Source of the DNA: Eggerthella sp. YY7918
GTDB taxonomy: Bacteria > Actinomycetota > Coriobacteriia > Coriobacteriales > Eggerthellaceae
NCBI RefSeq assembly: GCF_000270285.1
Contig: NC_015738.1
Location: 992,001 to 1,056,000 of the forward strand
Direction of reading: 5' to 3'
Length of the DNA: 64,000 nt
This document shows positions 1 to 64,000 of the stretch, in pieces (position 1 is the stretch's first letter; every line of letters begins with the position of its first letter). Made by a program: the position numbers and the translations under genes. The notes under the pieces were generated by a model. The model ran no database searches, was not told the DNA's origin, and worked only from the letters and a program-made list of their open reading frames with translations.

Positions 1-381
1 TAATGATAGATTTCCGAGGTTATCATCCTTGCTGCCAAGGTAGCAGACTTTAGCACATTGTGCTAAGCGCTCAACATAGGATGCAGTAACAGAGTAGGTG
101 TCGATAAGAACTACCGGAGCCTCAGATAGTTCCATGCATCTCGCTTGAAGTTCCTCGATGCCTTCCTCAACCAGTCTCCAATTGGTTTGCAGCACCAGTG
201 TTTTGTAACCCCTCTCGCATATTATATCGACAGGATTGGCGTCTGATAGCACAAAATTAACCTGGATCCCAGAAGCGTGTAAAGCGTCAGCGATGGCAAG
301 GCAGCGCATAACATGCCCGGACGCTATAGTTGGGTTAGCATCTGTGCGTATGAAAACTCTCTTAGCTGATAAAATTTGCAT
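1..381 (-). CDS. pseG: PseG, UDP-2,4-diacetamido-2,4,6-trideoxy-altropyranose hydrolase (partial, C-terminus outside window)
   Basis: The reading frame starts at an ATG at 379-381 on the minus strand and stays open to base 1, giving the first 127 residues. The N-terminus contains FIRTDAN followed by SGHVMRCLAIADAL, the nucleotide-sugar binding signature of the PseG/SpsG family (GT-B-like fold). PseG removes UDP from the diacetamido sugar made by PseB, PseC and PseH and hands the free sugar to PseI. It is the last visible gene of the leftward pseF-pseI-pseH-pseG arm and starts about 35 bases after pseH. The family catalytic His region is not covered separately here, so activity cannot be judged. 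The family call is firm because of the motif and the neighbours. Confidence 0.88.
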   Translation of the reverse strand, partial: MQILSAKRVFIRTDANPTIASGHVMRCLAIADALHASGIQVNFVLSDANPVDIICERGYKTLVLQTNWRLVEEGIEELQARCMELSEAPVVLIDTYSVTASYVERLAQCAKVCYLGSKDDNLGNLSL

Positions 382-416
382 TTCTGTTTATCTAATCCAT
401 CATTTTCAATTTGAAA

Positions 417-920
417 TCAATTTTGAGTTTTAGAATACCGTTTTTCAAACAGAAGCATTTTCTGTCCCTTAAAAGGACTACAGGGTTCAGCTACTTCGGT
501 AAAACCGTTGGCTTTAACGGCACCAATACTCGGTAAATTTGTTTCTAGAATCCTTGCTTTTATACTGTCAATTTTTAATTCTTTATACGCGTATTCCGAA
601 AGTAATTCCACAATACGTGAGGAAAGCCCCATCCCTCTATAGTTAATATCCCCAATATAGTACCAACATTCGCATGAATTATCGGTGATATACTTTAGGC
701 CAGCGTTTCCAATATGTACTTTATCATACTCAACTGCGAAATACAGCTGAGTATGATCGGATTCAAGCGCCGTAAAGAAAGCCATATGGCTTTCCCAAGT
801 TGGCTTTTTCCGTCCTGCAAATTCCTCCAGATACCAAGGCTGTGACACCCACGTAAACGTACGACGCAGATCACCCTCTTTTATACTGCGAATTTTGATT
901 TTCTTCTCCTCATTCGGCAT
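417..920 (-). CDS. pseH: PseH-type GNAT N-acetyltransferase
   Basis: This 167-residue GNAT-fold protein probably acetylates the 4-amino group of UDP-4-amino-4,6-dideoxy-AltNAc in pseudaminic acid synthesis. Visible GNAT features are HIGNAGLKYI (beta strand 4 region), the acetyl-CoA loop around YRGMGLSSRIVELL, and a C-terminal ETNLPSIGAVKANGF segment typical of sugar and ribosomal acetyltransferases. The frame is open up to 1007, but the upstream part would lie inside pseI. The ATG at 920 (MPNEEKK) gives the normal family length and an 11-base overlap with pseI; an ATG at 929 is the alternative. Position between pseI and pseG supports the PseH role. The substrate is inferred from context, since the fold alone is generic. 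Confidence 0.82.
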   Translation of the reverse strand: MPNEEKKIKIRSIKEGDLRRTFTWVSQPWYLEEFAGRKKPTWESHMAFFTALESDHTQLYFAVEYDKVHIGNAGLKYITDNSCECWYYIGDINYRGMGLSSRIVELLSEYAYKELKIDSIKARILETNLPSIGAVKANGFTEVAEPCSPFKGQKMLLFEKRYSKTQN

Positions 921-1965
921 ATCGACCATCCAACCCCAAATCTTCCATCGTAATTCTTTCACCGTAAGAGATTTCTCTGCTAGAAACACGACCAAGAAGT
1001 TTGTCAAGATACTTCGGCTTTATGCCGTGTGCAGGCCGGATGCTTCTGACGTTCTCATTGGTAAAAACATCGCCTTTTGCAATATCTTTGACGGCATATA
1101 GAGAGCGACGGCCGGCGAGACCTTGGGCTTCGTTCTCGGTGCGATCGTATATTACGTTACCGATAGCCGTCTTAGCTAGCCGTACATCGCGTATCATCGA
1201 CTTAAACTCAGCGGGTTCCATTGAAAATTCCGAGTCGACTGTCTTTTCCTTTCGCGTTAGACAGTAATGTTTTTCGATAACGTTTGCCCCAAGTGTTGCA
1301 GCGGCAATATCTACTGCCCAACCCATTGAGTGATCAGATAAACCTACAAGGCATCCAAAACGCTCTTTCATATCAACCATTGTTGCGATATTCATATCTT
1401 CGTAGATGGCAGGATACTCACTCGTGCATTTAAGTAGAACGATTTTATTATTACCAACTGATCTGCATGCCTCGACTGCATCGGAAATTTCTTCTAAATT
1501 ACCCATGCCACACGATATGATCATTGGCTTGCCTTTAGAAGCGGCATAGCGAATTAACGGTATATCGACAAGTTCAGGGGAAGCAATTTTATACATTTCC
1601 GCATCAATAGATTCAAGAAAGTCGACAGAAGTGGGATCGAAGACTGAGGATAAAAAATCCATACCCAGCCGTTTGCATTCCTCCCCGATTTCGGCCTGCC
1701 ACTCCCATGGGGTATGCGCCTCTTCATACAAGTCGTAGAGAGTCCGACCCTCCCAAAGACTGCCCGGCAAAGTTTGAAAATCGGGCGAATCGCAGTTGAT
1801 AGTTATGGTATCAGCAGTATAGGTTTGCAATTTCAAACAGTCCGCACCCGATTCTGCAGCTGACCGTACAATTCTCATTGCATTATCAATGTTGCCGCCA
1901 TGGTTGCCGGACATCTCCGCTATAAAATAGATGTCCCCTTTTTCAATTATGTCAAAAAGCTTCAT
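910..1965 (-). CDS. pseI: PseI, pseudaminic acid synthase
   Basis: This 351-residue protein is a NeuB/SpsE-family synthase. It condenses phosphoenolpyruvate with 2,4-diacetamido-2,4,6-trideoxy-L-altrose to give pseudaminic acid in the cytoplasm. The TIM-barrel NeuB domain (about residues 15-265) shows FIAEMSGNHGGN, KLQTYTADT, the PseI-like LWEGRTLYDLYEEAHTPWEW stretch, KIASPEL, LLKCTSEYPA, GLSDHSMG and VIEKHYCLTR. A C-terminal SAF (antifreeze-like) domain follows (about 295-350, with RRSLYAVKDIAKGDV and RPAHGIKP). The LWEGRTLYDLY stretch separates PseI from sialic or legionaminic acid synthases. It overlaps pseF by four bases (1962-1965) and pseH by 11, so the arm is translationally coupled. 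Confidence 0.93.
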   Translation of the reverse strand: MKLFDIIEKGDIYFIAEMSGNHGGNIDNAMRIVRSAAESGADCLKLQTYTADTITINCDSPDFQTLPGSLWEGRTLYDLYEEAHTPWEWQAEIGEECKRLGMDFLSSVFDPTSVDFLESIDAEMYKIASPELVDIPLIRYAASKGKPMIISCGMGNLEEISDAVEACRSVGNNKIVLLKCTSEYPAIYEDMNIATMVDMKERFGCLVGLSDHSMGWAVDIAAATLGANVIEKHYCLTRKEKTVDSEFSMEPAEFKSMIRDVRLAKTAIGNVIYDRTENEAQGLAGRRSLYAVKDIAKGDVFTNENVRSIRPAHGIKPKYLDKLLGRVSSREISYGERITMEDLGLDGRYAE

Positions 1966-2672
1966 TTTTCTCCCTGTTGGGTTGTGGCTATGTATTTTTG
2001 CTCGGCAACTTCCCAGTCTTCAAGTGTGTCAATGTCCTGAACAAATTTGGGCGGAATATATAGCGCCTGAGTAGTCTTTGTAATGAAACTTCCACTCTCT
2101 TCGAATGCTTTCGCCTTTGCGAAATAAAACCGTCCGCAATCATGAACCATTTCAGGGAGATCTTGGCTACGAACAGAAGCGTATTCCGGAAATGCATAGG
2201 TCAGCGTGCCGTCAATTCTTGTCATGAAACCACGCAGTGGCGGAAAGTCGAATGAAGTAACGGGAATGACGGATGTGGCCCCCGCCTCAATCATGTTTGC
2301 CGCCTCGAGTAGTTCATCTATTCTGACGAATGGCGCTGTTGGGTAAAGACAACATATAGTATCAAATGACTTATCCAAACAGGCGTAGTTATTAAGCACC
2401 TCTTTGAGTACATCAGCCGTAGTGGCATAATCATTACTCGTCTCGGCACTGCGCATAAAAGGAACATCTGCACCATAGCGCCTAGCTATAGAAGCTATTT
2501 TCTCATCATCTGTCGAAGTCATCACTCTGTCAAACAGGTCGCTTTTGAGAGCGGCTTCGATTGAGTATGCAATGATGGGCTTCCCGCAAAACTCTTTAAT
2601 GTTTTTATGCGGGATCCGCTTTGATCCACCTCGCGCTGGAATGATACAGATCGCTTTGGTCACAACAACCAC
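1962..2672 (-). CDS. pseF: PseF, CMP-pseudaminic acid cytidylyltransferase
   Basis: PseF activates pseudaminic acid with CTP to give CMP-Pse, the donor for glycosyltransferases. The protein has the cytidylyltransferase signature IIPARGGSKRIPHKNI near the N-terminus, followed by GKPIIAYSIEAAL and STDDEKIASIARRYGADV, as in the NeuA/PseF/SpsF family. Length (about 230 residues) is normal. The start is uncertain: GTG at 2672 is used here, but GTG at 2663 gives the more usual MTKAICIIPARGG beginning, and neither has a strong Shine-Dalgarno. It is the first gene of the leftward arm and ends in a four-base overlap with pseI. Confidence 0.9.
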   Translation of the reverse strand: MVVVTKAICIIPARGGSKRIPHKNIKEFCGKPIIAYSIEAALKSDLFDRVMTSTDDEKIASIARRYGADVPFMRSAETSNDYATTADVLKEVLNNYACLDKSFDTICCLYPTAPFVRIDELLEAANMIEAGATSVIPVTSFDFPPLRGFMTRIDGTLTYAFPEYASVRSQDLPEMVHDCGRFYFAKAKAFEESGSFITKTTQALYIPPKFVQDIDTLEDWEVAEQKYIATTQQGEK

Positions 2673-3139
2673 ACTTTCAGCATTATATGCACTTGCGTAA
2701 GATTAATTATAAAGCATCAACTCGATCTCGAGTAAACAAGCAAGTTTTACAGAGTTTTCTTCTTCGCTGTATAAGGTTCGGCCAATACATTATTACCAAT
2801 TGCTTTTCTATTTGAAAGTATGAAGTTGAATTAATCAAGCATAATGGACACTTTTTTATTTTGCATAGGATCGTATTGTCGAGAAATATAGTAGCTGCTG
2901 ATTTATTCTTTGGCTTTGCACCGCAAAAGCCGTTTTAAATAATACTGGATTACATGTGCATCAATGTTCCAAAGTAGTATGAAGAGAGTGCCTGATGTTC
3001 TGCTGTTGTTTCGCCAAAGTTTGTATGCTGTTTTATTGCCGTACGCTTGATCTTGACCATTTGCTCTGGTGCGAAGAGTGTCAAGTTTGTTATGCTTGGA
3101 GCAATCCAAAAGCAGATAAATCGTCGAATGGAGAGCGTT
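2673..3139. other. Divergent intergenic region between the pse arm and the protease-muramidase gene
   Basis: This 467-base AT-rich stretch separates the leftward pse operon from the rightward giant secreted protein, so it must carry both promoters. A perfect minus-strand TATAAT lies at 2706-2711, but no good -35 sits at the proper distance. A second TATAAT at 2682-2687 is too close to the pseF start to be convincing. I see no RNA gene, no terminator and no convincing coding remnant. The rightward frame is open from a TTG at 3047, so part of this stretch could be coding if an early start is used. Confidence 0.5.
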
Positions 3140-6100
3140 GTGAACCGTATAAATTGGGGGACTGAATGGACCTCCCGTGTTTTTGAAGCATTTCAAAAGA
3201 GTTCTTCCGGGATTTCATCTCAAAGCGCTTCTTTAGGCGATGTAAAAAAGCCGTTCCACTCCATGATAAGCATGCTGCTTTCGATCGTGCTTGTTTCGGG
3301 GCTTCTTCCCATTTTTCCTCATAATCAAGCTTTTGCGAACGATGTCGCCGACAACGTTGCAGATACAACGGCTCAAACTGTTCAAAAAAATGATGGCAAA
3401 GTAATTATTGTTTACGAGAACGAAGCGCTTGCTCTTGATGAGCCCGTTTCCGTCGAGGGGATACTTCCTCTAAGCGTCGACGAAGGTGAATTCGCCTCTG
3501 AAGGAGAGGGAAATGAATCAGAAGTTACGCCCGGCAGCTCCCAAAATGCAGAAACAACATTGCAGGATATGGGTGTCGTTGAGCAGGAAGAAATCGCGCC
3601 CGTAACTGAGGAGCAAGGTGCGGTTGCTGTAGCTCAGCTTTCTGATGGCATAACTACCGAAGAGGCAATTCAGCAGCTCGAAGAAACGCCCGGTATCGCA
3701 TATGTTCAACCGAATTACTCCTATTCGCTTTTAACTACAACAATTTCAGATCCTTATTGTGTTACAAGTAGAGATGCGTCGACAGACAACCAGCAATATC
3801 TGTTCGACAGTAAAATCATTGATGCATGGGACTACGCAAAAGTTGAAGGATCGGTTACGGTTGCCGTAATTGATACAGGTTGCAATTTAAATCACCCGGA
3901 TTTGCAGGGAACCATAGATGCAGCGAATGCATATGATGTTACGTCCGGCATGCCACTGGGGCAAAGTGGTGTTGCAAATGGGGGGGACGCAAATGGGCAT
4001 GGTACGCTTGTTAGCGGCGTCATAGCGGCACAGGCTAATAACGGCCAGGGTATTGCAGGTGCGTCCTACAATGCCAACATTCTTCCTATTAAGGTGTTTG
4101 ACGAAAATAATATATGCACCTCGGCAGACATTATTGCTGCGTATGCATATCTCGATGGGTTGTTGGACGCTGGCAGTGTTCCAAATTTGCGTGTCATAAA
4201 CATGAGTCTTGGTTACTATTCCGAAGGCGGCGACGAGGCTGATGAAGCTCTACGTCAGTCAATTGCAAGTATGCTTACCGAACATGATGTGCTCACGGTA
4301 TGTGCTGGTGGCAACGGAGACGCGTCTGGCCAGGCGAACACTGCGACATGCTATCCATCTGACTTTGAGGAATGCCTTTCCGTCACAGCGCTCGACGAGT
4401 CCGGTGCAAATGCTTCGTTTTCGGACTATAATGCCGCAAAAGATATAGGGGCACCAGGGGTAAATATCCTCTCAACTGACGTAAGTGGCGATTATTCCAT
4501 GGCAACAGGAAGTTCGATGGCAGCTCCGCAGGTTGCCTCTGTTGCTGCTTTGCTGTGGGCTGCGGCGCCGTCGATGCCTTCTTCTCAAGTGATGGAAACT
4601 CTTAAGTCGACGGCATCGGAAGTAACTGGCAATGTTCATGAAGAAAGCGGTAGCGCGGGTGCTCTAAATGCTCAAGCGGCCGTCGCGCAGGTTTTAGGGA
4701 TTGCGATTGAAGGTGACCAGGCACAAGAAGGCAACGGAGAATCGGAGGAAACGGACGATAATAATCCGGCGGGAAGCGCTCCGGATGCCGAGTTTGAGGA
4801 ACCGACAAACGACAAGGCAGAGCCGTCTTCGCAACAGCAAGAGCTTCGCGAAAATAGCTGGCGCTATAAAGACGGTGAGAGAATTTATAGCAACGAGGGT
4901 GCTAATACAGCAAGTGAAATCTCGCTCTTCTCCATCATTACAAATCCAAATGGCTTTAAGGTGCGAGATTGGTTTGATCAGTTTTCAAGCGGATACTACA
5001 CAGGAACTGATGCATATAAGGGCATTGATGTAAGTGAGCACAACGGTACTGTCGACTGGGCTAAAGTGAAATCGTCGGGAGTTCAGTATGCCATCATACG
5101 CTGCGGGTATGGAAATAACGAATCTAATCAAGATGATCGTCAATGGTTAAATAATGTGAGGGGCTGCTTGGCGAACAATATTCCTTTTGGTGTTTATATT
5201 TATTCGTATGCTACTAATACAACAATGGCAACAAGCGAAGCCCAGCATGTTTTAAGACTATTGTCCCAAGCAGGGCTTGACCCGGCATCCCTTTCATACC
5301 CCGTTTACTTCGATATGGAAGATGGATCAACTATTGGATCGAATTATGCGGCAATTGCTAGCACCTTTTGCTCGAAGATTGAGGCCGCAGGTTATTCTGT
5401 TGGTATCTATGCAAACAAAAACTGGTTTACTAATTATTTAACTGATTCATGTTTTAATAAGTGGACAAAATGGGTTGCAGAGTGGAATGCTACCTCGGGA
5501 TTAACGTATGATGGACTTTCAAATTTTGCGTCAGGAAATGGTATGTGGCAGTTTTCTGACTACGGGAAGGTTCCAGGAATCAACGCAAGGGTAGATTTGA
5601 ATTACACTTATATGCTCCCTAAGGGAACTTCAGTTATCGAGGATAAGTACACGGTTCCTTCAGCACCTTATGCTACTCCAGTAAAACAAGGTGAATACTT
5701 AATCAACTCAGCTTTGTCTAATAGTATGGTTGCCGATATCGAGAGCGCCTCCGACTCAAATGGGGCGAATCTCCAGCTCTACACTTCAAACATGACGGCA
5801 GCGCAACGATTTAAAATTTCCCCAGACAGAAACGGTTTCTATAGCATTACTAATTTAAAGAGTGGAAAAGCGCTAGGGTTGAAAAAATATTTCACAGGGC
5901 AATATGGAGCTAATGTCGCCCAATATGACATCGACTCGTCCGATAACTCACAGAAGTGGATTATCGTAGAGAATCCAGACGGATCAATGATTGTTAAGTC
6001 GGCCATTAACCCCGCCTACGTCCTCGACGTAGCTGCCGCAAACACCGCAAATGGCACCAATATTCAACTTTATATATCCAATGGGAGTAATGCTCAGAAA

Positions 6101-7030
6101 TGGAATTTCATTTCGACAAATATCTCTGTTAGCGGAAGCAAAACTATAAACGATGGCCTATATGTTATTGGTTTAAGCGCCAAACAATCAGTTGTTTTTG
6201 ACATTGCTGCGGGTTCTTTGCAAAGTGGTGCAAATTTGCAGGCGCATGCCTCAAATCGTTCCTCTGCGCAAAAGTTCTATTTTGTCTATGACGGAAGCGG
6301 TTTTTACACTATAACCAACCTCAAAAGCGGAATGGCCCTTGAGGCGGTGGACGGCAATCTTGTAAACGGCACCAATGTACGTCAGGCAGCACCAACCAAG
6401 TCCGATGCTCAGAAGTGGGCTGTGTCAAAAAATGGCGACGGAACATATACATTCACATGCAAGGCAAGCGGCTTGGCGATTGATGTCGCAAGGGGCTCAA
6501 CAGCCAATGGTACCAATATACAGACGCATGTTTCAAACTCTTCAGCGGCGCAAAAATTTGTAGTAACTTCAGCTGTTGAGAAGCGAACAATAACCGACGG
6601 AGAGTACTTAATCTCATCGGCTTTGAAGGGCTCATCTGTCTGTGATATTTCGCGGGGTTCAATATTTAGCGGCGCCAATTTGCAGCTTCACGAATCGAAC
6701 ATGACCGATGCCCAGAAATTCAAGCTCCAATATGATTCACAAACAGGTTTTTACATCATCACCAATACGAAGTCGGGCAAGGTGCTTGATATAGAAAGCG
6801 CAAAGGTCGCAAACAGTACAAACGTAAGGCAGTATGATTCGAACAATACTCTTGCCCAGCGGTGGATTGTATCCAAAAATTCAGATGGTACTCTCACAAT
6901 TGCTTCGGCCATTAACCCCGCCTACGTCCTCGACGTAGCTGCCGCAAACACCGCAAATGGCACCAATATTCAACTTTATATATCCAATGGAACAAAAGCC
7001 CAAGAATGGAATTTCGTAAGCTGGTTATAG
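3140..7030 (+). CDS. Secreted subtilisin protease - GH25 muramidase - triple Ricin-type lectin protein
   Basis: This is a predicted exported protein of 1296 residues. A long N-terminal region with a hydrophobic segment (about 42-66, ending AFA/ND) looks like a signal peptide with an extended n-region. An I9-like propeptide follows, ending in PGIAYVQPNYSYS. The S8 subtilisin domain (about 220-520) has the triad Asp245 (VAVIDTG), His287 (NGHGTLVSG) and Ser459 (TGSSMAAP), and the oxyanion Asn in CAGGNG. An acidic linker leads to a GH25 lysozyme domain (about 626-824) with GIDVSEHNG and the catalytic YFDMED. Three Ricin-type beta-trefoil modules fill the C-terminus. GTG at 3140 was chosen because GGAG lies six bases upstream; ATG at 3128 and TTG at 3047 are alternatives. 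All catalytic residues are present. It lies between the two divergent pse arms; the substrate is unknown. Confidence 0.9.
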   Translation: MNRINWGTEWTSRVFEAFQKSSSGISSQSASLGDVKKPFHSMISMLLSIVLVSGLLPIFPHNQAFANDVADNVADTTAQTVQKNDGKVIIVYENEALALDEPVSVEGILPLSVDEGEFASEGEGNESEVTPGSSQNAETTLQDMGVVEQEEIAPVTEEQGAVAVAQLSDGITTEEAIQQLEETPGIAYVQPNYSYSLLTTTISDPYCVTSRDASTDNQQYLFDSKIIDAWDYAKVEGSVTVAVIDTGCNLNHPDLQGTIDAANAYDVTSGMPLGQSGVANGGDANGHGTLVSGVIAAQANNGQGIAGASYNANILPIKVFDENNICTSADIIAAYAYLDGLLDAGSVPNLRVINMSLGYYSEGGDEADEALRQSIASMLTEHDVLTVCAGGNGDASGQANTATCYPSDFEECLSVTALDESGANASFSDYNAAKDIGAPGVNILSTDVSGDYSMATGSSMAAPQVASVAALLWAAAPSMPSSQVMETLKSTASEVTGNVHEESGSAGALNAQAAVAQVLGIAIEGDQAQEGNGESEETDDNNPAGSAPDAEFEEPTNDKAEPSSQQQELRENSWRYKDGERIYSNEGANTASEISLFSIITNPNGFKVRDWFDQFSSGYYTGTDAYKGIDVSEHNGTVDWAKVKSSGVQYAIIRCGYGNNESNQDDRQWLNNVRGCLANNIPFGVYIYSYATNTTMATSEAQHVLRLLSQAGLDPASLSYPVYFDMEDGSTIGSNYAAIASTFCSKIEAAGYSVGIYANKNWFTNYLTDSCFNKWTKWVAEWNATSGLTYDGLSNFASGNGMWQFSDYGKVPGINARVDLNYTYMLPKGTSVIEDKYTVPSAPYATPVKQGEYLINSALSNSMVADIESASDSNGANLQLYTSNMTAAQRFKISPDRNGFYSITNLKSGKALGLKKYFTGQYGANVAQYDIDSSDNSQKWIIVENPDGSMIVKSAINPAYVLDVAAANTANGTNIQLYISNGSNAQKWNFISTNISVSGSKTINDGLYVIGLSAKQSVVFDIAAGSLQSGANLQAHASNRSSAQKFYFVYDGSGFYTITNLKSGMALEAVDGNLVNGTNVRQAAPTKSDAQKWAVSKNGDGTYTFTCKASGLAIDVARGSTANGTNIQTHVSNSSAAQKFVVTSAVEKRTITDGEYLISSALKGSSVCDISRGSIFSGANLQLHESNMTDAQKFKLQYDSQTGFYIITNTKSGKVLDIESAKVANSTNVRQYDSNNTLAQRWIVSKNSDGTLTIASAINPAYVLDVAAANTANGTNIQLYISNGTKAQEWNFVSWL
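5999..6084 (+). repeat. 86-base exact direct repeat, copy 1 (Ricin module)
   Basis: This stretch of the first Ricin-type module is identical, base for base, to 6905-6990 in the third module. The copies are 906 bases (302 codons) apart and in the same frame. They encode the segment around INPAYVLDVAAANTANG. The surrounding module sequence has diverged, so this identity points to recent gene conversion or duplication. Confidence 0.95.
6905..6990 (+). repeat. 86-base exact direct repeat, copy 2 (Ricin module)
   Basis: This is the second copy of the exact repeat at 5999-6084, inside the last Ricin-type module. Recombination between the copies would delete 906 bases in frame, removing about two lectin modules while keeping the C-terminus intact. 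Confidence 0.95.
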
Positions 7031-7274
7031 AAAAGAGTATATTTGAATAATTAATGCCATCCCAGATTTCACGGCAATATATCTATCGGCTCATTTTTAA
7101 TTGCGAGCAGAAAGAATGATCCGATGCAGATAAGTTTATAGTAGCTAGAAAAGGAGCAGCTTTTAACCTATCTGTGTTTTCATGCTACTATATTTTTCGC
7201 ATTGCTTCGTCGTAATAAGAAATACTAGCTTGTTTATTTTACAGTTATACTGGCATACGGAACATAGGAGAGAA

Positions 7275-8297
7275 ATGCTAGATAATAAGACTATTTTAGT
7301 AACTGGCGGAACGGGATCTTTTGGCAATGCGTTTACGCAATTCATTTTAGAGAATTATAGCCCCAAGAAAATCATCATATACTCGAGAGACGAATATAAA
7401 CAGTTCGTCATGCGCAATAAGTTTATTAAATTGGGTAAAGAAATTGACGCAGATTATGATTCCAAACTGCGGTTCTTCATTGGTGATGTTCGTGATGAAG
7501 CTCGATTGCGACGCGCGCTTAAAGATGTCGACTACATAATCCACGCCGCTGCGCTTAAGCAAGTTCCAGCTTGTGAATATAATCCCATGGAGGCCGTTAA
7601 GACCAATATTGACGGTGCCATGAATATAGTCAATGCTGCGCTGGATTCGGGTGTAGAAAAGGTCGTTGCGCTTTCTACGGACAAAGCTGTGAATCCGGTT
7701 AATTTGTATGGCGGAACCAAACTTGTTTCAGACAAGCTGTTTATTGCGGCAAATGCCTATCGTGGGCAATCTGGAACAACATTTTCTGTGGTGCGATATG
7801 GTAATGTCGCGGGGTCGCGCGGGTCGGTAATTCCATTTTTTGATAACTTAATTAAAGGTGGAGCAACTGAATTGCCTATCACTGACTTTCGTATGACTCG
7901 TTTCTGGATTTCTCTTGAGGAGGGTATTCAGCTAGTCGTTAAGGCTCTCCACGAGGCTCAAGGTGGAGAAACTTTTATTTCCAAAATCCCATCTTTTAAA
8001 GTTACCGACTTAGCAACTGCTATGGCGCCGAATGCAAAACAAATCGAAGTCGGTATTCGTGAGGGTGAAAAGTTACATGAATGTATGGTTCCGGCGGCCG
8101 ACAGTATGACTACATACGAGTATGAGAAGAATTTTATTATCTATCCTCATATGGAATGGTGCGATCTGTCCAAGATAGATCTCGGGGATGGTAAGAAGGT
8201 TGAATCGGGCTTTGTGTACGACTCCGGAATAAATACAGAGTGGCTTTCTGTAGAAGAACTTCGTGATTTGGTTTCGAATATGACTATAAAATATTAG
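7275..8297 (+). CDS. pseB: PseB, UDP-N-acetylglucosamine 4,6-dehydratase (5-inverting)
   Basis: PseB is the first enzyme of pseudaminic acid synthesis. It converts UDP-GlcNAc to UDP-2-acetamido-2,6-dideoxy-L-arabino-hexos-4-ulose. The 340-residue protein begins with the Rossmann motif TILVTGGTGSFG and contains YSRDEYKQ, FFIGDVRDE, the STDKAVNPVNLYGGTK active-site stretch (Tyr-x3-Lys with the preceding Asp-Lys), and SVVRYGNVAGSRGSV. All are typical of the short FlaA1/PseB group. The start is the ATG at 7275 with AGGAG at 7266-7270; the upstream in-frame extension to 7182 has no family counterpart. It is followed eight bases later by pseC and begins the rightward part of the pse pathway. Confidence 0.94.
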   Translation: MLDNKTILVTGGTGSFGNAFTQFILENYSPKKIIIYSRDEYKQFVMRNKFIKLGKEIDADYDSKLRFFIGDVRDEARLRRALKDVDYIIHAAALKQVPACEYNPMEAVKTNIDGAMNIVNAALDSGVEKVVALSTDKAVNPVNLYGGTKLVSDKLFIAANAYRGQSGTTFSVVRYGNVAGSRGSVIPFFDNLIKGGATELPITDFRMTRFWISLEEGIQLVVKALHEAQGGETFISKIPSFKVTDLATAMAPNAKQIEVGIREGEKLHECMVPAADSMTTYEYEKNFIIYPHMEWCDLSKIDLGDGKKVESGFVYDSGINTEWLSVEELRDLVSNMTIKY

Positions 8298-8305
8298 GAG
8301 CTATT

Positions 8306-9520
8306 GTGGACGCACTTGCTATCGATGGTGGCAAGCCGGTTAGTGGTCACTTAATTGGCTATGGACATCAAGACATATCTGATCGGGACATACAGGCGGT
8401 CGTAAAAACCCTCAGAAGTGACTATCTTACTTGCGGTCCTGCTACTGAAGCGTTTGAAGCGGGTCTTAGGCTTGCTACTGGCGCTAAGTTTGTTGCCGCA
8501 GTTGCGAATGGCACGGCGGCATTGCACGTTGCTTGTCTTGCTGCTGGAATTGGATCTGGCGATGAAGTTATAGTTTCCTCAATAACGTTTGCTGCTTCTG
8601 CAAATTGTGTTTTATATTGTGGCGGGATTCCAGTGTTCGCGGATATAGATCCTTATACATGGAATATTAGTTCAAAATCTATTCGCGAGAAGATTACTAG
8701 CAAAACAAGAGCGATTGTTGCAGTTGATTTTGGTGGAGTGCATGTTGATTCCGAGGAAATTAGAAAAATATGTGACGAGCACAACTTAATATTTATTGAA
8801 GATGCTGCCCATGCCATAGGTACGAGTCATGGTGGTAGACAAGTTGGTTCAATCGCAGACATAACTACATTTAGCTTCCATCCTGTAAAGACTATTACTA
8901 CTGGTGAAGGTGGTGCTGTAGCAACCAACGATCCAGTTTTGGCGGCGCGAGTAGAACTATTTGCTAAGCACGGTATTACGCGTGATGCAAGTCTCTTTCA
9001 TAATCCTGATGAGGGTGGTTGGTATTATGAGCAGTTAGAACTTGGTTACAATTATCGAATGAGCGACATACAGGCAGCTCTTGGTTTAAGCCAATTAGAA
9101 AGATTGGATGACTTTTCTGCTCGAAGGAGAGAAATAGTTTCTATATACAATAGTGAGTTTTCTAAAATTCCGGAAGTTTCTTTTCAAAAAGATACTACAC
9201 CTGAGGAGACGACGCGTCATTTATATGTTCTTCGTTTTGATGTTGAAAGTCTTGGTGTAAATCGAAAATATGTATTTGATGCCTTACGTGCAGAAAATAT
9301 TGGCGTTAACGTTCACTATCTTCCTGTGTATCGATTACCGTATTATGCTTTTCTAGGTTACAATTCCGATTGTTGTATCGAAGCCAACCACTATTATGAA
9401 GAAGCTGTAACTCTGCCGCTGCACTGTTGCTTAACGAACGAAGAAGTTGAGCATGTGATAGGCGGCGTAAAAAAAGTAGTTGAGCATTGTAAAGATGGCG
9501 GAAGAAGAATATCAAGATGA
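8306..9520 (+). CDS. pseC: PseC, UDP-4-amino-4,6-dideoxy-N-acetyl-beta-L-altrosamine transaminase
   Basis: PseC is a PLP-dependent DegT/DnrJ/EryC1-family aminotransferase. It aminates the 4-keto sugar made by PseB, using glutamate as donor. The 404-residue protein opens with the PseC-like GYGHQDISDRDIQAVV and SDYLTCGP. It contains ANGTAALHVACLA, the PLP-binding FIEDAAHAIG and the Schiff-base Lys in FHPVKTITTGEGG. The start is GTG at 8306, with TAGGAG overlapping the pseB stop codon, so the two genes are coupled. With PseF, I, H and G on the other strand this completes all six enzymes from UDP-GlcNAc to CMP-pseudaminic acid. Confidence 0.94.
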   Translation: MDALAIDGGKPVSGHLIGYGHQDISDRDIQAVVKTLRSDYLTCGPATEAFEAGLRLATGAKFVAAVANGTAALHVACLAAGIGSGDEVIVSSITFAASANCVLYCGGIPVFADIDPYTWNISSKSIREKITSKTRAIVAVDFGGVHVDSEEIRKICDEHNLIFIEDAAHAIGTSHGGRQVGSIADITTFSFHPVKTITTGEGGAVATNDPVLAARVELFAKHGITRDASLFHNPDEGGWYYEQLELGYNYRMSDIQAALGLSQLERLDDFSARRREIVSIYNSEFSKIPEVSFQKDTTPEETTRHLYVLRFDVESLGVNRKYVFDALRAENIGVNVHYLPVYRLPYYAFLGYNSDCCIEANHYYEEAVTLPLHCCLTNEEVEHVIGGVKKVVEHCKDGGRRISR

Positions 9521-9840
9521 TTATCTTTAGAAGATGTGATTTTTGGTATATTTCTTTGGCGCACAGATAAGGTTTGAATGCTAGCTTCGTACGAGAAAAG
9601 CAGCATATCTCACGAGGATTTCTGAAGCAGATCGAACAATTTCTTCAATTTCTAAATAGCTATTTGAGATGCTTGATCTTTTAACATTCTATTGCTTTAC
9701 TCCATGTTGGTTTAACGACAAGTGTAGAAGCGGCCATTGGTGGAAATATTAAAGTCGGATTGTAGTAGTATCAGAAGGTAAAAGAAGTAAGTATGAGCTT
9801 TGGGGCGAGAAATACGTACACAAAAGGAAAATGAAGTAAG
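9521..9840. other. Intergenic stretch between pseC and the flippase gene
   Basis: These 320 AT-rich bases hold no frame with recognisable similarity and no clear terminator hairpin or promoter. A short frame beginning at 9800 overlaps the flippase gene in another frame and looks like a chance frame. The region may be the remains of a lost gene, but nothing in it can be named. Confidence 0.4.
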
Positions 9841-11379
9841 TTGGATAAAAATGCAAAGCAAAGACAAGGAGGTGCTATTCTTTCATATTTGTACTCCTTT
9901 GCTCAGGTTGTTGTCGGATTACTATATGTGCCCCTCTTGCTTACTGGGATTGGCGCCAGCGAATATGGACTATATCAACTAATAGGGTCAATTATTTCAT
10001 ACATATCTGTAATGGGTGCAATTTTCTCTGGTGGCATTACGCGGTTTTATTGTAAGTACTATTCAGAGAAGAACATCATTATGATGGAGAACACCCTAGC
10101 TATTGGTCGCTCTATTTACCGAATAGTAAGTCTCATCGCTATTCCTGTTGGGGTCGCAGCTGCTGTTACTATGCGTTTTATCTACTCTTCATCATTGACG
10201 GAATTTCAGTTAATGGAAAGTTCCTTTTTGATAGCAATTCTGGTTGCGAATCTGATAGTAATGATGAATAACACGCTTAATGTTGCAATTATCAATGCGC
10301 ACGAACGGTTTATATTTTTAAAAATTACCCAATTACTTACCGCAGTCGCTCAGCCTATCATAACAGTTTTTGCCATTATTTTATTTCCCACAGCTACAAC
10401 GGTATGCGCCATTCAATTTGGATTAAACATTCTCTGCGCAATCGTTCAGAGGATATACGCAAGAAGAGTGCTTAAGGCAAAAGTAGTTCTGCACCATCGC
10501 GATAAACGCCTATTTAGAGAGATATTGCTTTTTTCTTCGGGAATTCTTTTTGTCCTAATTGCGGATCAGGTTTTCTGGAAAACCAATCAGCTTATTCTTG
10601 GATACCTTTATGGAACAAGTGTGGTAGCAGTTTATGCAATTGCTATGCAGATATGCATGATATATCAGCCCATTGGAACGGCTATCGCTAGTGTTTTTAT
10701 GCCTAAAGTCTCACAGCTAATTTTTAAAGAGAAGGATATGCGTTCCGTTTCATTTCTCTTTAATGATATTGGACGAATATCTTCTTATCCTCTGTTTTTG
10801 GTTCTCTTGGGGTTTGCTGTTTTTGGACAAGATTTTATTTCCCTTTGGGCAGGACCTGATTTTGAAGAAGCATACTCGATTGCTTTAATTGTAATGGTTC
10901 CCTTTACGATCGATTTATTGCAACATCTCGGTCTTACTATTTTGCAAGTTGTTAATAAGTATGCCTTTCGGGGGAAGGTTTATCTTGTGATGGCGATTCT
11001 GGACGTTGTCCTCGTACTTGCCTTATCCCCTTCTTACGGAGCGGTGGGTTCGGCTGTTGCAACCGCAATAGCTCTTTTCCTTGGCAGCGGATTGATAATG
11101 AATATTTACTATGCTAAGTCTGTTGGATTGCTCATTAAGGATTTCTGGCTTGGAATATTAAAAGTTTTGCTTCCCTTAGTTGGCTTTTCGGTTTTATTCG
11201 TCGTAGTCACAGAGGCACTTTCCCTGCGTTGGTCTACGTGGATGACGTTGTTTGTTGGGATAGGTGTATACACGCTGCTGTTTGCTCTAACGTCTTATTT
11301 CTTTTCGATGTCTACTTCTGAGCGCGATTTGGTAAATAGTTTTTTTTCAAAGATCAAGGCGTATTTGCATCGTGGGTAG
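9841..11379 (+). CDS. Wzx-type polysaccharide flippase (MOP/MATE superfamily)
   Basis: This 512-residue protein has about 12 to 14 hydrophobic segments spread over its whole length and few charged residues inside them. It fits the polysaccharide transport branch (PST) of the MOP superfamily. The start TTG at 9841 gives MDKNAKQRQGGAILSYLY, a usual Wzx beginning in which the first helix carries conserved small residues and a GASEYGLYQLIGS segment. Wzx proteins flip undecaprenyl-diphosphate-linked oligosaccharides across the membrane. The gene follows the pse biosynthesis genes and precedes glycosyltransferases, so it probably exports a glycan containing pseudaminic acid. No Wzy polymerase with a clear signature is seen beside it. 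Confidence 0.85.
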   Translation: MDKNAKQRQGGAILSYLYSFAQVVVGLLYVPLLLTGIGASEYGLYQLIGSIISYISVMGAIFSGGITRFYCKYYSEKNIIMMENTLAIGRSIYRIVSLIAIPVGVAAAVTMRFIYSSSLTEFQLMESSFLIAILVANLIVMMNNTLNVAIINAHERFIFLKITQLLTAVAQPIITVFAIILFPTATTVCAIQFGLNILCAIVQRIYARRVLKAKVVLHHRDKRLFREILLFSSGILFVLIADQVFWKTNQLILGYLYGTSVVAVYAIAMQICMIYQPIGTAIASVFMPKVSQLIFKEKDMRSVSFLFNDIGRISSYPLFLVLLGFAVFGQDFISLWAGPDFEEAYSIALIVMVPFTIDLLQHLGLTILQVVNKYAFRGKVYLVMAILDVVLVLALSPSYGAVGSAVATAIALFLGSGLIMNIYYAKSVGLLIKDFWLGILKVLLPLVGFSVLFVVVTEALSLRWSTWMTLFVGIGVYTLLFALTSYFFSMSTSERDLVNSFFSKIKAYLHRG

Positions 11380-11410
11380 TGCTTTATGGGATATAGCGAA
11401 AGGTGTTCGA

Positions 11411-12463
11411 ATGTCGAGTCCCAGTATTAGCGTTATTGTGCCAGTTTATAATGTAGAAAAATATCTCCAATCTTGCATAGATAGTCTAGTTAATCAAACC
11501 TTCAAAGAAATTGAATTTATCTTTGTGAATGATTCATCTCCGGACAATTCTCTTGAGCTACTTTACAAAAATGAAAGACAATATCCTAATCTAATACAAG
11601 TAATCAATTCTAAAGAGAACATGCGTCAGGGTGGTGCACGAAACCTTGGTTTAAGAGCTGCACGAGGTAAATATATTGGTTTTGTTGATCCGGACGATTT
11701 AATTGCGCCTGATATGTATGAAGTTCTTTATGAAGCCATTCGTGAGCAAGGCTCCGACGTTGCTTTTGTACAGCATACGTCTGTTCATGAAAAGTCCGGA
11801 TTGTCACATATTCGGGATACTAATGAAGTAAAAAAACCGTTAATCGAATGGAGCGATAAGTTAATTGCCTTAAACAATAAAACATTGAATGATGCCATGA
11901 GAGCGGATTTGATGTGTTATCCAATAGGTGGCGTATGGTGTGGCCTTTGGAAAAAAGCTTTGATAATGGACAATAAAGTTTTTTTTCCAGAACATATGAG
12001 ATATGAGGATAATTATTGGGGAGCGCTAGTTAAATGTTATGTTTCAAAAGTAGCATTTGTTAATAGCATAAAATACTATTATCGTCTTAATCCTAATTCA
12101 ACAACTCATTTAAAGAATGCATCACATCACTTCGATAGGCTTTTGATAGAAAATATGCTACTTGATGAAGTTAAGAGAAGAAATTTGTTCTATCGTTATC
12201 ACGAGGCATGGGAGTATATTTATACATTTCGCTATGCGTTTAATAGCTACTGGCTTTTCCTGACCCAATTCGACAGTCCACCGCTTGGGGAAATGAAGAG
12301 GACTATGGACGACCTGAGAACTGTATTCCCAAAATGGACCCATAATAAATATTACAAAGAACAGACAGCAAAAATGGAAAGAGTTATAAACGCTTTACTT
12401 GTTAGGTTTCCGGTTCAAATTGCAAAAGCATATCCAGTTTATAAGCAAATCAGATATAAATAA
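11411..12463 (+). CDS. Family 2 glycosyltransferase
   Basis: This is a GT-A fold GT2 enzyme of 350 residues. The N-terminus SPSISVIVPVYNVEKYL is the nucleotide-sugar binding strand, followed by FVNDSSPDNS, GARNLGLRAARGKYIGFVDPDD (metal-binding Asp-x-Asp), and a C-terminal half with ALWKKALI-like acceptor-side residues (WKKALIMDN, RYEDNYWG). The ATG at 11411 is preferred because it gives the standard family N-terminus with AAAGGTG upstream; an earlier in-frame GTG at 11372 would overlap the flippase gene. The sugar specificity cannot be read from sequence. It is probably transcribed together with the flippase. Confidence 0.88.
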   Translation: MSSPSISVIVPVYNVEKYLQSCIDSLVNQTFKEIEFIFVNDSSPDNSLELLYKNERQYPNLIQVINSKENMRQGGARNLGLRAARGKYIGFVDPDDLIAPDMYEVLYEAIREQGSDVAFVQHTSVHEKSGLSHIRDTNEVKKPLIEWSDKLIALNNKTLNDAMRADLMCYPIGGVWCGLWKKALIMDNKVFFPEHMRYEDNYWGALVKCYVSKVAFVNSIKYYYRLNPNSTTHLKNASHHFDRLLIENMLLDEVKRRNLFYRYHEAWEYIYTFRYAFNSYWLFLTQFDSPPLGEMKRTMDDLRTVFPKWTHNKYYKEQTAKMERVINALLVRFPVQIAKAYPVYKQIRYK

Positions 12464-12527
12464 AGCTACTGATGTCCCTTCCTGCATTCGATCTCGAACA
12501 ATCCTGACCGTTATTGGCCTTGACCCT

Positions 12528-12556
12528 TTGTCAAATATGTATGACTATACTATCTA
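12528..12556 (+). promoter_or_regulatory. Possible sigma-70-type promoter
   Basis: TTGTCA at 12528-12533 and TATCTA at 12551-12556 are 17 bases apart. They lie in the 255-base gap before the gene at 12719, leaving a leader of about 155 bases. In AT-rich DNA such matches arise by chance, so this is tentative. Confidence 0.3.
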
Positions 12557-12718
12557 AGTTACATTCCGGCTTAAACAAAAGGATGGCCTACAGAATTTGA
12601 TACCTGTATGATATTTGAACAGATTGTATAAATGAATGTAAAGCTTGGTAAAAGGCAGATTATTTGAAAATAAGGCGATAAGTCATCAGTCTCTTAAGAA
12701 GTTATTAGTAGGTAAGAT

Positions 12719-13720
12719 ATGCAAATAGGTGATAGAGGGATTCAATATGTCATTCTTTCGAACGAATTTGATTATACGGAAGTAACATTTAGCGATTTAT
12801 TCAAGTTTAACAATGTTTCGTACTATAAATTTCCTCTTGAAACAAATTCTAAACTGCTTCAAGCAGTGTACGTTATACAGGGTGCTAGGCAGATTAACAA
12901 GTATTTCCGTGTACCTGGTCAAGGTATATGGAACTCAAAATTATACGACGAGAATCGGCTCGACAGTAGCAGACCCGTGTGCTTTATCTATAGCTTTCGA
13001 AGGGTTCATCGTATAAAAAATTCTGGGTTTTTGGATTACGTCAATGAAAAGTTTCCTGAGGTTTATCATGTAGTGTATTGGGATGATTTAGTAAAGCGGC
13101 ATGAGTACGATGCTGTTGACTTTGCTAAGAAAAATTTTGATCTTGTTTTCACTTACGATAAAGGGGACGCTGAGAAATTTGATATCGAATACTACCCATC
13201 ATTTTATTCTAAGCTTAATAACATTGAGGCGACTCGTGTAGAACAGGATGTTTTGTTTATTGGAAATGCGAAAAATAGATATGAAGAAATAATAAGTGCA
13301 TACGACTCTTTGAGCGGTCAAGGAGTTAACTGTCGCTTTTACATCAATGGTGTCAAAAATAGTAAGCAAAAAGCGAGAGAAGGCATTATTTATAATGAAA
13401 CATTTAGTTACAGAGAAGTGCTTAATATGGTTGTGAACTCTAATTGTATTTTGGATATCGCTCAGAAAAACTCCGTTGGGTATTCGCTGAGGATAAATGA
13501 AGCTCTTTTTTACAGTAAAAAACTTTTAAGCAATAATCCAAATATTACTGAGATTCCTCAGTATGATGCTAGATACATGAAAGTGTTTTCTCGTACTGCG
13601 GAAGACTATGCTTTATTTGCAAAACAACATGAGGAAGTAAAGTACCGCTTCTCTCTCGAGGATCTTTCTCCTGTTTCTTTTATTAATCACATCGAGTCGC
13701 GTATAGGATGCCTTGTATGA
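12719..13720 (+). CDS. Glycosyltransferase-like protein (GT-B-like, capsule type)
   Basis: This 333-residue soluble protein has no transmembrane segment. The C-terminal half carries a pattern seen in CgeB-like and capsule-locus glycosyltransferases: VLFIGNAKNRYEEI, then NCRFYINGVKNSKQKA, FSYREVLNMVVNSNCILDIAQ and SLRINEALFYSKKLLSNN. The last two match the donor-binding region of GT-B enzymes. The N-terminal half is not recognised. It overlaps the next gene by four bases (ATGA at 13717-13720). The role is inferred to be adding a sugar to the lipid-linked glycan; the exact family is uncertain. Confidence 0.62.
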   Translation: MQIGDRGIQYVILSNEFDYTEVTFSDLFKFNNVSYYKFPLETNSKLLQAVYVIQGARQINKYFRVPGQGIWNSKLYDENRLDSSRPVCFIYSFRRVHRIKNSGFLDYVNEKFPEVYHVVYWDDLVKRHEYDAVDFAKKNFDLVFTYDKGDAEKFDIEYYPSFYSKLNNIEATRVEQDVLFIGNAKNRYEEIISAYDSLSGQGVNCRFYINGVKNSKQKAREGIIYNETFSYREVLNMVVNSNCILDIAQKNSVGYSLRINEALFYSKKLLSNNPNITEIPQYDARYMKVFSRTAEDYALFAKQHEEVKYRFSLEDLSPVSFINHIESRIGCLV

Positions 13721-14748
13721 AAATATATATTGCCTGTCCAGCTGACTGTTTTACGGGAGGCCCTACGCTTCTGCATCAGTTCTGCAAAGCTCTCCTTGAT
13801 GATGGATGCGATGCTACTATGCTCTATTATGTCGGCGTTGGATCGCGTTCAAGAAAAGTACAATGCCATCCTCAGTACGAAAAATACCAGTGCGGTTTCG
13901 TTGAGCTTGATGCCGTCGAAGATGAGTCATCAAATTATCTGATTGTTCCCGAAACCAAAACAGACTTATTATTCAATTTTCAAAGCATAAAAAAAGTGAT
14001 TTGGTGGCTTAGCGTAGATAACTATATTTTAGGAAAGCTGCCCTTTTTCGGTAAAGTTTCTAAAAGGATTTTTAAAAGTAAGAGTACTAAAGATTTTATA
14101 GACTACCGATTTATTAAAGAGCGTCCGGAGTTAGCGAGTCGAAACATTCGGCATTTAGTTCAGTCGGAATACGCTAGGCAATTCCTTAATCAACTGGAAG
14201 TACCACATTCGCATGTGTTTGATTTGAAGGATTATGTAGAAGACTCCTTTTTTGTTAACCCGGAAGAAGATTCTGGGAACAAAAGGGAAGATATTGTTTT
14301 ATATAACCCTAAGAAAATGGGAGCGATTGTATCTAAGGCAATCAAGGCTTATCCGGAGGTGCATTTTTATCCTCTTCAAAACATGACGCCAGTGCAAGTG
14401 CGGGAAAAGATGATGAATTCTAAGGTATATATTGATTTTGGCAATCATCCTGGAATGGATCGCATTCCTCGGGAGGCAGCTATGTGTGGTTGTTGCATTA
14501 TCACCGGAATGCGTGGATCTGCTGGGAATGATTTGGATGTTCCTATACCCAATAAATATAAAATACAAGATGAAGCTTCGCCGAAAGAACTGAGGGACAT
14601 CATTGTAGAAATATTTGATAATTACGATAGGGTTCGGTGTGATTTTGATGCCTATCGTGAAGAGATTAAATTGCAAAAAAGCAAGTTCTATAGCGATGTG
14701 AGATCAGTGGAGGCTTTGCTATTCGAAGGGGATTGGAGAGATGAATAG
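13717..14748 (+). CDS. Putative GT-B glycosyltransferase
   Basis: This 343-residue protein starts at the ATG of an ATGA overlap with the previous gene. The N-terminus MKIYIACPADCFTGGPTLLH is a GT-B-type start with a glycine-rich first loop. The C-terminal half has IVLYNPKKMG, VYIDFGNHPGMDRIPREAA and GCCIITGMRGSAGND, which resemble the donor-site region of GT4-like enzymes in which a conserved Glu follows the Arg-x2-Arg-like stretch. It overlaps the next gene by eight bases. Related proteins occur in capsule and exopolysaccharide loci. Donor and acceptor are unknown. Confidence 0.62.
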   Translation: MKIYIACPADCFTGGPTLLHQFCKALLDDGCDATMLYYVGVGSRSRKVQCHPQYEKYQCGFVELDAVEDESSNYLIVPETKTDLLFNFQSIKKVIWWLSVDNYILGKLPFFGKVSKRIFKSKSTKDFIDYRFIKERPELASRNIRHLVQSEYARQFLNQLEVPHSHVFDLKDYVEDSFFVNPEEDSGNKREDIVLYNPKKMGAIVSKAIKAYPEVHFYPLQNMTPVQVREKMMNSKVYIDFGNHPGMDRIPREAAMCGCCIITGMRGSAGNDLDVPIPNKYKIQDEASPKELRDIIVEIFDNYDRVRCDFDAYREEIKLQKSKFYSDVRSVEALLFEGDWRDE

Positions 14749-15781
14749 ATTTTACTCATCTGTTGCCAAGGCCTTCTATAATGGTTTAACCTATCTTCCT
14801 TTAGATCCCCATAAGAAGTTTACGCTTATCAGGTCTATTCGAAGAAAGATTCTTTCTCTTCGGGGAGTATTGGAGCCCAAGGTTGGGATATCTCTAATTT
14901 ATTCCAATGAAGGTTATGGTCACGAATACTGGCTTAAGCAGTATTGTGGTTATGGAGGTGATCTGTATGCAGCCATTGAGCATGGAGTATATTTCGGCGG
15001 TAATGTGTCTGATCGAGTTAATACGATTTATCGTGAATGGGAGATCGGCTCCTTTATTACATATGGACAGTATCGTGCTAAGTATATTAAAGATCAATAT
15101 CCTGAGCATGATGTCTATCTCATCGGTCCCTATATCCAGTATGTTTCACCCGATAAAGAATACCAGGACTTTATTCGGGGCGGTATAGATGATGCGTGCA
15201 AAACGCTGACACTGTTTCCTTGCCATTCGGTCAGAAATGGTAAGGCGGTGTTCGATTTTGACTCGTTATTGGGATCGACTAAGTGGTTTGCTCGAACGCA
15301 TGGATTTAAAAATTTAATTGTGTGCATAAGTCCCATGGATTATAACGATAAAATTATAAAGGCTTACCAGAGAGAGGGGTTTTTTGTCGTTACGTGTGGT
15401 TCTGACCCCTATGCTTTTCTTCCTAGGCAAAGAGCGATATTTGAAATATCAGATGTAACTATTTCGAATGATTTAGGCACCCATGTTGGGTATTCGCTAG
15501 CCTGTCAAACCCCACATGCGATAATGGACCCGGTTTCATTTCAAGACAGGATTGATAGTGGCTGTGTTGCACCAGGTGTAGATATCGGGCTATATCAAAA
15601 GGAAAGAGTTCAATTTTTCGAAGCTTTTCATCCCAAGTTCTATCAAGGGAAAATAACTCATGATCAAAGAGAATTGTTTAATTACTATTGGGGTGGGAAT
15701 ATCAGACAATCGACTGTAAATATGAATGAAATCTTTAATCAATGCCGAAAAAGTTATTATTCAAGAATTACTCGTCGATAG
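14741..15781 (+). CDS. Unrecognised glycan-locus protein, possible glycosyltransferase
   Basis: I do not recognise a named family for this 346-residue protein. It has no signal peptide or membrane segment. Visible features are ISLIYSNEGYGHEYWLKQY, then LYAAIEHGVYFGGNVSD, LTLFPCHSV, FVVTCGSDPYAFLPRQ and TISNDLGTHVGYSLACQTPHAIM. The last element resembles the donor-site loop of GT-B enzymes that use CMP-activated sugars or CDP-alcohols, where Asn-x-Gly-Thr precedes a helix. It overlaps the previous gene by eight bases and ends the rightward run. Its place beside the pse genes makes it a reasonable candidate for a transferase of pseudaminic acid, but this is only inference. Confidence 0.5.
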   Translation: MNRFYSSVAKAFYNGLTYLPLDPHKKFTLIRSIRRKILSLRGVLEPKVGISLIYSNEGYGHEYWLKQYCGYGGDLYAAIEHGVYFGGNVSDRVNTIYREWEIGSFITYGQYRAKYIKDQYPEHDVYLIGPYIQYVSPDKEYQDFIRGGIDDACKTLTLFPCHSVRNGKAVFDFDSLLGSTKWFARTHGFKNLIVCISPMDYNDKIIKAYQREGFFVVTCGSDPYAFLPRQRAIFEISDVTISNDLGTHVGYSLACQTPHAIMDPVSFQDRIDSGCVAPGVDIGLYQKERVQFFEAFHPKFYQGKITHDQRELFNYYWGGNIRQSTVNMNEIFNQCRKSYYSRITRR

Positions 15782-15800
15782 TTTTATCGAAACCTACATG

Positions 15801-16790
15801 CTATTTAGGCAAGAGACTTACGAGATAAAAAATTAAGCGGTCCATTTTTATGCGTCGCATTTTGAAAATCAACCAAGTGGCAAGTCGACTCTTTGTAGGC
15901 TCGCTCTTGAAATTGTTAAGCTTGACGTACCGATTTTGCAGAATGTCAAAAGGTAGATTTATCAATACATCATTGTATTGTCGGTATAAGTTTTTCATCC
16001 GGTTAATGCCGCATCCTTTTGCATTATATAAAAGCTGCACAGTTAATCCGGAAGCTAGGCAGTATAAAAAGATTTCTTTATCTTTGCTAGGACACGCCGG
16101 GTAGCATTCATCAATAAATTCCTCTACCGTTTTTAGGCGTGTGTAAACCAAAGGTAAACGATCTACGCCTCTCTGCCTTGTAATGGATTCTTTGTTCAAT
16201 CGATAATAATATCCCGAATAAGGAAGTACTTTGATTTTTGGTTGAGCAATTAAAAGACGATATGAAAAGCACTCATCTTCGTAAAAGCGCTCTTTTCTAA
16301 AATCAATGCTATGCATTTTTAGAAAAGATGTTCTATACATCTTACAGCAAGCGCTTACGCTAGCCCAAGGATAAAGGGGGTCTTCTGGTATGGTGGGATG
16401 TTCCGTGTGCTCTCCTTCGCAATCTCGTATATATCCGCCAATGACAACGTCTGATTCATTTTCGAAAAAGGATTCTAGGTAGGTCTCGATAAAGTCAGGC
16501 TTTATATAGTCGTCGCTATCTATGAAGGCAATATACTCTCCCTGAGCGTGTTCTATGCCGGTGTCGCGCGCTGCCCCCAGTCCCCTGTTTACGGAGTGTC
16601 TCACTATTTGTATAGTCTCAGGATGAAGTTCGGCGTATTTGCTTGCAATAGCTACGCTGTCGTCTTTGCCGCAGTCGTCAACGCATATTATTTCAATATT
16701 GGAATAAGATTGGTTTAAGAGGCTATCTAGACATTGCTCAATAAAGAGTTCTGTATTATATATAGGCACAATAATTGTCACTTTGTTCAT
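15801..16790 (-). CDS. Family 2 glycosyltransferase
   Basis: This 329-residue GT2 enzyme has the N-terminal VTIIVPIYNTELFIEQCLDS, CVDDCGKDDS, GLGAARDTGIEHAQGEYIAFIDSDDYIKP (metal-binding Asp-Ser-Asp-Asp) and an acceptor-side EDECFSYRLL motif. The C-terminus is basic and weakly hydrophobic (WLIFKMRRIK... FYLVSLLPK), which may lie against the membrane. It is transcribed against the neighbouring transferases and meets the preceding gene end to end (15781 and 15801), with a 300-base gap to the next rightward gene. Sugar specificity is not evident. Confidence 0.88.
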   Translation of the reverse strand: MNKVTIIVPIYNTELFIEQCLDSLLNQSYSNIEIICVDDCGKDDSVAIASKYAELHPETIQIVRHSVNRGLGAARDTGIEHAQGEYIAFIDSDDYIKPDFIETYLESFFENESDVVIGGYIRDCEGEHTEHPTIPEDPLYPWASVSACCKMYRTSFLKMHSIDFRKERFYEDECFSYRLLIAQPKIKVLPYSGYYYRLNKESITRQRGVDRLPLVYTRLKTVEEFIDECYPACPSKDKEIFLYCLASGLTVQLLYNAKGCGINRMKNLYRQYNDVLINLPFDILQNRYVKLNNFKSEPTKSRLATWLIFKMRRIKMDRLIFYLVSLLPK

Positions 16791-17090
16791 ACTAGGATCC
16801 GTTCAGGTAGTCGGTTTGAAGAAATAAACAAATTTGTAAGTCTATATTTTAAGGTTGTTCTTATGGCGCGACAGAGTAAAGTACATCCGACATAGTTTTT
16901 GCAAAAGCGTTTTCGCAAAGTTGCGGTGAGCTTTTTGATCTTGCAGTCTTTTAAAGGTGTATTTTGATGCGCGGCTATAGGTTAAGAGTCCGCTAATCTT
17001 TGTCATGATATTAATAGCTTGAAGCTGGTCTCTTTTTGTAATCTGGTGTTAAATATGTATGTAATTGTTATCAGCATTAGGTAGGCTGCT
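16791..17090. other. Divergent intergenic region between two glycosyltransferase genes
   Basis: This 300-base AT-rich stretch separates the leftward transferase (start 16790) from the rightward one (start 17091). It should hold two promoters. I see no confident -35/-10 pair, no coding remnant and no RNA gene. TAGGTAGG at the right end is the Shine-Dalgarno of the next gene. Confidence 0.4.
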
Positions 17091-17882
17091 TTGAATTATA
17101 GTTCCAGAGATCACACGTTTGTTATCTGTGCATATGGAGAAAGTTCTTTTCTTCAAGATTGCATCGTTTCGTTGCTCAATCAAACGGTTTCTTCTAGAGT
17201 AATTATTGCAACATCTACACCAAATGCTTTGATTCGCGATTTGGCTAATGAATACAATCTGAGTATGAACGTTAATAAGGAGAAAACAGGAATTGCTGGG
17301 GATTGGAACTATGCTTTAGCGTGTTGCAAAACCCCTTTGGCAACCATAGCTCACCAAGATGACATCTATTGCCGGGATTATACGGAAAGCATGCTTTCAC
17401 GAGTCAATAAAGCAGCAAATCCCCTGATTTACTTTTCGGATTATGGCGAATTATTAAAAGAGCAATTTGTTGAATTCTCTACAATGTTGAGAGTTAAAAG
17501 AATCATGCTTGCACCTTTAAAACGACCTTCTAATGCCAGTAGTGCACCTGCAAGGCGGTTAAGCTTAGCGTTGGGTAATCCAATCTGCTGCCCTTCTGTT
17601 ACATATGTTTTAGATGCCCTGGATCAGCCGCTTTTTAATTCTGGAATGAGGAGTAATCTCGACTGGGACACGTGGGAGCGTCTTTCTAGAAAAAAGGGGG
17701 AGTTTATATATGATTCCTCCATCAGGATGTACCATCGTATACATGATGCCTCAGAAACATCGGCTTGTATTGCTGACAATATTCGGTTTCAAGAGGATTT
17801 AGATATGCTTAAGAGATTTTGGCCAAAGCCTATAGCCTATTTTATTAATCATATATATGCTACTGCGCAGCGTTATAATTAG
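17091..17882 (+). CDS. GT2-like glycosyltransferase
   Basis: This is a 263-residue GT-A-type protein. The start is TTG at 17091 with TAGGTAGG upstream. The N-terminus HTFVICAYGESSFLQDCIVSLLNQ matches the first strand and helix of GT2 enzymes, and ATIAHQDDIYCRDY carries the metal-binding Asp-Asp. The segment NLDWDTWERLSRKKGEF and a late MYHRIHDASETS match the acceptor-side and C-terminal His region seen in related capsule transferases. It stands alone, with about 250 bases on each side, and is somewhat short for the family, but no frameshift is visible. Specificity is unknown. Confidence 0.75.
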   Translation: MNYSSRDHTFVICAYGESSFLQDCIVSLLNQTVSSRVIIATSTPNALIRDLANEYNLSMNVNKEKTGIAGDWNYALACCKTPLATIAHQDDIYCRDYTESMLSRVNKAANPLIYFSDYGELLKEQFVEFSTMLRVKRIMLAPLKRPSNASSAPARRLSLALGNPICCPSVTYVLDALDQPLFNSGMRSNLDWDTWERLSRKKGEFIYDSSIRMYHRIHDASETSACIADNIRFQEDLDMLKRFWPKPIAYFINHIYATAQRYN

Positions 17883-18089
17883 TTATTTGTTCAGTAGCCT
17901 TATATGTAGAAGGCAAAGCAGCGTGTTTGGATATTTTATAAGCTTGCTTATGAGATTCTAACTAGGAGCCATAGGCTGTTGACTAGCGCTTAAGCGGACA
18001 TTTCTTAAAATTGTTGGCGTTAGGTTAAGATATTGTCGCGATATCGGGAGAGAAGAGTCTTTCGATATCACCCTGCATTTTCCTTTAGG

Positions 18090-18095
18090 TATAAT
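18090..18095 (+). promoter_or_regulatory. Perfect -10 hexamer before the rhamnose-glycan operon
   Basis: A consensus TATAAT lies 38 bases upstream of the GTG at 18134, which begins a long run of closely spaced rightward genes. No convincing -35 hexamer is found 16 to 18 bases upstream, so either another sigma factor or an activator would be needed. Tentative. Confidence 0.35.
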
Positions 18096-18133
18096 ATTAA
18101 TTCAAGACGACAACCCATTAAAAAGGATCATCT

Positions 18134-18835
18134 GTGAAAACCCTGCTTATCATACCTGCATACAATGAGGAGGAATCGCTAAAAAATACAGTCGATTCGG
18201 TTCTTCGTTGTGTTTCTCAGATTGATTTGCTTGTAGTCAACGATGGTTCACGTGATGGCACGGTACGTGTTTGTCGTGAAAATAATTATCCGTTCCTTGA
18301 CCTTTCGACGAATCTCGGGTTGGCGGGAGCATTTCAAGCGGGAATGAAGTATGCCTATCGACATGGGTATGACTGTGCTATCCAGTTTGATGCCGATGGC
18401 CAACATTTGCCGGAGTATATCGAACCTTTGGTGGAAGCTACTAAAACATGCGATATTGCAATAGGTTCGCGTTATATCGACAAAAGGAAGCCCATTTCGT
18501 TACGTATGCTTGGAAGTAGATTGATACAGGCGGCTATTAAGCTAACCACCGGCAAGCGCCTTACTGACCCAACTTCTGGCATGCGAGCATTCAATGCTCG
18601 CATGATTGAGCAAATGGCCCTTGGTCTCAATTTTGGACCTGAGCCTGATACGGTTTCTTACCTTATTAAGCGTGCAGATGCAAAAGTGGTTGAAGTGCCG
18701 GTTGAGATGGCGGAGCGCGCTGCAGGGGAGAGTTATCTAAATCCATGGTCGTCGGCGGTGTATATGCTGCGTATGGCTATCTCGATACTTTTTATCCAAT
18801 TTTTCAGGAAGCGTATCGGGGGTGAGAAAAAATGA
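18134..18835 (+). CDS. Polyprenol-phosphate glycosyltransferase (DPM1/GtrB-like GT2)
   Basis: This 233-residue GT2 enzyme belongs to the dolichyl-phosphate-mannose-synthase-like group. It moves a sugar from a nucleotide donor to polyprenyl phosphate on the inner face of the membrane. Motifs are LLIIPAYNEEESL, LVVNDGSRDGT, NLGLAGAFQAGMKYA, IQFDADGQHLPE (Asp-x-Asp) and DPTSGMRAFN. Its C-terminus has a basic amphipathic end rather than the paired membrane helices of GtrB. The start GTG has AAGGATC upstream. It overlaps the DUF2304 gene by four bases, a pairing that recurs in bacterial glycan loci. Confidence 0.88.
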   Translation: MKTLLIIPAYNEEESLKNTVDSVLRCVSQIDLLVVNDGSRDGTVRVCRENNYPFLDLSTNLGLAGAFQAGMKYAYRHGYDCAIQFDADGQHLPEYIEPLVEATKTCDIAIGSRYIDKRKPISLRMLGSRLIQAAIKLTTGKRLTDPTSGMRAFNARMIEQMALGLNFGPEPDTVSYLIKRADAKVVEVPVEMAERAAGESYLNPWSSAVYMLRMAISILFIQFFRKRIGGEKK

Positions 18836-19236
18836 CATCAGCTCTTCAGGTGACGCTTTTTATAGTCTCTCTACTTACGTTAATATTTATTACGAGAAAA
18901 GTCAGAAATGCAAAAGTTAAGCTCGAAGATTCTATCTTTTGGTTTTGTATCGCAGGCCTCTTGCTCATTGTCAGCATTTTTCCGGGAATATTCTTCTTTC
19001 TGTCAGATGTGGCAGGAACATATTCGACGGTCAATTTTGTCTTCTTGTTCTTCATCTTTGTCCTGCTTATCCAAAGTTTTAACTTAAGCATGCGTGTTTC
19101 TCAGTTGGATACAAAACTGAAGGAACTTACGCAGCAATTGGCTATAGAGAAGTTCGAGCGCCATATGAACGACAGGAAGCGTAATATAAGTGAAGAGGTC
19201 ATAAACGGTTCGCAAGACGACGAGACCTCGCGTTAA
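18832..19236 (+). CDS. DUF2304 small membrane protein
   Basis: This 134-residue protein has three hydrophobic segments (about 5-20, 36-58 and 65-83) and a C-terminal coiled-coil-like tail containing [15 protein letters not shown]. Both size and layout match DUF2304. Genes of this family usually sit next to DPM1-like glycosyltransferases, as here with a four-base overlap. The protein probably anchors or assists that enzyme at the membrane; a flippase role for the lipid-linked sugar is another possibility. Direct function is not established. Confidence 0.8.
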
Positions 19237-19271
19237 TCTGGAATTGTTCGGTCACTACATACGGAGGTTTC

Positions 19272-20174
19272 ATGAAAGGTATAATCCTTGCAGGCGGATC
19301 GGGGACGCGTCTGTATCCGCTTACGACGGTTACCAGCAAACAATTGCTTCCGGTGTACGATAAGCCAATGATTTACTATCCACTGTCGGTGCTTATGATG
19401 GCAGGAATAAAGGATATCCTCATCATCTCAACACCCACGGACCTTCCAAACTTTCAACGCTTGCTGAAAGATGGTTCTGATTACGGAGTCCATCTTTCGT
19501 ATGCGGAGCAGCCTTCTCCGGATGGCCTAGCGCAGGCATTTATTATTGGCGAAGAGTTTATCGATAGTGATTCATGTGCGCTTGTACTCGGGGATAATAT
19601 CTTTTATGGCAACGGTCTTAAATCTCATTTGCGTCGTGCAGTTAAAGATGCTCAAATGAGTGGCGGTGCCACTGTGTTCGGTTATCATGTGGACGATCCC
19701 GAGCGCTTTGGTGTCGTTGAGTTTGACGAAAACTTCAATGCGGTATCAATTGAGGAGAAGCCTAAGCACCCTAAATCGAATTACGCGGTGACGGGGCTGT
19801 ATTTTTATGATGCACGGGTATGTGAATTTGCGAAACAGGTTAAACCATCTGATCGGGGTGAGCTTGAAATTACCACTCTTAACCAGATGTATTTGAATGA
19901 TGGATCGCTCAACGTTGTAACGCTTGGCAGGGGGTATGCTTGGCTCGATACGGGTACGATGGAGTCGTTGTTTGAAGCCAGCGAATTTGTGCGCGCAGTT
20001 GAGCGGAGTCAAGGTTTGTCCGTTTCTGTTGTTGAAGAAATTGCTTACGAGAACGGCTGGATTGATAAAACGCGCTTGGAAAAGGCTGCTGAAAAATATG
20101 GGAAGTCTGCGTATGGTCAACACCTTATGAAAGTAGCTGCCGGGAAAATTATCTTACACCAGGAGTGTGACTAA
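19272..20174 (+). CDS. rmlA: Glucose-1-phosphate thymidylyltransferase
   Basis: RmlA makes dTDP-glucose from dTTP and glucose-1-phosphate, the first step of dTDP-L-rhamnose synthesis. The 300-residue protein shows the family start [18 protein letters not shown], then [57 protein letters not shown] and [12 protein letters not shown]. The start ATG has GGAGG at 19262-19266. It is followed by rmlD one base after its stop, then rmlB and rmlC, so the whole pathway lies in one operon. Confidence 0.96.
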
Positions 20175-20175
20175 C

Positions 20176-21081
20176 GTGAAAATACTGGTGACGGGTGCGC
20201 GTGGGCAGCTTGGTAATGAGCTGAAGCGCTTGTTTGACACCATGCGCGCAGAAATAGGTTCTATCGATAATGTATATGTAAATGCGGAAGTCGATTATGT
20301 TGACTACGATGATTTGGATATTTCTGATGCTGTTGCAGTGAGGACATGGCTTGACCAGCACGGCCCCTATCAACTGATTATTAATTGTGCAGCTATTACC
20401 AATGTGGATGGTTGTGAGCGTGATGAAGCAGGTGCGTATCGCGTGAATGCAATGGGTGCAGAAAATCTTGCACGTGCCGCGGAGTCGAGCGCGGCCAAGT
20501 TTGTACATGTTTCTACGGACTATGTATTTCCCGGAGTCGATCCCATTTCTCGCACTGAGGATGACGCAGTTCGCCCAATTTCCGCGTATGGACGTACTAA
20601 GTGGGCAGGGGAGGTTCTGGTTCGTTCGTCATGTTCTCGGGCGTTTATTGTTCGTACGGCGTGGCTGTACGGCTATGTTGGCAAGAACTTCGTTAAAACT
20701 ATGATGCGCCTCGCTCGAGAAGCTGGGAAAATTAGTGTAGTGGCTGACCAGTATGGTAATCCGACATCTGCAAATGACCTTGCATATGAAATACTGAAGA
20801 TCGCAGCTACCGAAGAATACGGAACCTACCACGCTACGAACAAGGGGACTTGTAGCTGGTTTGACTTTGCCTGTGCCATTGTAGATGGCGTAGGTATCTC
20901 TTGTGAAAAGGAAAGCCTTACCAGCGCAGAATATAAACAACGTTTTCCTCAAAGTGCCGATAGGCCTGCATTTTCTTCGTTGGAAAATAAGCATCTTGCA
21001 AACACCGTTGGTGATGAAATGCGTCCTTGGCAAGATGCGCTTGCTGACTATCTAAAAAACTTGCCGGAATTGGAAGGTTAA
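20176..21081 (+). CDS. rmlD: dTDP-4-dehydrorhamnose reductase
   Basis: RmlD is the NADPH-dependent reductase that completes dTDP-L-rhamnose. The 301-residue protein starts with the Rossmann motif KILVTGARGQLGNEL and contains LIINCAAITNVDGCE, KFVHVSTDYVFPG, the catalytic Tyr-x3-Lys in SAYGRTKWAGE, and VRTAWLYG. GTG at 20176 is preferred over GTG at 20167. AGGAG at 20161-20165 is correctly spaced only for the later one, which follows the rmlA stop by one base. The central helix region carries a typical ADQYGNPTSANDLA. Confidence 0.94.
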   Translation: MKILVTGARGQLGNELKRLFDTMRAEIGSIDNVYVNAEVDYVDYDDLDISDAVAVRTWLDQHGPYQLIINCAAITNVDGCERDEAGAYRVNAMGAENLARAAESSAAKFVHVSTDYVFPGVDPISRTEDDAVRPISAYGRTKWAGEVLVRSSCSRAFIVRTAWLYGYVGKNFVKTMMRLAREAGKISVVADQYGNPTSANDLAYEILKIAATEEYGTYHATNKGTCSWFDFACAIVDGVGISCEKESLTSAEYKQRFPQSADRPAFSSLENKHLANTVGDEMRPWQDALADYLKNLPELEG

Positions 21082-21083
21082 AA

Positions 21084-22151
21084 GTGAAGACATATTTTGT
21101 AACTGGTGGTGCGGGTTTTATTGGCTCAAACTTCGTACTCTATATGATGGAAAAGTATGACGATATCCGCATCGTCAACGTCGATGCTCTGACCTATGCA
21201 GGAAACTTGGAAAATCTGCAATCCATCGAAGGCGACAGGCGGCATATTTTCGTTCAGGCTGACATTCGGGACAAAGCAAAGATGGAGGAATTGTTTTTGG
21301 CCTATCAGCCTGATTATGTCGTAAACTTTGCTGCGGAATCGCACGTTGACCGCTCTATCGAAACTCCCGAGGTTTTTGCGGATACGAACGTTATAGGTAC
21401 GGTAACGCTTCTCAATGTTGCTAAAGCTGCTTGGGAAAAGCCTGATGGCAACTTTGGCAAGCGCAAGTTTTTACAGGTTGGGACAGACGAGGTGTATGGT
21501 TCGCTGCCGCTTGACGAGCCCGATACCTTTTTCCGTGAGGATACCCCGCTCAACCCCCATAGTCCTTATTCTGCCTCAAAAGCTGCGGCGGATATGTTTG
21601 TTAAGGCCTACGGGGATACGTATGGGTTCCCCGTCAATATTACTCGCTGCTCGAATAATTACGGGCCATTCCAGTTTCCGGAAAAACTAATACCGCTCAT
21701 GATCAATAACGCACTTCATCATAAGGGTTTGCCTGTATACGGTGATGGATTAAATGTTCGTGACTGGTTATATGTTGAAGACCACTGTAAGGCAATTGAT
21801 ATGGTTCTTTCCCAAGGTAGGTTGGGTGAGGTCTACAACATAGGTGGGCACAATGAACGACCCAATATTTTTATCGTAAAAAAGATAATCGAAGAATGCG
21901 CTCAAGCGGTTGATGATATTCGGATTACTGAGGATCTTATAACGTACGTAGAGGATCGCAAGGGTCATGATCGACGCTATGGTATTGCACCCGATAAGAT
22001 TAAAGCTGACCTTGGCTGGTACCCTGAGACGGCTTTTGAAGTGGGTATCGTGAAAACCATTCAGTGGTACCTGGAGAATGCTGACTGGGTTTCAAACGTT
22101 ACGAGTGGGGCGTATCAAGACTATTATGCAAAAATGTACGAAGGAAGATAG
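21084..22151 (+). CDS. rmlB: dTDP-glucose 4,6-dehydratase
   Basis: RmlB converts dTDP-glucose to dTDP-4-keto-6-deoxyglucose. The 355-residue protein has the NAD-binding TYFVTGGAGFIGSNFV, NVDALTYAGN, the FAAESHVDRSI motif, QVGTDEVYGSL (catalytic Thr, Asp, Glu), SPYSASKAAADM (Tyr-x3-Lys) and RCSNNYGPFQFPEKLIPL. All expected active-site residues are present. The start is GTG at 21084 with GGAAGG at 21072-21077, two bases after the rmlD stop. Confidence 0.96.
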   Translation: MKTYFVTGGAGFIGSNFVLYMMEKYDDIRIVNVDALTYAGNLENLQSIEGDRRHIFVQADIRDKAKMEELFLAYQPDYVVNFAAESHVDRSIETPEVFADTNVIGTVTLLNVAKAAWEKPDGNFGKRKFLQVGTDEVYGSLPLDEPDTFFREDTPLNPHSPYSASKAAADMFVKAYGDTYGFPVNITRCSNNYGPFQFPEKLIPLMINNALHHKGLPVYGDGLNVRDWLYVEDHCKAIDMVLSQGRLGEVYNIGGHNERPNIFIVKKIIEECAQAVDDIRITEDLITYVEDRKGHDRRYGIAPDKIKADLGWYPETAFEVGIVKTIQWYLENADWVSNVTSGAYQDYYAKMYEGR

Positions 22152-22158
22152 GGAATAC

Positions 22159-22743
22159 ATGCAGTCTGTCGTTTCGGGGAACTTTACTTTTACCAAGACA
22201 TCTATCGACGGCGTGATCATTGTTGATGTTATATCGTACGGCGATGAACGTGGCTATTTTATGGAGACATATAAGGAGCCTGATTTCATGAAGGGTGGGA
22301 TTGATGCACGCTTTGTGCAGGATAACCAGTCCTCTTCGACAAAGGGGGTTTTACGCGGGCTCCATTTCCAAATTGAGCACCCACAGGCAAAACTTGTTCG
22401 GGTGATTTCAGGCGAAGTGTTCGATGTGGCGGTTGACTTGCGCAAGGGTAGTCCTACCTTTGGTAAATGGGAAGGCGTGGTTTTGTCGGCGGAAAATAAG
22501 CGTCAGTTTTTTATTCCTCGCGGCTTCGCACATGGCTTTTTGGTGCTTTCTGATACTGCAGAATTTTGCTACAAGTGCGATGATATATACCACCCCAATG
22601 ATGAGGGCGGTCTTATGTGGAACGACCCCGCAATTAATATTGAGTGGCCCGCCTTGCAAGGAGACGATGTCTTTGACGAATCAAAGGTCATTCTAAGTAA
22701 GAAAGATGTGGAACATGCGCATCTCGGCAATCTAGCTGTCTAG
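22159..22743 (+). CDS. rmlC: dTDP-4-dehydrorhamnose 3,5-epimerase
   Basis: RmlC is a cupin-fold epimerase acting between RmlB and RmlD. The 194-residue protein shows GDERGYFMETYK, FVQDNQSSSTKGVLRGLHFQ (catalytic His after the Arg-Gly), KLVRVISGEVFDVAVDLRKGSPTFGKW and FIPRGFAHGFLVLSD. An upstream in-frame extension to 22078 overlaps rmlB. The ATG at 22159 is seven bases after the rmlB stop with TAGGGA before it, so it was chosen. It is the last gene of the rml set, though transcription may continue into the next genes. Confidence 0.95.
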   Translation: MQSVVSGNFTFTKTSIDGVIIVDVISYGDERGYFMETYKEPDFMKGGIDARFVQDNQSSSTKGVLRGLHFQIEHPQAKLVRVISGEVFDVAVDLRKGSPTFGKWEGVVLSAENKRQFFIPRGFAHGFLVLSDTAEFCYKCDDIYHPNDEGGLMWNDPAINIEWPALQGDDVFDESKVILSKKDVEHAHLGNLAV

Positions 22744-22912
22744 GGTGCTTCATTCAATTTGGTACAAGAAGAGAATTTAGGCAAGCAGGTAAAAGCCATA
22801 ATGTCTCACAATACCCCCGCATTAAGCGTCTATATTTTGATGAATGCACATCCATACGTTATCATGTGTCGTTGGACTTATGTATCTTTTTAAGAAGGCT
22901 TTGGAGAGATTG

Positions 22913-23929
22913 ATGATCTTTAAAGAGGCGCTGTATTCGGCCATTAGTAACACAGAGTATGGTAGAGCGATGCTTGAAGCTCGAGAACTTCGTCGGCTCA
23001 ATAAAAAAGTTGAAGCCGTACGTGCATCGGATTATCAGTTTATTGACCGAAGCACGGGAAGCGATAAGCTTTGCATCGTTCTTGCTGGTTATAAAGAATC
23101 TCTCTGGGATAATGTGTTTTTTCGGCTAGCTGATGCTGCGCCAGAGGATGTTGATGTATGTATCATGACGAGCGGTCTCGTGAACGAAAAGCTGAAAGAC
23201 ATAGCCAAGAACCATGGGTGGTCATATCTTTCAACAGACGTAAATCATCTATCACTTATTCAGAATCTCGCAATAGAGCTTCACCCGGCAGCGCAGTGGA
23301 TATTTAAGTTGGATGAAGATATATTTCTTCCGCATACTTTTTTTGAACCGCTAATCGAGACATACAAACTCGTTGAAAACGAAAGCTTTTTTCGCCCTGC
23401 ATTTGTATCACCGCTTATTAACGTGAGTTGTTATGGGCATATTCGCTTACTTGAAAAGTGCAATCTTATCGATGATTTTCGTGCGACAGGATTGAGTGAT
23501 GTGAAAGTTACTGATGGGATTCATCATAACAAGCAGGTTCTTGAGAGCGCTGAAGTTTCTAAATATCTCTGGGGGGCCACTCAACCTGTCTTGCGCGATG
23601 TAGATGGGCTTACAGATCAGTTTATGTCTGATGATCTGTCATACACTATCTGTTCGACAAGATATAGCATCGGCGCAATTTTGTTCACGCGACAAGCGTG
23701 GCATGAATTTGGCGGATTTCCTATAACTTTTGTGGGAAGCGAATTTGGTCTAGGCGACGATGAAGAGCATATCTGTCACTATGCCTGCTTTACGGGTCGG
23801 GTGATGGTGGTTAGTGAAAATGTCGTCGTCGGTCATCTTGGTTATGGCCCTCAGACCAAAGAAATGACGAAGTATTATGAGAGTCATAAAGATCGTTTTG
23901 TTTCGCCCCGCGAGAAGGGGAGTGAATAG
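22913..23929 (+). CDS. Putative GT2-like glycosyltransferase
   Basis: This 338-residue protein has a GT-A-like core. KLCIVLAGYKESLWDNV looks like the first strand, WIFKLDEDIFLPHTFFEPL contains an Asp-x-Asp-type metal motif, and LGDDEEHICHYACFTGR may supply the catalytic base. No membrane segment is seen. The ATG at 22913 was chosen because GGAGAG lies four bases upstream; the frame is open to 22844. A short hydrophobic piece upstream (MYLFKKALERLMIF) would be included by the start at 22880. It adjoins the DUF4422 gene (stop at 23929, next start at 23930), so they are probably translated together. Confidence 0.68.
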   Translation: MIFKEALYSAISNTEYGRAMLEARELRRLNKKVEAVRASDYQFIDRSTGSDKLCIVLAGYKESLWDNVFFRLADAAPEDVDVCIMTSGLVNEKLKDIAKNHGWSYLSTDVNHLSLIQNLAIELHPAAQWIFKLDEDIFLPHTFFEPLIETYKLVENESFFRPAFVSPLINVSCYGHIRLLEKCNLIDDFRATGLSDVKVTDGIHHNKQVLESAEVSKYLWGATQPVLRDVDGLTDQFMSDDLSYTICSTRYSIGAILFTRQAWHEFGGFPITFVGSEFGLGDDEEHICHYACFTGRVMVVSENVVVGHLGYGPQTKEMTKYYESHKDRFVSPREKGSE

Positions 23930-25819
23930 ATGACCGGTGCTGACAAGCCTAATATCAAGATACTGATATCTTGTCATAAAGAGGTACCACTGCCCGAGTC
24001 TGACATGTTCCTTCCGGTGCAGGTTGGGGCGACGAATACTTCCCAACGATTTGAAGGAATGCAGCCTGACGACGAGGGGTTTAATATCTCTGATAGAAAC
24101 TTTACTTTTTGTGAACTAACAGCTCAGTACTGGGCTTGGAAAAACCTTGATGCAGATTATTATGGATTGTGCCATTATCGACGGTACTTTTGTTTTGATG
24201 GTCTGACGCACGAAACCAATGATCATCTACAAATCGAAGAGGACTCTCTCTCGTCATTTACTTTTCGTGACTATCGGCTTGATGACGCTGATCTCATTGA
24301 AGAGAGCGTTATTGGGTGCGATCTAATCACGCCGCCCTATTGGGATATCTCGGAAGCCGTAACTCCTGATGGGATTAAACATACTATTCGTGAGCATATG
24401 GCTGCTTTCGGTCTTTTTTGTGAGGAGGACTTATCTCTTCTGCGAGAGATAGTTGCAGAGAAGCAACCGGAGTATCTCGTTGATTTGGACTCATACCTGA
24501 ATGGCAGGAAGTACTTGGGATACAACTGCTATATCATGAAAAAAGATTTATTTAACAGGTTCTGTGAGTTTGAGTTTAGTATTTTGCAGGAGTTTGATAA
24601 GCGATTCGATTATGAAGGTCTGACTACAACGCGAAAACGCGTCTGTGGATATATGGGTGAAATATTGTATAGCGTGTTTACGAGGCGCATTGAGGCCGAG
24701 TCTCAATACCATGTAAAACAGTACCCACTCATGTTCTTTCTCGACACCTCGGTTTCTTGTGCTCCAAAAGAGGTTAACGTTGAAGCAAAGGAGCCCATTA
24801 GAATCCTTTGGAGATATCGAGATAGGCCAGTAAGTCCGCTTGTCGTGAGTCTTGAAAGTTTATTAAGTCATATTCGCCAGGAAACAAAGTATGAAATTAC
24901 GTTCCTTCATGAAGAAGATTTCGTATTCGAGTCAGTTTTTAATGCCATTGATGCGTTTCCCGATAATGTGAGGATATGTCATTCTCAGTGGTCAGTTTTT
25001 AGGTATCCTCTTGAGATTCCCGACTTGTCTTTATCCGATTTTGATATCTTACAACCGCTTCTTATTCCGTGGTTAAGCGGGGGGTACGGTCAAGTGATTT
25101 GGATCGACGGGCTCGCTATTTTTCAGGATGATCCTGCGCGTTTGATCGATGGTATTCAGAGTGACATGCCATATGCTTGTATGCAAAATATTTTGCTCCA
25201 ACGCGAGTTGAATAAGCCAGCGATGAGTAATGTTTTGGATGAGTATAAGTTAGATGTTCGCTCCGACGCTATTCTTGATACGACAATAATGGTGGTCAAT
25301 TCTATGACTGCTCGACAGGAGATGAACCCAAAGGTACTCGCTGATGAGCTCACTACTCTAAGAAATGAATTCGTATATCTCAATCCTAAGCGAGAAGAGT
25401 ACAAACCGGAAATAAGGAAGAAAACGGAAGTTCCATCGGCTTATCTATTGGGTAATCAGGCCTTTAGGGCTCGGCTGTTACGGTTGACGCATTCTGTACC
25501 GATAGCGTTCGACGGAGCATCGACAAGTTTAGATTTGGCAGACACTGGGTTGTGGGCCAATGAGGAAACCTCCCAGGCTTGGAAAAAGGCCCAAAGACCC
25601 TTGCTGATTTATCCTGAATACGGAAAACCCCCACTGCTGAGTGCAAGCCAGCGTTTTCGTAAGGAGTTTTGGATGGCGGCGCGAAATACTTCCGTATATG
25701 AAGTATTGCTGGCCGAGGAGTTGGAGTACAAGCCGCTGGCTTTTAGAGAGGTTATTTTTCCAAGAGGAAGCAAAAGAAGGCAAGTTGCGAAAAAGCTTGT
25801 AAAACGCCTGCGTGGGTAG
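23930..25819 (+). CDS. DUF4422 protein with second GT8-like half
   Basis: This is a 629-residue soluble protein. The N-terminal part (about 8-250) matches DUF4422, found in capsule glycosyltransferases: IKILISCHKEVPLP, FCELTAQYWAWKNLDADYYGLCHYRRYF, and GYNCYIMKKDLFNRFCEF. The second half begins with IRILWRYRDRPVSPLVVSL. It contains YGQVIWIDGLAIFQDDPARL, which resembles the GT8 acceptor-side strand, where Asp-x-Asp would be expected but WIDGLAIF is seen. The two halves suggest a bifunctional transferase. The second assignment is weak because the metal motif is not canonical. It follows the previous gene without a gap. Confidence 0.72.
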   Translation: MTGADKPNIKILISCHKEVPLPESDMFLPVQVGATNTSQRFEGMQPDDEGFNISDRNFTFCELTAQYWAWKNLDADYYGLCHYRRYFCFDGLTHETNDHLQIEEDSLSSFTFRDYRLDDADLIEESVIGCDLITPPYWDISEAVTPDGIKHTIREHMAAFGLFCEEDLSLLREIVAEKQPEYLVDLDSYLNGRKYLGYNCYIMKKDLFNRFCEFEFSILQEFDKRFDYEGLTTTRKRVCGYMGEILYSVFTRRIEAESQYHVKQYPLMFFLDTSVSCAPKEVNVEAKEPIRILWRYRDRPVSPLVVSLESLLSHIRQETKYEITFLHEEDFVFESVFNAIDAFPDNVRICHSQWSVFRYPLEIPDLSLSDFDILQPLLIPWLSGGYGQVIWIDGLAIFQDDPARLIDGIQSDMPYACMQNILLQRELNKPAMSNVLDEYKLDVRSDAILDTTIMVVNSMTARQEMNPKVLADELTTLRNEFVYLNPKREEYKPEIRKKTEVPSAYLLGNQAFRARLLRLTHSVPIAFDGASTSLDLADTGLWANEETSQAWKKAQRPLLIYPEYGKPPLLSASQRFRKEFWMAARNTSVYEVLLAEELEYKPLAFREVIFPRGSKRRQVAKKLVKRLRG

Positions 25820-25849
25820 TGCTAAGACTGACTGACGGGAATAATTGAA

Positions 25850-27940
25850 ATGTGGATCGAGTTTTGCTGTGCGTTTATAGTGATCGCCGCGCTTCTTTAT
25901 GTGCCGGGCTGTCTATTCTTAAGAGCATTTCGTTCTAGTTGGCTGTCTAGCATCGTATGTGCCCCTTTTTTTACCGTGGCGTCTTACAGCCTGCTGAGTA
26001 TTTTATATGCTAAGTTTGGTATATCGGCATCCGCCCTGACCCTTGCAATCCCTTTGACGATTATCGAATGCATCATTTTTCTGTGTATGCATCTGCGCGA
26101 AGGGAAGCGGCCTTGCACAAAACCTCAAAGGGTACTAAAAAGATTTTCTGACCTTGTCAATTCCGATTGGCTTGTCCTATTTTGCTATATTGGGTTTGCA
26201 GCCATAGTTGCTCTTTTCTATTATATTAAAACGCTCGATGGTGCGAGTTCTTTTGCGCAGGATAGCGATAATAGCTGGCATCTTTCACTGATTCAGTCAT
26301 TTTGCCAATCAGGAAATATGTCCATATTTGATGCAACCCTTTTTCATGATTTAAAAAATTCAAACTATGAGACCTTGGTGCCAAGTGTCGGATCATTTTA
26401 TCCAGCTGCTTGGCACATTATTGCTGCTTTAGCAGTGCAGCTTGTCGGGGTCCCTGTTTCACTTGCTGCAAATGCTGCGAATTGCGTTTTCCTAATACTC
26501 GTTTTCCCTTCAAGCGTTTTTATGCTTTTACGAGAATTATTCCAGGGGCACAACCGAATACTTGTTTTGCTGGGGTCGTTGCTATGCCTTGCATTCGCTG
26601 CTTTTCCTTGGGGTATGCTTGTATCTGTTTCGGGACCGCTTTTCCCAAATTTTGCGGGTTTTTCGCTAATCCCTCTTTGGATGGCGCTTTTTATTCGGCT
26701 TTTTAGTGATGTGTCCAGTATTTTTAGGGCAAAGTTGATCTGTTGTCTCTCTTTTGGAATAGTGACATTGGCCTCTCTTCATCCGAATACGCTTTTTACA
26801 ACGGCACTCTTGCTAGTGCCTTTTTGCTTTTGTAAGCTTGTTTCTTACGCGATGAGTGGTGATGTATCTTCGACTATAAGAGTTCGTCGTTCGATAATTA
26901 GCTGTATTGGTTTTGCTGTCTTGGTGGCTGCAATTTGGTATATAGCTTTTTCATCGCCGGTTTTTTATAGCATTGTAAATTACAATTGGGTTTCTTATGC
27001 CAGCCCACGACAAGAGTTTATTAATATTATTACGTTGGCTTTTAGATTTCCAGCAGCTCAGATAACGCTTGCCGTGTTGGTCGCTGCGGGCTTACTATAC
27101 TCCGTATGGGAGCGAAAATATCTATGGCTTTCCATTTCTTATAGTATTGCATGCTTCTTTTGTTTTGTTGGAGCTACTACCGATGGCGCATTCAAGAGTT
27201 TCTTGACGGGTTTTTGGTATACCGATCCGTATAGGCTTGCGGCTATAGCAGCCTTGGTTGGCATCCCTATTGCAACGCTAGGTTTATATGCATTTTTAAG
27301 AATTATAAAGAGAGTAATGAATGTTTTGGTTTCGTCGGATAGAAAATTTCGCGGTACCTCAATATTGGCAACCGCTACTCTGATTTTTTTTGTAATCTCT
27401 GCTTATTACCCAAATTATGATGCTCCGGGTTTTGGACCCGTTGAAACGGGATTGGGTTATTATGAGGCGTGTTCGACTGCGGCTAATCTGCAGGATCGTG
27501 ACAATTTATACGATCGAGAAGAGGCGGATTTTGTGCGGCATGCTAAAGATATCGTTGATCAGCACTACTGTATATACAACAACGCCGACGATGGCAGCCC
27601 TTTCGCTTATGCGTTCGAAGGTCTAAATTTATGTTATCGACGATCGGCTGCGCAACTGCTGGATGGAGGGGAATCTCGACAAAGTGAGCTTCTGAGAGAA
27701 AAAATAGATCAACTTGCCTACAATGAAGATGTTCAAAAGGCACTTAAAGATGCAAACATAAAGTATATTTTGGTACTAGATCTAGGCGGTAAGATTACTG
27801 AGGAACGCTGCTTCTATGGTTACTATACTCCCCAAAAGTGGCAAGGGATAAATGCCATTGACGATAATACTCCAGGCCTCAAGGTTCTTTTAAGTGAGGG
27901 AGATATGAGGCTCTACGAGATAGAATTAGAAGAAGGATAA
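25850..27940 (+). CDS. DUF6541 polytopic membrane protein
   Basis: This 696-residue protein has about 12 to 14 hydrophobic segments from residue 1 to about 520, followed by a soluble C-terminal part of roughly 170 residues. The layout and the N-terminus match DUF6541, a family common in actinobacterial glycan loci. An extracytoplasmic-loop motif with Asp (SFAQDSDNSWHLSLIQSF) and a later FYPAAWHIIAALAVQ stretch resemble GT-C glycosyltransferases, so it may transfer a lipid-linked sugar on the outer face or act as a polymerase. The start is ATG at 25850. Its 3' end overlaps the convergent ABC ATPase gene by 28 bases. Confidence 0.75.
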   Translation: MWIEFCCAFIVIAALLYVPGCLFLRAFRSSWLSSIVCAPFFTVASYSLLSILYAKFGISASALTLAIPLTIIECIIFLCMHLREGKRPCTKPQRVLKRFSDLVNSDWLVLFCYIGFAAIVALFYYIKTLDGASSFAQDSDNSWHLSLIQSFCQSGNMSIFDATLFHDLKNSNYETLVPSVGSFYPAAWHIIAALAVQLVGVPVSLAANAANCVFLILVFPSSVFMLLRELFQGHNRILVLLGSLLCLAFAAFPWGMLVSVSGPLFPNFAGFSLIPLWMALFIRLFSDVSSIFRAKLICCLSFGIVTLASLHPNTLFTTALLLVPFCFCKLVSYAMSGDVSSTIRVRRSIISCIGFAVLVAAIWYIAFSSPVFYSIVNYNWVSYASPRQEFINIITLAFRFPAAQITLAVLVAAGLLYSVWERKYLWLSISYSIACFFCFVGATTDGAFKSFLTGFWYTDPYRLAAIAALVGIPIATLGLYAFLRIIKRVMNVLVSSDRKFRGTSILATATLIFFVISAYYPNYDAPGFGPVETGLGYYEACSTAANLQDRDNLYDREEADFVRHAKDIVDQHYCIYNNADDGSPFAYAFEGLNLCYRRSAAQLLDGGESRQSELLREKIDQLAYNEDVQKALKDANIKYILVLDLGGKITEERCFYGYYTPQKWQGINAIDDNTPGLKVLLSEGDMRLYEIELEEG

Positions 27941-29775
27941 CTCGAAAAAATTTCCGGTGCTTGTTTTGCTCTGTCCAATACCTTTGCCAATAGTGCCTTG
28001 TCTTGGTCACTGAATTGCGTATGATCTCCAAAAAAGACTACCTTGGAGAGCATGGATCTCTTCGCTTCAATGTAGTCAAAATTATTTGTGATACTGTCGA
28101 GATTTTGTGCGTCCTCAACCAAAACAATCGCATTGCGTTTTTTAATAAGTGTTCCCATAGTTAGCGCATCTGCTGGATTCCAGATAGGTACGATAAAGGC
28201 TTCAAACCTTTTTGCGGTAAAGTCATCATGGTCTTCTATCCATTCATTGATAATATTATTTGCATCGAAGGGGTCTTTTCCGCAAAAACGCCTTATGGGG
28301 ATATGGGCCTTCTTAAGAGGTGCAAGACAATCTTCTTTGAAGACATCTTCGCCACCAAGAAGGAGGATTTCCTCAAAAGTTCCTGAGCACAATGTATGCA
28401 TAACGTCATCGCTAATAACATCTTTTTCAATGCAGTAAAACAGGGGAACCTTATTTTGGTAGGTATAGGGCATGAAGCACAGAATGTCTCCAAGGCCTTC
28501 TTTGTAAGTAAGAATTGCTTTGCGTCCCCAGTCGGGTTCATTCTGCTGAAAAAGCGCGTAAGCAAGACGCTCTTCAGTATCTTGATCGAAGCGTGTTATT
28601 TTTGCTTTAGGGGCAATGGCTCTCAGTTGCTTTATGACAGCATCTGATATGGCCTCAATTCCGCCTAATACAGCAATGTGTGCAGGTAGAATTTGGCGAA
28701 TCTTTTGATCGACAATATCAGGCAGTCGGTCGTGCCGTGTAAGCAAAATAGGCGAATCACTTAGGCTCGAATAAGCGTTTGCCAACATGCAGATGGCTTG
28801 GTTTTCGCCCGGTGCGAGTACTATTGAAGTAATCTCGCTATCTAATTCTTCAAGCAGTTTTACTGGTGTAGTGTACTTATTGTCGCCAGCAAAAGTTTCT
28901 ATGAGTTCATCTTCTGTTGAAGATGGCTCCCGAAGTAAATTAAAAATGCGTTCCTCTGATTCTGGAGAACCGATGTGTCCGCCCAGGACGCGATACACCT
29001 GGCAGACATCACGTGCACTGCCGCTTATACGAATATGTCCTTTTTCGATCCATATTGCTTTGTTGCACAGGCGCTCTATCTGATCGTTATCGTGAGACAC
29101 GATCAGGACAGTCACCTGATGCTCTTTGATAAGGGATTGAATTCGCCGCTCGCATTTTTGCTGGAACATAAAGTCGCCGACAGATAGCACTTCGTCAACA
29201 ATCAAAATATCAGGAATAATAACAGTTGCAATAGCGAAAGCGATACGTGCAACCATGCCGGACGAGTAATTCTTTAAGGGCATATCAAGAAACTTCTTTA
29301 TTTCAGCAAATTCAACTATTTCATCGAAGTGTTTTTCAATAAAGTCTTTTGAGTAGCCAAGAAGTGCTCCGTTTAAGTAAATATTCTCGCGAGCGGTTAA
29401 CTCCATGTCAAAACCCGCACCAAGCTCAATGAGAGGGGCGATGTTGCCACGAATGGTGCATGTGCCTTCGGACGGCTCTAGAACTCCCGCAATAATCTTG
29501 AGGAGCGTTGATTTTCCTGACCCGTTTGTGCCAAGAATTCCAAATACATCGCCTTTTCTTACTTCGAGGGATATATTGTCCAGTGCTCGAAACTCTTTGA
29601 AGTGCAACTCTCTGCGAGCGAACGCGATCGCATATTCTTTCAGACTGTTAAGTGTTTCGTTTGCTATATTAAAACCCATAGAAACGTTGTTGACACTAAC
29701 CATAATCTCGCCATTGCTGTTTTCGGCGATATCGGCGTTCGAACCTAGAAATGAGGTATTAACTACTTCAGGCAT
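27913..29775 (-). CDS. wzt: Polysaccharide-export ABC ATPase (Wzt/TagH-like) with three CWB2-like repeats
   Basis: The N-terminal 260 residues form an ABC ATPase of the Wzt/TagH group: Walker A GTNGSGKST, GFDMELTARENIYLNG, signature YSSGMVARIAFA, Walker B ILIVDEVLSVGD and switch His in VSHD. Beyond residue 290 there are three tandem repeats of about 100 residues. Each has a strand-rich segment followed by an ILGG-like turn (HIAVLGGIEAIS, EILLLGGEDVF, VVFFGDHTQFS), and the last opens with CGKDPFDANNII. This is the pattern of the cell-wall-binding CWB2 repeat. No membrane segment separates the two halves, so these repeats should be cytoplasmic. The ATG at 29775 (AGGTGG upstream) was chosen. It pairs with the permease gene upstream. 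Confidence 0.87.
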   Translation of the reverse strand: MPEVVNTSFLGSNADIAENSNGEIMVSVNNVSMGFNIANETLNSLKEYAIAFARRELHFKEFRALDNISLEVRKGDVFGILGTNGSGKSTLLKIIAGVLEPSEGTCTIRGNIAPLIELGAGFDMELTARENIYLNGALLGYSKDFIEKHFDEIVEFAEIKKFLDMPLKNYSSGMVARIAFAIATVIIPDILIVDEVLSVGDFMFQQKCERRIQSLIKEHQVTVLIVSHDNDQIERLCNKAIWIEKGHIRISGSARDVCQVYRVLGGHIGSPESEERIFNLLREPSSTEDELIETFAGDNKYTTPVKLLEELDSEITSIVLAPGENQAICMLANAYSSLSDSPILLTRHDRLPDIVDQKIRQILPAHIAVLGGIEAISDAVIKQLRAIAPKAKITRFDQDTEERLAYALFQQNEPDWGRKAILTYKEGLGDILCFMPYTYQNKVPLFYCIEKDVISDDVMHTLCSGTFEEILLLGGEDVFKEDCLAPLKKAHIPIRRFCGKDPFDANNIINEWIEDHDDFTAKRFEAFIVPIWNPADALTMGTLIKKRNAIVLVEDAQNLDSITNNFDYIEAKRSMLSKVVFFGDHTQFSDQDKALLAKVLDRAKQAPEIFSSYPSSNSIS

Positions 29776-29784
29776 GTTAACCAC

Positions 29785-30564
29785 CTAAACATACAAAATG
29801 AATTTCTTTTCAAGTTTACGAAATGCAAGGTAGCCAATGATGAGAATTGCCAGGCCCATTCCTAGGCAAATGAAATTTTCCATCAAGGTGGGTGTTTGCC
29901 CCCACAGTGCAATTTGGCGAAGATAAGTGATGTAGTGATACATAGGGTTAAGCTGCATCACTGGTTCCATCCAGTCGGGAATAATACTGACGGGATAAAA
30001 AAGCGGCGTTGCGTAAGTCCAGGCTGTTATCACAACACTCCATAAATGGGCGATATCGCGAAAAAACACCACTAACGCTGAAAGTAGGAGCCCTAAACCT
30101 GCACTAAAAAGAAGTACATACAAAAGGAGAAGCGGAAGGAAAAATATATTAGCTGTAGGGACAATATGAAAAAAGGCCATGACTGCAGCTACCGCAATGA
30201 GCGAGAGGCAATAATTGACGAGTTGAAAAATGACTTTTTCCATAGGGAAGAGAATTTTTTCTATTCTAATTTTTTTGATAAGTGAAGAGGAGTCAACAAT
30301 TGACATCATTGCTGTAGAAGTTGAATCGCTCATGAGGCTAAAAAGCGTCGTTCCAAGAATGAGGTATAGCGGAAAGTTCTCTATATCAAAGCGAAAGAAA
30401 GTGCTGAAAACTGCTGATAGGACACACATCATAAGGAGGGGATTGAGTACCGACCATAGCGCTCCCAGAGCACTTCTGCGATACTTGAGTTTAAAGTCTC
30501 TCGACACTAACGAGGTGAGAATAAACCAATTACGGCGTATTGCTGGTTTTGATATGCTTCGCAA
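29785..30564 (-). CDS. wzm: Polysaccharide-export ABC permease (Wzm/TagG-like, ABC-2 family)
   Basis: This protein has about 259 residues and six predicted membrane helices, typical of ABC-2 permeases exporting O-antigen or teichoic acid. The N-terminal cytoplasmic helix NWFILTSLVSRDFKLKYRRSALGALWSVLNPLL is characteristic, as are DIAHLWSVVITAWTYATPLFYPVSIIP and NPMYHYITYLRQIAL near the end. The frame opens at a TTG at 30579, but the TTG at 30564 has GGAAGG seven bases upstream and is preferred. The ATPase gene starts nine bases after its stop. Together they should export a complete lipid-linked polymer, separate from the flippase at 9841. Confidence 0.92.
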   Translation of the reverse strand: MRSISKPAIRRNWFILTSLVSRDFKLKYRRSALGALWSVLNPLLMMCVLSAVFSTFFRFDIENFPLYLILGTTLFSLMSDSTSTAMMSIVDSSSLIKKIRIEKILFPMEKVIFQLVNYCLSLIAVAAVMAFFHIVPTANIFFLPLLLLYVLLFSAGLGLLLSALVVFFRDIAHLWSVVITAWTYATPLFYPVSIIPDWMEPVMQLNPMYHYITYLRQIALWGQTPTLMENFICLGMGLAILIIGYLAFRKLEKKFILYV

Positions 30565-30775
30565 AGCAAGACCTTCCAAATAGATGTATTGCCATGAACC
30601 CCAAAAACCACCCTGCGATTATAGCCTACTTGCCAGGTGCGAAAGAGAAAGCATACAAGGATTATATGGAACTGTCTTGCGGTTTGTTTTAAGAGTGGCT
30701 GCCTAAAAGTATGCTTTGAGGTAGGGTGTGTAAGGGAACAGCTGGCTCATGTTTGTGTAGGTATACGGAGGATTC

Positions 30776-32650
30776 ATGGTTCGCCATAGGCTATCAAATG
30801 TTGTGCTAAAAATTGCAGATCATATGACCGAATACCCCGAAGTGTTTTATCGGACGCAAAGTGCTTTGGAATATGATACCGATAAGAATACACTCACTTT
30901 TTCGGGCAAGGTGGATTTTCTTACATACTTTAATGCATGCTCAATCCAAAAGTGGCGCAAATATGCACAGGTTGAAGCTATCTGGCTTCACATCGAGACA
31001 TCGGGAGATCCTTGTCTTCTCCGCTTTGTCGCTGTGTCGCATGGCGACGGGGCAGTGGAGCCTTTGGGCGATATCGTTCGGCTAAACCGGGATAACTGCG
31101 CTTATGCATGCGAAGAAGGGCCTGACGAGCGTGTAGCATTCGACGTAAAGATGGCCTCGTGTAACAAAGATCTTGCCAGCTTTGTCCTAGAATCAGAGGG
31201 TGAAACTGCCTTGCACCGTGCCTATTATTTTACAGAGGTTGAAGAGGCGGCGATTAATCCTGTGCGCTTGGCGCTTTCGACAACCACGTTCAAAAAGGAA
31301 GACTACATCATTCCAAATATCGATCTGGTGAAGCGCGAGGTTCTTGGGTCTGATGATCCTGTGGCACAGGCGTTTCACATGTTTGTGGTCGATAACGGAT
31401 GTACGCTTGATGCGCAGGGCCTAAGCGACGAAGGGGTGACGGTGCTTCCAAACCCCAATGTGGGAGGTGCCGGTGGTTTTGCTCGCGGCATGATGGAGGC
31501 ACTTGCGGCGGAAGAGGGCTACACTCACGTACTCCTCATGGATGACGATGTTATTGTCTCCCCGGAAAGCTTAAAGCGAACGTTTAACTTACTTGCTTTG
31601 GTACAAGATACGTACAAGGATGCTTTCATTAATGGAGCAATGCTTGCGGTCGAGGAACCGAACAAGCAGTATGAAGACGTGGCCCGTGTTTCAAGGACGG
31701 GAGTGTATTACCGCGTTAAAGAAGACTTGTATGTCGACCAGGTGCAAGATATAACCGAGAACGAGTCTATTGAGGTGGAACTTCCGAGGGCATATGGCGC
31801 TTGGTGGTATAGCTGTATACCGTTGGATGTAGTTCGCAAAAAGGGTTTGCCATTGCCTGTTTTTGTTCGCTGCGACGATGTGGAATATGGAATGCGTACG
31901 GATCCCACCTATATGACCATGAATGGTATTTGCGTGTGGCATGAAGGGTTTGAAGGACGGTTCAGAGCCTCCGTCGATTGCTACCAGTTTGCTCGCAATT
32001 TTCTTATAATGGTTGCGGTAGACAACTGCGCTTCGGAGCGGTTGTTCATGACTCGATATTGGCGTGACGTTCGACTTAAACTTCGGTCCATGTCGTATGA
32101 CGCAGTCGAGCTGTTCTTGGATGGGCTTGAGGATTATTTGAAAGGTCCGGAGTATTTGGCGCATGTCAGCGGCGAAGAGCTCATGAAGACAAACGGTGCC
32201 AAAAATGAAAAGCTCGTACCAGTGGAAGAGCTCGATCAATCCATTATGTCATCGTTAAAATTCAATCCGCGTATTTTGAACGACGAGCCGCATTTGAGTA
32301 TTTTTATACGGCTTTGGAGAACGCTGCCGTACGACCGGCACTATATGCCAGATGCCTTCTTGCGGGATAAGCCTGAAGCGGTGCCGTATACCGGATTTAC
32401 TACCACGGCGATTCGTACCATAGGTACAAAAACATTAGTGGCACTGGACCCGAGCGCGGAACATGGCTGCATTCGTCGCATGGATAAAAGGCGCTGGCGC
32501 GAATTAAAACAACGTTGTGCGCGGCTGAAGAGAGAATATCGCGACCGTGGTGCTGAAGTTCGTGCAGCATATAAGGCCGCTATGCCGTATCTAACTTCAT
32601 GGGAGTTTTGGAACGACTACTTGGGGACAGATCTGAAGCCTCGAGATTGA
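30776..32650 (+). CDS. GlfT2-like galactofuranosyltransferase
   Basis: This 624-residue GT2 enzyme resembles the mycobacterial polymerising galactofuranosyltransferase GlfT2. It has an N-terminal beta-sandwich region of about 170 residues, then a GT-A core with NPNVGGAGGFARGMMEAL, HVLLMDDDVIVSPE (metal site near residue 254), a central GAWWYSCIPLDVVRK, FVRCDDVEYGMR (second Asp-Asp with the catalytic base) and CVWHEGFE. A helical C-terminal part follows, as in GlfT2. The start ATG has GGAGG seven bases upstream. It would add UDP-galactofuranose units; the mutase Glf that makes this donor is not in the window. It is divergent from the ABC exporter genes. Confidence 0.87.
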   Translation: MVRHRLSNVVLKIADHMTEYPEVFYRTQSALEYDTDKNTLTFSGKVDFLTYFNACSIQKWRKYAQVEAIWLHIETSGDPCLLRFVAVSHGDGAVEPLGDIVRLNRDNCAYACEEGPDERVAFDVKMASCNKDLASFVLESEGETALHRAYYFTEVEEAAINPVRLALSTTTFKKEDYIIPNIDLVKREVLGSDDPVAQAFHMFVVDNGCTLDAQGLSDEGVTVLPNPNVGGAGGFARGMMEALAAEEGYTHVLLMDDDVIVSPESLKRTFNLLALVQDTYKDAFINGAMLAVEEPNKQYEDVARVSRTGVYYRVKEDLYVDQVQDITENESIEVELPRAYGAWWYSCIPLDVVRKKGLPLPVFVRCDDVEYGMRTDPTYMTMNGICVWHEGFEGRFRASVDCYQFARNFLIMVAVDNCASERLFMTRYWRDVRLKLRSMSYDAVELFLDGLEDYLKGPEYLAHVSGEELMKTNGAKNEKLVPVEELDQSIMSSLKFNPRILNDEPHLSIFIRLWRTLPYDRHYMPDAFLRDKPEAVPYTGFTTTAIRTIGTKTLVALDPSAEHGCIRRMDKRRWRELKQRCARLKREYRDRGAEVRAAYKAAMPYLTSWEFWNDYLGTDLKPRD

Positions 32651-32702
32651 GCGTTCCTTGCCCGCTTCGTATGAAGTCCTCCCTTTTGGCAGATCGCGGG
32701 GT

Positions 32703-32752
32703 TTTTGTTCAAAACTCATTAAGTAATTGAGACTGTTGAACAAAACTGTTAC
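32703..32752 (+). promoter_or_regulatory. Inverted repeat and operator-like motif upstream of the HTH-LicC-LicA gene
   Basis: TTTTGTTCAA at 32703-32712 and its reverse complement TTGAACAAAA at 32736-32745 form ten-base arms with a 23-base spacer. The right arm extends as TTGAACAAAACTGTTAC to 32752, 33 bases from the ATG at 32785. The downstream protein has its own N-terminal HTH, so self-regulation is plausible. A similar sequence lies before the YidC-TagF gene at 36654. TTGAAC could also simply be a -35 element. Confidence 0.45.
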
Positions 32753-32784
32753 TCTTTTGTAAAGCTAACGTAAAGAGGAGCAGT

Positions 32785-34575
32785 ATGGCCCTGTCAAAAA
32801 ACGAATTCGCAGTTCTGAATGCCTTGCGCACAGCTGATCCATATACTCAGCGTAAGCTTTCGGATGCTACCGGATTGTCGCTGGGGACGGTAAACTCGAC
32901 GCTCAAGGAGCTTTCGGAGCGTGGATACGTAGCAGGGGGGGGGTCACTCACTGATTCAGGGCTAGGTGCGCTCGCTCCTTACAAGGTCGATAATGCAATT
33001 ATTATGGCGGCAGGCTTGGCCTCGCGATGTGCACCTCTGTCGTATGAAAGACCGAAAGGCCTTTTTACCGTCAAGGGGGAAGTCCTCATTGAGCGGCAGA
33101 TTCGCCAACTTCAAGAAGCGGGTATCAATGAGATTTACGTTGTTGTTGGCTACATGAAGGACCTGTTCTTCTACCTTGAAGACAAATACGGTGTTCATAT
33201 TCTTGTAAATGACGAGTATTATCGGCGCAATAACACCTCTTCACTTTATACGGCGCGCTATTTTATTCGCAATTCTTTTATCTGCTCTTCTGACAATTAT
33301 TTTGTGGTCAATCCTTTTTGCGATTACGTATACGAGTCTTACTTTGCTTGCGCCTGCGCCGATGAAGACACTGACGAGTGGTGCGTTAAAACTGGCAACC
33401 ATGGTCGAATTATCGAATATGGCGTAGGTGGACACGCTGGCGATTGGTTCCAAGTTGGCGAATTTTATTGGAATAAAGAGTTTTCTCGTGCGTATATGGA
33501 CCTGCTTGAGGCTGAATACAATCAGCATGAAGTAGAAGATATGCTTCTTGATGCGTTCTTTGCAAAGCATATTGATGAGCTTGATGCCTATGTCAAGAAG
33601 TACAAAAAAGGCGACATTCTTGAATTTGATACGGTAGAAGAAATCAAGCAATTTGACGACAAGTTTATTGAGAACATGGATTCTCGTATTGTGGAAAACA
33701 TTTCAAGCACGCTGAATTGTCGTGAAGATGAAGCCACCGGCTTTGAACAAATTAAGCGCGGAAACACAAATATCATTTTCTCGTTTTGGTGCAGAGGCGA
33801 GCGCTACATTTATCGCCATCCCGGTAAAGGAAGCGAGCGAATCATTGATCGTCAACATGAGGCATTTGCACAAAAATGCGCGGATGATCTAGGAGTTGAC
33901 GGAACTACTGTCGCCATTGATCCAGAACATGGTTGGAAAATTTCTCGCTATGTTAAGGATTGCTATGATTACGAGTATCACGATAAAAAGGACGCAAAGC
34001 GCGTATTTGAGCAAATGCACCGTCTCCACGATGCCAAGATCAAGTGCGCATGGTCGTTTGACGTGGCGGAAAACGCGCGTAAATACCGTGCCCTCGCAGA
34101 AGAAAATGGCTATCGAAGCTCCTTTGACCTTGATAGCTTGAGGGGCGATATTCAGCGCGTCTATCACTTCTTTGAGGCGGACGGAGTTGAAAAGGTCCTC
34201 TGCCATAACGATGTTTGCGACACGAACATCATCCCCTCATCCAAAGCTGTTTACATTATTGACTGGGAATATGCTGGCATGTCCGACCCCTCATTTGATG
34301 TGGCGACTTATATCATCGGCGGGGAACATGCCGAGGAGGAAGTTGATGAATTGCTCGAACTTTATTTTGGGCGAGAATTGAGCAAGGCTGAACGTGCGCA
34401 TATGTATGCAGCCATTGCGCTGACAGCGTATAACTATCTATTGTGGGGTGTTTTTCGACAGAGCGTTGGCCACGATGCGGGTTCGCTTCTGTATTACTGG
34501 TACCGATATGTGAATGAATACACGCAAAGAGCGCTTGATCTGTATGCGTCCTCTGATCCGCTTACTATCCCATAG
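32785..34575 (+). CDS. HTH - CTP:phosphocholine cytidylyltransferase (LicC-like) - choline kinase (LicA-like) fusion
   Basis: This 596-residue protein has three domains. Residues 1-60 form a winged HTH (EFAVLNALRTADPYTQRKL, GLSLGTVNSTLKELSERGYV). Residues 68-300 form a nucleotidyltransferase with NAIIMAAGLASRCAPLSYERPKGL, the LicC-type start. Residues 305-590 form a choline/ethanolamine kinase with the Brenner motif VLCHNDVCDTNII and YIIDWEYAGMSDPSFDVA. LicA phosphorylates choline and LicC activates it to CDP-choline for decoration of surface glycans. The ATG has AGGAG upstream. A run of nine G at 32935-32943 lies between HTH and LicC parts. The APC permease gene follows after 11 bases. Substrate could be choline or ethanolamine. 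Confidence 0.88.
   Translation: MALSKNEFAVLNALRTADPYTQRKLSDATGLSLGTVNSTLKELSERGYVAGGGSLTDSGLGALAPYKVDNAIIMAAGLASRCAPLSYERPKGLFTVKGEVLIERQIRQLQEAGINEIYVVVGYMKDLFFYLEDKYGVHILVNDEYYRRNNTSSLYTARYFIRNSFICSSDNYFVVNPFCDYVYESYFACACADEDTDEWCVKTGNHGRIIEYGVGGHAGDWFQVGEFYWNKEFSRAYMDLLEAEYNQHEVEDMLLDAFFAKHIDELDAYVKKYKKGDILEFDTVEEIKQFDDKFIENMDSRIVENISSTLNCREDEATGFEQIKRGNTNIIFSFWCRGERYIYRHPGKGSERIIDRQHEAFAQKCADDLGVDGTTVAIDPEHGWKISRYVKDCYDYEYHDKKDAKRVFEQMHRLHDAKIKCAWSFDVAENARKYRALAEENGYRSSFDLDSLRGDIQRVYHFFEADGVEKVLCHNDVCDTNIIPSSKAVYIIDWEYAGMSDPSFDVATYIIGGEHAEEEVDELLELYFGRELSKAERAHMYAAIALTAYNYLLWGVFRQSVGHDAGSLLYYWYRYVNEYTQRALDLYASSDPLTIP
32935..32943 (+). repeat. Nine-G homopolymer within the HTH-LicC-LicA gene
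   Basis: Nine consecutive G bases encode three glycines at about residues 51-53, just after the HTH domain. A slip of one base would shift the frame and remove both enzyme domains. This is the longest homopolymer I noticed inside a gene in this window. Confidence 0.95.
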
Positions 34576-34586
34576 GGGGCGCCGAT

Positions 34587-36077
34587 ATGTCTAAGCAGAA
34601 ATTAAAGCGTGTTTTGGGCTTCGCGCCTGCATTTGGCGCTGCGGTGGGACTTGTAGTTTCGGGAACTGCGATGTTTTCCGTTGGAAACGTGGCGGGGACA
34701 ACGGGGTATGCGACGTTTCTGGTAGCGGCAATTGCCCTTGTTCCTATGATGGCAGCTGCTTTTGCTTTTGGGGAGCTTGCGGCCATGCTGCCAGGCGGTG
34801 GCATGATTTCTGACTACACTCTTCCTGCCCTCGGTCGATTTTGGGCTATGTTCTCTTTGCTGTCGGGCTATGTGTTGCTTATTGCATGTGATGGTGGCAC
34901 GCAAATTATGATAGGCGGGGCTTCTGTTGAATCGGTAACAGGCATCCCGCAAGTTGCTGTGGCGCTTATCCTTTTTAGTGTTGTTGTTATCATCAATATT
35001 GTGGGCGTCAAGGCCTATGGCACGGTGGAATCTGTTGTAACCGTTGCGATGGTTATTGTGTTTGCTGTGCTGGGAGTTCTTGGTTTTATGCATGTTGGGG
35101 AGGCTTTTGGCGCAACCCCAGTGGAAAATAATCCATCGTTTTGGCCCGAGGGTGGTCCTTCTGTTGCTTTTGCGGGCGTGGGCGCAGCAATTTGGTTCTT
35201 CATTGGATTTGAATTCGCATGCCCCATGGCCGAAGAAAACAAAAAACCGTATCGCAACATTCCTTGGGCTCTCATCTTGGGACTTCTTGCAATTTATATT
35301 GTGGATGTCGTTTTTGCGACGGCCGCAACGCGTTATACCGACGCGGCGATTCTGTCTACTTCTGCGGTGCCTCAAATTGAGGCGGCTGCGAGCATGCTTG
35401 GTTCTGCAGGGTCTGCAACCATGACCGTTCTTACCATAGTTGCATCGTTCACGACTGCGAATGCCTATTGCGCCGCATTGCCGCGCATGCTGTACGGCAT
35501 GGCTCGCCAAGGATTGATGCCAAAAGTGTTCTTGCGGATCAATCCTAGGTTTAAAACTCCGGTATGCGGCATAGTGTTTACTGGTGCGCTCATGGCCGTG
35601 ACGATTGTGTATATCAGTCTTAACGGAACCAATGCAGACACCGTTTCTTCTCTTATTTCGGTTGCTTGCATTACATGGATGATCTCCTATGCGATCGCGA
35701 TGATTGATGTATTGGTTTTAAGGCGCCGATATCCCGATTATCCTCGCTTATGGAAAGCTCCGGCGGCAAAAGTGGTGTTTCCCATAGGCATAGCCGGAGT
35801 AATCTATGCTATCTGGACGCTTTCTGATTACTTGCCAGCTGCCATGGTTGCTATGGTGGTCGTCGCAGTTTTCATTGTGATATGGGGTAGGGTCAAGAAA
35901 ATCGATTTGTTTGAAAAAGAACCAATCGGCCAGATGGCAGAGAGTATTCGGGAAACCTCCGAACATCTACCGGTATGGGACGAAGCGGTAAGCGAGTGGA
36001 TCAAAAAGAATCGTAGTCGTTCATCAGATCATGATGTGCTCTATGATGACGACGAGCTGGGTGTTGTGGGCCTGTGA
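34587..36077 (+). CDS. APC-superfamily permease
   Basis: This 496-residue protein has about 12 hydrophobic segments and the APC-type first helix LGFAPAFGAAVGLVVSGTAMFSVGN. It also has AAMLPGGGMISDYTLPALG and a helix-6-like WFFIGFEFACPMAEENKKPYRNIPWAL. The soluble C-terminal tail (about 60 residues) is acidic at the end. It probably imports a small amine or amino acid. The adjacent LicC-LicA fusion suggests choline or ethanolamine as cargo, taking the place that LicB has in other lic loci. That cargo is inference from position only. Confidence 0.82.
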   Translation: MSKQKLKRVLGFAPAFGAAVGLVVSGTAMFSVGNVAGTTGYATFLVAAIALVPMMAAAFAFGELAAMLPGGGMISDYTLPALGRFWAMFSLLSGYVLLIACDGGTQIMIGGASVESVTGIPQVAVALILFSVVVIINIVGVKAYGTVESVVTVAMVIVFAVLGVLGFMHVGEAFGATPVENNPSFWPEGGPSVAFAGVGAAIWFFIGFEFACPMAEENKKPYRNIPWALILGLLAIYIVDVVFATAATRYTDAAILSTSAVPQIEAAASMLGSAGSATMTVLTIVASFTTANAYCAALPRMLYGMARQGLMPKVFLRINPRFKTPVCGIVFTGALMAVTIVYISLNGTNADTVSSLISVACITWMISYAIAMIDVLVLRRRYPDYPRLWKAPAAKVVFPIGIAGVIYAIWTLSDYLPAAMVAMVVVAVFIVIWGRVKKIDLFEKEPIGQMAESIRETSEHLPVWDEAVSEWIKKNRSRSSDHDVLYDDDELGVVGL

Positions 36078-36640
36078 TGCGCGGGTTTCAATTCGTCGAC
36101 AACAAGGCCGCCCTAAAACTCGACGAAGTGTGCAAAAAGATGCTCGCGCTTGCAGGAGATTCGCAGCATGATCTGTCGCCTACGGGCTTGCTTGAACGAA
36201 CAATAACCATGCAAGATGAGTTCGGAGATCTTTGCGTAATCCTGAGATACGATAGGCGCAGCAAGCTGTTTGCAGTGCTTTACAATTTGCAGGTAGAGCA
36301 GTTTATAGAGAGTCCATGCAGCTGCGATGCTCGCGTCGCCGTTAATGTGAGTACAAGAAACATCGAAGTGTCTTCAGGCGATCTTAGTGCAGAACTTCGT
36401 GAAAGACTCGAAGCGCTGGTGGCATCTGATTTGTTTTCAAAGAGGCTAAACCAGTTGGATATTGTTGGGGTTTCTTTCGAAGGAGTCGCGAATCGCGGTT
36501 GGCGTATTACGCTAGAGCCCTACGTTGGGTCGTGCACGTGGAATCTTATCCCACCTGTCATGTATTTAATCGAACCGTCCGTTGGTGATTGCATGCGATG
36601 TGTGGAGTTGCTCCGTATGACGGCATCTTGTTTTTGGTGA
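36077..36640 (+). CDS. Conserved-looking hypothetical protein in the lic block
   Basis: I do not recognise this 187-residue protein. It begins at the ATG that shares one base with the stop of the permease gene, so it is translationally coupled to it. It has no signal peptide and no membrane segment. It looks alpha/beta, with a regular strand-rich centre (FGDLCVILRYDRRSKLFAVLY, DARVAVNVSTRNIEVS) and several Cys near the C-terminus (GDCMRCVELLRMTASCF). Its place between the permease and the YidC-TagF gene suggests a role in the same surface-polymer pathway. Confidence 0.6.
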   Translation: MRGFQFVDNKAALKLDEVCKKMLALAGDSQHDLSPTGLLERTITMQDEFGDLCVILRYDRRSKLFAVLYNLQVEQFIESPCSCDARVAVNVSTRNIEVSSGDLSAELRERLEALVASDLFSKRLNQLDIVGVSFEGVANRGWRITLEPYVGSCTWNLIPPVMYLIEPSVGDCMRCVELLRMTASCFW

Positions 36641-36653
36641 GTTTTTACGCAAT

Positions 36654-36670
36654 TTGAACAGAACCGTTTC
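36654..36670 (+). promoter_or_regulatory. Operator-like motif upstream of the YidC-TagF gene
   Basis: TTGAACAGAACCGTTTC matches 14 of 17 bases of the motif at 32736-32752 before the HTH-LicC-LicA gene and lies 54 bases before the ATG at 36724. A TACAAT at 3679-84 of the same thousand (36679-36684) could serve as -10, with TTGAAC as -35 but an overlong 19-base spacer. Confidence 0.35.
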
Positions 36671-36723
36671 CAGTTTGTTACAATTCGTAGTCTTTGTTGT
36701 AATCCTTGGAAAGGTTTGTATCT

Positions 36724-38634
36724 ATGGAGATGCTCGCGGGCGCTCTCTCGCTTATTCTTCAGCCTTGCTATGACATTTCGCAAAACTGGTGGATCGCCAT
36801 ACTCTTATTCACTATTATCGTGAAAATCTTATTGCTCCCCATGTCGCTGTGGTGTCAAAAAAACAGTATCGTCATGGTTCAGATGATGCCGGATCTCTAT
36901 CGCATTAAAATTAAGTATTTTGGTGATCGAGAAGCAATTGGCGAAAAGCAAAATGATATGTACAAGGAAAAGCATTATCATCCGATGCTCAGTCTTGTAC
37001 CGCTCGCTGTTCAGATTCTTATCCTCTTTGGCTTGGTGGATGTTATCCATGGCATTACCGACTATGGTGCTCCCGGAACGGAATTTTTAGGACTCATCCC
37101 CATTGAGGATGGCGGAATATCTTGGGTCATGCCTATCCTTGCTGGTCTATCGGCCGTTTTGATGGGTTATGCGCAAAACCGCATTCATCCTTTGCAGAAA
37201 GAGCAATCGACGACAGAGAAAAATATGACCAATGGTTTGTCCATTGCGCTGTCGTTCTTCCTTGGTATATTTGTGGCTGCTGGCATGGCATTCTACTGGA
37301 TATGCTCAAACCTGACTTCTATCGTCGTGCAGGTAATTTGTAACGTCATGATCAAACCGAAAAAGTATATCGATTACGAAGAATTAGAAAGTACGCGGAG
37401 TGAATTTGAAGCACTTGAAGCATTGTCTGAGCGCAGTGCGTGGTGGAAGCGCGATCCTCTTGCGAAGCGGGAAAAGCAGGATTACAAACGCTTCTTCGAT
37501 ATCGTAGGCAAGCACATTGTATTTTATTCGGAAAGCAATGGGTTTTATAAGTATTATGCAGGTACCATCGATTGGCTTTTGACCCATTCGAGTGTATGCA
37601 TTCATTACATTACAGGCGATCCCAACGATCAAATATTTGATAGGGCGAAACGTCAGCCGCGCATTCTTCCCTACTATATTGGCGAGAAAAAGCTTATCAC
37701 GCTCATGATGAAGATGGATGCCGACGTGGTGGTGCTGACGCTTGAAGATCTTGAGAACTACTACATCAAGCGTTCGTACATTCGTAAAGATATCGAATAC
37801 GTCTTTATGCCCCATCACATGACCAGTATGCATTTGATGTCACAAAAGGGCGCTTATGATCACTACGACACAGTGCTTTGCGTAGGCCCGCATCAAATCA
37901 AGGAATTAAGACGTGCTGAGGAATTGTATTCAACAGCGCCAAAGAATCTTGTTGAGTGCGGCTATAGCCTACTGGATGAAGAAATTTCTGCATATGAAAC
38001 CGTGGCGAAGAAGTGCAACGATCGTCCGCAGATTCTCATCGCACCTTCTTGGCAGGAAGACTGTCTTCTTGATTTGTGTCCTGACGAGGTGATCCGCCCG
38101 CTTTTAGGAAAGGGCTTCCGCGTTATCGTGCGTCCCCATCCTGAATACGTGAAAAGACGCGGTCCAAAATGGGAAGCTTTGCAGGCACGGTTTAGCGATA
38201 TTGACGACTCCGAGCTGCACTTTGAGAAGGACTTCAGTTCAAATGCGTCAATCTTTGAATCCGATGTTCTTATTACCGACTGGTCCTCGGTCTTTTGCGA
38301 ATTTGCCTTTACCACGCTTAAGCCGTGCGTATTCATCGATACTCCTATGAAAATTAGCAATCCGGATTACGAAGAACTGGGAATTATGCCTACCGATCTT
38401 CTTTGGCGCAAGCAGGTGGGAATTTCCTTTGAGCCCAACGATCTGGGGTCTTTGGGCAGTCAGGTTCAGTCGCTTATCACCGATCAAGTTGTATGGTCTG
38501 AAAAGATAAAAGATGTGCGGGATGAATTTATTTTCAACCAGAGTAAAGGCGCCGAAACTGCGGGGGAGTACCTATTGTCTCGTATGATTATTAAACAAGA
38601 AAGCCGGAAAGAGGAGATGACTGATGCTCGCTAA
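36724..38634 (+). CDS. YidC/Oxa1-like membrane domain fused to CDP-glycerol glycerophosphotransferase (TagB/TagF-like)
   Basis: The N-terminal 210 residues form a YidC/Oxa1-type insertase domain: WWIAILLFTIIVKILLLPMS, a cytoplasmic helical hairpin (QMMPDLYRIKIKYFGDREAI, YKEKHYHPMLSLVPLAVQ), and later helices ending FYWICSNLTSIVVQVICN. The groove Arg usual in this first helix is Lys here. After a linker, residues 255-620 are a GT-B polyglycerol-phosphate transferase with FMPHHMTSMHL, RPHPEYVKRRG and the SDYSS-like LITDWSSVFCEFAF. Such enzymes move glycerol-phosphate from CDP-glycerol onto wall or lipid acceptors. ATG at 36724 was chosen over TTG at 36706 (GGAAAGG upstream). It overlaps the next gene by 11 bases. 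Confidence 0.9.
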   Translation: MEMLAGALSLILQPCYDISQNWWIAILLFTIIVKILLLPMSLWCQKNSIVMVQMMPDLYRIKIKYFGDREAIGEKQNDMYKEKHYHPMLSLVPLAVQILILFGLVDVIHGITDYGAPGTEFLGLIPIEDGGISWVMPILAGLSAVLMGYAQNRIHPLQKEQSTTEKNMTNGLSIALSFFLGIFVAAGMAFYWICSNLTSIVVQVICNVMIKPKKYIDYEELESTRSEFEALEALSERSAWWKRDPLAKREKQDYKRFFDIVGKHIVFYSESNGFYKYYAGTIDWLLTHSSVCIHYITGDPNDQIFDRAKRQPRILPYYIGEKKLITLMMKMDADVVVLTLEDLENYYIKRSYIRKDIEYVFMPHHMTSMHLMSQKGAYDHYDTVLCVGPHQIKELRRAEELYSTAPKNLVECGYSLLDEEISAYETVAKKCNDRPQILIAPSWQEDCLLDLCPDEVIRPLLGKGFRVIVRPHPEYVKRRGPKWEALQARFSDIDDSELHFEKDFSSNASIFESDVLITDWSSVFCEFAFTTLKPCVFIDTPMKISNPDYEELGIMPTDLLWRKQVGISFEPNDLGSLGSQVQSLITDQVVWSEKIKDVRDEFIFNQSKGAETAGEYLLSRMIIKQESRKEEMTDAR

Positions 38635-40672
38635 GCGCTTGGCTATCGGACTATTTGATGCCTGCTACTTGGTGGCCGCGGCGGGTATGGTGTGCTTCGC
38701 TTGGACTGCTCCGGCGTATGCCTATGTTGATCCTTCAGTGATGACATATACCATCCAGGCTCTTGCAGGCGTTGCGGTTGCTCTGAGTGCGGTATTTGGC
38801 GTTATGTGGCGTCGTGCGCGCAAGAAGGTCTTAAAGATTCTTAATATTGACGAGAATCGTAGTAAAACAGTTGAGAACGATATTAAAAGAATTGACCCGA
38901 GCCAAGTCGCTCAGGTGGATGAGGAGTTCGTTAGCAGCTTTACCAATCAGAAGACAAAGCATTCCTCAACCGCTTTGCCGTGGTGGAAAAGGTTTTTATT
39001 CGCGCTGTGCATGATGGCTTTCTTGATGTATACCTATTTCGTTATTGCACCGTTTGAAATTGTTGGCGGCAATTCGGACAGTTTGCTCTTTGGGGTTCAC
39101 GATATTTGGATTGCAATGGTTCTGTTCGCTTTTGTTGTGGGAACTGCTGTTGCGTTGGCATTGTCTGCGCTGAAGGGGAAGCCTTTTGCTATAGCACTTG
39201 GGCTTGTCTTTTCGATAGCGCTTCTTGGGTTTTTACAAGCCTTATTCTTCAATAGCGGTCTTCCTTCGGCTGATGGGCATGCGGTGCCGTGGGATGAGCA
39301 TGCGCTCACTATGGCCGTCAATGCCTGCATCTGGCTGATAGTCATTGCGGCTTGCTTGGTGTTTTGTACTAAAAAACCGGGTCTCAGCAGGTCGCTGTTT
39401 ACCGTGTTATCCTTCGCCCTTATAGTCACGCAGTCTATTGGAATTGCCACCTATGTGAAGCATGACATTATTCTTAATGACAGGGACCCGATGGTGTCCA
39501 GAGAGGGTCTGTATGAGGTTTCCGATAAGAGCAATGTCATTGTTTTTGTGATCGACACCGTTGATACGAATCAATTTGATGCCGTGCTCGCAGAGCATCC
39601 TGACATGCTTGATGAGTTCACGGGTTTCACGCTTTTTGAGAACTCGGCGGGTGCAATGATCCCTACGTCTCACGCCATACCTTTCTTGCTTTCGGGCGAG
39701 CGACTGCAGGAAGATGAAACCTATAACCATTACATAGACACGCGATACACACGCAGTTCTTTTGTTGATGATATTGCCGATCAAAATTATTCGGTATCGT
39801 TGTATGCGGACTGTATTTTTTCGGGTGTAAATGTGTTTGGTGATAGGACAACCAACATTCATAAAAGCGATATGCTGCCGATTGATATTGTCGGAACGAT
39901 AAAGATGCTTTCGCAAGTTGCCCTGTACAGGGATGCGCCTTGGATTTGCAAACCTCTATTCTGGTACTACACGGATGATATTAGCAATGCGGTGGTTGAT
40001 GCGTCTGATCAAGTTGACGACCGACTGCGCCCTTATGTCCTTGATGACGCACAGTATTATCAGGATCTTAAAAAAACCGGGTTGTCTTTTCAGGAGGACA
40101 AGAGCGTTGATGGCGCTATGAAGTTTATTCACCTTGCAGGAGCGCATGTTCCTTATACGCTTAATGAGCATGCCCAGCTTTCTGATACCCCCACAACTCT
40201 TGAACAGCAGACGCAAGGCACCTTCGTGATTTTGCGGGATTATCTGCGCGAATTGAAGGAGCTGGGCGTGTATGACAACTCTACAATTATCGTTACGGCT
40301 GATCATGGCATATGGTATCCAACGACTGAAATCATTTCAGAACCGTCTACTCCCATTTGTCTTGTAAAGCCAGCGACCGAGCCTGGGGGGTCGTCCGAAC
40401 CGTATAAGGTGTCACTCGCTCCGGTGAGCCAAGATGATTTCCAGTCGACGGTTATGGAGGCTGTTGGCGGTGATAAATCAAAATATGGCGAAGGCATGAC
40501 GTATTTTGACGTGCCCAATACCGATCGTGTGCGGTACTACGATATGACGCGATATCCTGACGAGTCGCTCAGCCGCTTCAATGAGCTTGATCGCTTTAAG
40601 ATTACTGGCGACGCGCGCGATTTTGACAACTGGCATCTGACCGATATCAAATGGATGCGCGATGAAGAGTGA
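38624..40672 (+). CDS. Membrane-anchored sulfatase/alkaline-phosphatase-fold transferase (LtaS-like)
   Basis: This 682-residue protein has an N-terminal hydrophobic segment, a second set of four or five membrane helices (about 120-285) and an extracellular sulfatase-fold domain (about 300-680). Metal and active-site candidates are FVIDTVDTNQF (about residue 310), a nucleophile Thr in GAMIPTSHAIP (about 347) and TADHGIWYP (about 560). Related proteins transfer phosphoglycerol (LtaS) or phosphoethanolamine to polymers or lipids. The gene overlaps the YidC-TagF gene by 11 bases, so the two should act together in making or decorating a glycerol-phosphate polymer. The exact donor is not evident. 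Confidence 0.78.
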   Translation: MLAKRLAIGLFDACYLVAAAGMVCFAWTAPAYAYVDPSVMTYTIQALAGVAVALSAVFGVMWRRARKKVLKILNIDENRSKTVENDIKRIDPSQVAQVDEEFVSSFTNQKTKHSSTALPWWKRFLFALCMMAFLMYTYFVIAPFEIVGGNSDSLLFGVHDIWIAMVLFAFVVGTAVALALSALKGKPFAIALGLVFSIALLGFLQALFFNSGLPSADGHAVPWDEHALTMAVNACIWLIVIAACLVFCTKKPGLSRSLFTVLSFALIVTQSIGIATYVKHDIILNDRDPMVSREGLYEVSDKSNVIVFVIDTVDTNQFDAVLAEHPDMLDEFTGFTLFENSAGAMIPTSHAIPFLLSGERLQEDETYNHYIDTRYTRSSFVDDIADQNYSVSLYADCIFSGVNVFGDRTTNIHKSDMLPIDIVGTIKMLSQVALYRDAPWICKPLFWYYTDDISNAVVDASDQVDDRLRPYVLDDAQYYQDLKKTGLSFQEDKSVDGAMKFIHLAGAHVPYTLNEHAQLSDTPTTLEQQTQGTFVILRDYLRELKELGVYDNSTIIVTADHGIWYPTTEIISEPSTPICLVKPATEPGGSSEPYKVSLAPVSQDDFQSTVMEAVGGDKSKYGEGMTYFDVPNTDRVRYYDMTRYPDESLSRFNELDRFKITGDARDFDNWHLTDIKWMRDEE

Positions 40673-40761
40673 TTATTTGTAAAGGCTGTGCCGATACACG
40701 TCCAAAATTACTTGAGCTACGAACTTATGCCGCTAGAGTTGCTTTACATATGCCGAAAGAT

Positions 40762-42507
40762 TTATCTTAGTAAAAAAGGATTAAACCCTGTTTTTGTATT
40801 TTCTACTAAGTGTATGGTTTTTTCGGGTTTTAACCCAAGCTCATCAGGTTGTTCTGTTCCAAAAAGAAATATCTGGAGGTTGTCTTTTGCGATTCTCTGA
40901 TAAAGCTCTTTAAAAATTGAGCCGATTGCTTTCTTGCTATCTTTATCGAGAGGCTTTGAGGCATGATCTATCACCAAGAAGGGTATTAATGGGTATTGCT
41001 TTTTGCCTAGAAGAAACTCCATAAAAGCGCAGTAGCCGCAAACTTGAATAAGTGTTTGTCGTGCGTGGCTTCCGCAGTTATAGTTGACAGTTCTTTTTAC
41101 GAGTTCGCCTTCGTTCTCTTCTTCACTTTCAAATTGAGGCTGAAGCGTATTGCCGTTCTTGATATAGCGAATTGAGAGCCCAGTTTTTTTTGTATCTTCA
41201 GCAACAAACGATGAAGAGCTTGCTGCGCCAGTATAATATGCTGTCACTTTCTCAGAAATCGTGTTTATGTCGTTCATGTTATCTGTCTGCTTCAGATCCT
41301 TAATCGTTTTTCGTAATTCAGTTGCCTTTTCTCTTAGATCATTTAGATTTTCTTGATGCGACTTTAAGCTAAACTCACTCAGGTAATTCTTAACAATGAT
41401 CAAAGCTGCTCTTTTTTCATCAACAGAATAGGGAGTATATTTTTTCTCATTTAAGATAATTTCCTGCTGCAATTCAACCTTAGCGGCCTTCATGTGCTTA
41501 AGAGTTTCAGCTTGAATTTTTCTATCTTTCATTGAAATAGAGCCACTCATATCCTTCAGTAGCTCCTTAGTTGAATGAACTAGGGGTGCATATAACGGAT
41601 TGCCCTCAATTAATAAATTCAGGTCTGAAAGCAGCTCAGCTCTCTTTCTATTTTCTTCTTCAATTTGTTTACTCTCGCTTAGTCTTTTGCTTAGATCGCT
41701 TATCTGATTACTAATGGAGTTAATCATAAAAGATAGCTCTGAGAGGGTTCTTGTTTTTTCGCTCCGTATTATCTCGTCATTGTCTTCAAACTCGTAGATT
41801 ATCTTTTCTATTTCTTTGATATTATTACCAGTAAACGAAACTGGGGATTTGAGTATCGCAAGCTGTTGATTAATTTGACCAATCATAAAGACTCGTTCGT
41901 TTTCTAAAGCACTCAGCCTACTTATTCTTTGTTCGAGATTTTGAAGTTCGTCTTCTTTTTCTTTAATCAGATTTGGATTCTGGTTAAATATCAGATTTAA
42001 AAGCTCTGCTTCTCTTACCCTGTATTTTGTCTGATCTGACTTATCAAAAAAATCATTTAATGCGCCCAGCCTCTTTTCCCCGAGAAAATTGAAGAGCGTG
42101 AATGTCCGATACGTCATGTTTGCATTCATAAAACTATTGACTACTTGCTGTGATGATTCGCTCGGACATAAAGCATCATTAATTAAACCTTTCAATTCTT
42201 CAAGCGTACTGCATGTTTGAAATACACCATCTCTGGAAAACATGCATCTTGGCTCGACTAAAAACCTTTGAATAGTGTACACAATTTCATCAAACTCAAA
42301 TTCGAGTGTGGCCGAAGCTATGCCGGCGAGCCCGTCTCGCTGAGATATATTAGTTTGAGTATCGCCCAACATGTAATCAAAGAAGTTATAAAAAAGTGTT
42401 TTACCTGTCGCATTGTCCCCTTGGACATAGTTCAATCCTGTAGAGAAATCGTATTCGTATTCTTTAGAAGTATCGCTCTTAAGTTTTAGCTTCGTGATTC
42501 TAAACAT
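40762..42507 (-). CDS. ABC/SMC-like coiled-coil ATPase of an ABC-three-component system
   Basis: This 581-residue ATPase has a Walker A at residues 30-37 (GDNATGKT), long central coiled-coil segments (about 185-410) and a C-terminal half. That half carries a signature-like CGSHARQTLIQVCGY and a degenerate Walker B, LIPFLVIDHASKPLD, in which Asp-His stands where Asp-Glu is usual. This layout fits the ABC component of ABC-3C conflict systems. It overlaps the middle gene by eight bases (42500-42507), and is last in the leftward three-gene operon. It probably moves along or senses DNA; its trigger is unknown. Confidence 0.78.
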   Translation of the reverse strand: MFRITKLKLKSDTSKEYEYDFSTGLNYVQGDNATGKTLFYNFFDYMLGDTQTNISQRDGLAGIASATLEFEFDEIVYTIQRFLVEPRCMFSRDGVFQTCSTLEELKGLINDALCPSESSQQVVNSFMNANMTYRTFTLFNFLGEKRLGALNDFFDKSDQTKYRVREAELLNLIFNQNPNLIKEKEDELQNLEQRISRLSALENERVFMIGQINQQLAILKSPVSFTGNNIKEIEKIIYEFEDNDEIIRSEKTRTLSELSFMINSISNQISDLSKRLSESKQIEEENRKRAELLSDLNLLIEGNPLYAPLVHSTKELLKDMSGSISMKDRKIQAETLKHMKAAKVELQQEIILNEKKYTPYSVDEKRAALIIVKNYLSEFSLKSHQENLNDLREKATELRKTIKDLKQTDNMNDINTISEKVTAYYTGAASSSSFVAEDTKKTGLSIRYIKNGNTLQPQFESEEENEGELVKRTVNYNCGSHARQTLIQVCGYCAFMEFLLGKKQYPLIPFLVIDHASKPLDKDSKKAIGSIFKELYQRIAKDNLQIFLFGTEQPDELGLKPEKTIHLVENTKTGFNPFLLR

Positions 42508-42955
42508 TTCGTATTACCACCTTCAGCATCAATGCATCCTCTACCTCATAGCACTCTTCAATTAGTTTTTCGCTAAAGGCATCGAATCGTTTCTTTTTTG
42601 ATAAAGGTGCATCTTCTCCTACGAAAACCCGGTCATCTTCTATAACTATCCAATCATTTTTACTTAGCAACAATAAGGCTTGAAGAATAAACTCTAGTTC
42701 AAAACGCAAGCTTTCAAACTGTCCGGTCGCTTCGATTGCTGCTTTGGATAGTAGATCTTTGCTGTGGTGGCCATTATATAGTGTGGTTTTTGATATACAG
42801 TGATTCTTGATAAGAAACGATAGCAGAATAGTTTTACAAACACTTAAGCCTTGCCTAGTATCAACCACTTCAACTATCGTACTGCAATAGGTGCTTAAAA
42901 TAATTGCCACCATGTCGATATATGCCTTGCTCTTATCCGATAAGTCCGGCATCAT
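42500..42955 (-). CDS. ABC-three-component system middle component-like protein
   Basis: This small, mostly helical protein has 151 residues from the chosen start. It has no signal peptide, no catalytic motif and a winged-helix-like pattern in the centre (VCKTILLSFLIKNHCISKTTLYN). Size, position and overlaps fit the middle component that links effector and ATPase in ABC-3C systems. ATG at 42955 was chosen because GAAGG lies six bases before it; ATGs at 42961 and 42952 are alternatives. It overlaps the nuclease-like gene by 23 bases and the ATPase gene by eight. The assignment rests mainly on context. Confidence 0.65.
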   Translation of the reverse strand: MMPDLSDKSKAYIDMVAIILSTYCSTIVEVVDTRQGLSVCKTILLSFLIKNHCISKTTLYNGHHSKDLLSKAAIEATGQFESLRFELEFILQALLLLSKNDWIVIEDDRVFVGEDAPLSKKKRFDAFSEKLIEECYEVEDALMLKVVIRNV

Positions 42956-44072
42956 CCTCATCCTTCCAGGAGATAAGCTGGTTTTTTGAAGTTCCTTCCC
43001 TAGTAAGGAAGATGCAGGATCCCCATTTCTCGAATTCGTTGTTTGTAAATGAATTGGCGCCTTCCTTGGTTTTTGCTAGTCTTTTTGCGGGAGTATCGAT
43101 TTCGCTGTTAGCAAGCTCGTCTTTTGCTGCCTCAAAATTGCTATAGGTAATCTCTTCTAATGAGTCGATATGCTCGTACTTTGCCCTCTCAAGAAGAATA
43201 TAGCGGATATCAGCATAGTAACTCAAATAGTATAAATGGTTAAAAAACCTGGTATTATCTTCAGAGCCAAAGCAATACCGTAATTGACGGGCCTCGCGAG
43301 TATTCCGCATGCTTGCGTCGCCGGTATCTATTGGATGCTTCGACTTCCAGAGAGGGAACGATGGCTCGAAACGTTCTTCAGAAATTCTATACGTGACATC
43401 CTCATATAGGGCCATTAGCTCCGAGTATCTTAGGATATAGGGTTGCTTGTTTTGCATGCTTGTGAGAATGCGGTGCTCTAATGTGGTAACAAACTCATCC
43501 ACTCTCTTGGTAAATAAAAGAGGAGAGATCCCTCCAGAATGAAACGGTTTCTCTAAGCTCTTTTTAATACAATCCTCTAGACCTTTGATTTGACGGTGCT
43601 CGTATCTTTCGAGAATATAATTATAGGATTTTTTTAAACTATTGTCGTCGCAGTATAAATCACGAACCCGACTGGCTAGAGACCTATTTCCCTCTTGCGT
43701 TCGAATGATTCTGACAAATTCATCAGCGCACATTTTTAAAGGCTCTTCGCAAAAGCCGCGTCCAGCTTCTTGTATGATAATAAACTTTTCAATAAAAGGA
43801 TGCTCTTTTAGGCAAATAAGCCAGTTAAACATTATCCGAAGGCAGCACTTGCTATCGATGTCAGCTTTTTTGACTTGAATAAGAGATTGGGGATAGTTTG
43901 AACCCCGAAGAAAGCCAAGACTTTCATCGTTTCCTTGCTCTCTACTAATAGACACATCGTCAACTGCTTCATATCCAATCGTTTCTCCATCTGACAACTC
44001 TGCCGATCGTAAAATGAAGTAATGAATTTGAAATACAAAGCCCGCTTGACTATGTATGCCCGAATCGTTCAC
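42933..44072 (-). CDS. Nuclease-like effector of an ABC-three-component system
   Basis: This 379-residue protein begins with a restriction-endonuclease-fold pattern seen in Cap4-like and DUF4297-like dsDNA nucleases. It has GFVFQIHYFILRSAEL, then GYEAVDDVSI (Glu35, Asp38/39) and SLIQVKKAD (Gln66, Lys68), giving the E-x2-DD and Q-x-K active site. The C-terminal part (about 180-379) is helical and unrecognised, as expected for the CTD that docks the other subunits. GTG at 44072 has AAGGAA upstream; TTG at 44075 is also possible. It is the first gene of the leftward operon and has its own promoter at 44106-44133. Confidence 0.72.
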   Translation of the reverse strand: MNDSGIHSQAGFVFQIHYFILRSAELSDGETIGYEAVDDVSISREQGNDESLGFLRGSNYPQSLIQVKKADIDSKCCLRIMFNWLICLKEHPFIEKFIIIQEAGRGFCEEPLKMCADEFVRIIRTQEGNRSLASRVRDLYCDDNSLKKSYNYILERYEHRQIKGLEDCIKKSLEKPFHSGGISPLLFTKRVDEFVTTLEHRILTSMQNKQPYILRYSELMALYEDVTYRISEERFEPSFPLWKSKHPIDTGDASMRNTREARQLRYCFGSEDNTRFFNHLYYLSYYADIRYILLERAKYEHIDSLEEITYSNFEAAKDELANSEIDTPAKRLAKTKEGANSFTNNEFEKWGSCIFLTREGTSKNQLISWKDEDDAGLIG

Positions 44073-44105
44073 CAAGGTATTCCTTAAATAGTACCTGATG
44101 AAGAA

Positions 44106-44133
44106 ATTATAGCTTATTGAAGATATCTAGCAA
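44106..44133 (-). promoter_or_regulatory. Promoter of the ABC-three-component operon
   Basis: On the minus strand, TTGCTA (44128-44133) is separated by 16 bases from a perfect TATAAT (44106-44111), about 35 bases upstream of the GTG at 44072. This is the best sigma-70-type match seen before any gene in the window. Confidence 0.6.
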
Positions 44134-44305
44134 GGTCACGCCTGTTAGCGCTTTTTGTAATGAGCTATTTTGAGATAGATTATTGTACCGATCATACTTA
44201 ATGACGAAGAAAATGTTTCAAGCTGTAAGTATATAGGGCTTTTATTGCAACTGTTGCCTCACCATAAGATGGTTTGATTGCGAACAGTTCGACGTTTTCT
44301 GTAAG

Positions 44306-44437
44306 TTAGACAATGGATGCTTGAGCGCCTTGAAGATGAGCTAGATGCGCACGATTTAAAAGAAGCTATCAATCAAAACGAGGGTGAACGCATTGTCCGG
44401 GCAGGCCTCAAACGCGATTTAGGGCTGAGGTCTTAAC
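44306..44437 (+). pseudogene. RelB-type antitoxin remnant
   Basis: The frame following a stop at 44303-44305 reads QWMLERLEDELDAHDLKEA and then GERIVRAGLKRDLGLRS before TAA at 44435-44437. This resembles the C-terminal toxin-binding part of RelB/DinJ antitoxins. The N-terminal DNA-binding half is missing. It is followed two bases later by a broken RelE gene, which supports the reading. Confidence 0.6.
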
Positions 44438-44438
44438 G

Positions 44439-44712
44439 TGAGCTATAGAGTAGAGCTTACAAAAAGGTCAGGAAGGCAGCTTGCAGCCTTGAGTGGAAAA
44501 GAACTGCTGTTAGTGGTCTAAAGCCATCGATGAGCTGGAGAAGTGCGAAAATCCTTGCGCATTATCGAATGCAAAAGAATTTCAAGAGATCAATGATGGA
44601 TGGCGTTGGGGGGTGGGTATATACCAAATGCTCAAAACAGCAGGTAGAAATCGACTCGTTATTGAGCTATTTGAAATAGCCATTCGACGGAGTGCATATC
44701 GCAATTTGTAAA
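44439..44712 (+). pseudogene. RelE-type toxin pseudogene (frameshifted)
   Basis: A GTG at 44439 begins MSYRVELTKRSGRQLAALS, the RelE start, but the frame stops at 44520-44522. The other reading frame continues with SKAIDELEKCENPCALSNAK, NDGWRWGVGIYQML and RLVIELFEIAIRRSAY, ending at TAA 44710-44712. That is the RelE core with its Asp-Gly-Trp-Arg and the final Arg-x-Tyr. One frameshift near 44505-44520 therefore breaks the gene. The toxin should be inactive. Confidence 0.75.
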
Positions 44713-44725
44713 TAGTGCGGTGCTT

Positions 44726-45325
44726 CTATTTTCCTTCGTCCTCCACGAATACGCCTTCTTGTTTGAGGACGGTGGAGAAGGTTTTGAAGAATATCTTTAC
44801 ATCCAGAGGGAAGCTGATCGTGCGTACGTACTCAATGTCGAGCGCAAGGCGGTCGTGCCAGAGAAGCGAATTGCGGCCGTAGACGGCGGCGTAGCCGGTG
44901 ATACCGGGCTTTACGGTAAGCTTCAAATGCTCGTCGCCCGTATAGAGCTCGGTCTCGCGACGCAGGTCGGGGCGGGGGCCCACCACGCTCATATCGCCCT
45001 TCAGCACGTTTAAAAACTGAGGCATCTCGTCAAGGCTTGTTTTGCGCATGAAAGTTCCTACGCGGGTCATGCGCGGATCGTCGGCGCCGTTGTAGGTTGA
45101 CCCATCCTCCATCACGAGGTCGGGCGCGTTTACCTTCATGGAGCGCAGCTTGTACATCTTGAAATCACGACCGTCTTTACCCACGCGTGGGGCGTTGTAG
45201 AACACGGGACCGCCATCCTCAAAATGGATGAACGGCGCCAGAATCGCAATGATCAACAGCACGAACGGCAATGCCACAATGCCGATAATAAGGTCGCAAA
45301 TTCGCTTTCCGAATCGGACGTACAT
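44726..45325 (-). CDS. Monotopic phosphoglycosyl transferase (PglC-like bacterial sugar transferase)
   Basis: This 199-residue protein is a small bacterial sugar transferase. It moves a phospho-sugar from UDP to undecaprenyl phosphate, starting glycan assembly on the cytoplasmic side. Visible are the N-terminal re-entrant helix RICDLIIGIVALPFVLLI, YRLRSM-like KMYKLRSM, the catalytic TSLDEMPQFLNVLKGDMSVVGPRP (Asp-Glu pair) and KPGITGYAAVYGR. Length matches the PglC type without the extra WbaP membrane region. Its ATG shares one base with the stop of the upstream aminotransferase gene, so both are coupled. Confidence 0.93.
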   Translation of the reverse strand: MYVRFGKRICDLIIGIVALPFVLLIIAILAPFIHFEDGGPVFYNAPRVGKDGRDFKMYKLRSMKVNAPDLVMEDGSTYNGADDPRMTRVGTFMRKTSLDEMPQFLNVLKGDMSVVGPRPDLRRETELYTGDEHLKLTVKPGITGYAAVYGRNSLLWHDRLALDIEYVRTISFPLDVKIFFKTFSTVLKQEGVFVEDEGK

Positions 45326-46563
45326 CAGCGAATGCCCTCCGCTTCCAACTTGGCATACGCAGCATGAAACTCGGCGGCCACAAAGTCAACGTCGTCATCT
45401 GAGAGCAAGGTGTGAAGCGGCAGCGTCACCTCGTTTTCGAATTGCGCATACGCATTCGGGAAATCCGCACTATCGAAACCGAGATTGCGGTAAGCCGTAA
45501 GCAGCGGCAGTGGCTTGTAATGCACATTCGCGGCCACACCACGCTCTCCCAGTTCGTTAATCAAGGCGTTGCGGAAGGTTTGACTCTTTCCGCACAACCG
45601 CACAAGCATCAAATGTCCACTCGAAGTAAACTCGCTTCCGGGCGTATCGCAGTAATGTTCAAGCATGTCGATATCAAGATCGGAAAGCGCCGCCTCGTAG
45701 CGCCCGATGAGTTCGCGACGTCGTGCAAGCAGGGCGGGGTAGCGACGCAGTTGCGCCAAGCCAATGCCAGCCTGAATATCGGTCATGTTGCACTTCCAGC
45801 CGGGGAAGGCAACGTCGTATTCCCAAGCTCCGGCGCGCGTTTTCGCAAGCGCGTCCTTGGTCTGCCCGTGGAGCGACATAAGCATGATTTCTTGGTACAG
45901 CTCGTCGGAGTCAAATAGGCCCTCTCGCCAGCCCAACGCACCACCTTCGGCGGTTGTCAGGTTTTTCACGGCATGGAAGGAAAACGTCGTGAGGTCGGCG
46001 ACCGACCCCGCCTTGTGTCCGCGATACGTTGCACCCAGCGCGTGGGCGGCATCCGCAACAACGGCTACGCGACCAAGAGCGGCTTGTCGATCATTCGCGG
46101 GCAAGAACCGTCCGCGAACGCTTTCAAGTACCTCGAAAAGGCGGTCGTAATCACACATGCGACCAGCAATATCAACAGGAATAACGGCGCGTGTCCGCTC
46201 AGTAATATGCTGCGCTAGTGCGTCGTAGTCCATTTCGTAGGAGTTCGCCGCGGTATCCACAAGTACCGGCGTAGCTCCTACGTGGCAGATAGGCGAACAG
46301 CTTGCGGTGTAGGTGTAGGCGCTCGTGATCACTTCGTCGCCAGGTCCAATGCCCAGCGCGCGCAGCGCACATTCAAGGGCGGCGGTGGCAGACGAGAGCG
46401 CCGCAACGCGCTGCGCACCGGTGAATTCGGCAAGTTCCCGCTCAAACTGCTTGGTCTTGGGGCCTGTGGTAATCCAGCCACTTTGAAGCGCCTCGATCAC
46501 TTCGGCTATCTCGTCCGGACCGATATCGGGGGGAGAGAAGGAAACGGTTCTTTGCTCGGTCAC
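45325..46563 (-). CDS. DegT/DnrJ/EryC1/StrS-family sugar aminotransferase
   Basis: This 412-residue PLP enzyme probably aminates a UDP-4-keto-6-deoxy sugar used by the adjacent transferase. Motifs are SFSPPDIGPDEIAEV, SGWITTGPKTKQFE, ALSSATAALECALRALG, VVADAAHALGATY and the Schiff-base Lys in FHAVKNLTTAEGG. GTG at 46563 was chosen because AGGAG lies eight bases before it; an in-frame ATG at 46593 would add ten residues without family support. It differs clearly from PseC at 8306. With PglC it could prepare a bacillosamine-like first sugar, but no dehydratase is next to it. Confidence 0.9.
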   Translation of the reverse strand: MTEQRTVSFSPPDIGPDEIAEVIEALQSGWITTGPKTKQFERELAEFTGAQRVAALSSATAALECALRALGIGPGDEVITSAYTYTASCSPICHVGATPVLVDTAANSYEMDYDALAQHITERTRAVIPVDIAGRMCDYDRLFEVLESVRGRFLPANDRQAALGRVAVVADAAHALGATYRGHKAGSVADLTTFSFHAVKNLTTAEGGALGWREGLFDSDELYQEIMLMSLHGQTKDALAKTRAGAWEYDVAFPGWKCNMTDIQAGIGLAQLRRYPALLARRRELIGRYEAALSDLDIDMLEHYCDTPGSEFTSSGHLMLVRLCGKSQTFRNALINELGERGVAANVHYKPLPLLTAYRNLGFDSADFPNAYAQFENEVTLPLHTLLSDDDVDFVAAEFHAAYAKLEAEGIR

Positions 46564-46660
46564 GATGCCGACTCCTCGTCTTTCGTTTATCACTTCGGCG
46601 TTATGCCAAGTTTTATATTGTGACGCGTTCGCTTTTGTTTGGCGACCCGCTTCACCAAAG

Positions 46661-48031
46661 TTATAGTAATTCGCGTAGCAGGTTGACGATTTTTAAATAC
46701 GATTGCGGCTGGTCGAATTCGCGTTCGGCCACCGCGCGACCCCGGGCTCCCATGTTGGTTCGTAGCGAAGGGTCGCATGCAAGACGACGGAGAACTTCTG
46801 CGAGCGCCTGCGGATTCTCCGCTTCAACATTCAAACCGAAGCCGTCTTCGCTCACTTTGGCGCAAAACTCCGGGCTGGATCCGGTGTTGATCATGGGCTT
46901 GCCGCTGGCCAGGTAGTCGCCGATTTTGGTGACGATGCTTTGAGCAGCAGACTTCACGAGCGAATTCACGGTGATGTCAGAGGCGCACAGGTATGCGGCC
47001 ATAGAGTCGTACTCCTGATACCCCAAGAAATCGACCGGCGCCTTCAACTGGGCGGCGAGTGCTTCAAGCTTGGCACGGTCGGGGCCGTCGCCCAGTATCT
47101 TTATGCGTACAGGGGGAAGACTGTTTGCGTGGAGCGGCACACCGTCGATCTGCTCGTTGGCCGCCTGCTTGCCAATGGTCTCATGGTCGGCGGGGTGGGT
47201 ATGATCTGCCCTTTCGCGCTCCAGCAACGCGGCCGCTTCTATAAGCGTGCCGATGTCATAGCTTGCTCCCAGCGTACCGGCGTAGATGGCCCATATCTCA
47301 TCTGCGGGTTTAGCAATCTCGCCCTGATGCTTTTTTGCGCCCGCATCGAAGGCGGCAAGGTCGTTTCCCACATAAACGGTTACGTGGGGGTAGGGTGCGG
47401 GGCGATCGGCCGCAGGGCGCAATGCATACTCGTCGGAGGTGCCGACCGCACCGGATAACAACTGGTAGACACGCCGCGCATCGCGCGCAAACGGATAGAA
47501 GGCGATATCGCTCAGCACGGGGACGTCGACCACCATGCGCATGGCTTCGGGCCACAGATCGTTGATGTCGACAACGAAGGGTATGTCTTGGACCTTTGCC
47601 GATTCGGCGCACACGCGAGCAACGTCGTTGGGTGGAATCTCAGCATAGATGAGATCGTAGGATCCTGCGGTACGCTCAAAATATTCGCGCAGGTTGCGGG
47701 CGGCGATGCGGTGGCTGAGTATGCGACCAAGATCAAGGTTTTTCTGGTATCCGGGTTCCTCAATGAAAACAACACGATAAGGAAGTCCCTGATAGCAGGG
47801 CTTCGAACAATCTCTTTGCGCCTTATCCCAGTGCTGGAACGTCGAAGTTATCAAATCAACGTCAAAGCCTTCCCGTACAAGCAGCTCCGAAAGAAATCTA
47901 AAGCGTGTATAGCCGCGAGTTTCGTCGCCCAGCTTCACGCCCATAGTCACCACGGCGACGCGCTTGCGGTCTTTCTGAGGGGTGGGGGAAGGCGTCTGCT
48001 CGTACAGTGCGTCGGAAGAGGCGGTATTCAT
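46661..48031 (-). CDS. Family 4 glycosyltransferase
   Basis: This 456-residue GT-B enzyme resembles WcaI/PglA-type transferases. It has an N-terminal RVAVVTMGVKLGDETRGYTRFRFL, a central PFVVDINDLWPEAMR (typical of this subgroup) and a C-terminal donor site with EIWAIYAGTLGASYDIGTLIEAA, VRIKILGDGPDRAKLEAL, FLGYQEYDSMAAYL and the E-x7-E-like KIGDYLASGKPMINTGSSPEFC. A Pro- and Ala-rich insertion with charged residues lies around 285-315. It is first in the leftward group with the aminotransferase and PglC genes, 98 bases upstream of the aminotransferase start. Confidence 0.9.
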   Translation of the reverse strand: MNTASSDALYEQTPSPTPQKDRKRVAVVTMGVKLGDETRGYTRFRFLSELLVREGFDVDLITSTFQHWDKAQRDCSKPCYQGLPYRVVFIEEPGYQKNLDLGRILSHRIAARNLREYFERTAGSYDLIYAEIPPNDVARVCAESAKVQDIPFVVDINDLWPEAMRMVVDVPVLSDIAFYPFARDARRVYQLLSGAVGTSDEYALRPAADRPAPYPHVTVYVGNDLAAFDAGAKKHQGEIAKPADEIWAIYAGTLGASYDIGTLIEAAALLERERADHTHPADHETIGKQAANEQIDGVPLHANSLPPVRIKILGDGPDRAKLEALAAQLKAPVDFLGYQEYDSMAAYLCASDITVNSLVKSAAQSIVTKIGDYLASGKPMINTGSSPEFCAKVSEDGFGLNVEAENPQALAEVLRRLACDPSLRTNMGARGRAVAEREFDQPQSYLKIVNLLRELL

Positions 48032-48042
48032 AGCTTTGCAGC

Positions 48043-48402
48043 CTATTCCTTGATGCTGCGCAGCGATGCGATAACGGCCGTATATGCTTCATCCAATTCG
48101 GCGCTATGATCAAGTGCGGTTTGAGTATCGCCCGCGCGTAAAGCATCGGAAATAAGGCTGGCTATCTGATAGAGGGGGCTAAACGAAAGGTTGCCTGCAA
48201 TACCCTTGAGCGAATGTGCCTCTTGGTGGGCTTGTTCCGTGTCGCCTTTATCAAGCGCACACTTTAAGGCTTCGTAGTGAGGGTCGTCCAAGAACTTGAT
48301 GGCGAGACGCTGATACAAGGATTCATTTCCTGCGAAACGCTCCATAGCTTCAGTGTAATTAATGCCGCTGAGGCCCTCCAAGCTTTTGCCGTCCTCCGCC
48401 AT
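48043..48402 (-). CDS. Single-domain HPt phosphotransfer protein
   Basis: This 119-residue helical protein matches the histidine phosphotransfer (HPt) fold. HQEAHSLKGIAGNLSF carries the phospho-accepting His63, followed by a Lys-Gly pair as in typical HPt domains. HPt proteins pass phosphate between hybrid histidine kinases and response regulators. No kinase or receiver domain is encoded in this window, so it is an orphan here. It lies 11 bases before the GT4 gene on the same strand, so the two may be co-transcribed, and is divergent from addB. Confidence 0.85.
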   Translation of the reverse strand: MAEDGKSLEGLSGINYTEAMERFAGNESLYQRLAIKFLDDPHYEALKCALDKGDTEQAHQEAHSLKGIAGNLSFSPLYQIASLISDALRAGDTQTALDHSAELDEAYTAVIASLRSIKE

Positions 48403-48616
48403 GGCCTACCTCCTTGCAAAATGGCCGCATGGGGCCGTTCATCCCTTAGTTTTTCTGGCGAGTATATCACAGCAGCGAAGACGCCAAACTCCTCCGTTTT
48501 TACGCTCCTAGGGAATAGCACGCAGTTCGGGGCGATTGTGGCCGGCTTGATGAATTCGGCGAAGGTTTTCTCTTGCGTCTTTGCCAAAACGCGAGGCATT
48601 GGCGATAATGGGAAAC

Positions 48617-51373
48617 ATGACGACTGACGAACGCTTCGATACTATCATATTGCCAACGTATGGCCAGGTTATCGGCTATAGAACTCGTATGGCTGCAGCA
48701 GCGGACCCGGAAAAGCCCGATCCGCTGTTTGGCGTTTCGGTGACTACATTTGACGGGTGGCTCGCGGATTTGTGGGAGCTGTACGGCGACGGTCGCACGC
48801 TTGCGGGGCCGATGGAGCGCACGCTGGCGATGGTCCGTGGGTTTGAGGAAGCGGATCTGAGCGTACTTTCTGCCTCCGATGGGGCGGTGCTGATGGCCGC
48901 TCGTTGTGTTGGTGAAGCTGCGGGGTTGCCCGCCTTTGAATCTGCCCTTGATGCGGCGCGCAGCGGGCAGCTGAGCGAAGCCTCCGACGGGACATGCGCG
49001 CCGTACGCGACGTTGATTCCCGCCGAAAAGGAACTCCTGCGTGCGATGGCCCGCTGCCGTGACGCGCTAAACGAGCTTGGCTTTGTTGAGCCGGGCGAAG
49101 CGCTTTCGCTTCTTCCCGCTGCGCTGCCGACTGAGTCCCTTCAATCGGTGCTCGTTGAAGGACTGCCGCCCCTCTCTCATCAGCAGCAACGTTTCTTTGA
49201 GGCGTGTCCTCAGTTTCGCGTAACGCTGAGAGAGGCAACGGGTGCCGACGGTGTGGTGCCGCCATCTGACGGCGTGGATGTTCGCTTCGCTTTCCCGTCG
49301 GGTTGCTATGCCCGCCCGCGCCTTCTGGCCGATCTCGTCGATCAGTTGCGCGGCGAGGGCCTGGTGGTGTTCGCATGCAAAGACCCTCGTGAAACGTACC
49401 AAACCCTCGCGCCGGCCTTTGTGCGGGACGGTGTGACCTGCGCCATGCGGGCGCGCATACCCTTTGCCGATACCGATTTCGGACGGGTGTTTTTCGCACT
49501 ACGACGCCTCATTGGCGATGAAGAGCCACAGCGCGCTGATCTGACGGACATCCTGTATTCGCCTCTTCTCGGCTTGTCGCAGAGTCAAGTCCAAAAGCTT
49601 GACGCTCGTCTGCGTGGAGATCGTTTGGTCGACCTATGTGCCGAATGTGCGCTTCTGCGTGCGGAAAACGAAGTGTTCTCCTATCTGGAAGATATCGCTT
49701 CCGACCCGGAGGCGACGGTGCTTATCGGTGCGCTGGAAGATCGTGTGCGTACGATGCCGGGCGTGTCGGAGGCTTATCGCCGCGAGCAGTTGGGTGCTCT
49801 TGCGCTGGTACGCGAAACGTGTCAGGTGGCTTGTCGTATGCAGTTGGACATGGACGCTGCTGCGTGCGTACTATCGTCGGCCACGGTGGATGCGTCGCGC
49901 CAAGCCAGCGTGCCGGACGGTACCGAAGCGCCTTCCGTGCTCATCTGCGACGTGGCTACGGCGGCCACGCTGGGCGCGCGTTCGTGTGCGACGCTGGTGC
50001 TTTGCGATATGGATAACGCGCATCGTCCCGTTGTTGATCGCGACGATGCGACAACGGCGCTCTTGGAAAAACTTGGCATCATGCCGGTTGACGACGCGCT
50101 TTCGTATGCGCGCCGCCAATTCCGTGCACTTGAAGCGGTACCGCAGCGCCATCTCATACTTGAACGGTGTCTCTTCGACGCCGATGCCGAGCCCACCTAC
50201 CCCGCGATGGTGGTTGAGGAATTGGTGGACTGCTATCGCGAAGACCCTTCGGCGACCGACGACATCGATAACCCTTATCTGCTGCCGTTGTGCCTTCAAA
50301 AAGGGCTTATCGAACGTGGCGAAGAGCTGCTGTACGAAAATGCCGCGGTGACTCACGCCGCGCAGCCTCTTTTGGCGCGCATTGCGCGTCCCGACGCGGG
50401 GGAGGTGTCTCAAGCGCGTCGCTCGCTCGTGGTACTTCCGCGGCCGTCGCGTGAGGGCGCAGCTCCCGAACCGCCGCGTCTTTCCGCCTCTCAAATTGAG
50501 AGCTATCTGGCGTGCCCCTACCTATGGTTTGCGCAGCGACGCTTGCGGGTGGAGCCGCTTGACGAGGGCTTTGGGCCGCTTCAAATGGGCGACTTCGCTC
50601 ATCACGTGCTGGAACGTTTCTATCGAACGTTTCAAGAGCAGACGGGCGCGTCGAAGGTGACTCCTGCACATCTTGCCGAGGCGCGTGCGATCATGAGCAC
50701 CGTGCTTGACGAGCAGGCGGCGTTGCAGTTTTCGCTCAAGCCTGCCGACAATCGCCTTGTGCCGCGTTCGCATATCGAACAGCGGGAAGTGGAAGAACTC
50801 AAGCGCCACCTCATGAGTTTTCTGGACTTCGAGGCACAGCTGTTGCCGACGTTTCAGCCTGCACACTTCGAATTCAAAGTGGGAGCGTCGGGAGAGGTGG
50901 ACTACGCTGGCGTGAAGCTGGTGGGCGTGATTGACCGTATCGACATCGACGATGCGGGGCGGGCGGTCATCATTGACTACAAGGGGTCGGTTTCTTATGA
51001 CTATGAGCTGACGGGGAAGGATCGCGCGGTGCCCGCCAAAGTTCAGACGCTCATATATGCTCAGGTGATCAGGCGGACGCTTGGCCTCGACGTGGTGGGT
51101 GCGCTTTATCTGGGCTACGGAAAAAAGCCGAAGCTGGCAGGAGCCTATGATGCCCGGATGCTTGAGGCTGTTCATCTACCGAATATGCGCCACGAGCGTT
51201 GCCAGTATACGCCCGTCGAGGGAGGGTCGTTTAACGATCTGCTCGATCAGACCGAAGAGCGCGCTGCATATGCCGTACGTGCGCTTCTGTCAGGCGAAGT
51301 ACCCCAGGCTCCATCGGGTCCGGGCGCGTGCGCGTGGTGCCCTGTGTCGGCCTGCACGGCAAGGGAGGCGTGA
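48617..51373 (+). CDS. addB: AddB-type nuclease subunit (ATP-dependent exonuclease, Fe-S)
   Basis: This 918-residue protein is the AddB/RexB-like partner of AddA in double-strand break repair. The first two thirds resemble a degenerate helicase core. The C-terminal third is a RecB-family PD-(D/E)XK nuclease: SASQIESYLACPYLWFAQRRL, GDFAHHVLERFY, GVIDRIDIDDAGRAVIIDYKGS (catalytic Asp and Lys) and QTLIYAQVIRR. The Cys in LACPYLW together with three Cys at the end (ACAWCPVSACTA) fit the AddB 4Fe-4S cluster. ATG at 48617 was chosen (GGGA upstream); ATG at 48608 is close. It ends in TGATG overlap with addA. Confidence 0.88.
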   Translation: MTTDERFDTIILPTYGQVIGYRTRMAAAADPEKPDPLFGVSVTTFDGWLADLWELYGDGRTLAGPMERTLAMVRGFEEADLSVLSASDGAVLMAARCVGEAAGLPAFESALDAARSGQLSEASDGTCAPYATLIPAEKELLRAMARCRDALNELGFVEPGEALSLLPAALPTESLQSVLVEGLPPLSHQQQRFFEACPQFRVTLREATGADGVVPPSDGVDVRFAFPSGCYARPRLLADLVDQLRGEGLVVFACKDPRETYQTLAPAFVRDGVTCAMRARIPFADTDFGRVFFALRRLIGDEEPQRADLTDILYSPLLGLSQSQVQKLDARLRGDRLVDLCAECALLRAENEVFSYLEDIASDPEATVLIGALEDRVRTMPGVSEAYRREQLGALALVRETCQVACRMQLDMDAAACVLSSATVDASRQASVPDGTEAPSVLICDVATAATLGARSCATLVLCDMDNAHRPVVDRDDATTALLEKLGIMPVDDALSYARRQFRALEAVPQRHLILERCLFDADAEPTYPAMVVEELVDCYREDPSATDDIDNPYLLPLCLQKGLIERGEELLYENAAVTHAAQPLLARIARPDAGEVSQARRSLVVLPRPSREGAAPEPPRLSASQIESYLACPYLWFAQRRLRVEPLDEGFGPLQMGDFAHHVLERFYRTFQEQTGASKVTPAHLAEARAIMSTVLDEQAALQFSLKPADNRLVPRSHIEQREVEELKRHLMSFLDFEAQLLPTFQPAHFEFKVGASGEVDYAGVKLVGVIDRIDIDDAGRAVIIDYKGSVSYDYELTGKDRAVPAKVQTLIYAQVIRRTLGLDVVGALYLGYGKKPKLAGAYDARMLEAVHLPNMRHERCQYTPVEGGSFNDLLDQTEERAAYAVRALLSGEVPQAPSGPGACAWCPVSACTAREA

Positions 51374-54300
51374 TGGCACTTAAGCCCGGACAGGAAAAAT
51401 GCGTCAACACGCTTGTGGGTCCGCTCGCGGTATCCGCCGGTGCAGGCAGCGGCAAAACGTTCACGCTCACCCGCCGCATCGTTCGTGCGCTGGCCACGGG
51501 GTCGGTTGACGGAATCGATCGCGTGCTTGCCATCACCTTCACCACCAAGGCGGCAGCGGAACTCAAGTCGCGCATAAAGGGTGCGCTGCGTGCCGAAGGC
51601 ATGATTGATCAGGCCCTTCAGGTCGACGCGGCCTGGATATCCACCATCCATGGCATGTGTGCTCGCATCTTGCGCGCCCATGCGCTTGAGCTGGGCATAA
51701 ACCCCGCGTTCGTCGTGTTGGACGAGTCCGACGCACGTCCGCTGTTGGATGCGGCTTTGCAGGACGTGCTTTCCTCCGAGAGCGATTTCGTGTCGCCCGA
51801 GGGTCTTGATGCGCTGTTTGGCGAATACGCCGCGCGATCTCACGGGTCGCGAAATGGCGGGTCGGTAGAGGATATGGTGCGCACGCTTGTGCAGGCGGCT
51901 GCTGCAAATTTGGGCGGCATGGAAGCCGTGGTACTGCCTCGGGCGCTTGATGCGGACGTTGTTGTGCGACGTATGATGGTGGCTGCCGAGGCGCTGTGCT
52001 CTGCTGCGGCGTTGCAAAAAGCATGCACGTCGCGCGATGCGCTCGTCGATCAAACAAACGAGGCGCTTGCGAAGTGCGAGGAGGCGCTTGCGGCGAATCT
52101 TGCAGATACTGATGTGCTTGCGCTGCTCGATGCCTTTCCCGTACCCGGCAAAAAGTTCGGCACACCCGAGTTTAAGCACATGGCGCTCGATACGGCCGAG
52201 GAATACAAGGAATGCATGGCTGAGGTGCGCTTCGGTCAGGCGGTCGCGTTGCTTGAGGACCTGAAGCGGGTTGCGTCGCTTGTGCTTGAATCCTATCAAG
52301 TGCGCAAGCGTGCCTTGGGAGGTCTTGACAACAACGATCTGCTCATAGAGGCGTCGCGCGCGCTTGCGGAGCATCCTTCTATTGCTGCTTACTACGCCGA
52401 CCAGTTCCAGATGGTTATGGTGGATGAATTTCAAGACACCGACCAGCTGCAAATCGACATGATCAAACGTATGGCGGGCAAGGCGTGCGAGCGGCTGTGT
52501 ACGGTGGGCGACGCTCAGCAGAGCATTTACCGCTTCCGAGGTGCTGACGTGGCCGTATATCATCGCCACGTGGCTGAGGTTAAACGCACAAACCCCGACG
52601 GACTCATTCTTTTGCCCGATAATTTTCGCAGTCACGCGGATGTGCTTTCGTTTGTGGATAGGGTATTTGAGCAGCCTCAGGTGTTCGGCTCGTCGTTCAT
52701 GTCGCTTGCTCCCTCGCGCGAAGAAAAAGAAGAGCCCAGCTTTAAGGGTGTGGGGTCGCGCATTGACGTGCAGCTGATTACCAAGCCATTTCGCGGTGTG
52801 AGCGCCGACGAAGCCTGCCTTGCTGCGGCACAGGGTATTGCCGAGCGATTTGCGGCGCTGCGTGAGGCGGGGCATCGGGCGGGGGAGATGGTGGTGCTGT
52901 TGGGCTCCACTACGCGCGCCGATGTGTATGCCGATGCGCTGCGCAAAAAAGAGTTCGCCTGCGTGGTGGTGAAGGGTTCCATTTTTAATCGCGCGCCTGA
53001 AGTGCGTCTTATGGTGTGTTTGGCGCAGGCCATAGCCAATCCGCTCGATTCGCTTGCGCTGTTCGAAGTGCTTTCAAGCGAGCTGTTTTCGTTGTCTGCT
53101 GACGACTTTTTGGTGCTGGGCTCCTTCTTTGATGAAGAGGCTCGCGCGTGGCGCCGCCGCCCGCTGCTCGCGGGTTTGCGCGCTGCGGCCAAGGAGTCCG
53201 AGCATCTGTCTGTGCAGCTTGCAGCAGCGGTGCGTGTCGTCGATGCGATGTGCCGCGCTACGGGTCGTCGCGCCGTAGCGCGCATCATGGAGGATGTGGT
53301 GCGCGATAGCGGCCTGCTTACGCGTCTTGAACGCGAGGGCGCGGAAGGCCAGGCGCGAGCGGCAAACATTCTCAAGGCCATCCGTATTATGGCCGAGATC
53401 GAACGCGATGCGGGGGTGGGTGTTGCCAATGCAGCACAGCGGTTCGCGGCGCGGATAGAGGTGGCCAAAGAAGCCCCCGGGGCCCTTTCCGCGCGGGGCG
53501 GCGATTTCGTACGCATTATGACCGTGCATGCGAGCAAGGGGCTGGAATTTCCCATTGTGGCGGTGGCTGAACTGCGCCAGGGCGACGTGTCGTCCAATAA
53601 GCTGCTTGTTGAAAGCCTTGGGGGGCACGTGTATGCGTCGCTTGACCTGGGCAACACGGTGGCAAACGCGAAGGACTCGACGCTTCTTGCAAAGGCGGCA
53701 AAGACGACCTTTGGTATGGATGAGCTGGGTATCGACGATTTGACGCAGGCGGTGGTGAACGCGCCCAGCGCAGGAGCGCTGCGTGCCGCCTTGTGTGCCC
53801 ATGAGGTAGAAAACGAGACTCAAGAAGCGCGACGACTGCTGTATGTGGCACTCACCCGCGCCAAAGAAGCGCTCGTGGTGTCGATGATTGGCACGCGGAC
53901 GAAGAACGATCCGTCAGGTGCATCGAGCGGCATGAACGCCGACATCCAGTCGGCGCTGTGTGGAGCAGGTGGGTTGTTTCCGGAGGGGAAGGCGACCTTT
54001 GATTTCGGCGGCACACGCCCGGCAACATTTGAACGCATCGACTTGGTGGCTGCGGAAGAAGCCGCTGAATCCGGAGAGGATGCGGGGGATGGTGCACTCG
54101 CGCCCGAAGCCGTTGCGGCGGACGAGACCCTCGCGCATGATGCCGACGCGCGTGATAATGTCGTGGACTACGTGGACCTATTCGAGCCATGCGTAACGCC
54201 TGCGTATCGCGAAGGTGTGTATAGTCCCGTGCGGGAAGGGATGTTCAGCTACTCGTCCATTGCGCCGGCAAACGTCGCCGACGAGGCTGAACGAGGCGAC

Positions 54301-55044
54301 AGTGACGAGATCGATGCCGCCGAAGCATATGATGCCTTGGCGGGGTCCGCTTCGCTTTACGCATCCGAAGGTCAGCCCGCCTTCGGCTTCGCCGACGAGG
54401 ACGAGTCGGCATGGGATGCTATTCGCGCAAGTCTTTCGGGCGAAGCCGATGCTACCGACCTGGGAACCGCCTTCCACCGCCTCGCGCAGCTCGCGGTTCT
54501 CAACCGTGCGTCCGGGGAAGTGCTTCAGCGTCCGTCCGATGCACGGGTGGAGGCGCTGTGCTGCAGCTGTGGTTTAGGACCAAGTCAGCGCGCGCGGCTT
54601 GATGCGGCGCTTTCGCGCTGGTTTTCTTCCGAACCCGCTGCGCGCGCGGCACTGTTTCCTTGCGTGCGCGCGGAAGTGCCGTTCTTCCAAGCGCTTGACG
54701 ATGGAGGCCATACCGTTTTTCTTGAAGGAGAAATCGACCTTTTGGCAACCGACGATGCAGCACGCTCGGCGCTCATCGTAGACTATAAAACGGGCGGTCG
54801 CCCCGATGAGGATGAAGTGCATCTGTACCAGAAGCACCTGCTCCAGGCCACTTGTTATGCGTATGCGGTGCTGGAGCAGGGCTACACCACGGTGGAGGCG
54901 ACGTTCGTGCGCGTGGAACAGCAAGACAGCGCGCGTGCCAACGAACCTCAGTGTGTACACTACGTTTTCACATCCGATGACAAGTCACACCTGGCCGAGA
55001 CAATCGTGCGGGCGTATCGCAAGAAAGGGCATGCATGCAGGTAA
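51373..55044 (+). CDS. addA: AddA, UvrD-type helicase-nuclease subunit
   Basis: AddA unwinds and cuts DNA ends for RecA loading. The 1223-residue protein is a UvrD/RecB-family SF1A helicase: Walker [60 protein letters not shown] (motif II), [39 protein letters not shown] and [15 protein letters not shown]-terminal PD-(D/E)XK domain shows [12 protein letters not shown] and LIVDYKTGG. An acidic low-complexity linker (about 900-1000) separates helicase and nuclease. The ATG at 51373 shares one base with the addB stop; the earlier frame from 51328 lies inside addB. Confidence 0.95.
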
Positions 55045-55529
55045 CCATTTACACCGACGGGGCGGCGCGCGGCAATCCGGGACCGGGGGGCTATGGCGCG
55101 GTGCTGCACTACGTCGACAGTAACGGAAAACTGCACGTCAAGGAGCTCTCACAGGGCTATGAACGCACAACGAACAACCGCATGGAGCTTCTGGCTGCCA
55201 TTGTTGCTCTCGAGGCGCTGAAGTCGCCTTGCGAGGTGACGCTATATTCCGACTCTCAGTATGTGGTAAACGCATTCAATCAGCACTGGGTTGACGGGTG
55301 GCTCAAGCGCGGGTGGAAAAATGCGCAGAAACAGCCCGTAAAGAATGTCGATTTATGGAAGCGGCTGCTGGCGGCAAAAGAGCCGCATCACGTTACGTTC
55401 GAATGGGTGAAAGGCCATGCGGGACATCCCGAAAACGAACGCTGCGACGAGCTGGCGACGGCGGCTGCCGATGGCGAGGGTCGCCTTGTCGACACGGGGT
55501 TTGAAGGAGAGGGTTCGCTGTTTCAATGA
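55035..55529 (+). CDS. rnhA: Ribonuclease HI
   Basis: RNase HI cuts RNA in RNA:DNA hybrids. The 164-residue protein has [18 protein letters not shown] (Asp8), [13 protein letters not shown] (Glu51), [12 protein letters not shown] (Asp73) and [15 protein letters not shown] (Asp138), the four catalytic acids of the family. It also has the basic handle region [16 protein letters not shown]. Length is normal with a short extra C-terminal tail. The ATG at 55035 lies ten bases inside addA, so it is translated with the repair genes. Confidence 0.96.
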
Positions 55530-55673
55530 GGCGCTTGCTTCATACGAACAGGCGATTTGAACAACCTGTGATGTTGTCGTAGGGATCACGTTAAAACCGG
55601 CTCGTTTCCAGCAGCTTTGGTACACTGAGACGCGATACAAACATGCACCCAAGCGTATCTGGAGGTTTATCGC

Positions 55674-56732
55674 ATGCAGCAAACTCGGTCCGCTCGCAAG
55701 AGCGCACTCGCAGGATTCACTGCACTTGTTTTAGCCGTTTCTCTTATGGCGCCAGCGATGGCATATGCCGAACCGACGTCTTCCGACAAACAGGCGGAAG
55801 CGCAGGCGGTACTTGCATCCCTGAACTCCATGCAGCAGACGCTCGACAAAGCTTCTGCCGACTATGGTCAGGCGCTTGCCGAGCAGGAGCAGGCCGAAGC
55901 CGATCGCGATGCTGCGCAGACGCGCATCGATGAGGCTAGCGGCAAGATCGCCGACTTGCAGGATCGTTTGAGCGACCGCGCTCGCAACATGTATCGCTCC
56001 GGTTCCACGACGGTGCTTGATCTTCTGTTGGGCTCTGCCACGTTCCAGGCATTTGCTAACAACTGGGATCTGCTCAACCAGATCAACGAGGGCGACGCGG
56101 AACTCGTCCAGCAGACGAAGGACTTGCGTGCTGAGATCGAGGAGCAAAAGGCAGTTTATGCCGAGCAAGCTCGTGTCGCTGAGGAAAAGGCTAACGACGC
56201 AAAGCGTATCGAGGAAGAAGCCCAAGCTACCGTGGCTACCATGCAGGCAACCTACGATAGCCTGAGCGCCGAAGCGGCGGAACTGCTCGAACAGGAGCGT
56301 GCTGCCGAGGAGGCTGCCCAAGCCGCCGCTGCTGCCGCTGTGGTCGAGCAGGCTACGCAGCAGGCGCAGCAGGTAACTCCCAACAATTCGACATCGGCGC
56401 CTTCCTACAATGCTTCAACGGGCAATGCGATTGTTGACCGTGCTTACAGCCAGCTCGGTAAGCCCTATGTGTGGGGGGCGACAGGCCCGGATGCCTTTGA
56501 TTGCTCTGGATTGGTAGGCTATGCGATTACCGGCGGCTATGGTCGTGTGGGCACTACCTATACGTTTATGTCATGGCCACCGGTTGATGATCCGCAGCCG
56601 GGCGACATATGCACCAACTGGGATCACTGCGGCATCTATATCGGCGGCAACCAGATGATTCATGCGCCTCAAACAGGTGACGTGGTGAAAGTTGGTCCGG
56701 TGCAGGGCGGCATGATCTTCGTTCGTCCTTAA
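55674..56732 (+). CDS. Secreted NlpC/P60 peptidoglycan endopeptidase with coiled coil, copy 1
   Basis: This 352-residue exported hydrolase cuts peptidoglycan stem peptides. The signal peptide (residues 1-32) ends AMAYA/EP. A long coiled coil (about 35-215, with an RNMYRSGSTTVLDLLLGS centre) resembles the self-inhibiting region of CwlO/RipA-type proteins. The NlpC/P60 domain (about 250-352) has Cys277 (FDCSGLVG), His318 (WDHCGIYIGG) and His330 (MIHAP). ATG at 55674 has GGAGG upstream. A terminator at 56759 follows. The second copy at 56955 is closely similar. Confidence 0.94.
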   Translation: MQQTRSARKSALAGFTALVLAVSLMAPAMAYAEPTSSDKQAEAQAVLASLNSMQQTLDKASADYGQALAEQEQAEADRDAAQTRIDEASGKIADLQDRLSDRARNMYRSGSTTVLDLLLGSATFQAFANNWDLLNQINEGDAELVQQTKDLRAEIEEQKAVYAEQARVAEEKANDAKRIEEEAQATVATMQATYDSLSAEAAELLEQERAAEEAAQAAAAAAVVEQATQQAQQVTPNNSTSAPSYNASTGNAIVDRAYSQLGKPYVWGATGPDAFDCSGLVGYAITGGYGRVGTTYTFMSWPPVDDPQPGDICTNWDHCGIYIGGNQMIHAPQTGDVVKVGPVQGGMIFVRP

Positions 56733-56758
56733 GTTATTCCGTATAGAGCGTTTTTGTG

Positions 56759-56787
56759 AGACACCCGGGATTCTCGGGTGTCTTTTT
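56759..56787 (+). terminator. Rho-independent terminator after NlpC/P60 copy 1
   Basis: A nine-base perfect stem (AGACACCCG at 56759-56767 with CGGGTGTCT at 56775-56783) and a seven-base loop are followed by TTTT to 56787. It begins 26 bases after the stop codon. Confidence 0.9.
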
Positions 56788-56954
56788 CGTTCCAACTTGA
56801 ACCGCGTGTCAATCTTAGGTGTGTGAATAAAAGGCGTAGGGAAACCGGTCGAAAACGCTCTTGTGTGGTTTTGTCAAATAATTTGCCAGCTCAAGGTAAG
56901 CTTGCTATGATGATCAGCGGTTTGTATTTCGTAACGTGGTGAAAAGGTGTGAAC

Positions 56955-58061
56955 ATGGCTCGAATTGGACAACGCACTTTTCAAGCATTCATCGGTATTC
57001 TCATAGCGGTAGCGCTTGCTGTTTTTGTGCCTCTTCTGGGTGGCATTCAGCAGGCGTACGCTGAGCCGACTGCTGCCGACAAGCAGGCGGAAGCGCAGGC
57101 GACACTCGCCTCGCTCAATGCCATGCAGGCGACGCTTGATAAGGCCTCCAACGATTACTTCGCAGCTCTCGAACAGCAGCAGCAAGCTGAAGCCGACCGC
57201 GATGCCGCTCAGGCGCGCATCGACGAAGCCAGCGATCAAATTGCCGACTTGCAGGAGCGCTTGAGCGAGCGTGCGCGCAACATGTATCGCTCCGGCTCCA
57301 CGTCGGTTCTCGACCTGCTGCTTGGCTCGACAACGTTCCAGGCTTTTGCAACAAATTGGGACTTGCTTAACCAGATTAATGAAAGCGACTCTCAGCTCGT
57401 TCAGCAGACGAAGGATCTGCGTGCCGAGGTTGAATCCGAGAAGGCTGTCTATGCCGAACAAGCTCGCGTCGCCGAGGAAAAGGCCGCCGAGGCCAAGCGT
57501 ATTGAAGAGGAAGCTCAGGCAACTGTGGCCACCATGCAGGCAACCTACGATAGCCTGAGCGCCGAAGCGGCAGAACTGCTCGAGCAGGAGCGTGCTGCTG
57601 AGGAGGCCGCCCAGGCTGCTGCTGCGCTCGCAGCCATCGAGGCTCAAAACAACAATCCCGGTTCAAATGGGCCGACTGATGGGCCGTCTCCCTCACCGGC
57701 CCCGAATACTCCTTCCTACACGGAGCCGTCCTATGATTCTGCCACCGGTAATGCGGTTGTCGATCGCGCGTGGGGCTGGGTCGGACGTGCTGAGTACGTA
57801 TGGGGTGCCTGTAGCCCCGGAGCGTTTGACTGCTCGGGTTTTGTGTCCTACTGCTTGACGGGTAGCTACGGTCGTTTGGGAACCACCTATACGTTCATGG
57901 GATGGCCTGAGACGCAAAATCCGCAACCGGGTGACGTGTGTGTAAATGAAGGTCACTGCGGTATCTACATCGGTGGCGGCCAGATGATTCATGCTGCTAC
58001 GTATGGCGTAGGTGTCGTCGTAGGACCAGTGCAAGGCGGCATGATCTACGTCCGCTACTAG
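56955..58061 (+). CDS. Secreted NlpC/P60 peptidoglycan endopeptidase with coiled coil, copy 2
   Basis: This 368-residue paralogue of the preceding gene has the same layout. There is a signal peptide ending AYA/EP, a long coiled coil with RNMYRSGSTSVLDLLLGS, an Ala-rich helix, then a longer Pro/Ser-rich linker (PGSNGPTDGPSPSPAPN). The NlpC/P60 domain has FDCSGFVS, GHCGIYIGGG and MIHAA. All three catalytic residues are kept. ATG at 56955 with AAAAGG upstream was preferred to GTG at 56949. Differences lie mainly in the linker and in the Trp-rich stretch RAWGWVGRAEYVWGA. It ends in a bidirectional terminator. Confidence 0.94.
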   Translation: MARIGQRTFQAFIGILIAVALAVFVPLLGGIQQAYAEPTAADKQAEAQATLASLNAMQATLDKASNDYFAALEQQQQAEADRDAAQARIDEASDQIADLQERLSERARNMYRSGSTSVLDLLLGSTTFQAFATNWDLLNQINESDSQLVQQTKDLRAEVESEKAVYAEQARVAEEKAAEAKRIEEEAQATVATMQATYDSLSAEAAELLEQERAAEEAAQAAAALAAIEAQNNNPGSNGPTDGPSPSPAPNTPSYTEPSYDSATGNAVVDRAWGWVGRAEYVWGACSPGAFDCSGFVSYCLTGSYGRLGTTYTFMGWPETQNPQPGDVCVNEGHCGIYIGGGQMIHAATYGVGVVVGPVQGGMIYVRY

Positions 58062-58086
58062 TTCAACTTCATTAACAGCAATCAAA

Positions 58087-58112
58087 CGAAAGGCACCCTC
58101 GGGTGCCTTTCG
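58087..58112. terminator. Bidirectional Rho-independent terminator
   Basis: An 11-base perfect stem (CGAAAGGCACC with GGTGCCTTTCG) and a CTCG loop lie between the converging stops of the second NlpC/P60 gene (58061) and the DUF1846 gene (58138). The stem is symmetric and can act on both strands, though the T tracts are short. Confidence 0.8.
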
Positions 58113-58137
58113 TGTTGTCGTGCTTGTGGCAGCTACG

Positions 58138-59619
58138 TTACTTGTGGTAATACCGGTGCTGTTCGTACTTGGGTTCGCAGCAGACGTTGATGCCGAGGGT
58201 GCGATATATCTTCTCGTCGGTGGCGGAGATGATAACGCTGAAGAAAGCGTCGCAGCCGCGTAAATCTTCAACATGTTCGATGAGCTTTGCGGCCAAGGGG
58301 TCGGTCGCCGAGCTGATGGAAAGCGCAATAAGCGTTTCATCGGAGTGAAGACGCGGGTTTTTGCTGTGAAGGCGGTCGGTCTTCAGACGGCAGATGGGTT
58401 CAATCGCATCGTCGCTAATGACATCGATTTCGTCAGCGACGCCCGCTACACCCTTGAGCGCGTTCATCATAAGCGACGAGGCGGCGCCCAGCAGGGTGGA
58501 CGTCTTGCCCGTCACCACCGAGCCGTCGGGCAATACCATCGCGCCGGCGGGACGACCCGTCATCTCTTCTTTCAGCAGTGCGGCCGATCGGGCAGGTGAC
58601 AGGCTTGCGTTCACGCCCGCTTGGTTCATCAACAGCTCAAGCTTTTCCAGCTGCTCTTCGCCTGCGCCCGTACGCTTCACGTCCACAGCGGTTTGGAAGT
58701 AGCGCCGCACAATTTCCATGCAAGCAGCTTCACGCACCACTTCGTCGTCGATGATGGCATGTCCGGCCATATTCACGCCCATGTCGGTGGGCGACTGGTA
58801 CGGGCTCGAGCCGGAAATGCGCTCCATCATGGCCTTCAGCACAGGGAAAATCTCCACGTCGCGGTTGTAGTTCACGGTGGTTTCGCCATAGGCTTCCAAA
58901 TGGAAGGGGTCGATGATGTTTGCGTCGTTCAGGTCGACCGTGGCCGCTTCATAGGCGATGTTCACGGGATGCTTGAGCGGCAGATTCCACACGGGGAATG
59001 TCTCGTATTTCGCATAACCCGCAGCAACGCCACGCTTGTGTTCGTGATAGAGCTGCGAAAGGCACGTGGCCATCTTGCCGGAGCCGGGGCCAGGGGCGGT
59101 GACCACCACGAGAGGTCGCGAGGTTTCGACAAACTCGTTTTTGCCGTAACCCTCGTCGCTCACGATGTGGTCGATGTCGTACGGATAGCCCGCGATGGGG
59201 TAGTGCAGATGGCTTTTGATGCCGAGCGAATCAAGTCGCTTGCGAAAAGCGTCGGCATTGGGTTGGCTCGCGTAGTGCGTGATAACCACGCTTCCCACCA
59301 AAAAGCCCATGCCGCGGAAGATGTCCATCAACCGCAGCAGATCGTCGTCGTAGGTGATGCCCAAATCGCCGCGCTGCTTGCTCTTTTCGATGTCGTTTGC
59401 GTTGATGGCGACGATTATTTCAACATCGTCGATAAGGCTCTTCAGCATGCGGATTTTGGAATCAGGTTCAAAGCCAGGCAGCACGCGCGCCGCATGATAG
59501 TCATCAAACAGCTTGCCGCCGAATTCCAGGTAGAGCTTGCCGCCGAACTGCTTGATGCGGCTGCGAATATGCTCGGCTTGCTGTGCGATGTACTTGTCGT
59601 TGTCGAATCCAATACGCAT
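58138..59619 (-). CDS. DUF1846 family protein
   Basis: This 493-residue cytosolic protein matches DUF1846 over its full length: MRIGFDNDKYIAQQAEHI at the start, LYLEFGGKLFDDYHAARVLPGF, VVVTAPGPGSGKMATCLSQLYHE (nucleotide-binding-like loop), and TDMGVNMAGHAI. The biochemical role of the family is not established; a nucleotide- or metal-dependent enzyme is plausible. ATG at 59619 was chosen as the conserved family start, although the frame is open to 59739. It converges with the NlpC/P60 genes. Confidence 0.9.
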   Translation of the reverse strand: MRIGFDNDKYIAQQAEHIRSRIKQFGGKLYLEFGGKLFDDYHAARVLPGFEPDSKIRMLKSLIDDVEIIVAINANDIEKSKQRGDLGITYDDDLLRLMDIFRGMGFLVGSVVITHYASQPNADAFRKRLDSLGIKSHLHYPIAGYPYDIDHIVSDEGYGKNEFVETSRPLVVVTAPGPGSGKMATCLSQLYHEHKRGVAAGYAKYETFPVWNLPLKHPVNIAYEAATVDLNDANIIDPFHLEAYGETTVNYNRDVEIFPVLKAMMERISGSSPYQSPTDMGVNMAGHAIIDDEVVREAACMEIVRRYFQTAVDVKRTGAGEEQLEKLELLMNQAGVNASLSPARSAALLKEEMTGRPAGAMVLPDGSVVTGKTSTLLGAASSLMMNALKGVAGVADEIDVISDDAIEPICRLKTDRLHSKNPRLHSDETLIALSISSATDPLAAKLIEHVEDLRGCDAFFSVIISATDEKIYRTLGINVCCEPKYEQHRYYHK

Positions 59620-59654
59620 AAGTTGGCGGGCCCCTTTCTTGGAATTTTGACGAT

Positions 59655-59690
59655 GCGTCCACCCTGTCGTCGCTCGAGGGTGGCACCGCT
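59655..59690. repeat. Hairpin with T-box-like consensus upstream of DUF1846
   Basis: CCACCCT (59659-59665) and AGGGTGG (59677-59683) form a stem with an 11-base loop, flanked by GCG and CGC that may extend it. On the plus strand the right arm reads AGGGTGGCACCGC, close to the conserved T-box core. No aminoacyl-tRNA synthetase follows and no room exists for a full leader, so its role is unclear. Confidence 0.6.
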
Positions 59691-59881
59691 TTTGATTATA
59701 GCCTACTTTTCCGCAGTTCCGGACTCCGGCCTCGTCCATTGCGTTTTTTCAAAAGCATCCGCTACAATGTTTCACGTGAAACATTTGTTCCCGCTTGCCA
59801 GAGCAAGTGGGGATGCGCTTATTAAAACAGATGGAATGGCAACGGGTAGGGCGCGGGCGCGAGGCAGCAGTAAAGGCGGGT

Positions 59882-60775
59882 ATGGACGAGCTGATTCAGG
59901 AATACTTGGCGCATTTGCGCGTAGAGCGAGGAAGCTCGCCTTTAACGGTATCGGCCTACGGTCGCGACTTGCACGACTATGCCGCCTTTCTGCACGAAAA
60001 GGGGATTGACCGCATCGATGACATCGATCGCGATGTGCTGGTTTCCTATGAGTCCGACCTGCTCAAGCGCGGGTATGCGACCTCATCTATCGACCGGCGT
60101 ATATCGGTACTCAAAGGCTTTCACAAGTTCCTCGTGCGCGAGGGCTTCACCCGTCGCAACCCGGCCGATACTCTTCAGCTGCCCAAAGCGCCCGAGCGTC
60201 TGCCTGATGTGTTGTCGATCGACCAGATGAACGCCATGTTGTCGCAGCCGCTTGAGTCGGGGCCGCTACCTCTGCGTGATCGGGCGATTTTGGAAGTGCT
60301 GTACGGTTGCGGCCTGCGCGTGAGCGAATGCACGGGTCTTGACTTGGGCGATGTGAGCTTCGACGAGGGGTATCTTCGCATTCTGGGCAAGGGCAGAAAA
60401 GAGCGGCTGACCCCCATTTCCGGCGCAGCCCTGCGGGCGCTCGTCGAATACAGAGACCACGCGCGCGGCGAGCTTATGAAGCCGTATGCCAAACCCACGT
60501 CTGCGGTATTTTTGAACGCGCGCGGAGGGCGGCTCACGCGTCAGAGCGTACATGCGATTGTCGCCCGGGCAGGCCTCACTATTGGGGTGGAGAATCTGCA
60601 CCCGCACACCCTGCGCCATTCGTTTGCCACCCATCTGCTGGAAGGTGGCGCTGACCTGCGCGTTATCCAGGAAATGCTCGGCCATTCCGACATTTCCACC
60701 ACCCAAATCTACACCCACGTGAATCGATCCCACATCCGAGCCGAGTACCTGCACGCCCATCCTCGCGCCCGCTAG
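59882..60775 (+). CDS. xerD: Tyrosine recombinase XerD/XerC-like
   Basis: This 297-residue tyrosine recombinase resolves chromosome dimers at dif together with a partner. The SAM-like N-terminal domain (MDELIQEYLAHLRVERG, SPLTVSAYGRDLHDY) is followed by the catalytic domain. Residues visible are Arg in YGCGLRVSE, Lys in LGKGRKER, His-x2-Arg in HTLRHSFATHL, His in LGHSDISTTQIYTHV and the nucleophile Tyr in IYTHV. ATG at 59882 with AAAGG upstream gives the usual start; the frame is open to 59795. A location away from any mobile genes supports the housekeeping role. Confidence 0.9.
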   Translation: MDELIQEYLAHLRVERGSSPLTVSAYGRDLHDYAAFLHEKGIDRIDDIDRDVLVSYESDLLKRGYATSSIDRRISVLKGFHKFLVREGFTRRNPADTLQLPKAPERLPDVLSIDQMNAMLSQPLESGPLPLRDRAILEVLYGCGLRVSECTGLDLGDVSFDEGYLRILGKGRKERLTPISGAALRALVEYRDHARGELMKPYAKPTSAVFLNARGGRLTRQSVHAIVARAGLTIGVENLHPHTLRHSFATHLLEGGADLRVIQEMLGHSDISTTQIYTHVNRSHIRAEYLHAHPRAR

Positions 60776-61131
60776 CCTGCGCGCTCTCAAGCCTTTGCTC
60801 GCGGCCGCATACCGCTCACCGCCTCTCAAATGCTTGTTGAACCCACACGCCATAGTTTCCGCACAAGTGCCGTAGCACGTACTTTTTTGCGAAACGGGTC
60901 GCATCTGCATCCACAATCCCACATCTTGTGTATCGATGCGGCGTGCCAATCAACATATGGACACCGCGCGTTATCCCAAGGAAATTCGATTACTATTCAG
61001 CGAGGTGACGGGTGGTAACGGGATGGAAGAAAAAGAACGAAATTGGCCGATTTTGTTGCGAAGTGGGGCGAAGTGGGATAGAATTCCACCCAGTGAAAGG
61101 CTCTGTGGGATGGTGTAGCAGGAAGGAAGGC
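60776..61131. other. Intergenic region upstream of mraZ
   Basis: This 356-base gap between xerD and mraZ holds the dcw promoter at its right end (see the separate entry). The left 270 bases show no frame with recognisable similarity, no RNA gene and no strong terminator. GGAAGGAAGG at 61121-61130 is the Shine-Dalgarno of mraZ. Confidence 0.6.
61056..61084 (+). promoter_or_regulatory. dcw cluster promoter with MraZ boxes
   Basis: TTGCGA (61056-61061) and TAGAAT (61079-61084) are 17 bases apart. Between them lie two GTGGGN repeats at 61063-61068 and 61073-61078, spaced exactly ten bases. A third GTGGGA occurs at 61105-61110. This is the known operator pattern through which MraZ represses its own operon. 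Confidence 0.72.
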
Positions 61132-61581
61132 ATGGACGCAGACTTCGACAAGGTCGTTGATCTGAACAGTGCGTACCGCCACAAGGTGGACGCCAAAGGT
61201 CGTATGTCGCTTCCGGCTTCATTTCGCAAGGTTCTTTCGACCGATTTGGTGGTAACCCGCAACCCGAAGGACGAGTGTCTGTATGTGTTTGAGCCGCAGG
61301 GCTTTAACGCATGGGTCGCAAAGGTGTTCGAGGACAAGTTTGGTAAGTTCGACGACACCGATGACTTGCATCTGCGGTTGCGCCGCAAGTTGAAGGCTCG
61401 GGCGGCCGACGTGTCAATTGACGCGGCGGGGCGCATCATGCTTTCGGCCGAGCAGCGCGAAGCCGTGGGTATCGACAAGGATGTCGTCGTGGTGGGTAAC
61501 ACGGGCTACTTCGAAATCTGGGACGCAAAGCGCTACGATCAGGTGGACGTGGACACCGATCTCAGTCTTCTGTTCGGCTGA
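61132..61581 (+). CDS. mraZ: MraZ transcriptional regulator
   Basis: MraZ is the repressor of the division and cell wall cluster. The 149-residue protein has two AbrB-like swapped-hairpin modules: DLNSAYRHKVDAKGRMSLPA and the second ADVSIDAAGRIMLSAEQREA. Each has the Asp-x2-Gly-Arg turn that contacts DNA. ATG at 61132 follows GGAAGGAAGG; an open frame from 61012 upstream is not coding. It is followed by rsmH 18 bases later. GTGGGN boxes in its promoter indicate self-control. Confidence 0.96.
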   Translation: MDADFDKVVDLNSAYRHKVDAKGRMSLPASFRKVLSTDLVVTRNPKDECLYVFEPQGFNAWVAKVFEDKFGKFDDTDDLHLRLRRKLKARAADVSIDAAGRIMLSAEQREAVGIDKDVVVVGNTGYFEIWDAKRYDQVDVDTDLSLLFG

Positions 61582-61599
61582 TTGTAAGGCGTGAGCGTA

Positions 61600-62568
61600 A
61601 TGACAAGCGAATATCGGCAAACCTTCAAGCACATACCTGTTCTGCTCGCCGAGTGCCTCGAATATCTCAACCTTAAAACACAGCACACATTCGTGGACGC
61701 AACACTCGGCGGGGCAGGGCATTCCTTCGAAGCAGCTAAGCTCATAGGTTGCGAAGGCACGCTCGTCGGCATCGATCAGGACGAAATGGCGCTCAGCGCC
61801 GCTCGTCACAAACTCGGGACCTTGCCTGACGACGTGCGTCCGCACCTGGAATTGGTGCGCGGCAACTTCGGAGATATGGACGAAGCCCTTCTTGGGGTTG
61901 AGGTTCCCGGCGTCGATGCGATCCTCTTCGACCTCGGGGTATCTTCAACACAGATCGACCTACCGTCTCGTGGCTTCTCCTTTAAGGAGAATGGCCCTCT
62001 TGATATGCGGATGGATCCGGGGAAACAAACCCTAACCGCAGCAGAGATCATCAACACTTACAACGCAGCAGATCTCACTCGGATCATCCGTATGTACTCG
62101 GACGAGAAGTGGGCGAGCCGCATCGCGGACTTCGTGGTGCGCGCCCGCCAGAACGCTCCCATCGAGACAAGCGGGCAGCTGGTCGAACTCATCAAGGCGG
62201 CCATCCCGGCTTCGGCGCGTCGCGCAGGGGGGCACCCCGCCAAGCGCACGTTTCAAGCGCTGCGCATCGAAGTAAACGGTGAGCTTGACGTGCTTCGCCG
62301 CGGACTGGATGCGGCTGTACGTTGGCTTAATCCTGGCGGGCGGCTTGTGGTCATCAGCTACCACTCGCTTGAAGATCGCATCGTGAAGGAAACGTTCAAT
62401 TCGTTCGCGAACCGCTGCACCTGCCCGCCGGATCTTCCGGTGTGTGTCTGCGGCAAGCAGCCGATACTCGACATCATCACCCGCAAGCCGGTTCTACCGA
62501 CTGAAGACGAGATAGCGCGCAATCCACGTGCGCGCAGTGCAAAGCTTCGTGTGGCGCAAAAGCGCTGA
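61600..62568 (+). CDS. rsmH: 16S rRNA (cytosine1402-N4)-methyltransferase
   Basis: RsmH (MraW) methylates C1402 of 16S rRNA. The 322-residue protein has KHIPVLLAECLEYL, the SAM loop FVDATLGGAGHS, VGIDQDEMALSAA, AILFDLGVSSTQID and LVVISYHSLEDRIVK, all typical. The C-terminal CTCPPDLPVCVCGKQP Cys cluster is also typical. ATG at 61600 has AAGG at a suitable distance; GTG at 61591 is too close to it. It lies in the usual dcw order after mraZ. Confidence 0.96.
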   Translation: MTSEYRQTFKHIPVLLAECLEYLNLKTQHTFVDATLGGAGHSFEAAKLIGCEGTLVGIDQDEMALSAARHKLGTLPDDVRPHLELVRGNFGDMDEALLGVEVPGVDAILFDLGVSSTQIDLPSRGFSFKENGPLDMRMDPGKQTLTAAEIINTYNAADLTRIIRMYSDEKWASRIADFVVRARQNAPIETSGQLVELIKAAIPASARRAGGHPAKRTFQALRIEVNGELDVLRRGLDAAVRWLNPGGRLVVISYHSLEDRIVKETFNSFANRCTCPPDLPVCVCGKQPILDIITRKPVLPTEDEIARNPRARSAKLRVAQKR

Positions 62569-62646
62569 ACGAACGCGATAGCGTAAAAACTGAAGACAGG
62601 CACCCGACCCGCCATACACACAGCAAACGAAGAAAGGGGGTTGAGC

Positions 62647-63111
62647 ATGGGCGCAGCACCCGCATATTCATATTATCCTGAACGCATACCCCAACAAGCG
62701 CCGCGCACGCGCGTACGCGTTGTTCCGGGCCGTGGTCCGCTCACCCAAGCCCCCACGCTTCCCGAGAGCGTCGTTCTTCTTGCAAAGGTTGTTGCGGTCG
62801 TGCTCGTTATCGTCTCGCTGGCCGCCTTTGCGCGTATTGCGCTTTCGTCGGCCGCGGTGTCGACTTCGGTGCAATCTCAAGAGCTTTCTCAGCAGATTGA
62901 TGAAGCGCGCGCAAGCGGAGCATCCCTTGAGGTGTCGCAAAGTCTGTTGACCAACCCCACACGCCTGAAGCGGGAGGCAGCGGCTATCGGCATGGCTGCT
63001 CCCGAAACAATTGGAACCATCAATCTGGCCGCTGATGTGGTTGTTTGTGATGCCGAGGGCAACTTGTCGCTCTCGAAAAGCGTAGCCGCCGCTGCCGGTA
63101 TCGGGGAGTAG
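62647..63111 (+). CDS. ftsL: FtsL-like cell division protein
   Basis: This 154-residue bitopic protein has a cytoplasmic Pro/Arg-rich N-terminus (about 1-45), one membrane helix (SVVLLAKVVAVVLVIVSLAAF region, about 43-67) and an external coiled coil (VQSQELSQQIDEARASG). Sequence is poorly conserved in this family, so the call rests on topology and the position between rsmH and ftsI. FtsL bridges FtsB and the septal PBP in the divisome. ATG at 62647 follows GAAAGGGGG. Confidence 0.85.
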   Translation: MGAAPAYSYYPERIPQQAPRTRVRVVPGRGPLTQAPTLPESVVLLAKVVAVVLVIVSLAAFARIALSSAAVSTSVQSQELSQQIDEARASGASLEVSQSLLTNPTRLKREAAAIGMAAPETIGTINLAADVVVCDAEGNLSLSKSVAAAAGIGE

Positions 63112-63115
63112 CGCC

Positions 63116-64000
63116 GTGGCTGATCGGTCTCGCTCCCAGCGAGATGCGGCCAGCGCGCGTCGCGGTCGCGGAAGCTCGCGGTCTGCGTCGCGTTCTGCGC
63201 GCTCCCGCACGTCGCATCGCTCGTCAACGCCGTCGCGCACAACGCCGGTTTCGCAAGCCGAATTCGCAGCCAACTCAAACCGCGCCTTTATTCCGATTGT
63301 AGTGTTTGCGGTTATCGCGATGCTCTTTTTGGCGCGTCTGGTGTATTTACAGGTGATCGTAGCCCCCGCCTATGCTGGCATGGCAGAAGAATCGCGAACG
63401 GTAAGCTTTGCGGTCGAACCGCGGCGGGGGACTATCTATGATCGCAACGGCGTGGTGTTGGCGACCAGTGTCGACGCTACCACCATCTACGCGAATCCCT
63501 CTGAGGTTAAAGATGTCAACGGCGCTGCCGCTTCGCTCGCTTCAGTGCTTGGTGGAGAAGCGAAAGATTACCTGGGCGCGCTGACGGCGGACGCGACCAA
63601 CTATTCCGTTATCAAGCGCAAGGCTGACGTGGCGGTGGGCGATCAGGTGAAAGCTCTGGATTTGGACGGCATCTACTTCGTAACCGAGTCGCGGCGCGAA
63701 TATCCCAACGGCCAGGTGGGCGGCCAGATTATTGGTGCCTGCAGCATTGCGGTCGATGAAGAAAACAACCGGGAATTCTACGAAGGTATCGCGGGCCTTG
63801 AGCTGTACTACGACGATATCCTCAAAGGCGAACCGGGCTATTACGAGGCCGAACGCGGCCGCGACGGCACGCCTATTCCCGGGGGCCTGCATGAACAAAC
63901 ACCGGCTATCGACGGCCAGGATATTGTGATATCCATTGATGTCGAGCTGCAGCAATACGTTGAAGAACGACTGACCAGCGGCATCGAAGGCCTCAGCGCT
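63116..64000 (+). CDS. ftsI: FtsI-type septal penicillin-binding protein (partial, C-terminus outside window)
   Basis: The frame from GTG at 63116 is open to the window end, giving 295 residues. GGGGAG at 63103-63108 supports the start, four bases after the ftsL stop. The cytoplasmic tail (about 1-55) is very rich in Arg and Ser. One membrane helix follows (IPIVVFAVIAMLFLARLVYL), then the PBP dimerisation region with VEPRRGTIYDRNGVVLATS and GGQIIGACS. The transpeptidase Ser-x2-Lys lies beyond the window. FtsI crosslinks septal peptidoglycan. It continues the dcw order mraZ, rsmH, ftsL. Confidence 0.93.
   Translation, partial: MADRSRSQRDAASARRGRGSSRSASRSARSRTSHRSSTPSRTTPVSQAEFAANSNRAFIPIVVFAVIAMLFLARLVYLQVIVAPAYAGMAEESRTVSFAVEPRRGTIYDRNGVVLATSVDATTIYANPSEVKDVNGAAASLASVLGGEAKDYLGALTADATNYSVIKRKADVAVGDQVKALDLDGIYFVTESRREYPNGQVGGQIIGACSIAVDEENNREFYEGIAGLELYYDDILKGEPGYYEAERGRDGTPIPGGLHEQTPAIDGQDIVISIDVELQQYVEERLTSGIEGLSA

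Follow-up and report, generated by a model that had tools for sequence, protein, structure and literature searches.

One preprint reports that reconstitution of E. coli YidC, yeast Oxa1 and Get1 in liposomes leads to lipid scrambling, and that in simulations all tested members of the Oxa1 family scramble lipids (PMC10491306, preprint). Direct testing of scrambling in cells is called very challenging there, in part because the known proteins have other roles that are critical for survival. The charge in the YidC groove is described elsewhere as strictly conserved in homologues, as serving groove hydration and as dispensable in some contexts (PMC8920935). Of surface chemistry, Rice et al. (PMC6697681) describe as still enigmatic the phosphonyl tailoring steps that follow formation of the C-P bond. 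Here we analysed a stretch of 64,000 nt from Eggerthella sp. YY7918 (NC_015738.1, positions 992,001 to 1,056,000; below, the window), in which a YidC-type domain is fused to an envelope transferase.

The fusion protein, Y-T, is encoded by a single intact ORF on the plus strand (36724..38634; 636 aa). Its first module, Y (residues 22–207, 36787..37344), is a YidC/Oxa1 domain that matches PF02096 (E 1.3e-29, 107.1 bits) and YidC of the PDB (E 3.8e-9). The second, T (residues 240–629, 37441..38610), is a TagF-fold GT-B transferase domain, which scores 35 bits with PF04464 (E 1e-8) against a gathering score of 22.1. The His, RxHP and DxS residues of TagF are present in T as His364, RPHP (470–473) and DWS (519–521), paired with the TagF catalytic residues by motif rather than by residue-by-residue superposition. 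Between the modules runs a less conserved linker (residues 216–250, 37369..37473; mean top-residue fraction 0.52, compared with 0.65 for Y and 0.63 for T). Structural comparison bore out both halves: Y was placed in the YidC fold (6al2) by Foldseek alone, and the VIA-align matches listed are those of T, the best being TagF and TarL. The first-pass annotation, which had seen a YidC domain joined to a TagB/TagF-like transferase, was therefore right about the architecture. It had also raised the prospect of a sequencing error joining two genes. Such an error, or a chance fusion, is ruled out by the best 80 of the 168 encoding stretches found in a scan of genome contigs: 79 of the 80 carry Y and T in a single ORF (several truncated at contig ends, a few near-duplicates), and the sole exception, L036, is split by a stop. 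The fusion recurs as a family, with gut bacteria among its carriers. Among the titles and abstract openings listed from the open-access PMC literature, none described it. As a separate observation, at one site (G1107:C8:6845-9065) Y and T are matched by two adjoining, overlapping ORFs, either a natural split or an assembly error.

The next gene on the same strand (38624..40672) shares its first 11 bases with the end of the Y-T gene and encodes a 682-aa protein, d-S. The element d (YVDPSVMTYTIQALAG, residues 33–60, 38720..38803) is a conserved ‘YVDPS’ membrane element with a mean top-residue fraction of 0.94, where the catalytic part has 0.54; in many loci of Bacillota and Saccharibacteria it stands apart as a small ORF of its own. 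S consists of transmembrane helices, placed at residues 120–281 in the model and by hydropathy (38981..39466), and a catalytic domain of the alkaline-phosphatase superfamily (39524..40669). The catalytic Asp, Thr and Asp-His positions of the latter (aligned Asp311, Thr348, Asp560 and His561) are invariant in 14/14 aligned proteins, and a Thr nucleophile is of the LtaS/EptA kind. Fold matches of S were sulfatases, PbgA/YejM, EptA and LtaS, the top rows of one comparison being sulfatases of the same superfamily; since the first whole-length Foldseek rows of d-S have an rmsd of about 10–20 Å, a placement of the helices relative to the domain is not supported. By its fold and its conserved nucleophile and metal positions, S belongs with the membrane enzymes of the alkaline-phosphatase superfamily. 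The d-S protein of the window gave no NCBIfam match, and two relatives reached only 18.9 and 19.7 bits with the curated LTA-synthase model, whose cut-off is 970.

The four modules recur in several arrangements: Y-T with d-S, as in the window; a single Y-T-d-S chain; Y-T, d and S apart; and Y-S with T. Directly 3’ of Y-T, d or d-S was found in 51 of the 67 testable loci, with three more in which they are fused (10 of the best 80 loci were too short to test). The single chain is seen in L063 (cut), L065, L066 and L113–L117, of which L117 is apparently the same contig as L065; in one such triple-fusion relative PF04464 reached 18.6 bits, below its gathering score. L066:7998-17882 holds the triple fusion Y-T-d-S followed by Y-S, T and a nucleotidyltransferase-CobD-like fusion (NTPcobD) in one run, so that both arrangements stand together, and three loci labelled Saccharibacteria (L096, L098, L100) have a compact run of S, Y-T, d and NTPcobD, the genome of L100 (G308) being only about 800 kb. 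With a d-S profile that was built from genes adjoining Y-T, and which may favour those, d-S was detected at E 1e-25 in 52 of 207 genomes of the order, and Y-T was present in all 52, three of them having it split or in pieces. Of these genomes, 38 were of known status (one, G245, with Y-T split over contigs), and the remaining 14 also had Y-T, two of them (G1107 and G1110) in pieces only. Six relatives listed without d-S (G001, G004, G006, G084, G102 and G106) have no Y-T, and G007 gave no Y-T match. We conclude with high confidence that Y, T, d and S constitute one functional unit.

In the reciprocal arrangement, type B, Y is fused to S (872–1059 aa) beside a separate T gene. The four Y-S proteins tested matched PF02096 with 69.6–76.1 bits, while PF00884 was above its cut-off in one, below it in two and not reported in one; all three T proteins tested were above the PF04464 cut-off. 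Y-S adjoins T in 10 distinct loci (L014, L066, L108, L109, L111, L118, L128, L129, L138 and L139, with L128 and L129 two copies within one genome). The Y-S gene is broken in L112, the contig ends in L110, and the type-B T genes of L119 and L130 have no Y-S alongside. Of the distinct type-B T proteins, all 14 that reach at least 395 aa start with YIDPGTG[SA], a motif that precedes a hydrophobic stretch and basic residues and is reminiscent of d. When the two were compared by HHalign, one pair gave a probability of 27% over 21 columns (E 6.6e-4), and neither profile convincingly found the other arrangement’s element among all ORFs; given this weak profile comparison we do not claim a common origin. 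If the elements were homologous, the arrangements would be a symmetrical swap, Y-T + d-S against Y-S + d-T. In the Y-domain tree the 36 Y-T rows all fall into a single clade (support 100/96) and the type B Y domains into another (100/100); as the tree does not group the two, a single origin of both is not supported. The type B branch has a length of 4, long branches meet, and some of the canonical rows (several from Bacillota and Saccharibacteria) match only in part, so that two captures of the Y fold are possible rather than proven.

The reciprocal Y-S fusion beside T couples the Y fold to the pathway more firmly than one fusion would, and supports the first-pass idea of an insertase fold tied, as a membrane platform, to an envelope transferase. 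What the fold contributes can be read in more than one way. Y might serve as a platform only, anchoring T at the bilayer and binding the acceptor or S while some other protein flips the lipid. TagF-type enzymes do work at the membrane, T relatives without Y exist (L126 and L137, both shorter and without the YIDPGTG[SA] motif), the Y fold of type B lacks the groove charge (N or Q in 8/8 Y-S proteins), and an ABC exporter is encoded nearby (27913–30579). Yet mere anchoring does not call for a conserved insertase core, and Y (0.65) stands level with T (0.63) in top-residue fraction; moreover the fold appears in both arrangements, on T in one and on S in the other. We regard a platform-only role as possible, though doubtful.

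The Y-T loci come from Coriobacteriia, Bacillota and Saccharibacteria, with labels that include Eggerthellaceae, Atopobiaceae, Lachnospiraceae, Oscillospiraceae, Solobacterium and Candidatus Saccharibacteria; single labels may err because many of the loci are metagenome assemblies. Among the Coriobacteriia sampled, 49 of 296 genomes have a full-length Y-T match and one more has it split over contigs. Outside Coriobacteriia Y-T is rare in the genomes sampled: with the seed genome counted each time, the phylum to which a Lachnospiraceae locus belongs gave 2 of 398 genomes, that of a Saccharibacteria locus 1 of 239, and the family of a Solobacterium locus 1 of 145. The trait is also patchy at close range: within genus g1 it is present in G000, the window’s genome, and absent from G001, and within g42 it is present in three genomes and absent from G102. 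A second PF02096 ORF accompanies the fusion in 11/12 seed genomes, the other assembly having the fusion only. In the window’s genome a separate 261-aa protein scores 165.7 bits with PF02096, compared with 107.1 for Y-T, which is therefore not its sole housekeeping YidC.

The first-pass annotation pointed out that the groove Arg of YidC is replaced by Lys, and this holds: Lys34 (codon 36823–36825, plus strand) is conserved in 36/36 Y-T proteins. The argument built on it is weak, since K, N or Y is found at this position in separate YidC proteins too, and we rejected the exchange as a mark of lost insertase function because it is not diagnostic. In Y-S, with its N or Q, the positive charge is not kept. 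As the charge is dispensable in some contexts (PMC8920935), neither Lys in Y-T nor Asn/Gln in type B by itself excludes a working groove. A dedicated insertase, with Y inserting or assembling its partners d and S and the fusion localising assembly at T, would fit the clear YidC homology and the positive residue retained as Lys; d and S are membrane proteins that often adjoin Y-T, some with stop/start overlaps. We nonetheless consider this unlikely, as a canonical YidC is present in nearly all seed genomes and in that of the window, and Y-S, whose groove residue is neutral, would need to aid its own insertion.

Upstream of Y-T on the plus strand lie three genes. The first (32785..34575) encodes a LicC-LicA-like protein composed of a winged helix, a nucleotidyltransferase and a choline/ethanolamine-kinase-like domain (PF13412, PF12804 and PF01633, all above cut-off), which we propose as the maker of the activated donor. 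It is followed by an APC-superfamily permease (34587..36077; PF13520, E 6.2e-42), whose best NCBIfam matches, an amino acid transporter (121.6 bits) and an ethanolamine permease (114.8 bits), do not reach their cut-offs; amino-alcohol uptake is a possible role. A 188-aa protein with no family match (36074..36640) separates the permease from Y-T. The names licC/licA, CobD and TagD used here, and the chemistry that we take them to imply, come partly from general knowledge. Among the 296 Coriobacteriia genomes, all 50 with Y-T carry a donor gene (licCA-like in 47, NTPcobD in exactly the remaining three), compared with 56 of the 246 without Y-T (Fisher P 3.5e-27, kinship ignored; G099 and G135, which have only the CobD half of NTPcobD, were excluded from the donor count). 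In 17 of the 41 genomes tabulated, no more than 10 kb separates licCA or NTPcobD from Y-T. Locus flanks of at least 9 kb held a donor gene in 31 of 66 cases (licCA or kinase 11, NTPcobD 14, phosphonate 5, nucleotidyltransferase alone 1) and none, within the flank available, in 35. PhnW and Ppd exceed curated cut-offs in three T loci: the T genes of L126 and L130 adjoin a 2-aminoethylphosphonate transaminase (TIGR03301, E 1.3e-134 and 4.6e-134), and that of L137 a phosphonopyruvate decarboxylase (TIGR03297, 477.6 bits, cut-off 312.5). Homologues of these genes flank Y-T in L071, L079, L083, L084, L093 and L116. For serine-phosphate decarboxylase pathways no open-access literature was found; a looser search returned eukaryotic lipid papers among the matches listed.

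Could T instead be what its family name says, a phosphotransferase that draws on CDP-glycerol or CDP-ribitol to build a teichoic-like polymer, S being a partner akin to LTA synthase? Its best fold matches are TagF and TarL, the Pfam family is named for CDP-glycerol, and S resembles LtaS among others. Against this, TagD (TIGR01518) is above its cut-off of 165.4 in only 4/47 fusion genomes, with matches of 115–124 bits in four more and still weaker ones in another four, and gave no match in the single-contig genome of the window (G000), while the neighbouring donor genes are of the amino-alcohol or phosphonate kind. Judged by TagD-type CDP-glycerol synthesis and by these donor genes, a teichoic role is unlikely. 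Because TagD is mostly missing and donor genes of the other kind are present, a CDP-amino alcohol or a CMP-phosphonate is the more probable donor, and we think it likely from these genes that an amino-alcohol phosphate or phosphonate is transferred rather than glycerol phosphate. The glycerol-phosphate identity given in the first-pass annotation is thus not supported, and ‘teichoic glycerophosphotransferase’ is probably the wrong label for T; the membrane platform tied to an envelope transferase is supported, and d-S and the upstream donor genes had gone unmentioned.

Taken as a reading of genes and folds, the unit apparently adds small charged groups to the cell surface. We propose, as a view on which we are evenly divided, that Y-T forms the inner half of a machine of four modules that transfers headgroups across the membrane, in which T would be cytoplasmic, d a small membrane element, S an outer-face transferase and Y the YidC fold. 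The LicC-LicA-like protein or other enzymes would supply the donor, an amino-alcohol phosphate or an aminoalkyl phosphonate in CDP- or CMP-activated form. T would then move the headgroup onto a membrane lipid acceptor in the inner leaflet. Y, probably with d, would offer the charged lipid head a path, along a thinned hydrophilic groove, to the outer leaflet, where S, transferring rather than hydrolysing, would put the headgroup on an outer acceptor, probably a wall polysaccharide encoded nearby. Such a polysaccharide is a plausible predicted acceptor because polysaccharide genes are close at hand, among them a TagH/Wzt-like ABC exporter, a GlfT2-like and other glycosyltransferases. That Y acts in lipid translocation is plausible, if somewhat short of probable; more tentatively still, the YidC/Oxa1 fold may have been recruited, possibly twice, as a lipid-translocating core that passes the headgroup-lipid from T to S.

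Other genes of the window are noted for the record. The ABC exporter pair (27913–30579, minus strand) is teichoic/galactan-exporter-like, and its ATPase carries a CWB2 cell-wall-binding domain. Just 3’ of d-S, three minus-strand genes (40762–44075) include PADLOC matches to Lamassu LmuB (E 3.8e-27) and LmuA (E 1.1e-11), with a 153-aa gene without a match between them. Further away (3047–7030, plus strand) a 1327-aa protein combines a subtilisin-like protease, a GH25 lysozyme-like domain and several ricin-type lectin repeats.

If the proposed mechanism is true, the insertase fold would have a cellular role in lipid transport instead of protein insertion, and some amino-alcohol and phosphonate surface-decoration pathways would gain their unidentified late step. 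Y-T would be a natural place to test the lipid-scrambling idea, being patchy within genera, usually found beside a normal YidC and fused to an envelope enzyme, and the Y-T/d-S unit would be a concrete candidate for a late phosphonyl tailoring step. Family names (insertase, glycerophosphotransferase, sulfatase) would scatter this one machine across three unrelated functions.

Compared with known systems, Y shares with the YidC/Oxa1/Alb3 insertases the PF02096 core, the YidC fold and a positive groove residue (Lys); it differs in being fused to T, in being a second gene beside a canonical YidC and in forming its own clade. T shares its fold and RPHP/DxS motifs with the TagF/TarL CDP-polyol phosphotransferases of wall teichoic acid, whereas Y-T has a YidC-type membrane domain and donor genes that point to amino alcohols or phosphonates. 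S resembles LtaS, EptA/MCR and PbgA/YejM in its transmembrane helices, catalytic domain and Asp/Thr/Asp-His positions, and is set apart by carrying d, by its tie to Y and T and, in two relatives, by scores far below the curated LTA-synthase cut-off. The proposed logic of cytoplasmic activation, lipid carrier, crossing and outer transfer is shared with transmembrane glycosylation of the CsbB/GtcA/YfhO type, which, as outlined in one account (PMC8035078), relies on a GT-A enzyme, a flippase of GtrA or Wzx type and a GT-C enzyme. The families matched by Y-T are different ones, and d-S shows no match to GT-A, GtrA-type flippase or GT-C. PntC phosphonyl tailoring and Lic phosphocholine decoration (PMC6697681) employ the same kind of donor gene (LicC/PntC-like nucleotidyltransferase, Ppd, AEP transaminase), also in Atopobium and Olsenella. 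LicD-like phosphotransferases or glycosyltransferases are mentioned in that paper; in its main text YidC, glycerophosphotransferase and sulfatase do not occur. Each fold is known, and the combined unit, which matches none of the systems tested, appears to be new as a system, with a function that we infer from its modules and their neighbours.
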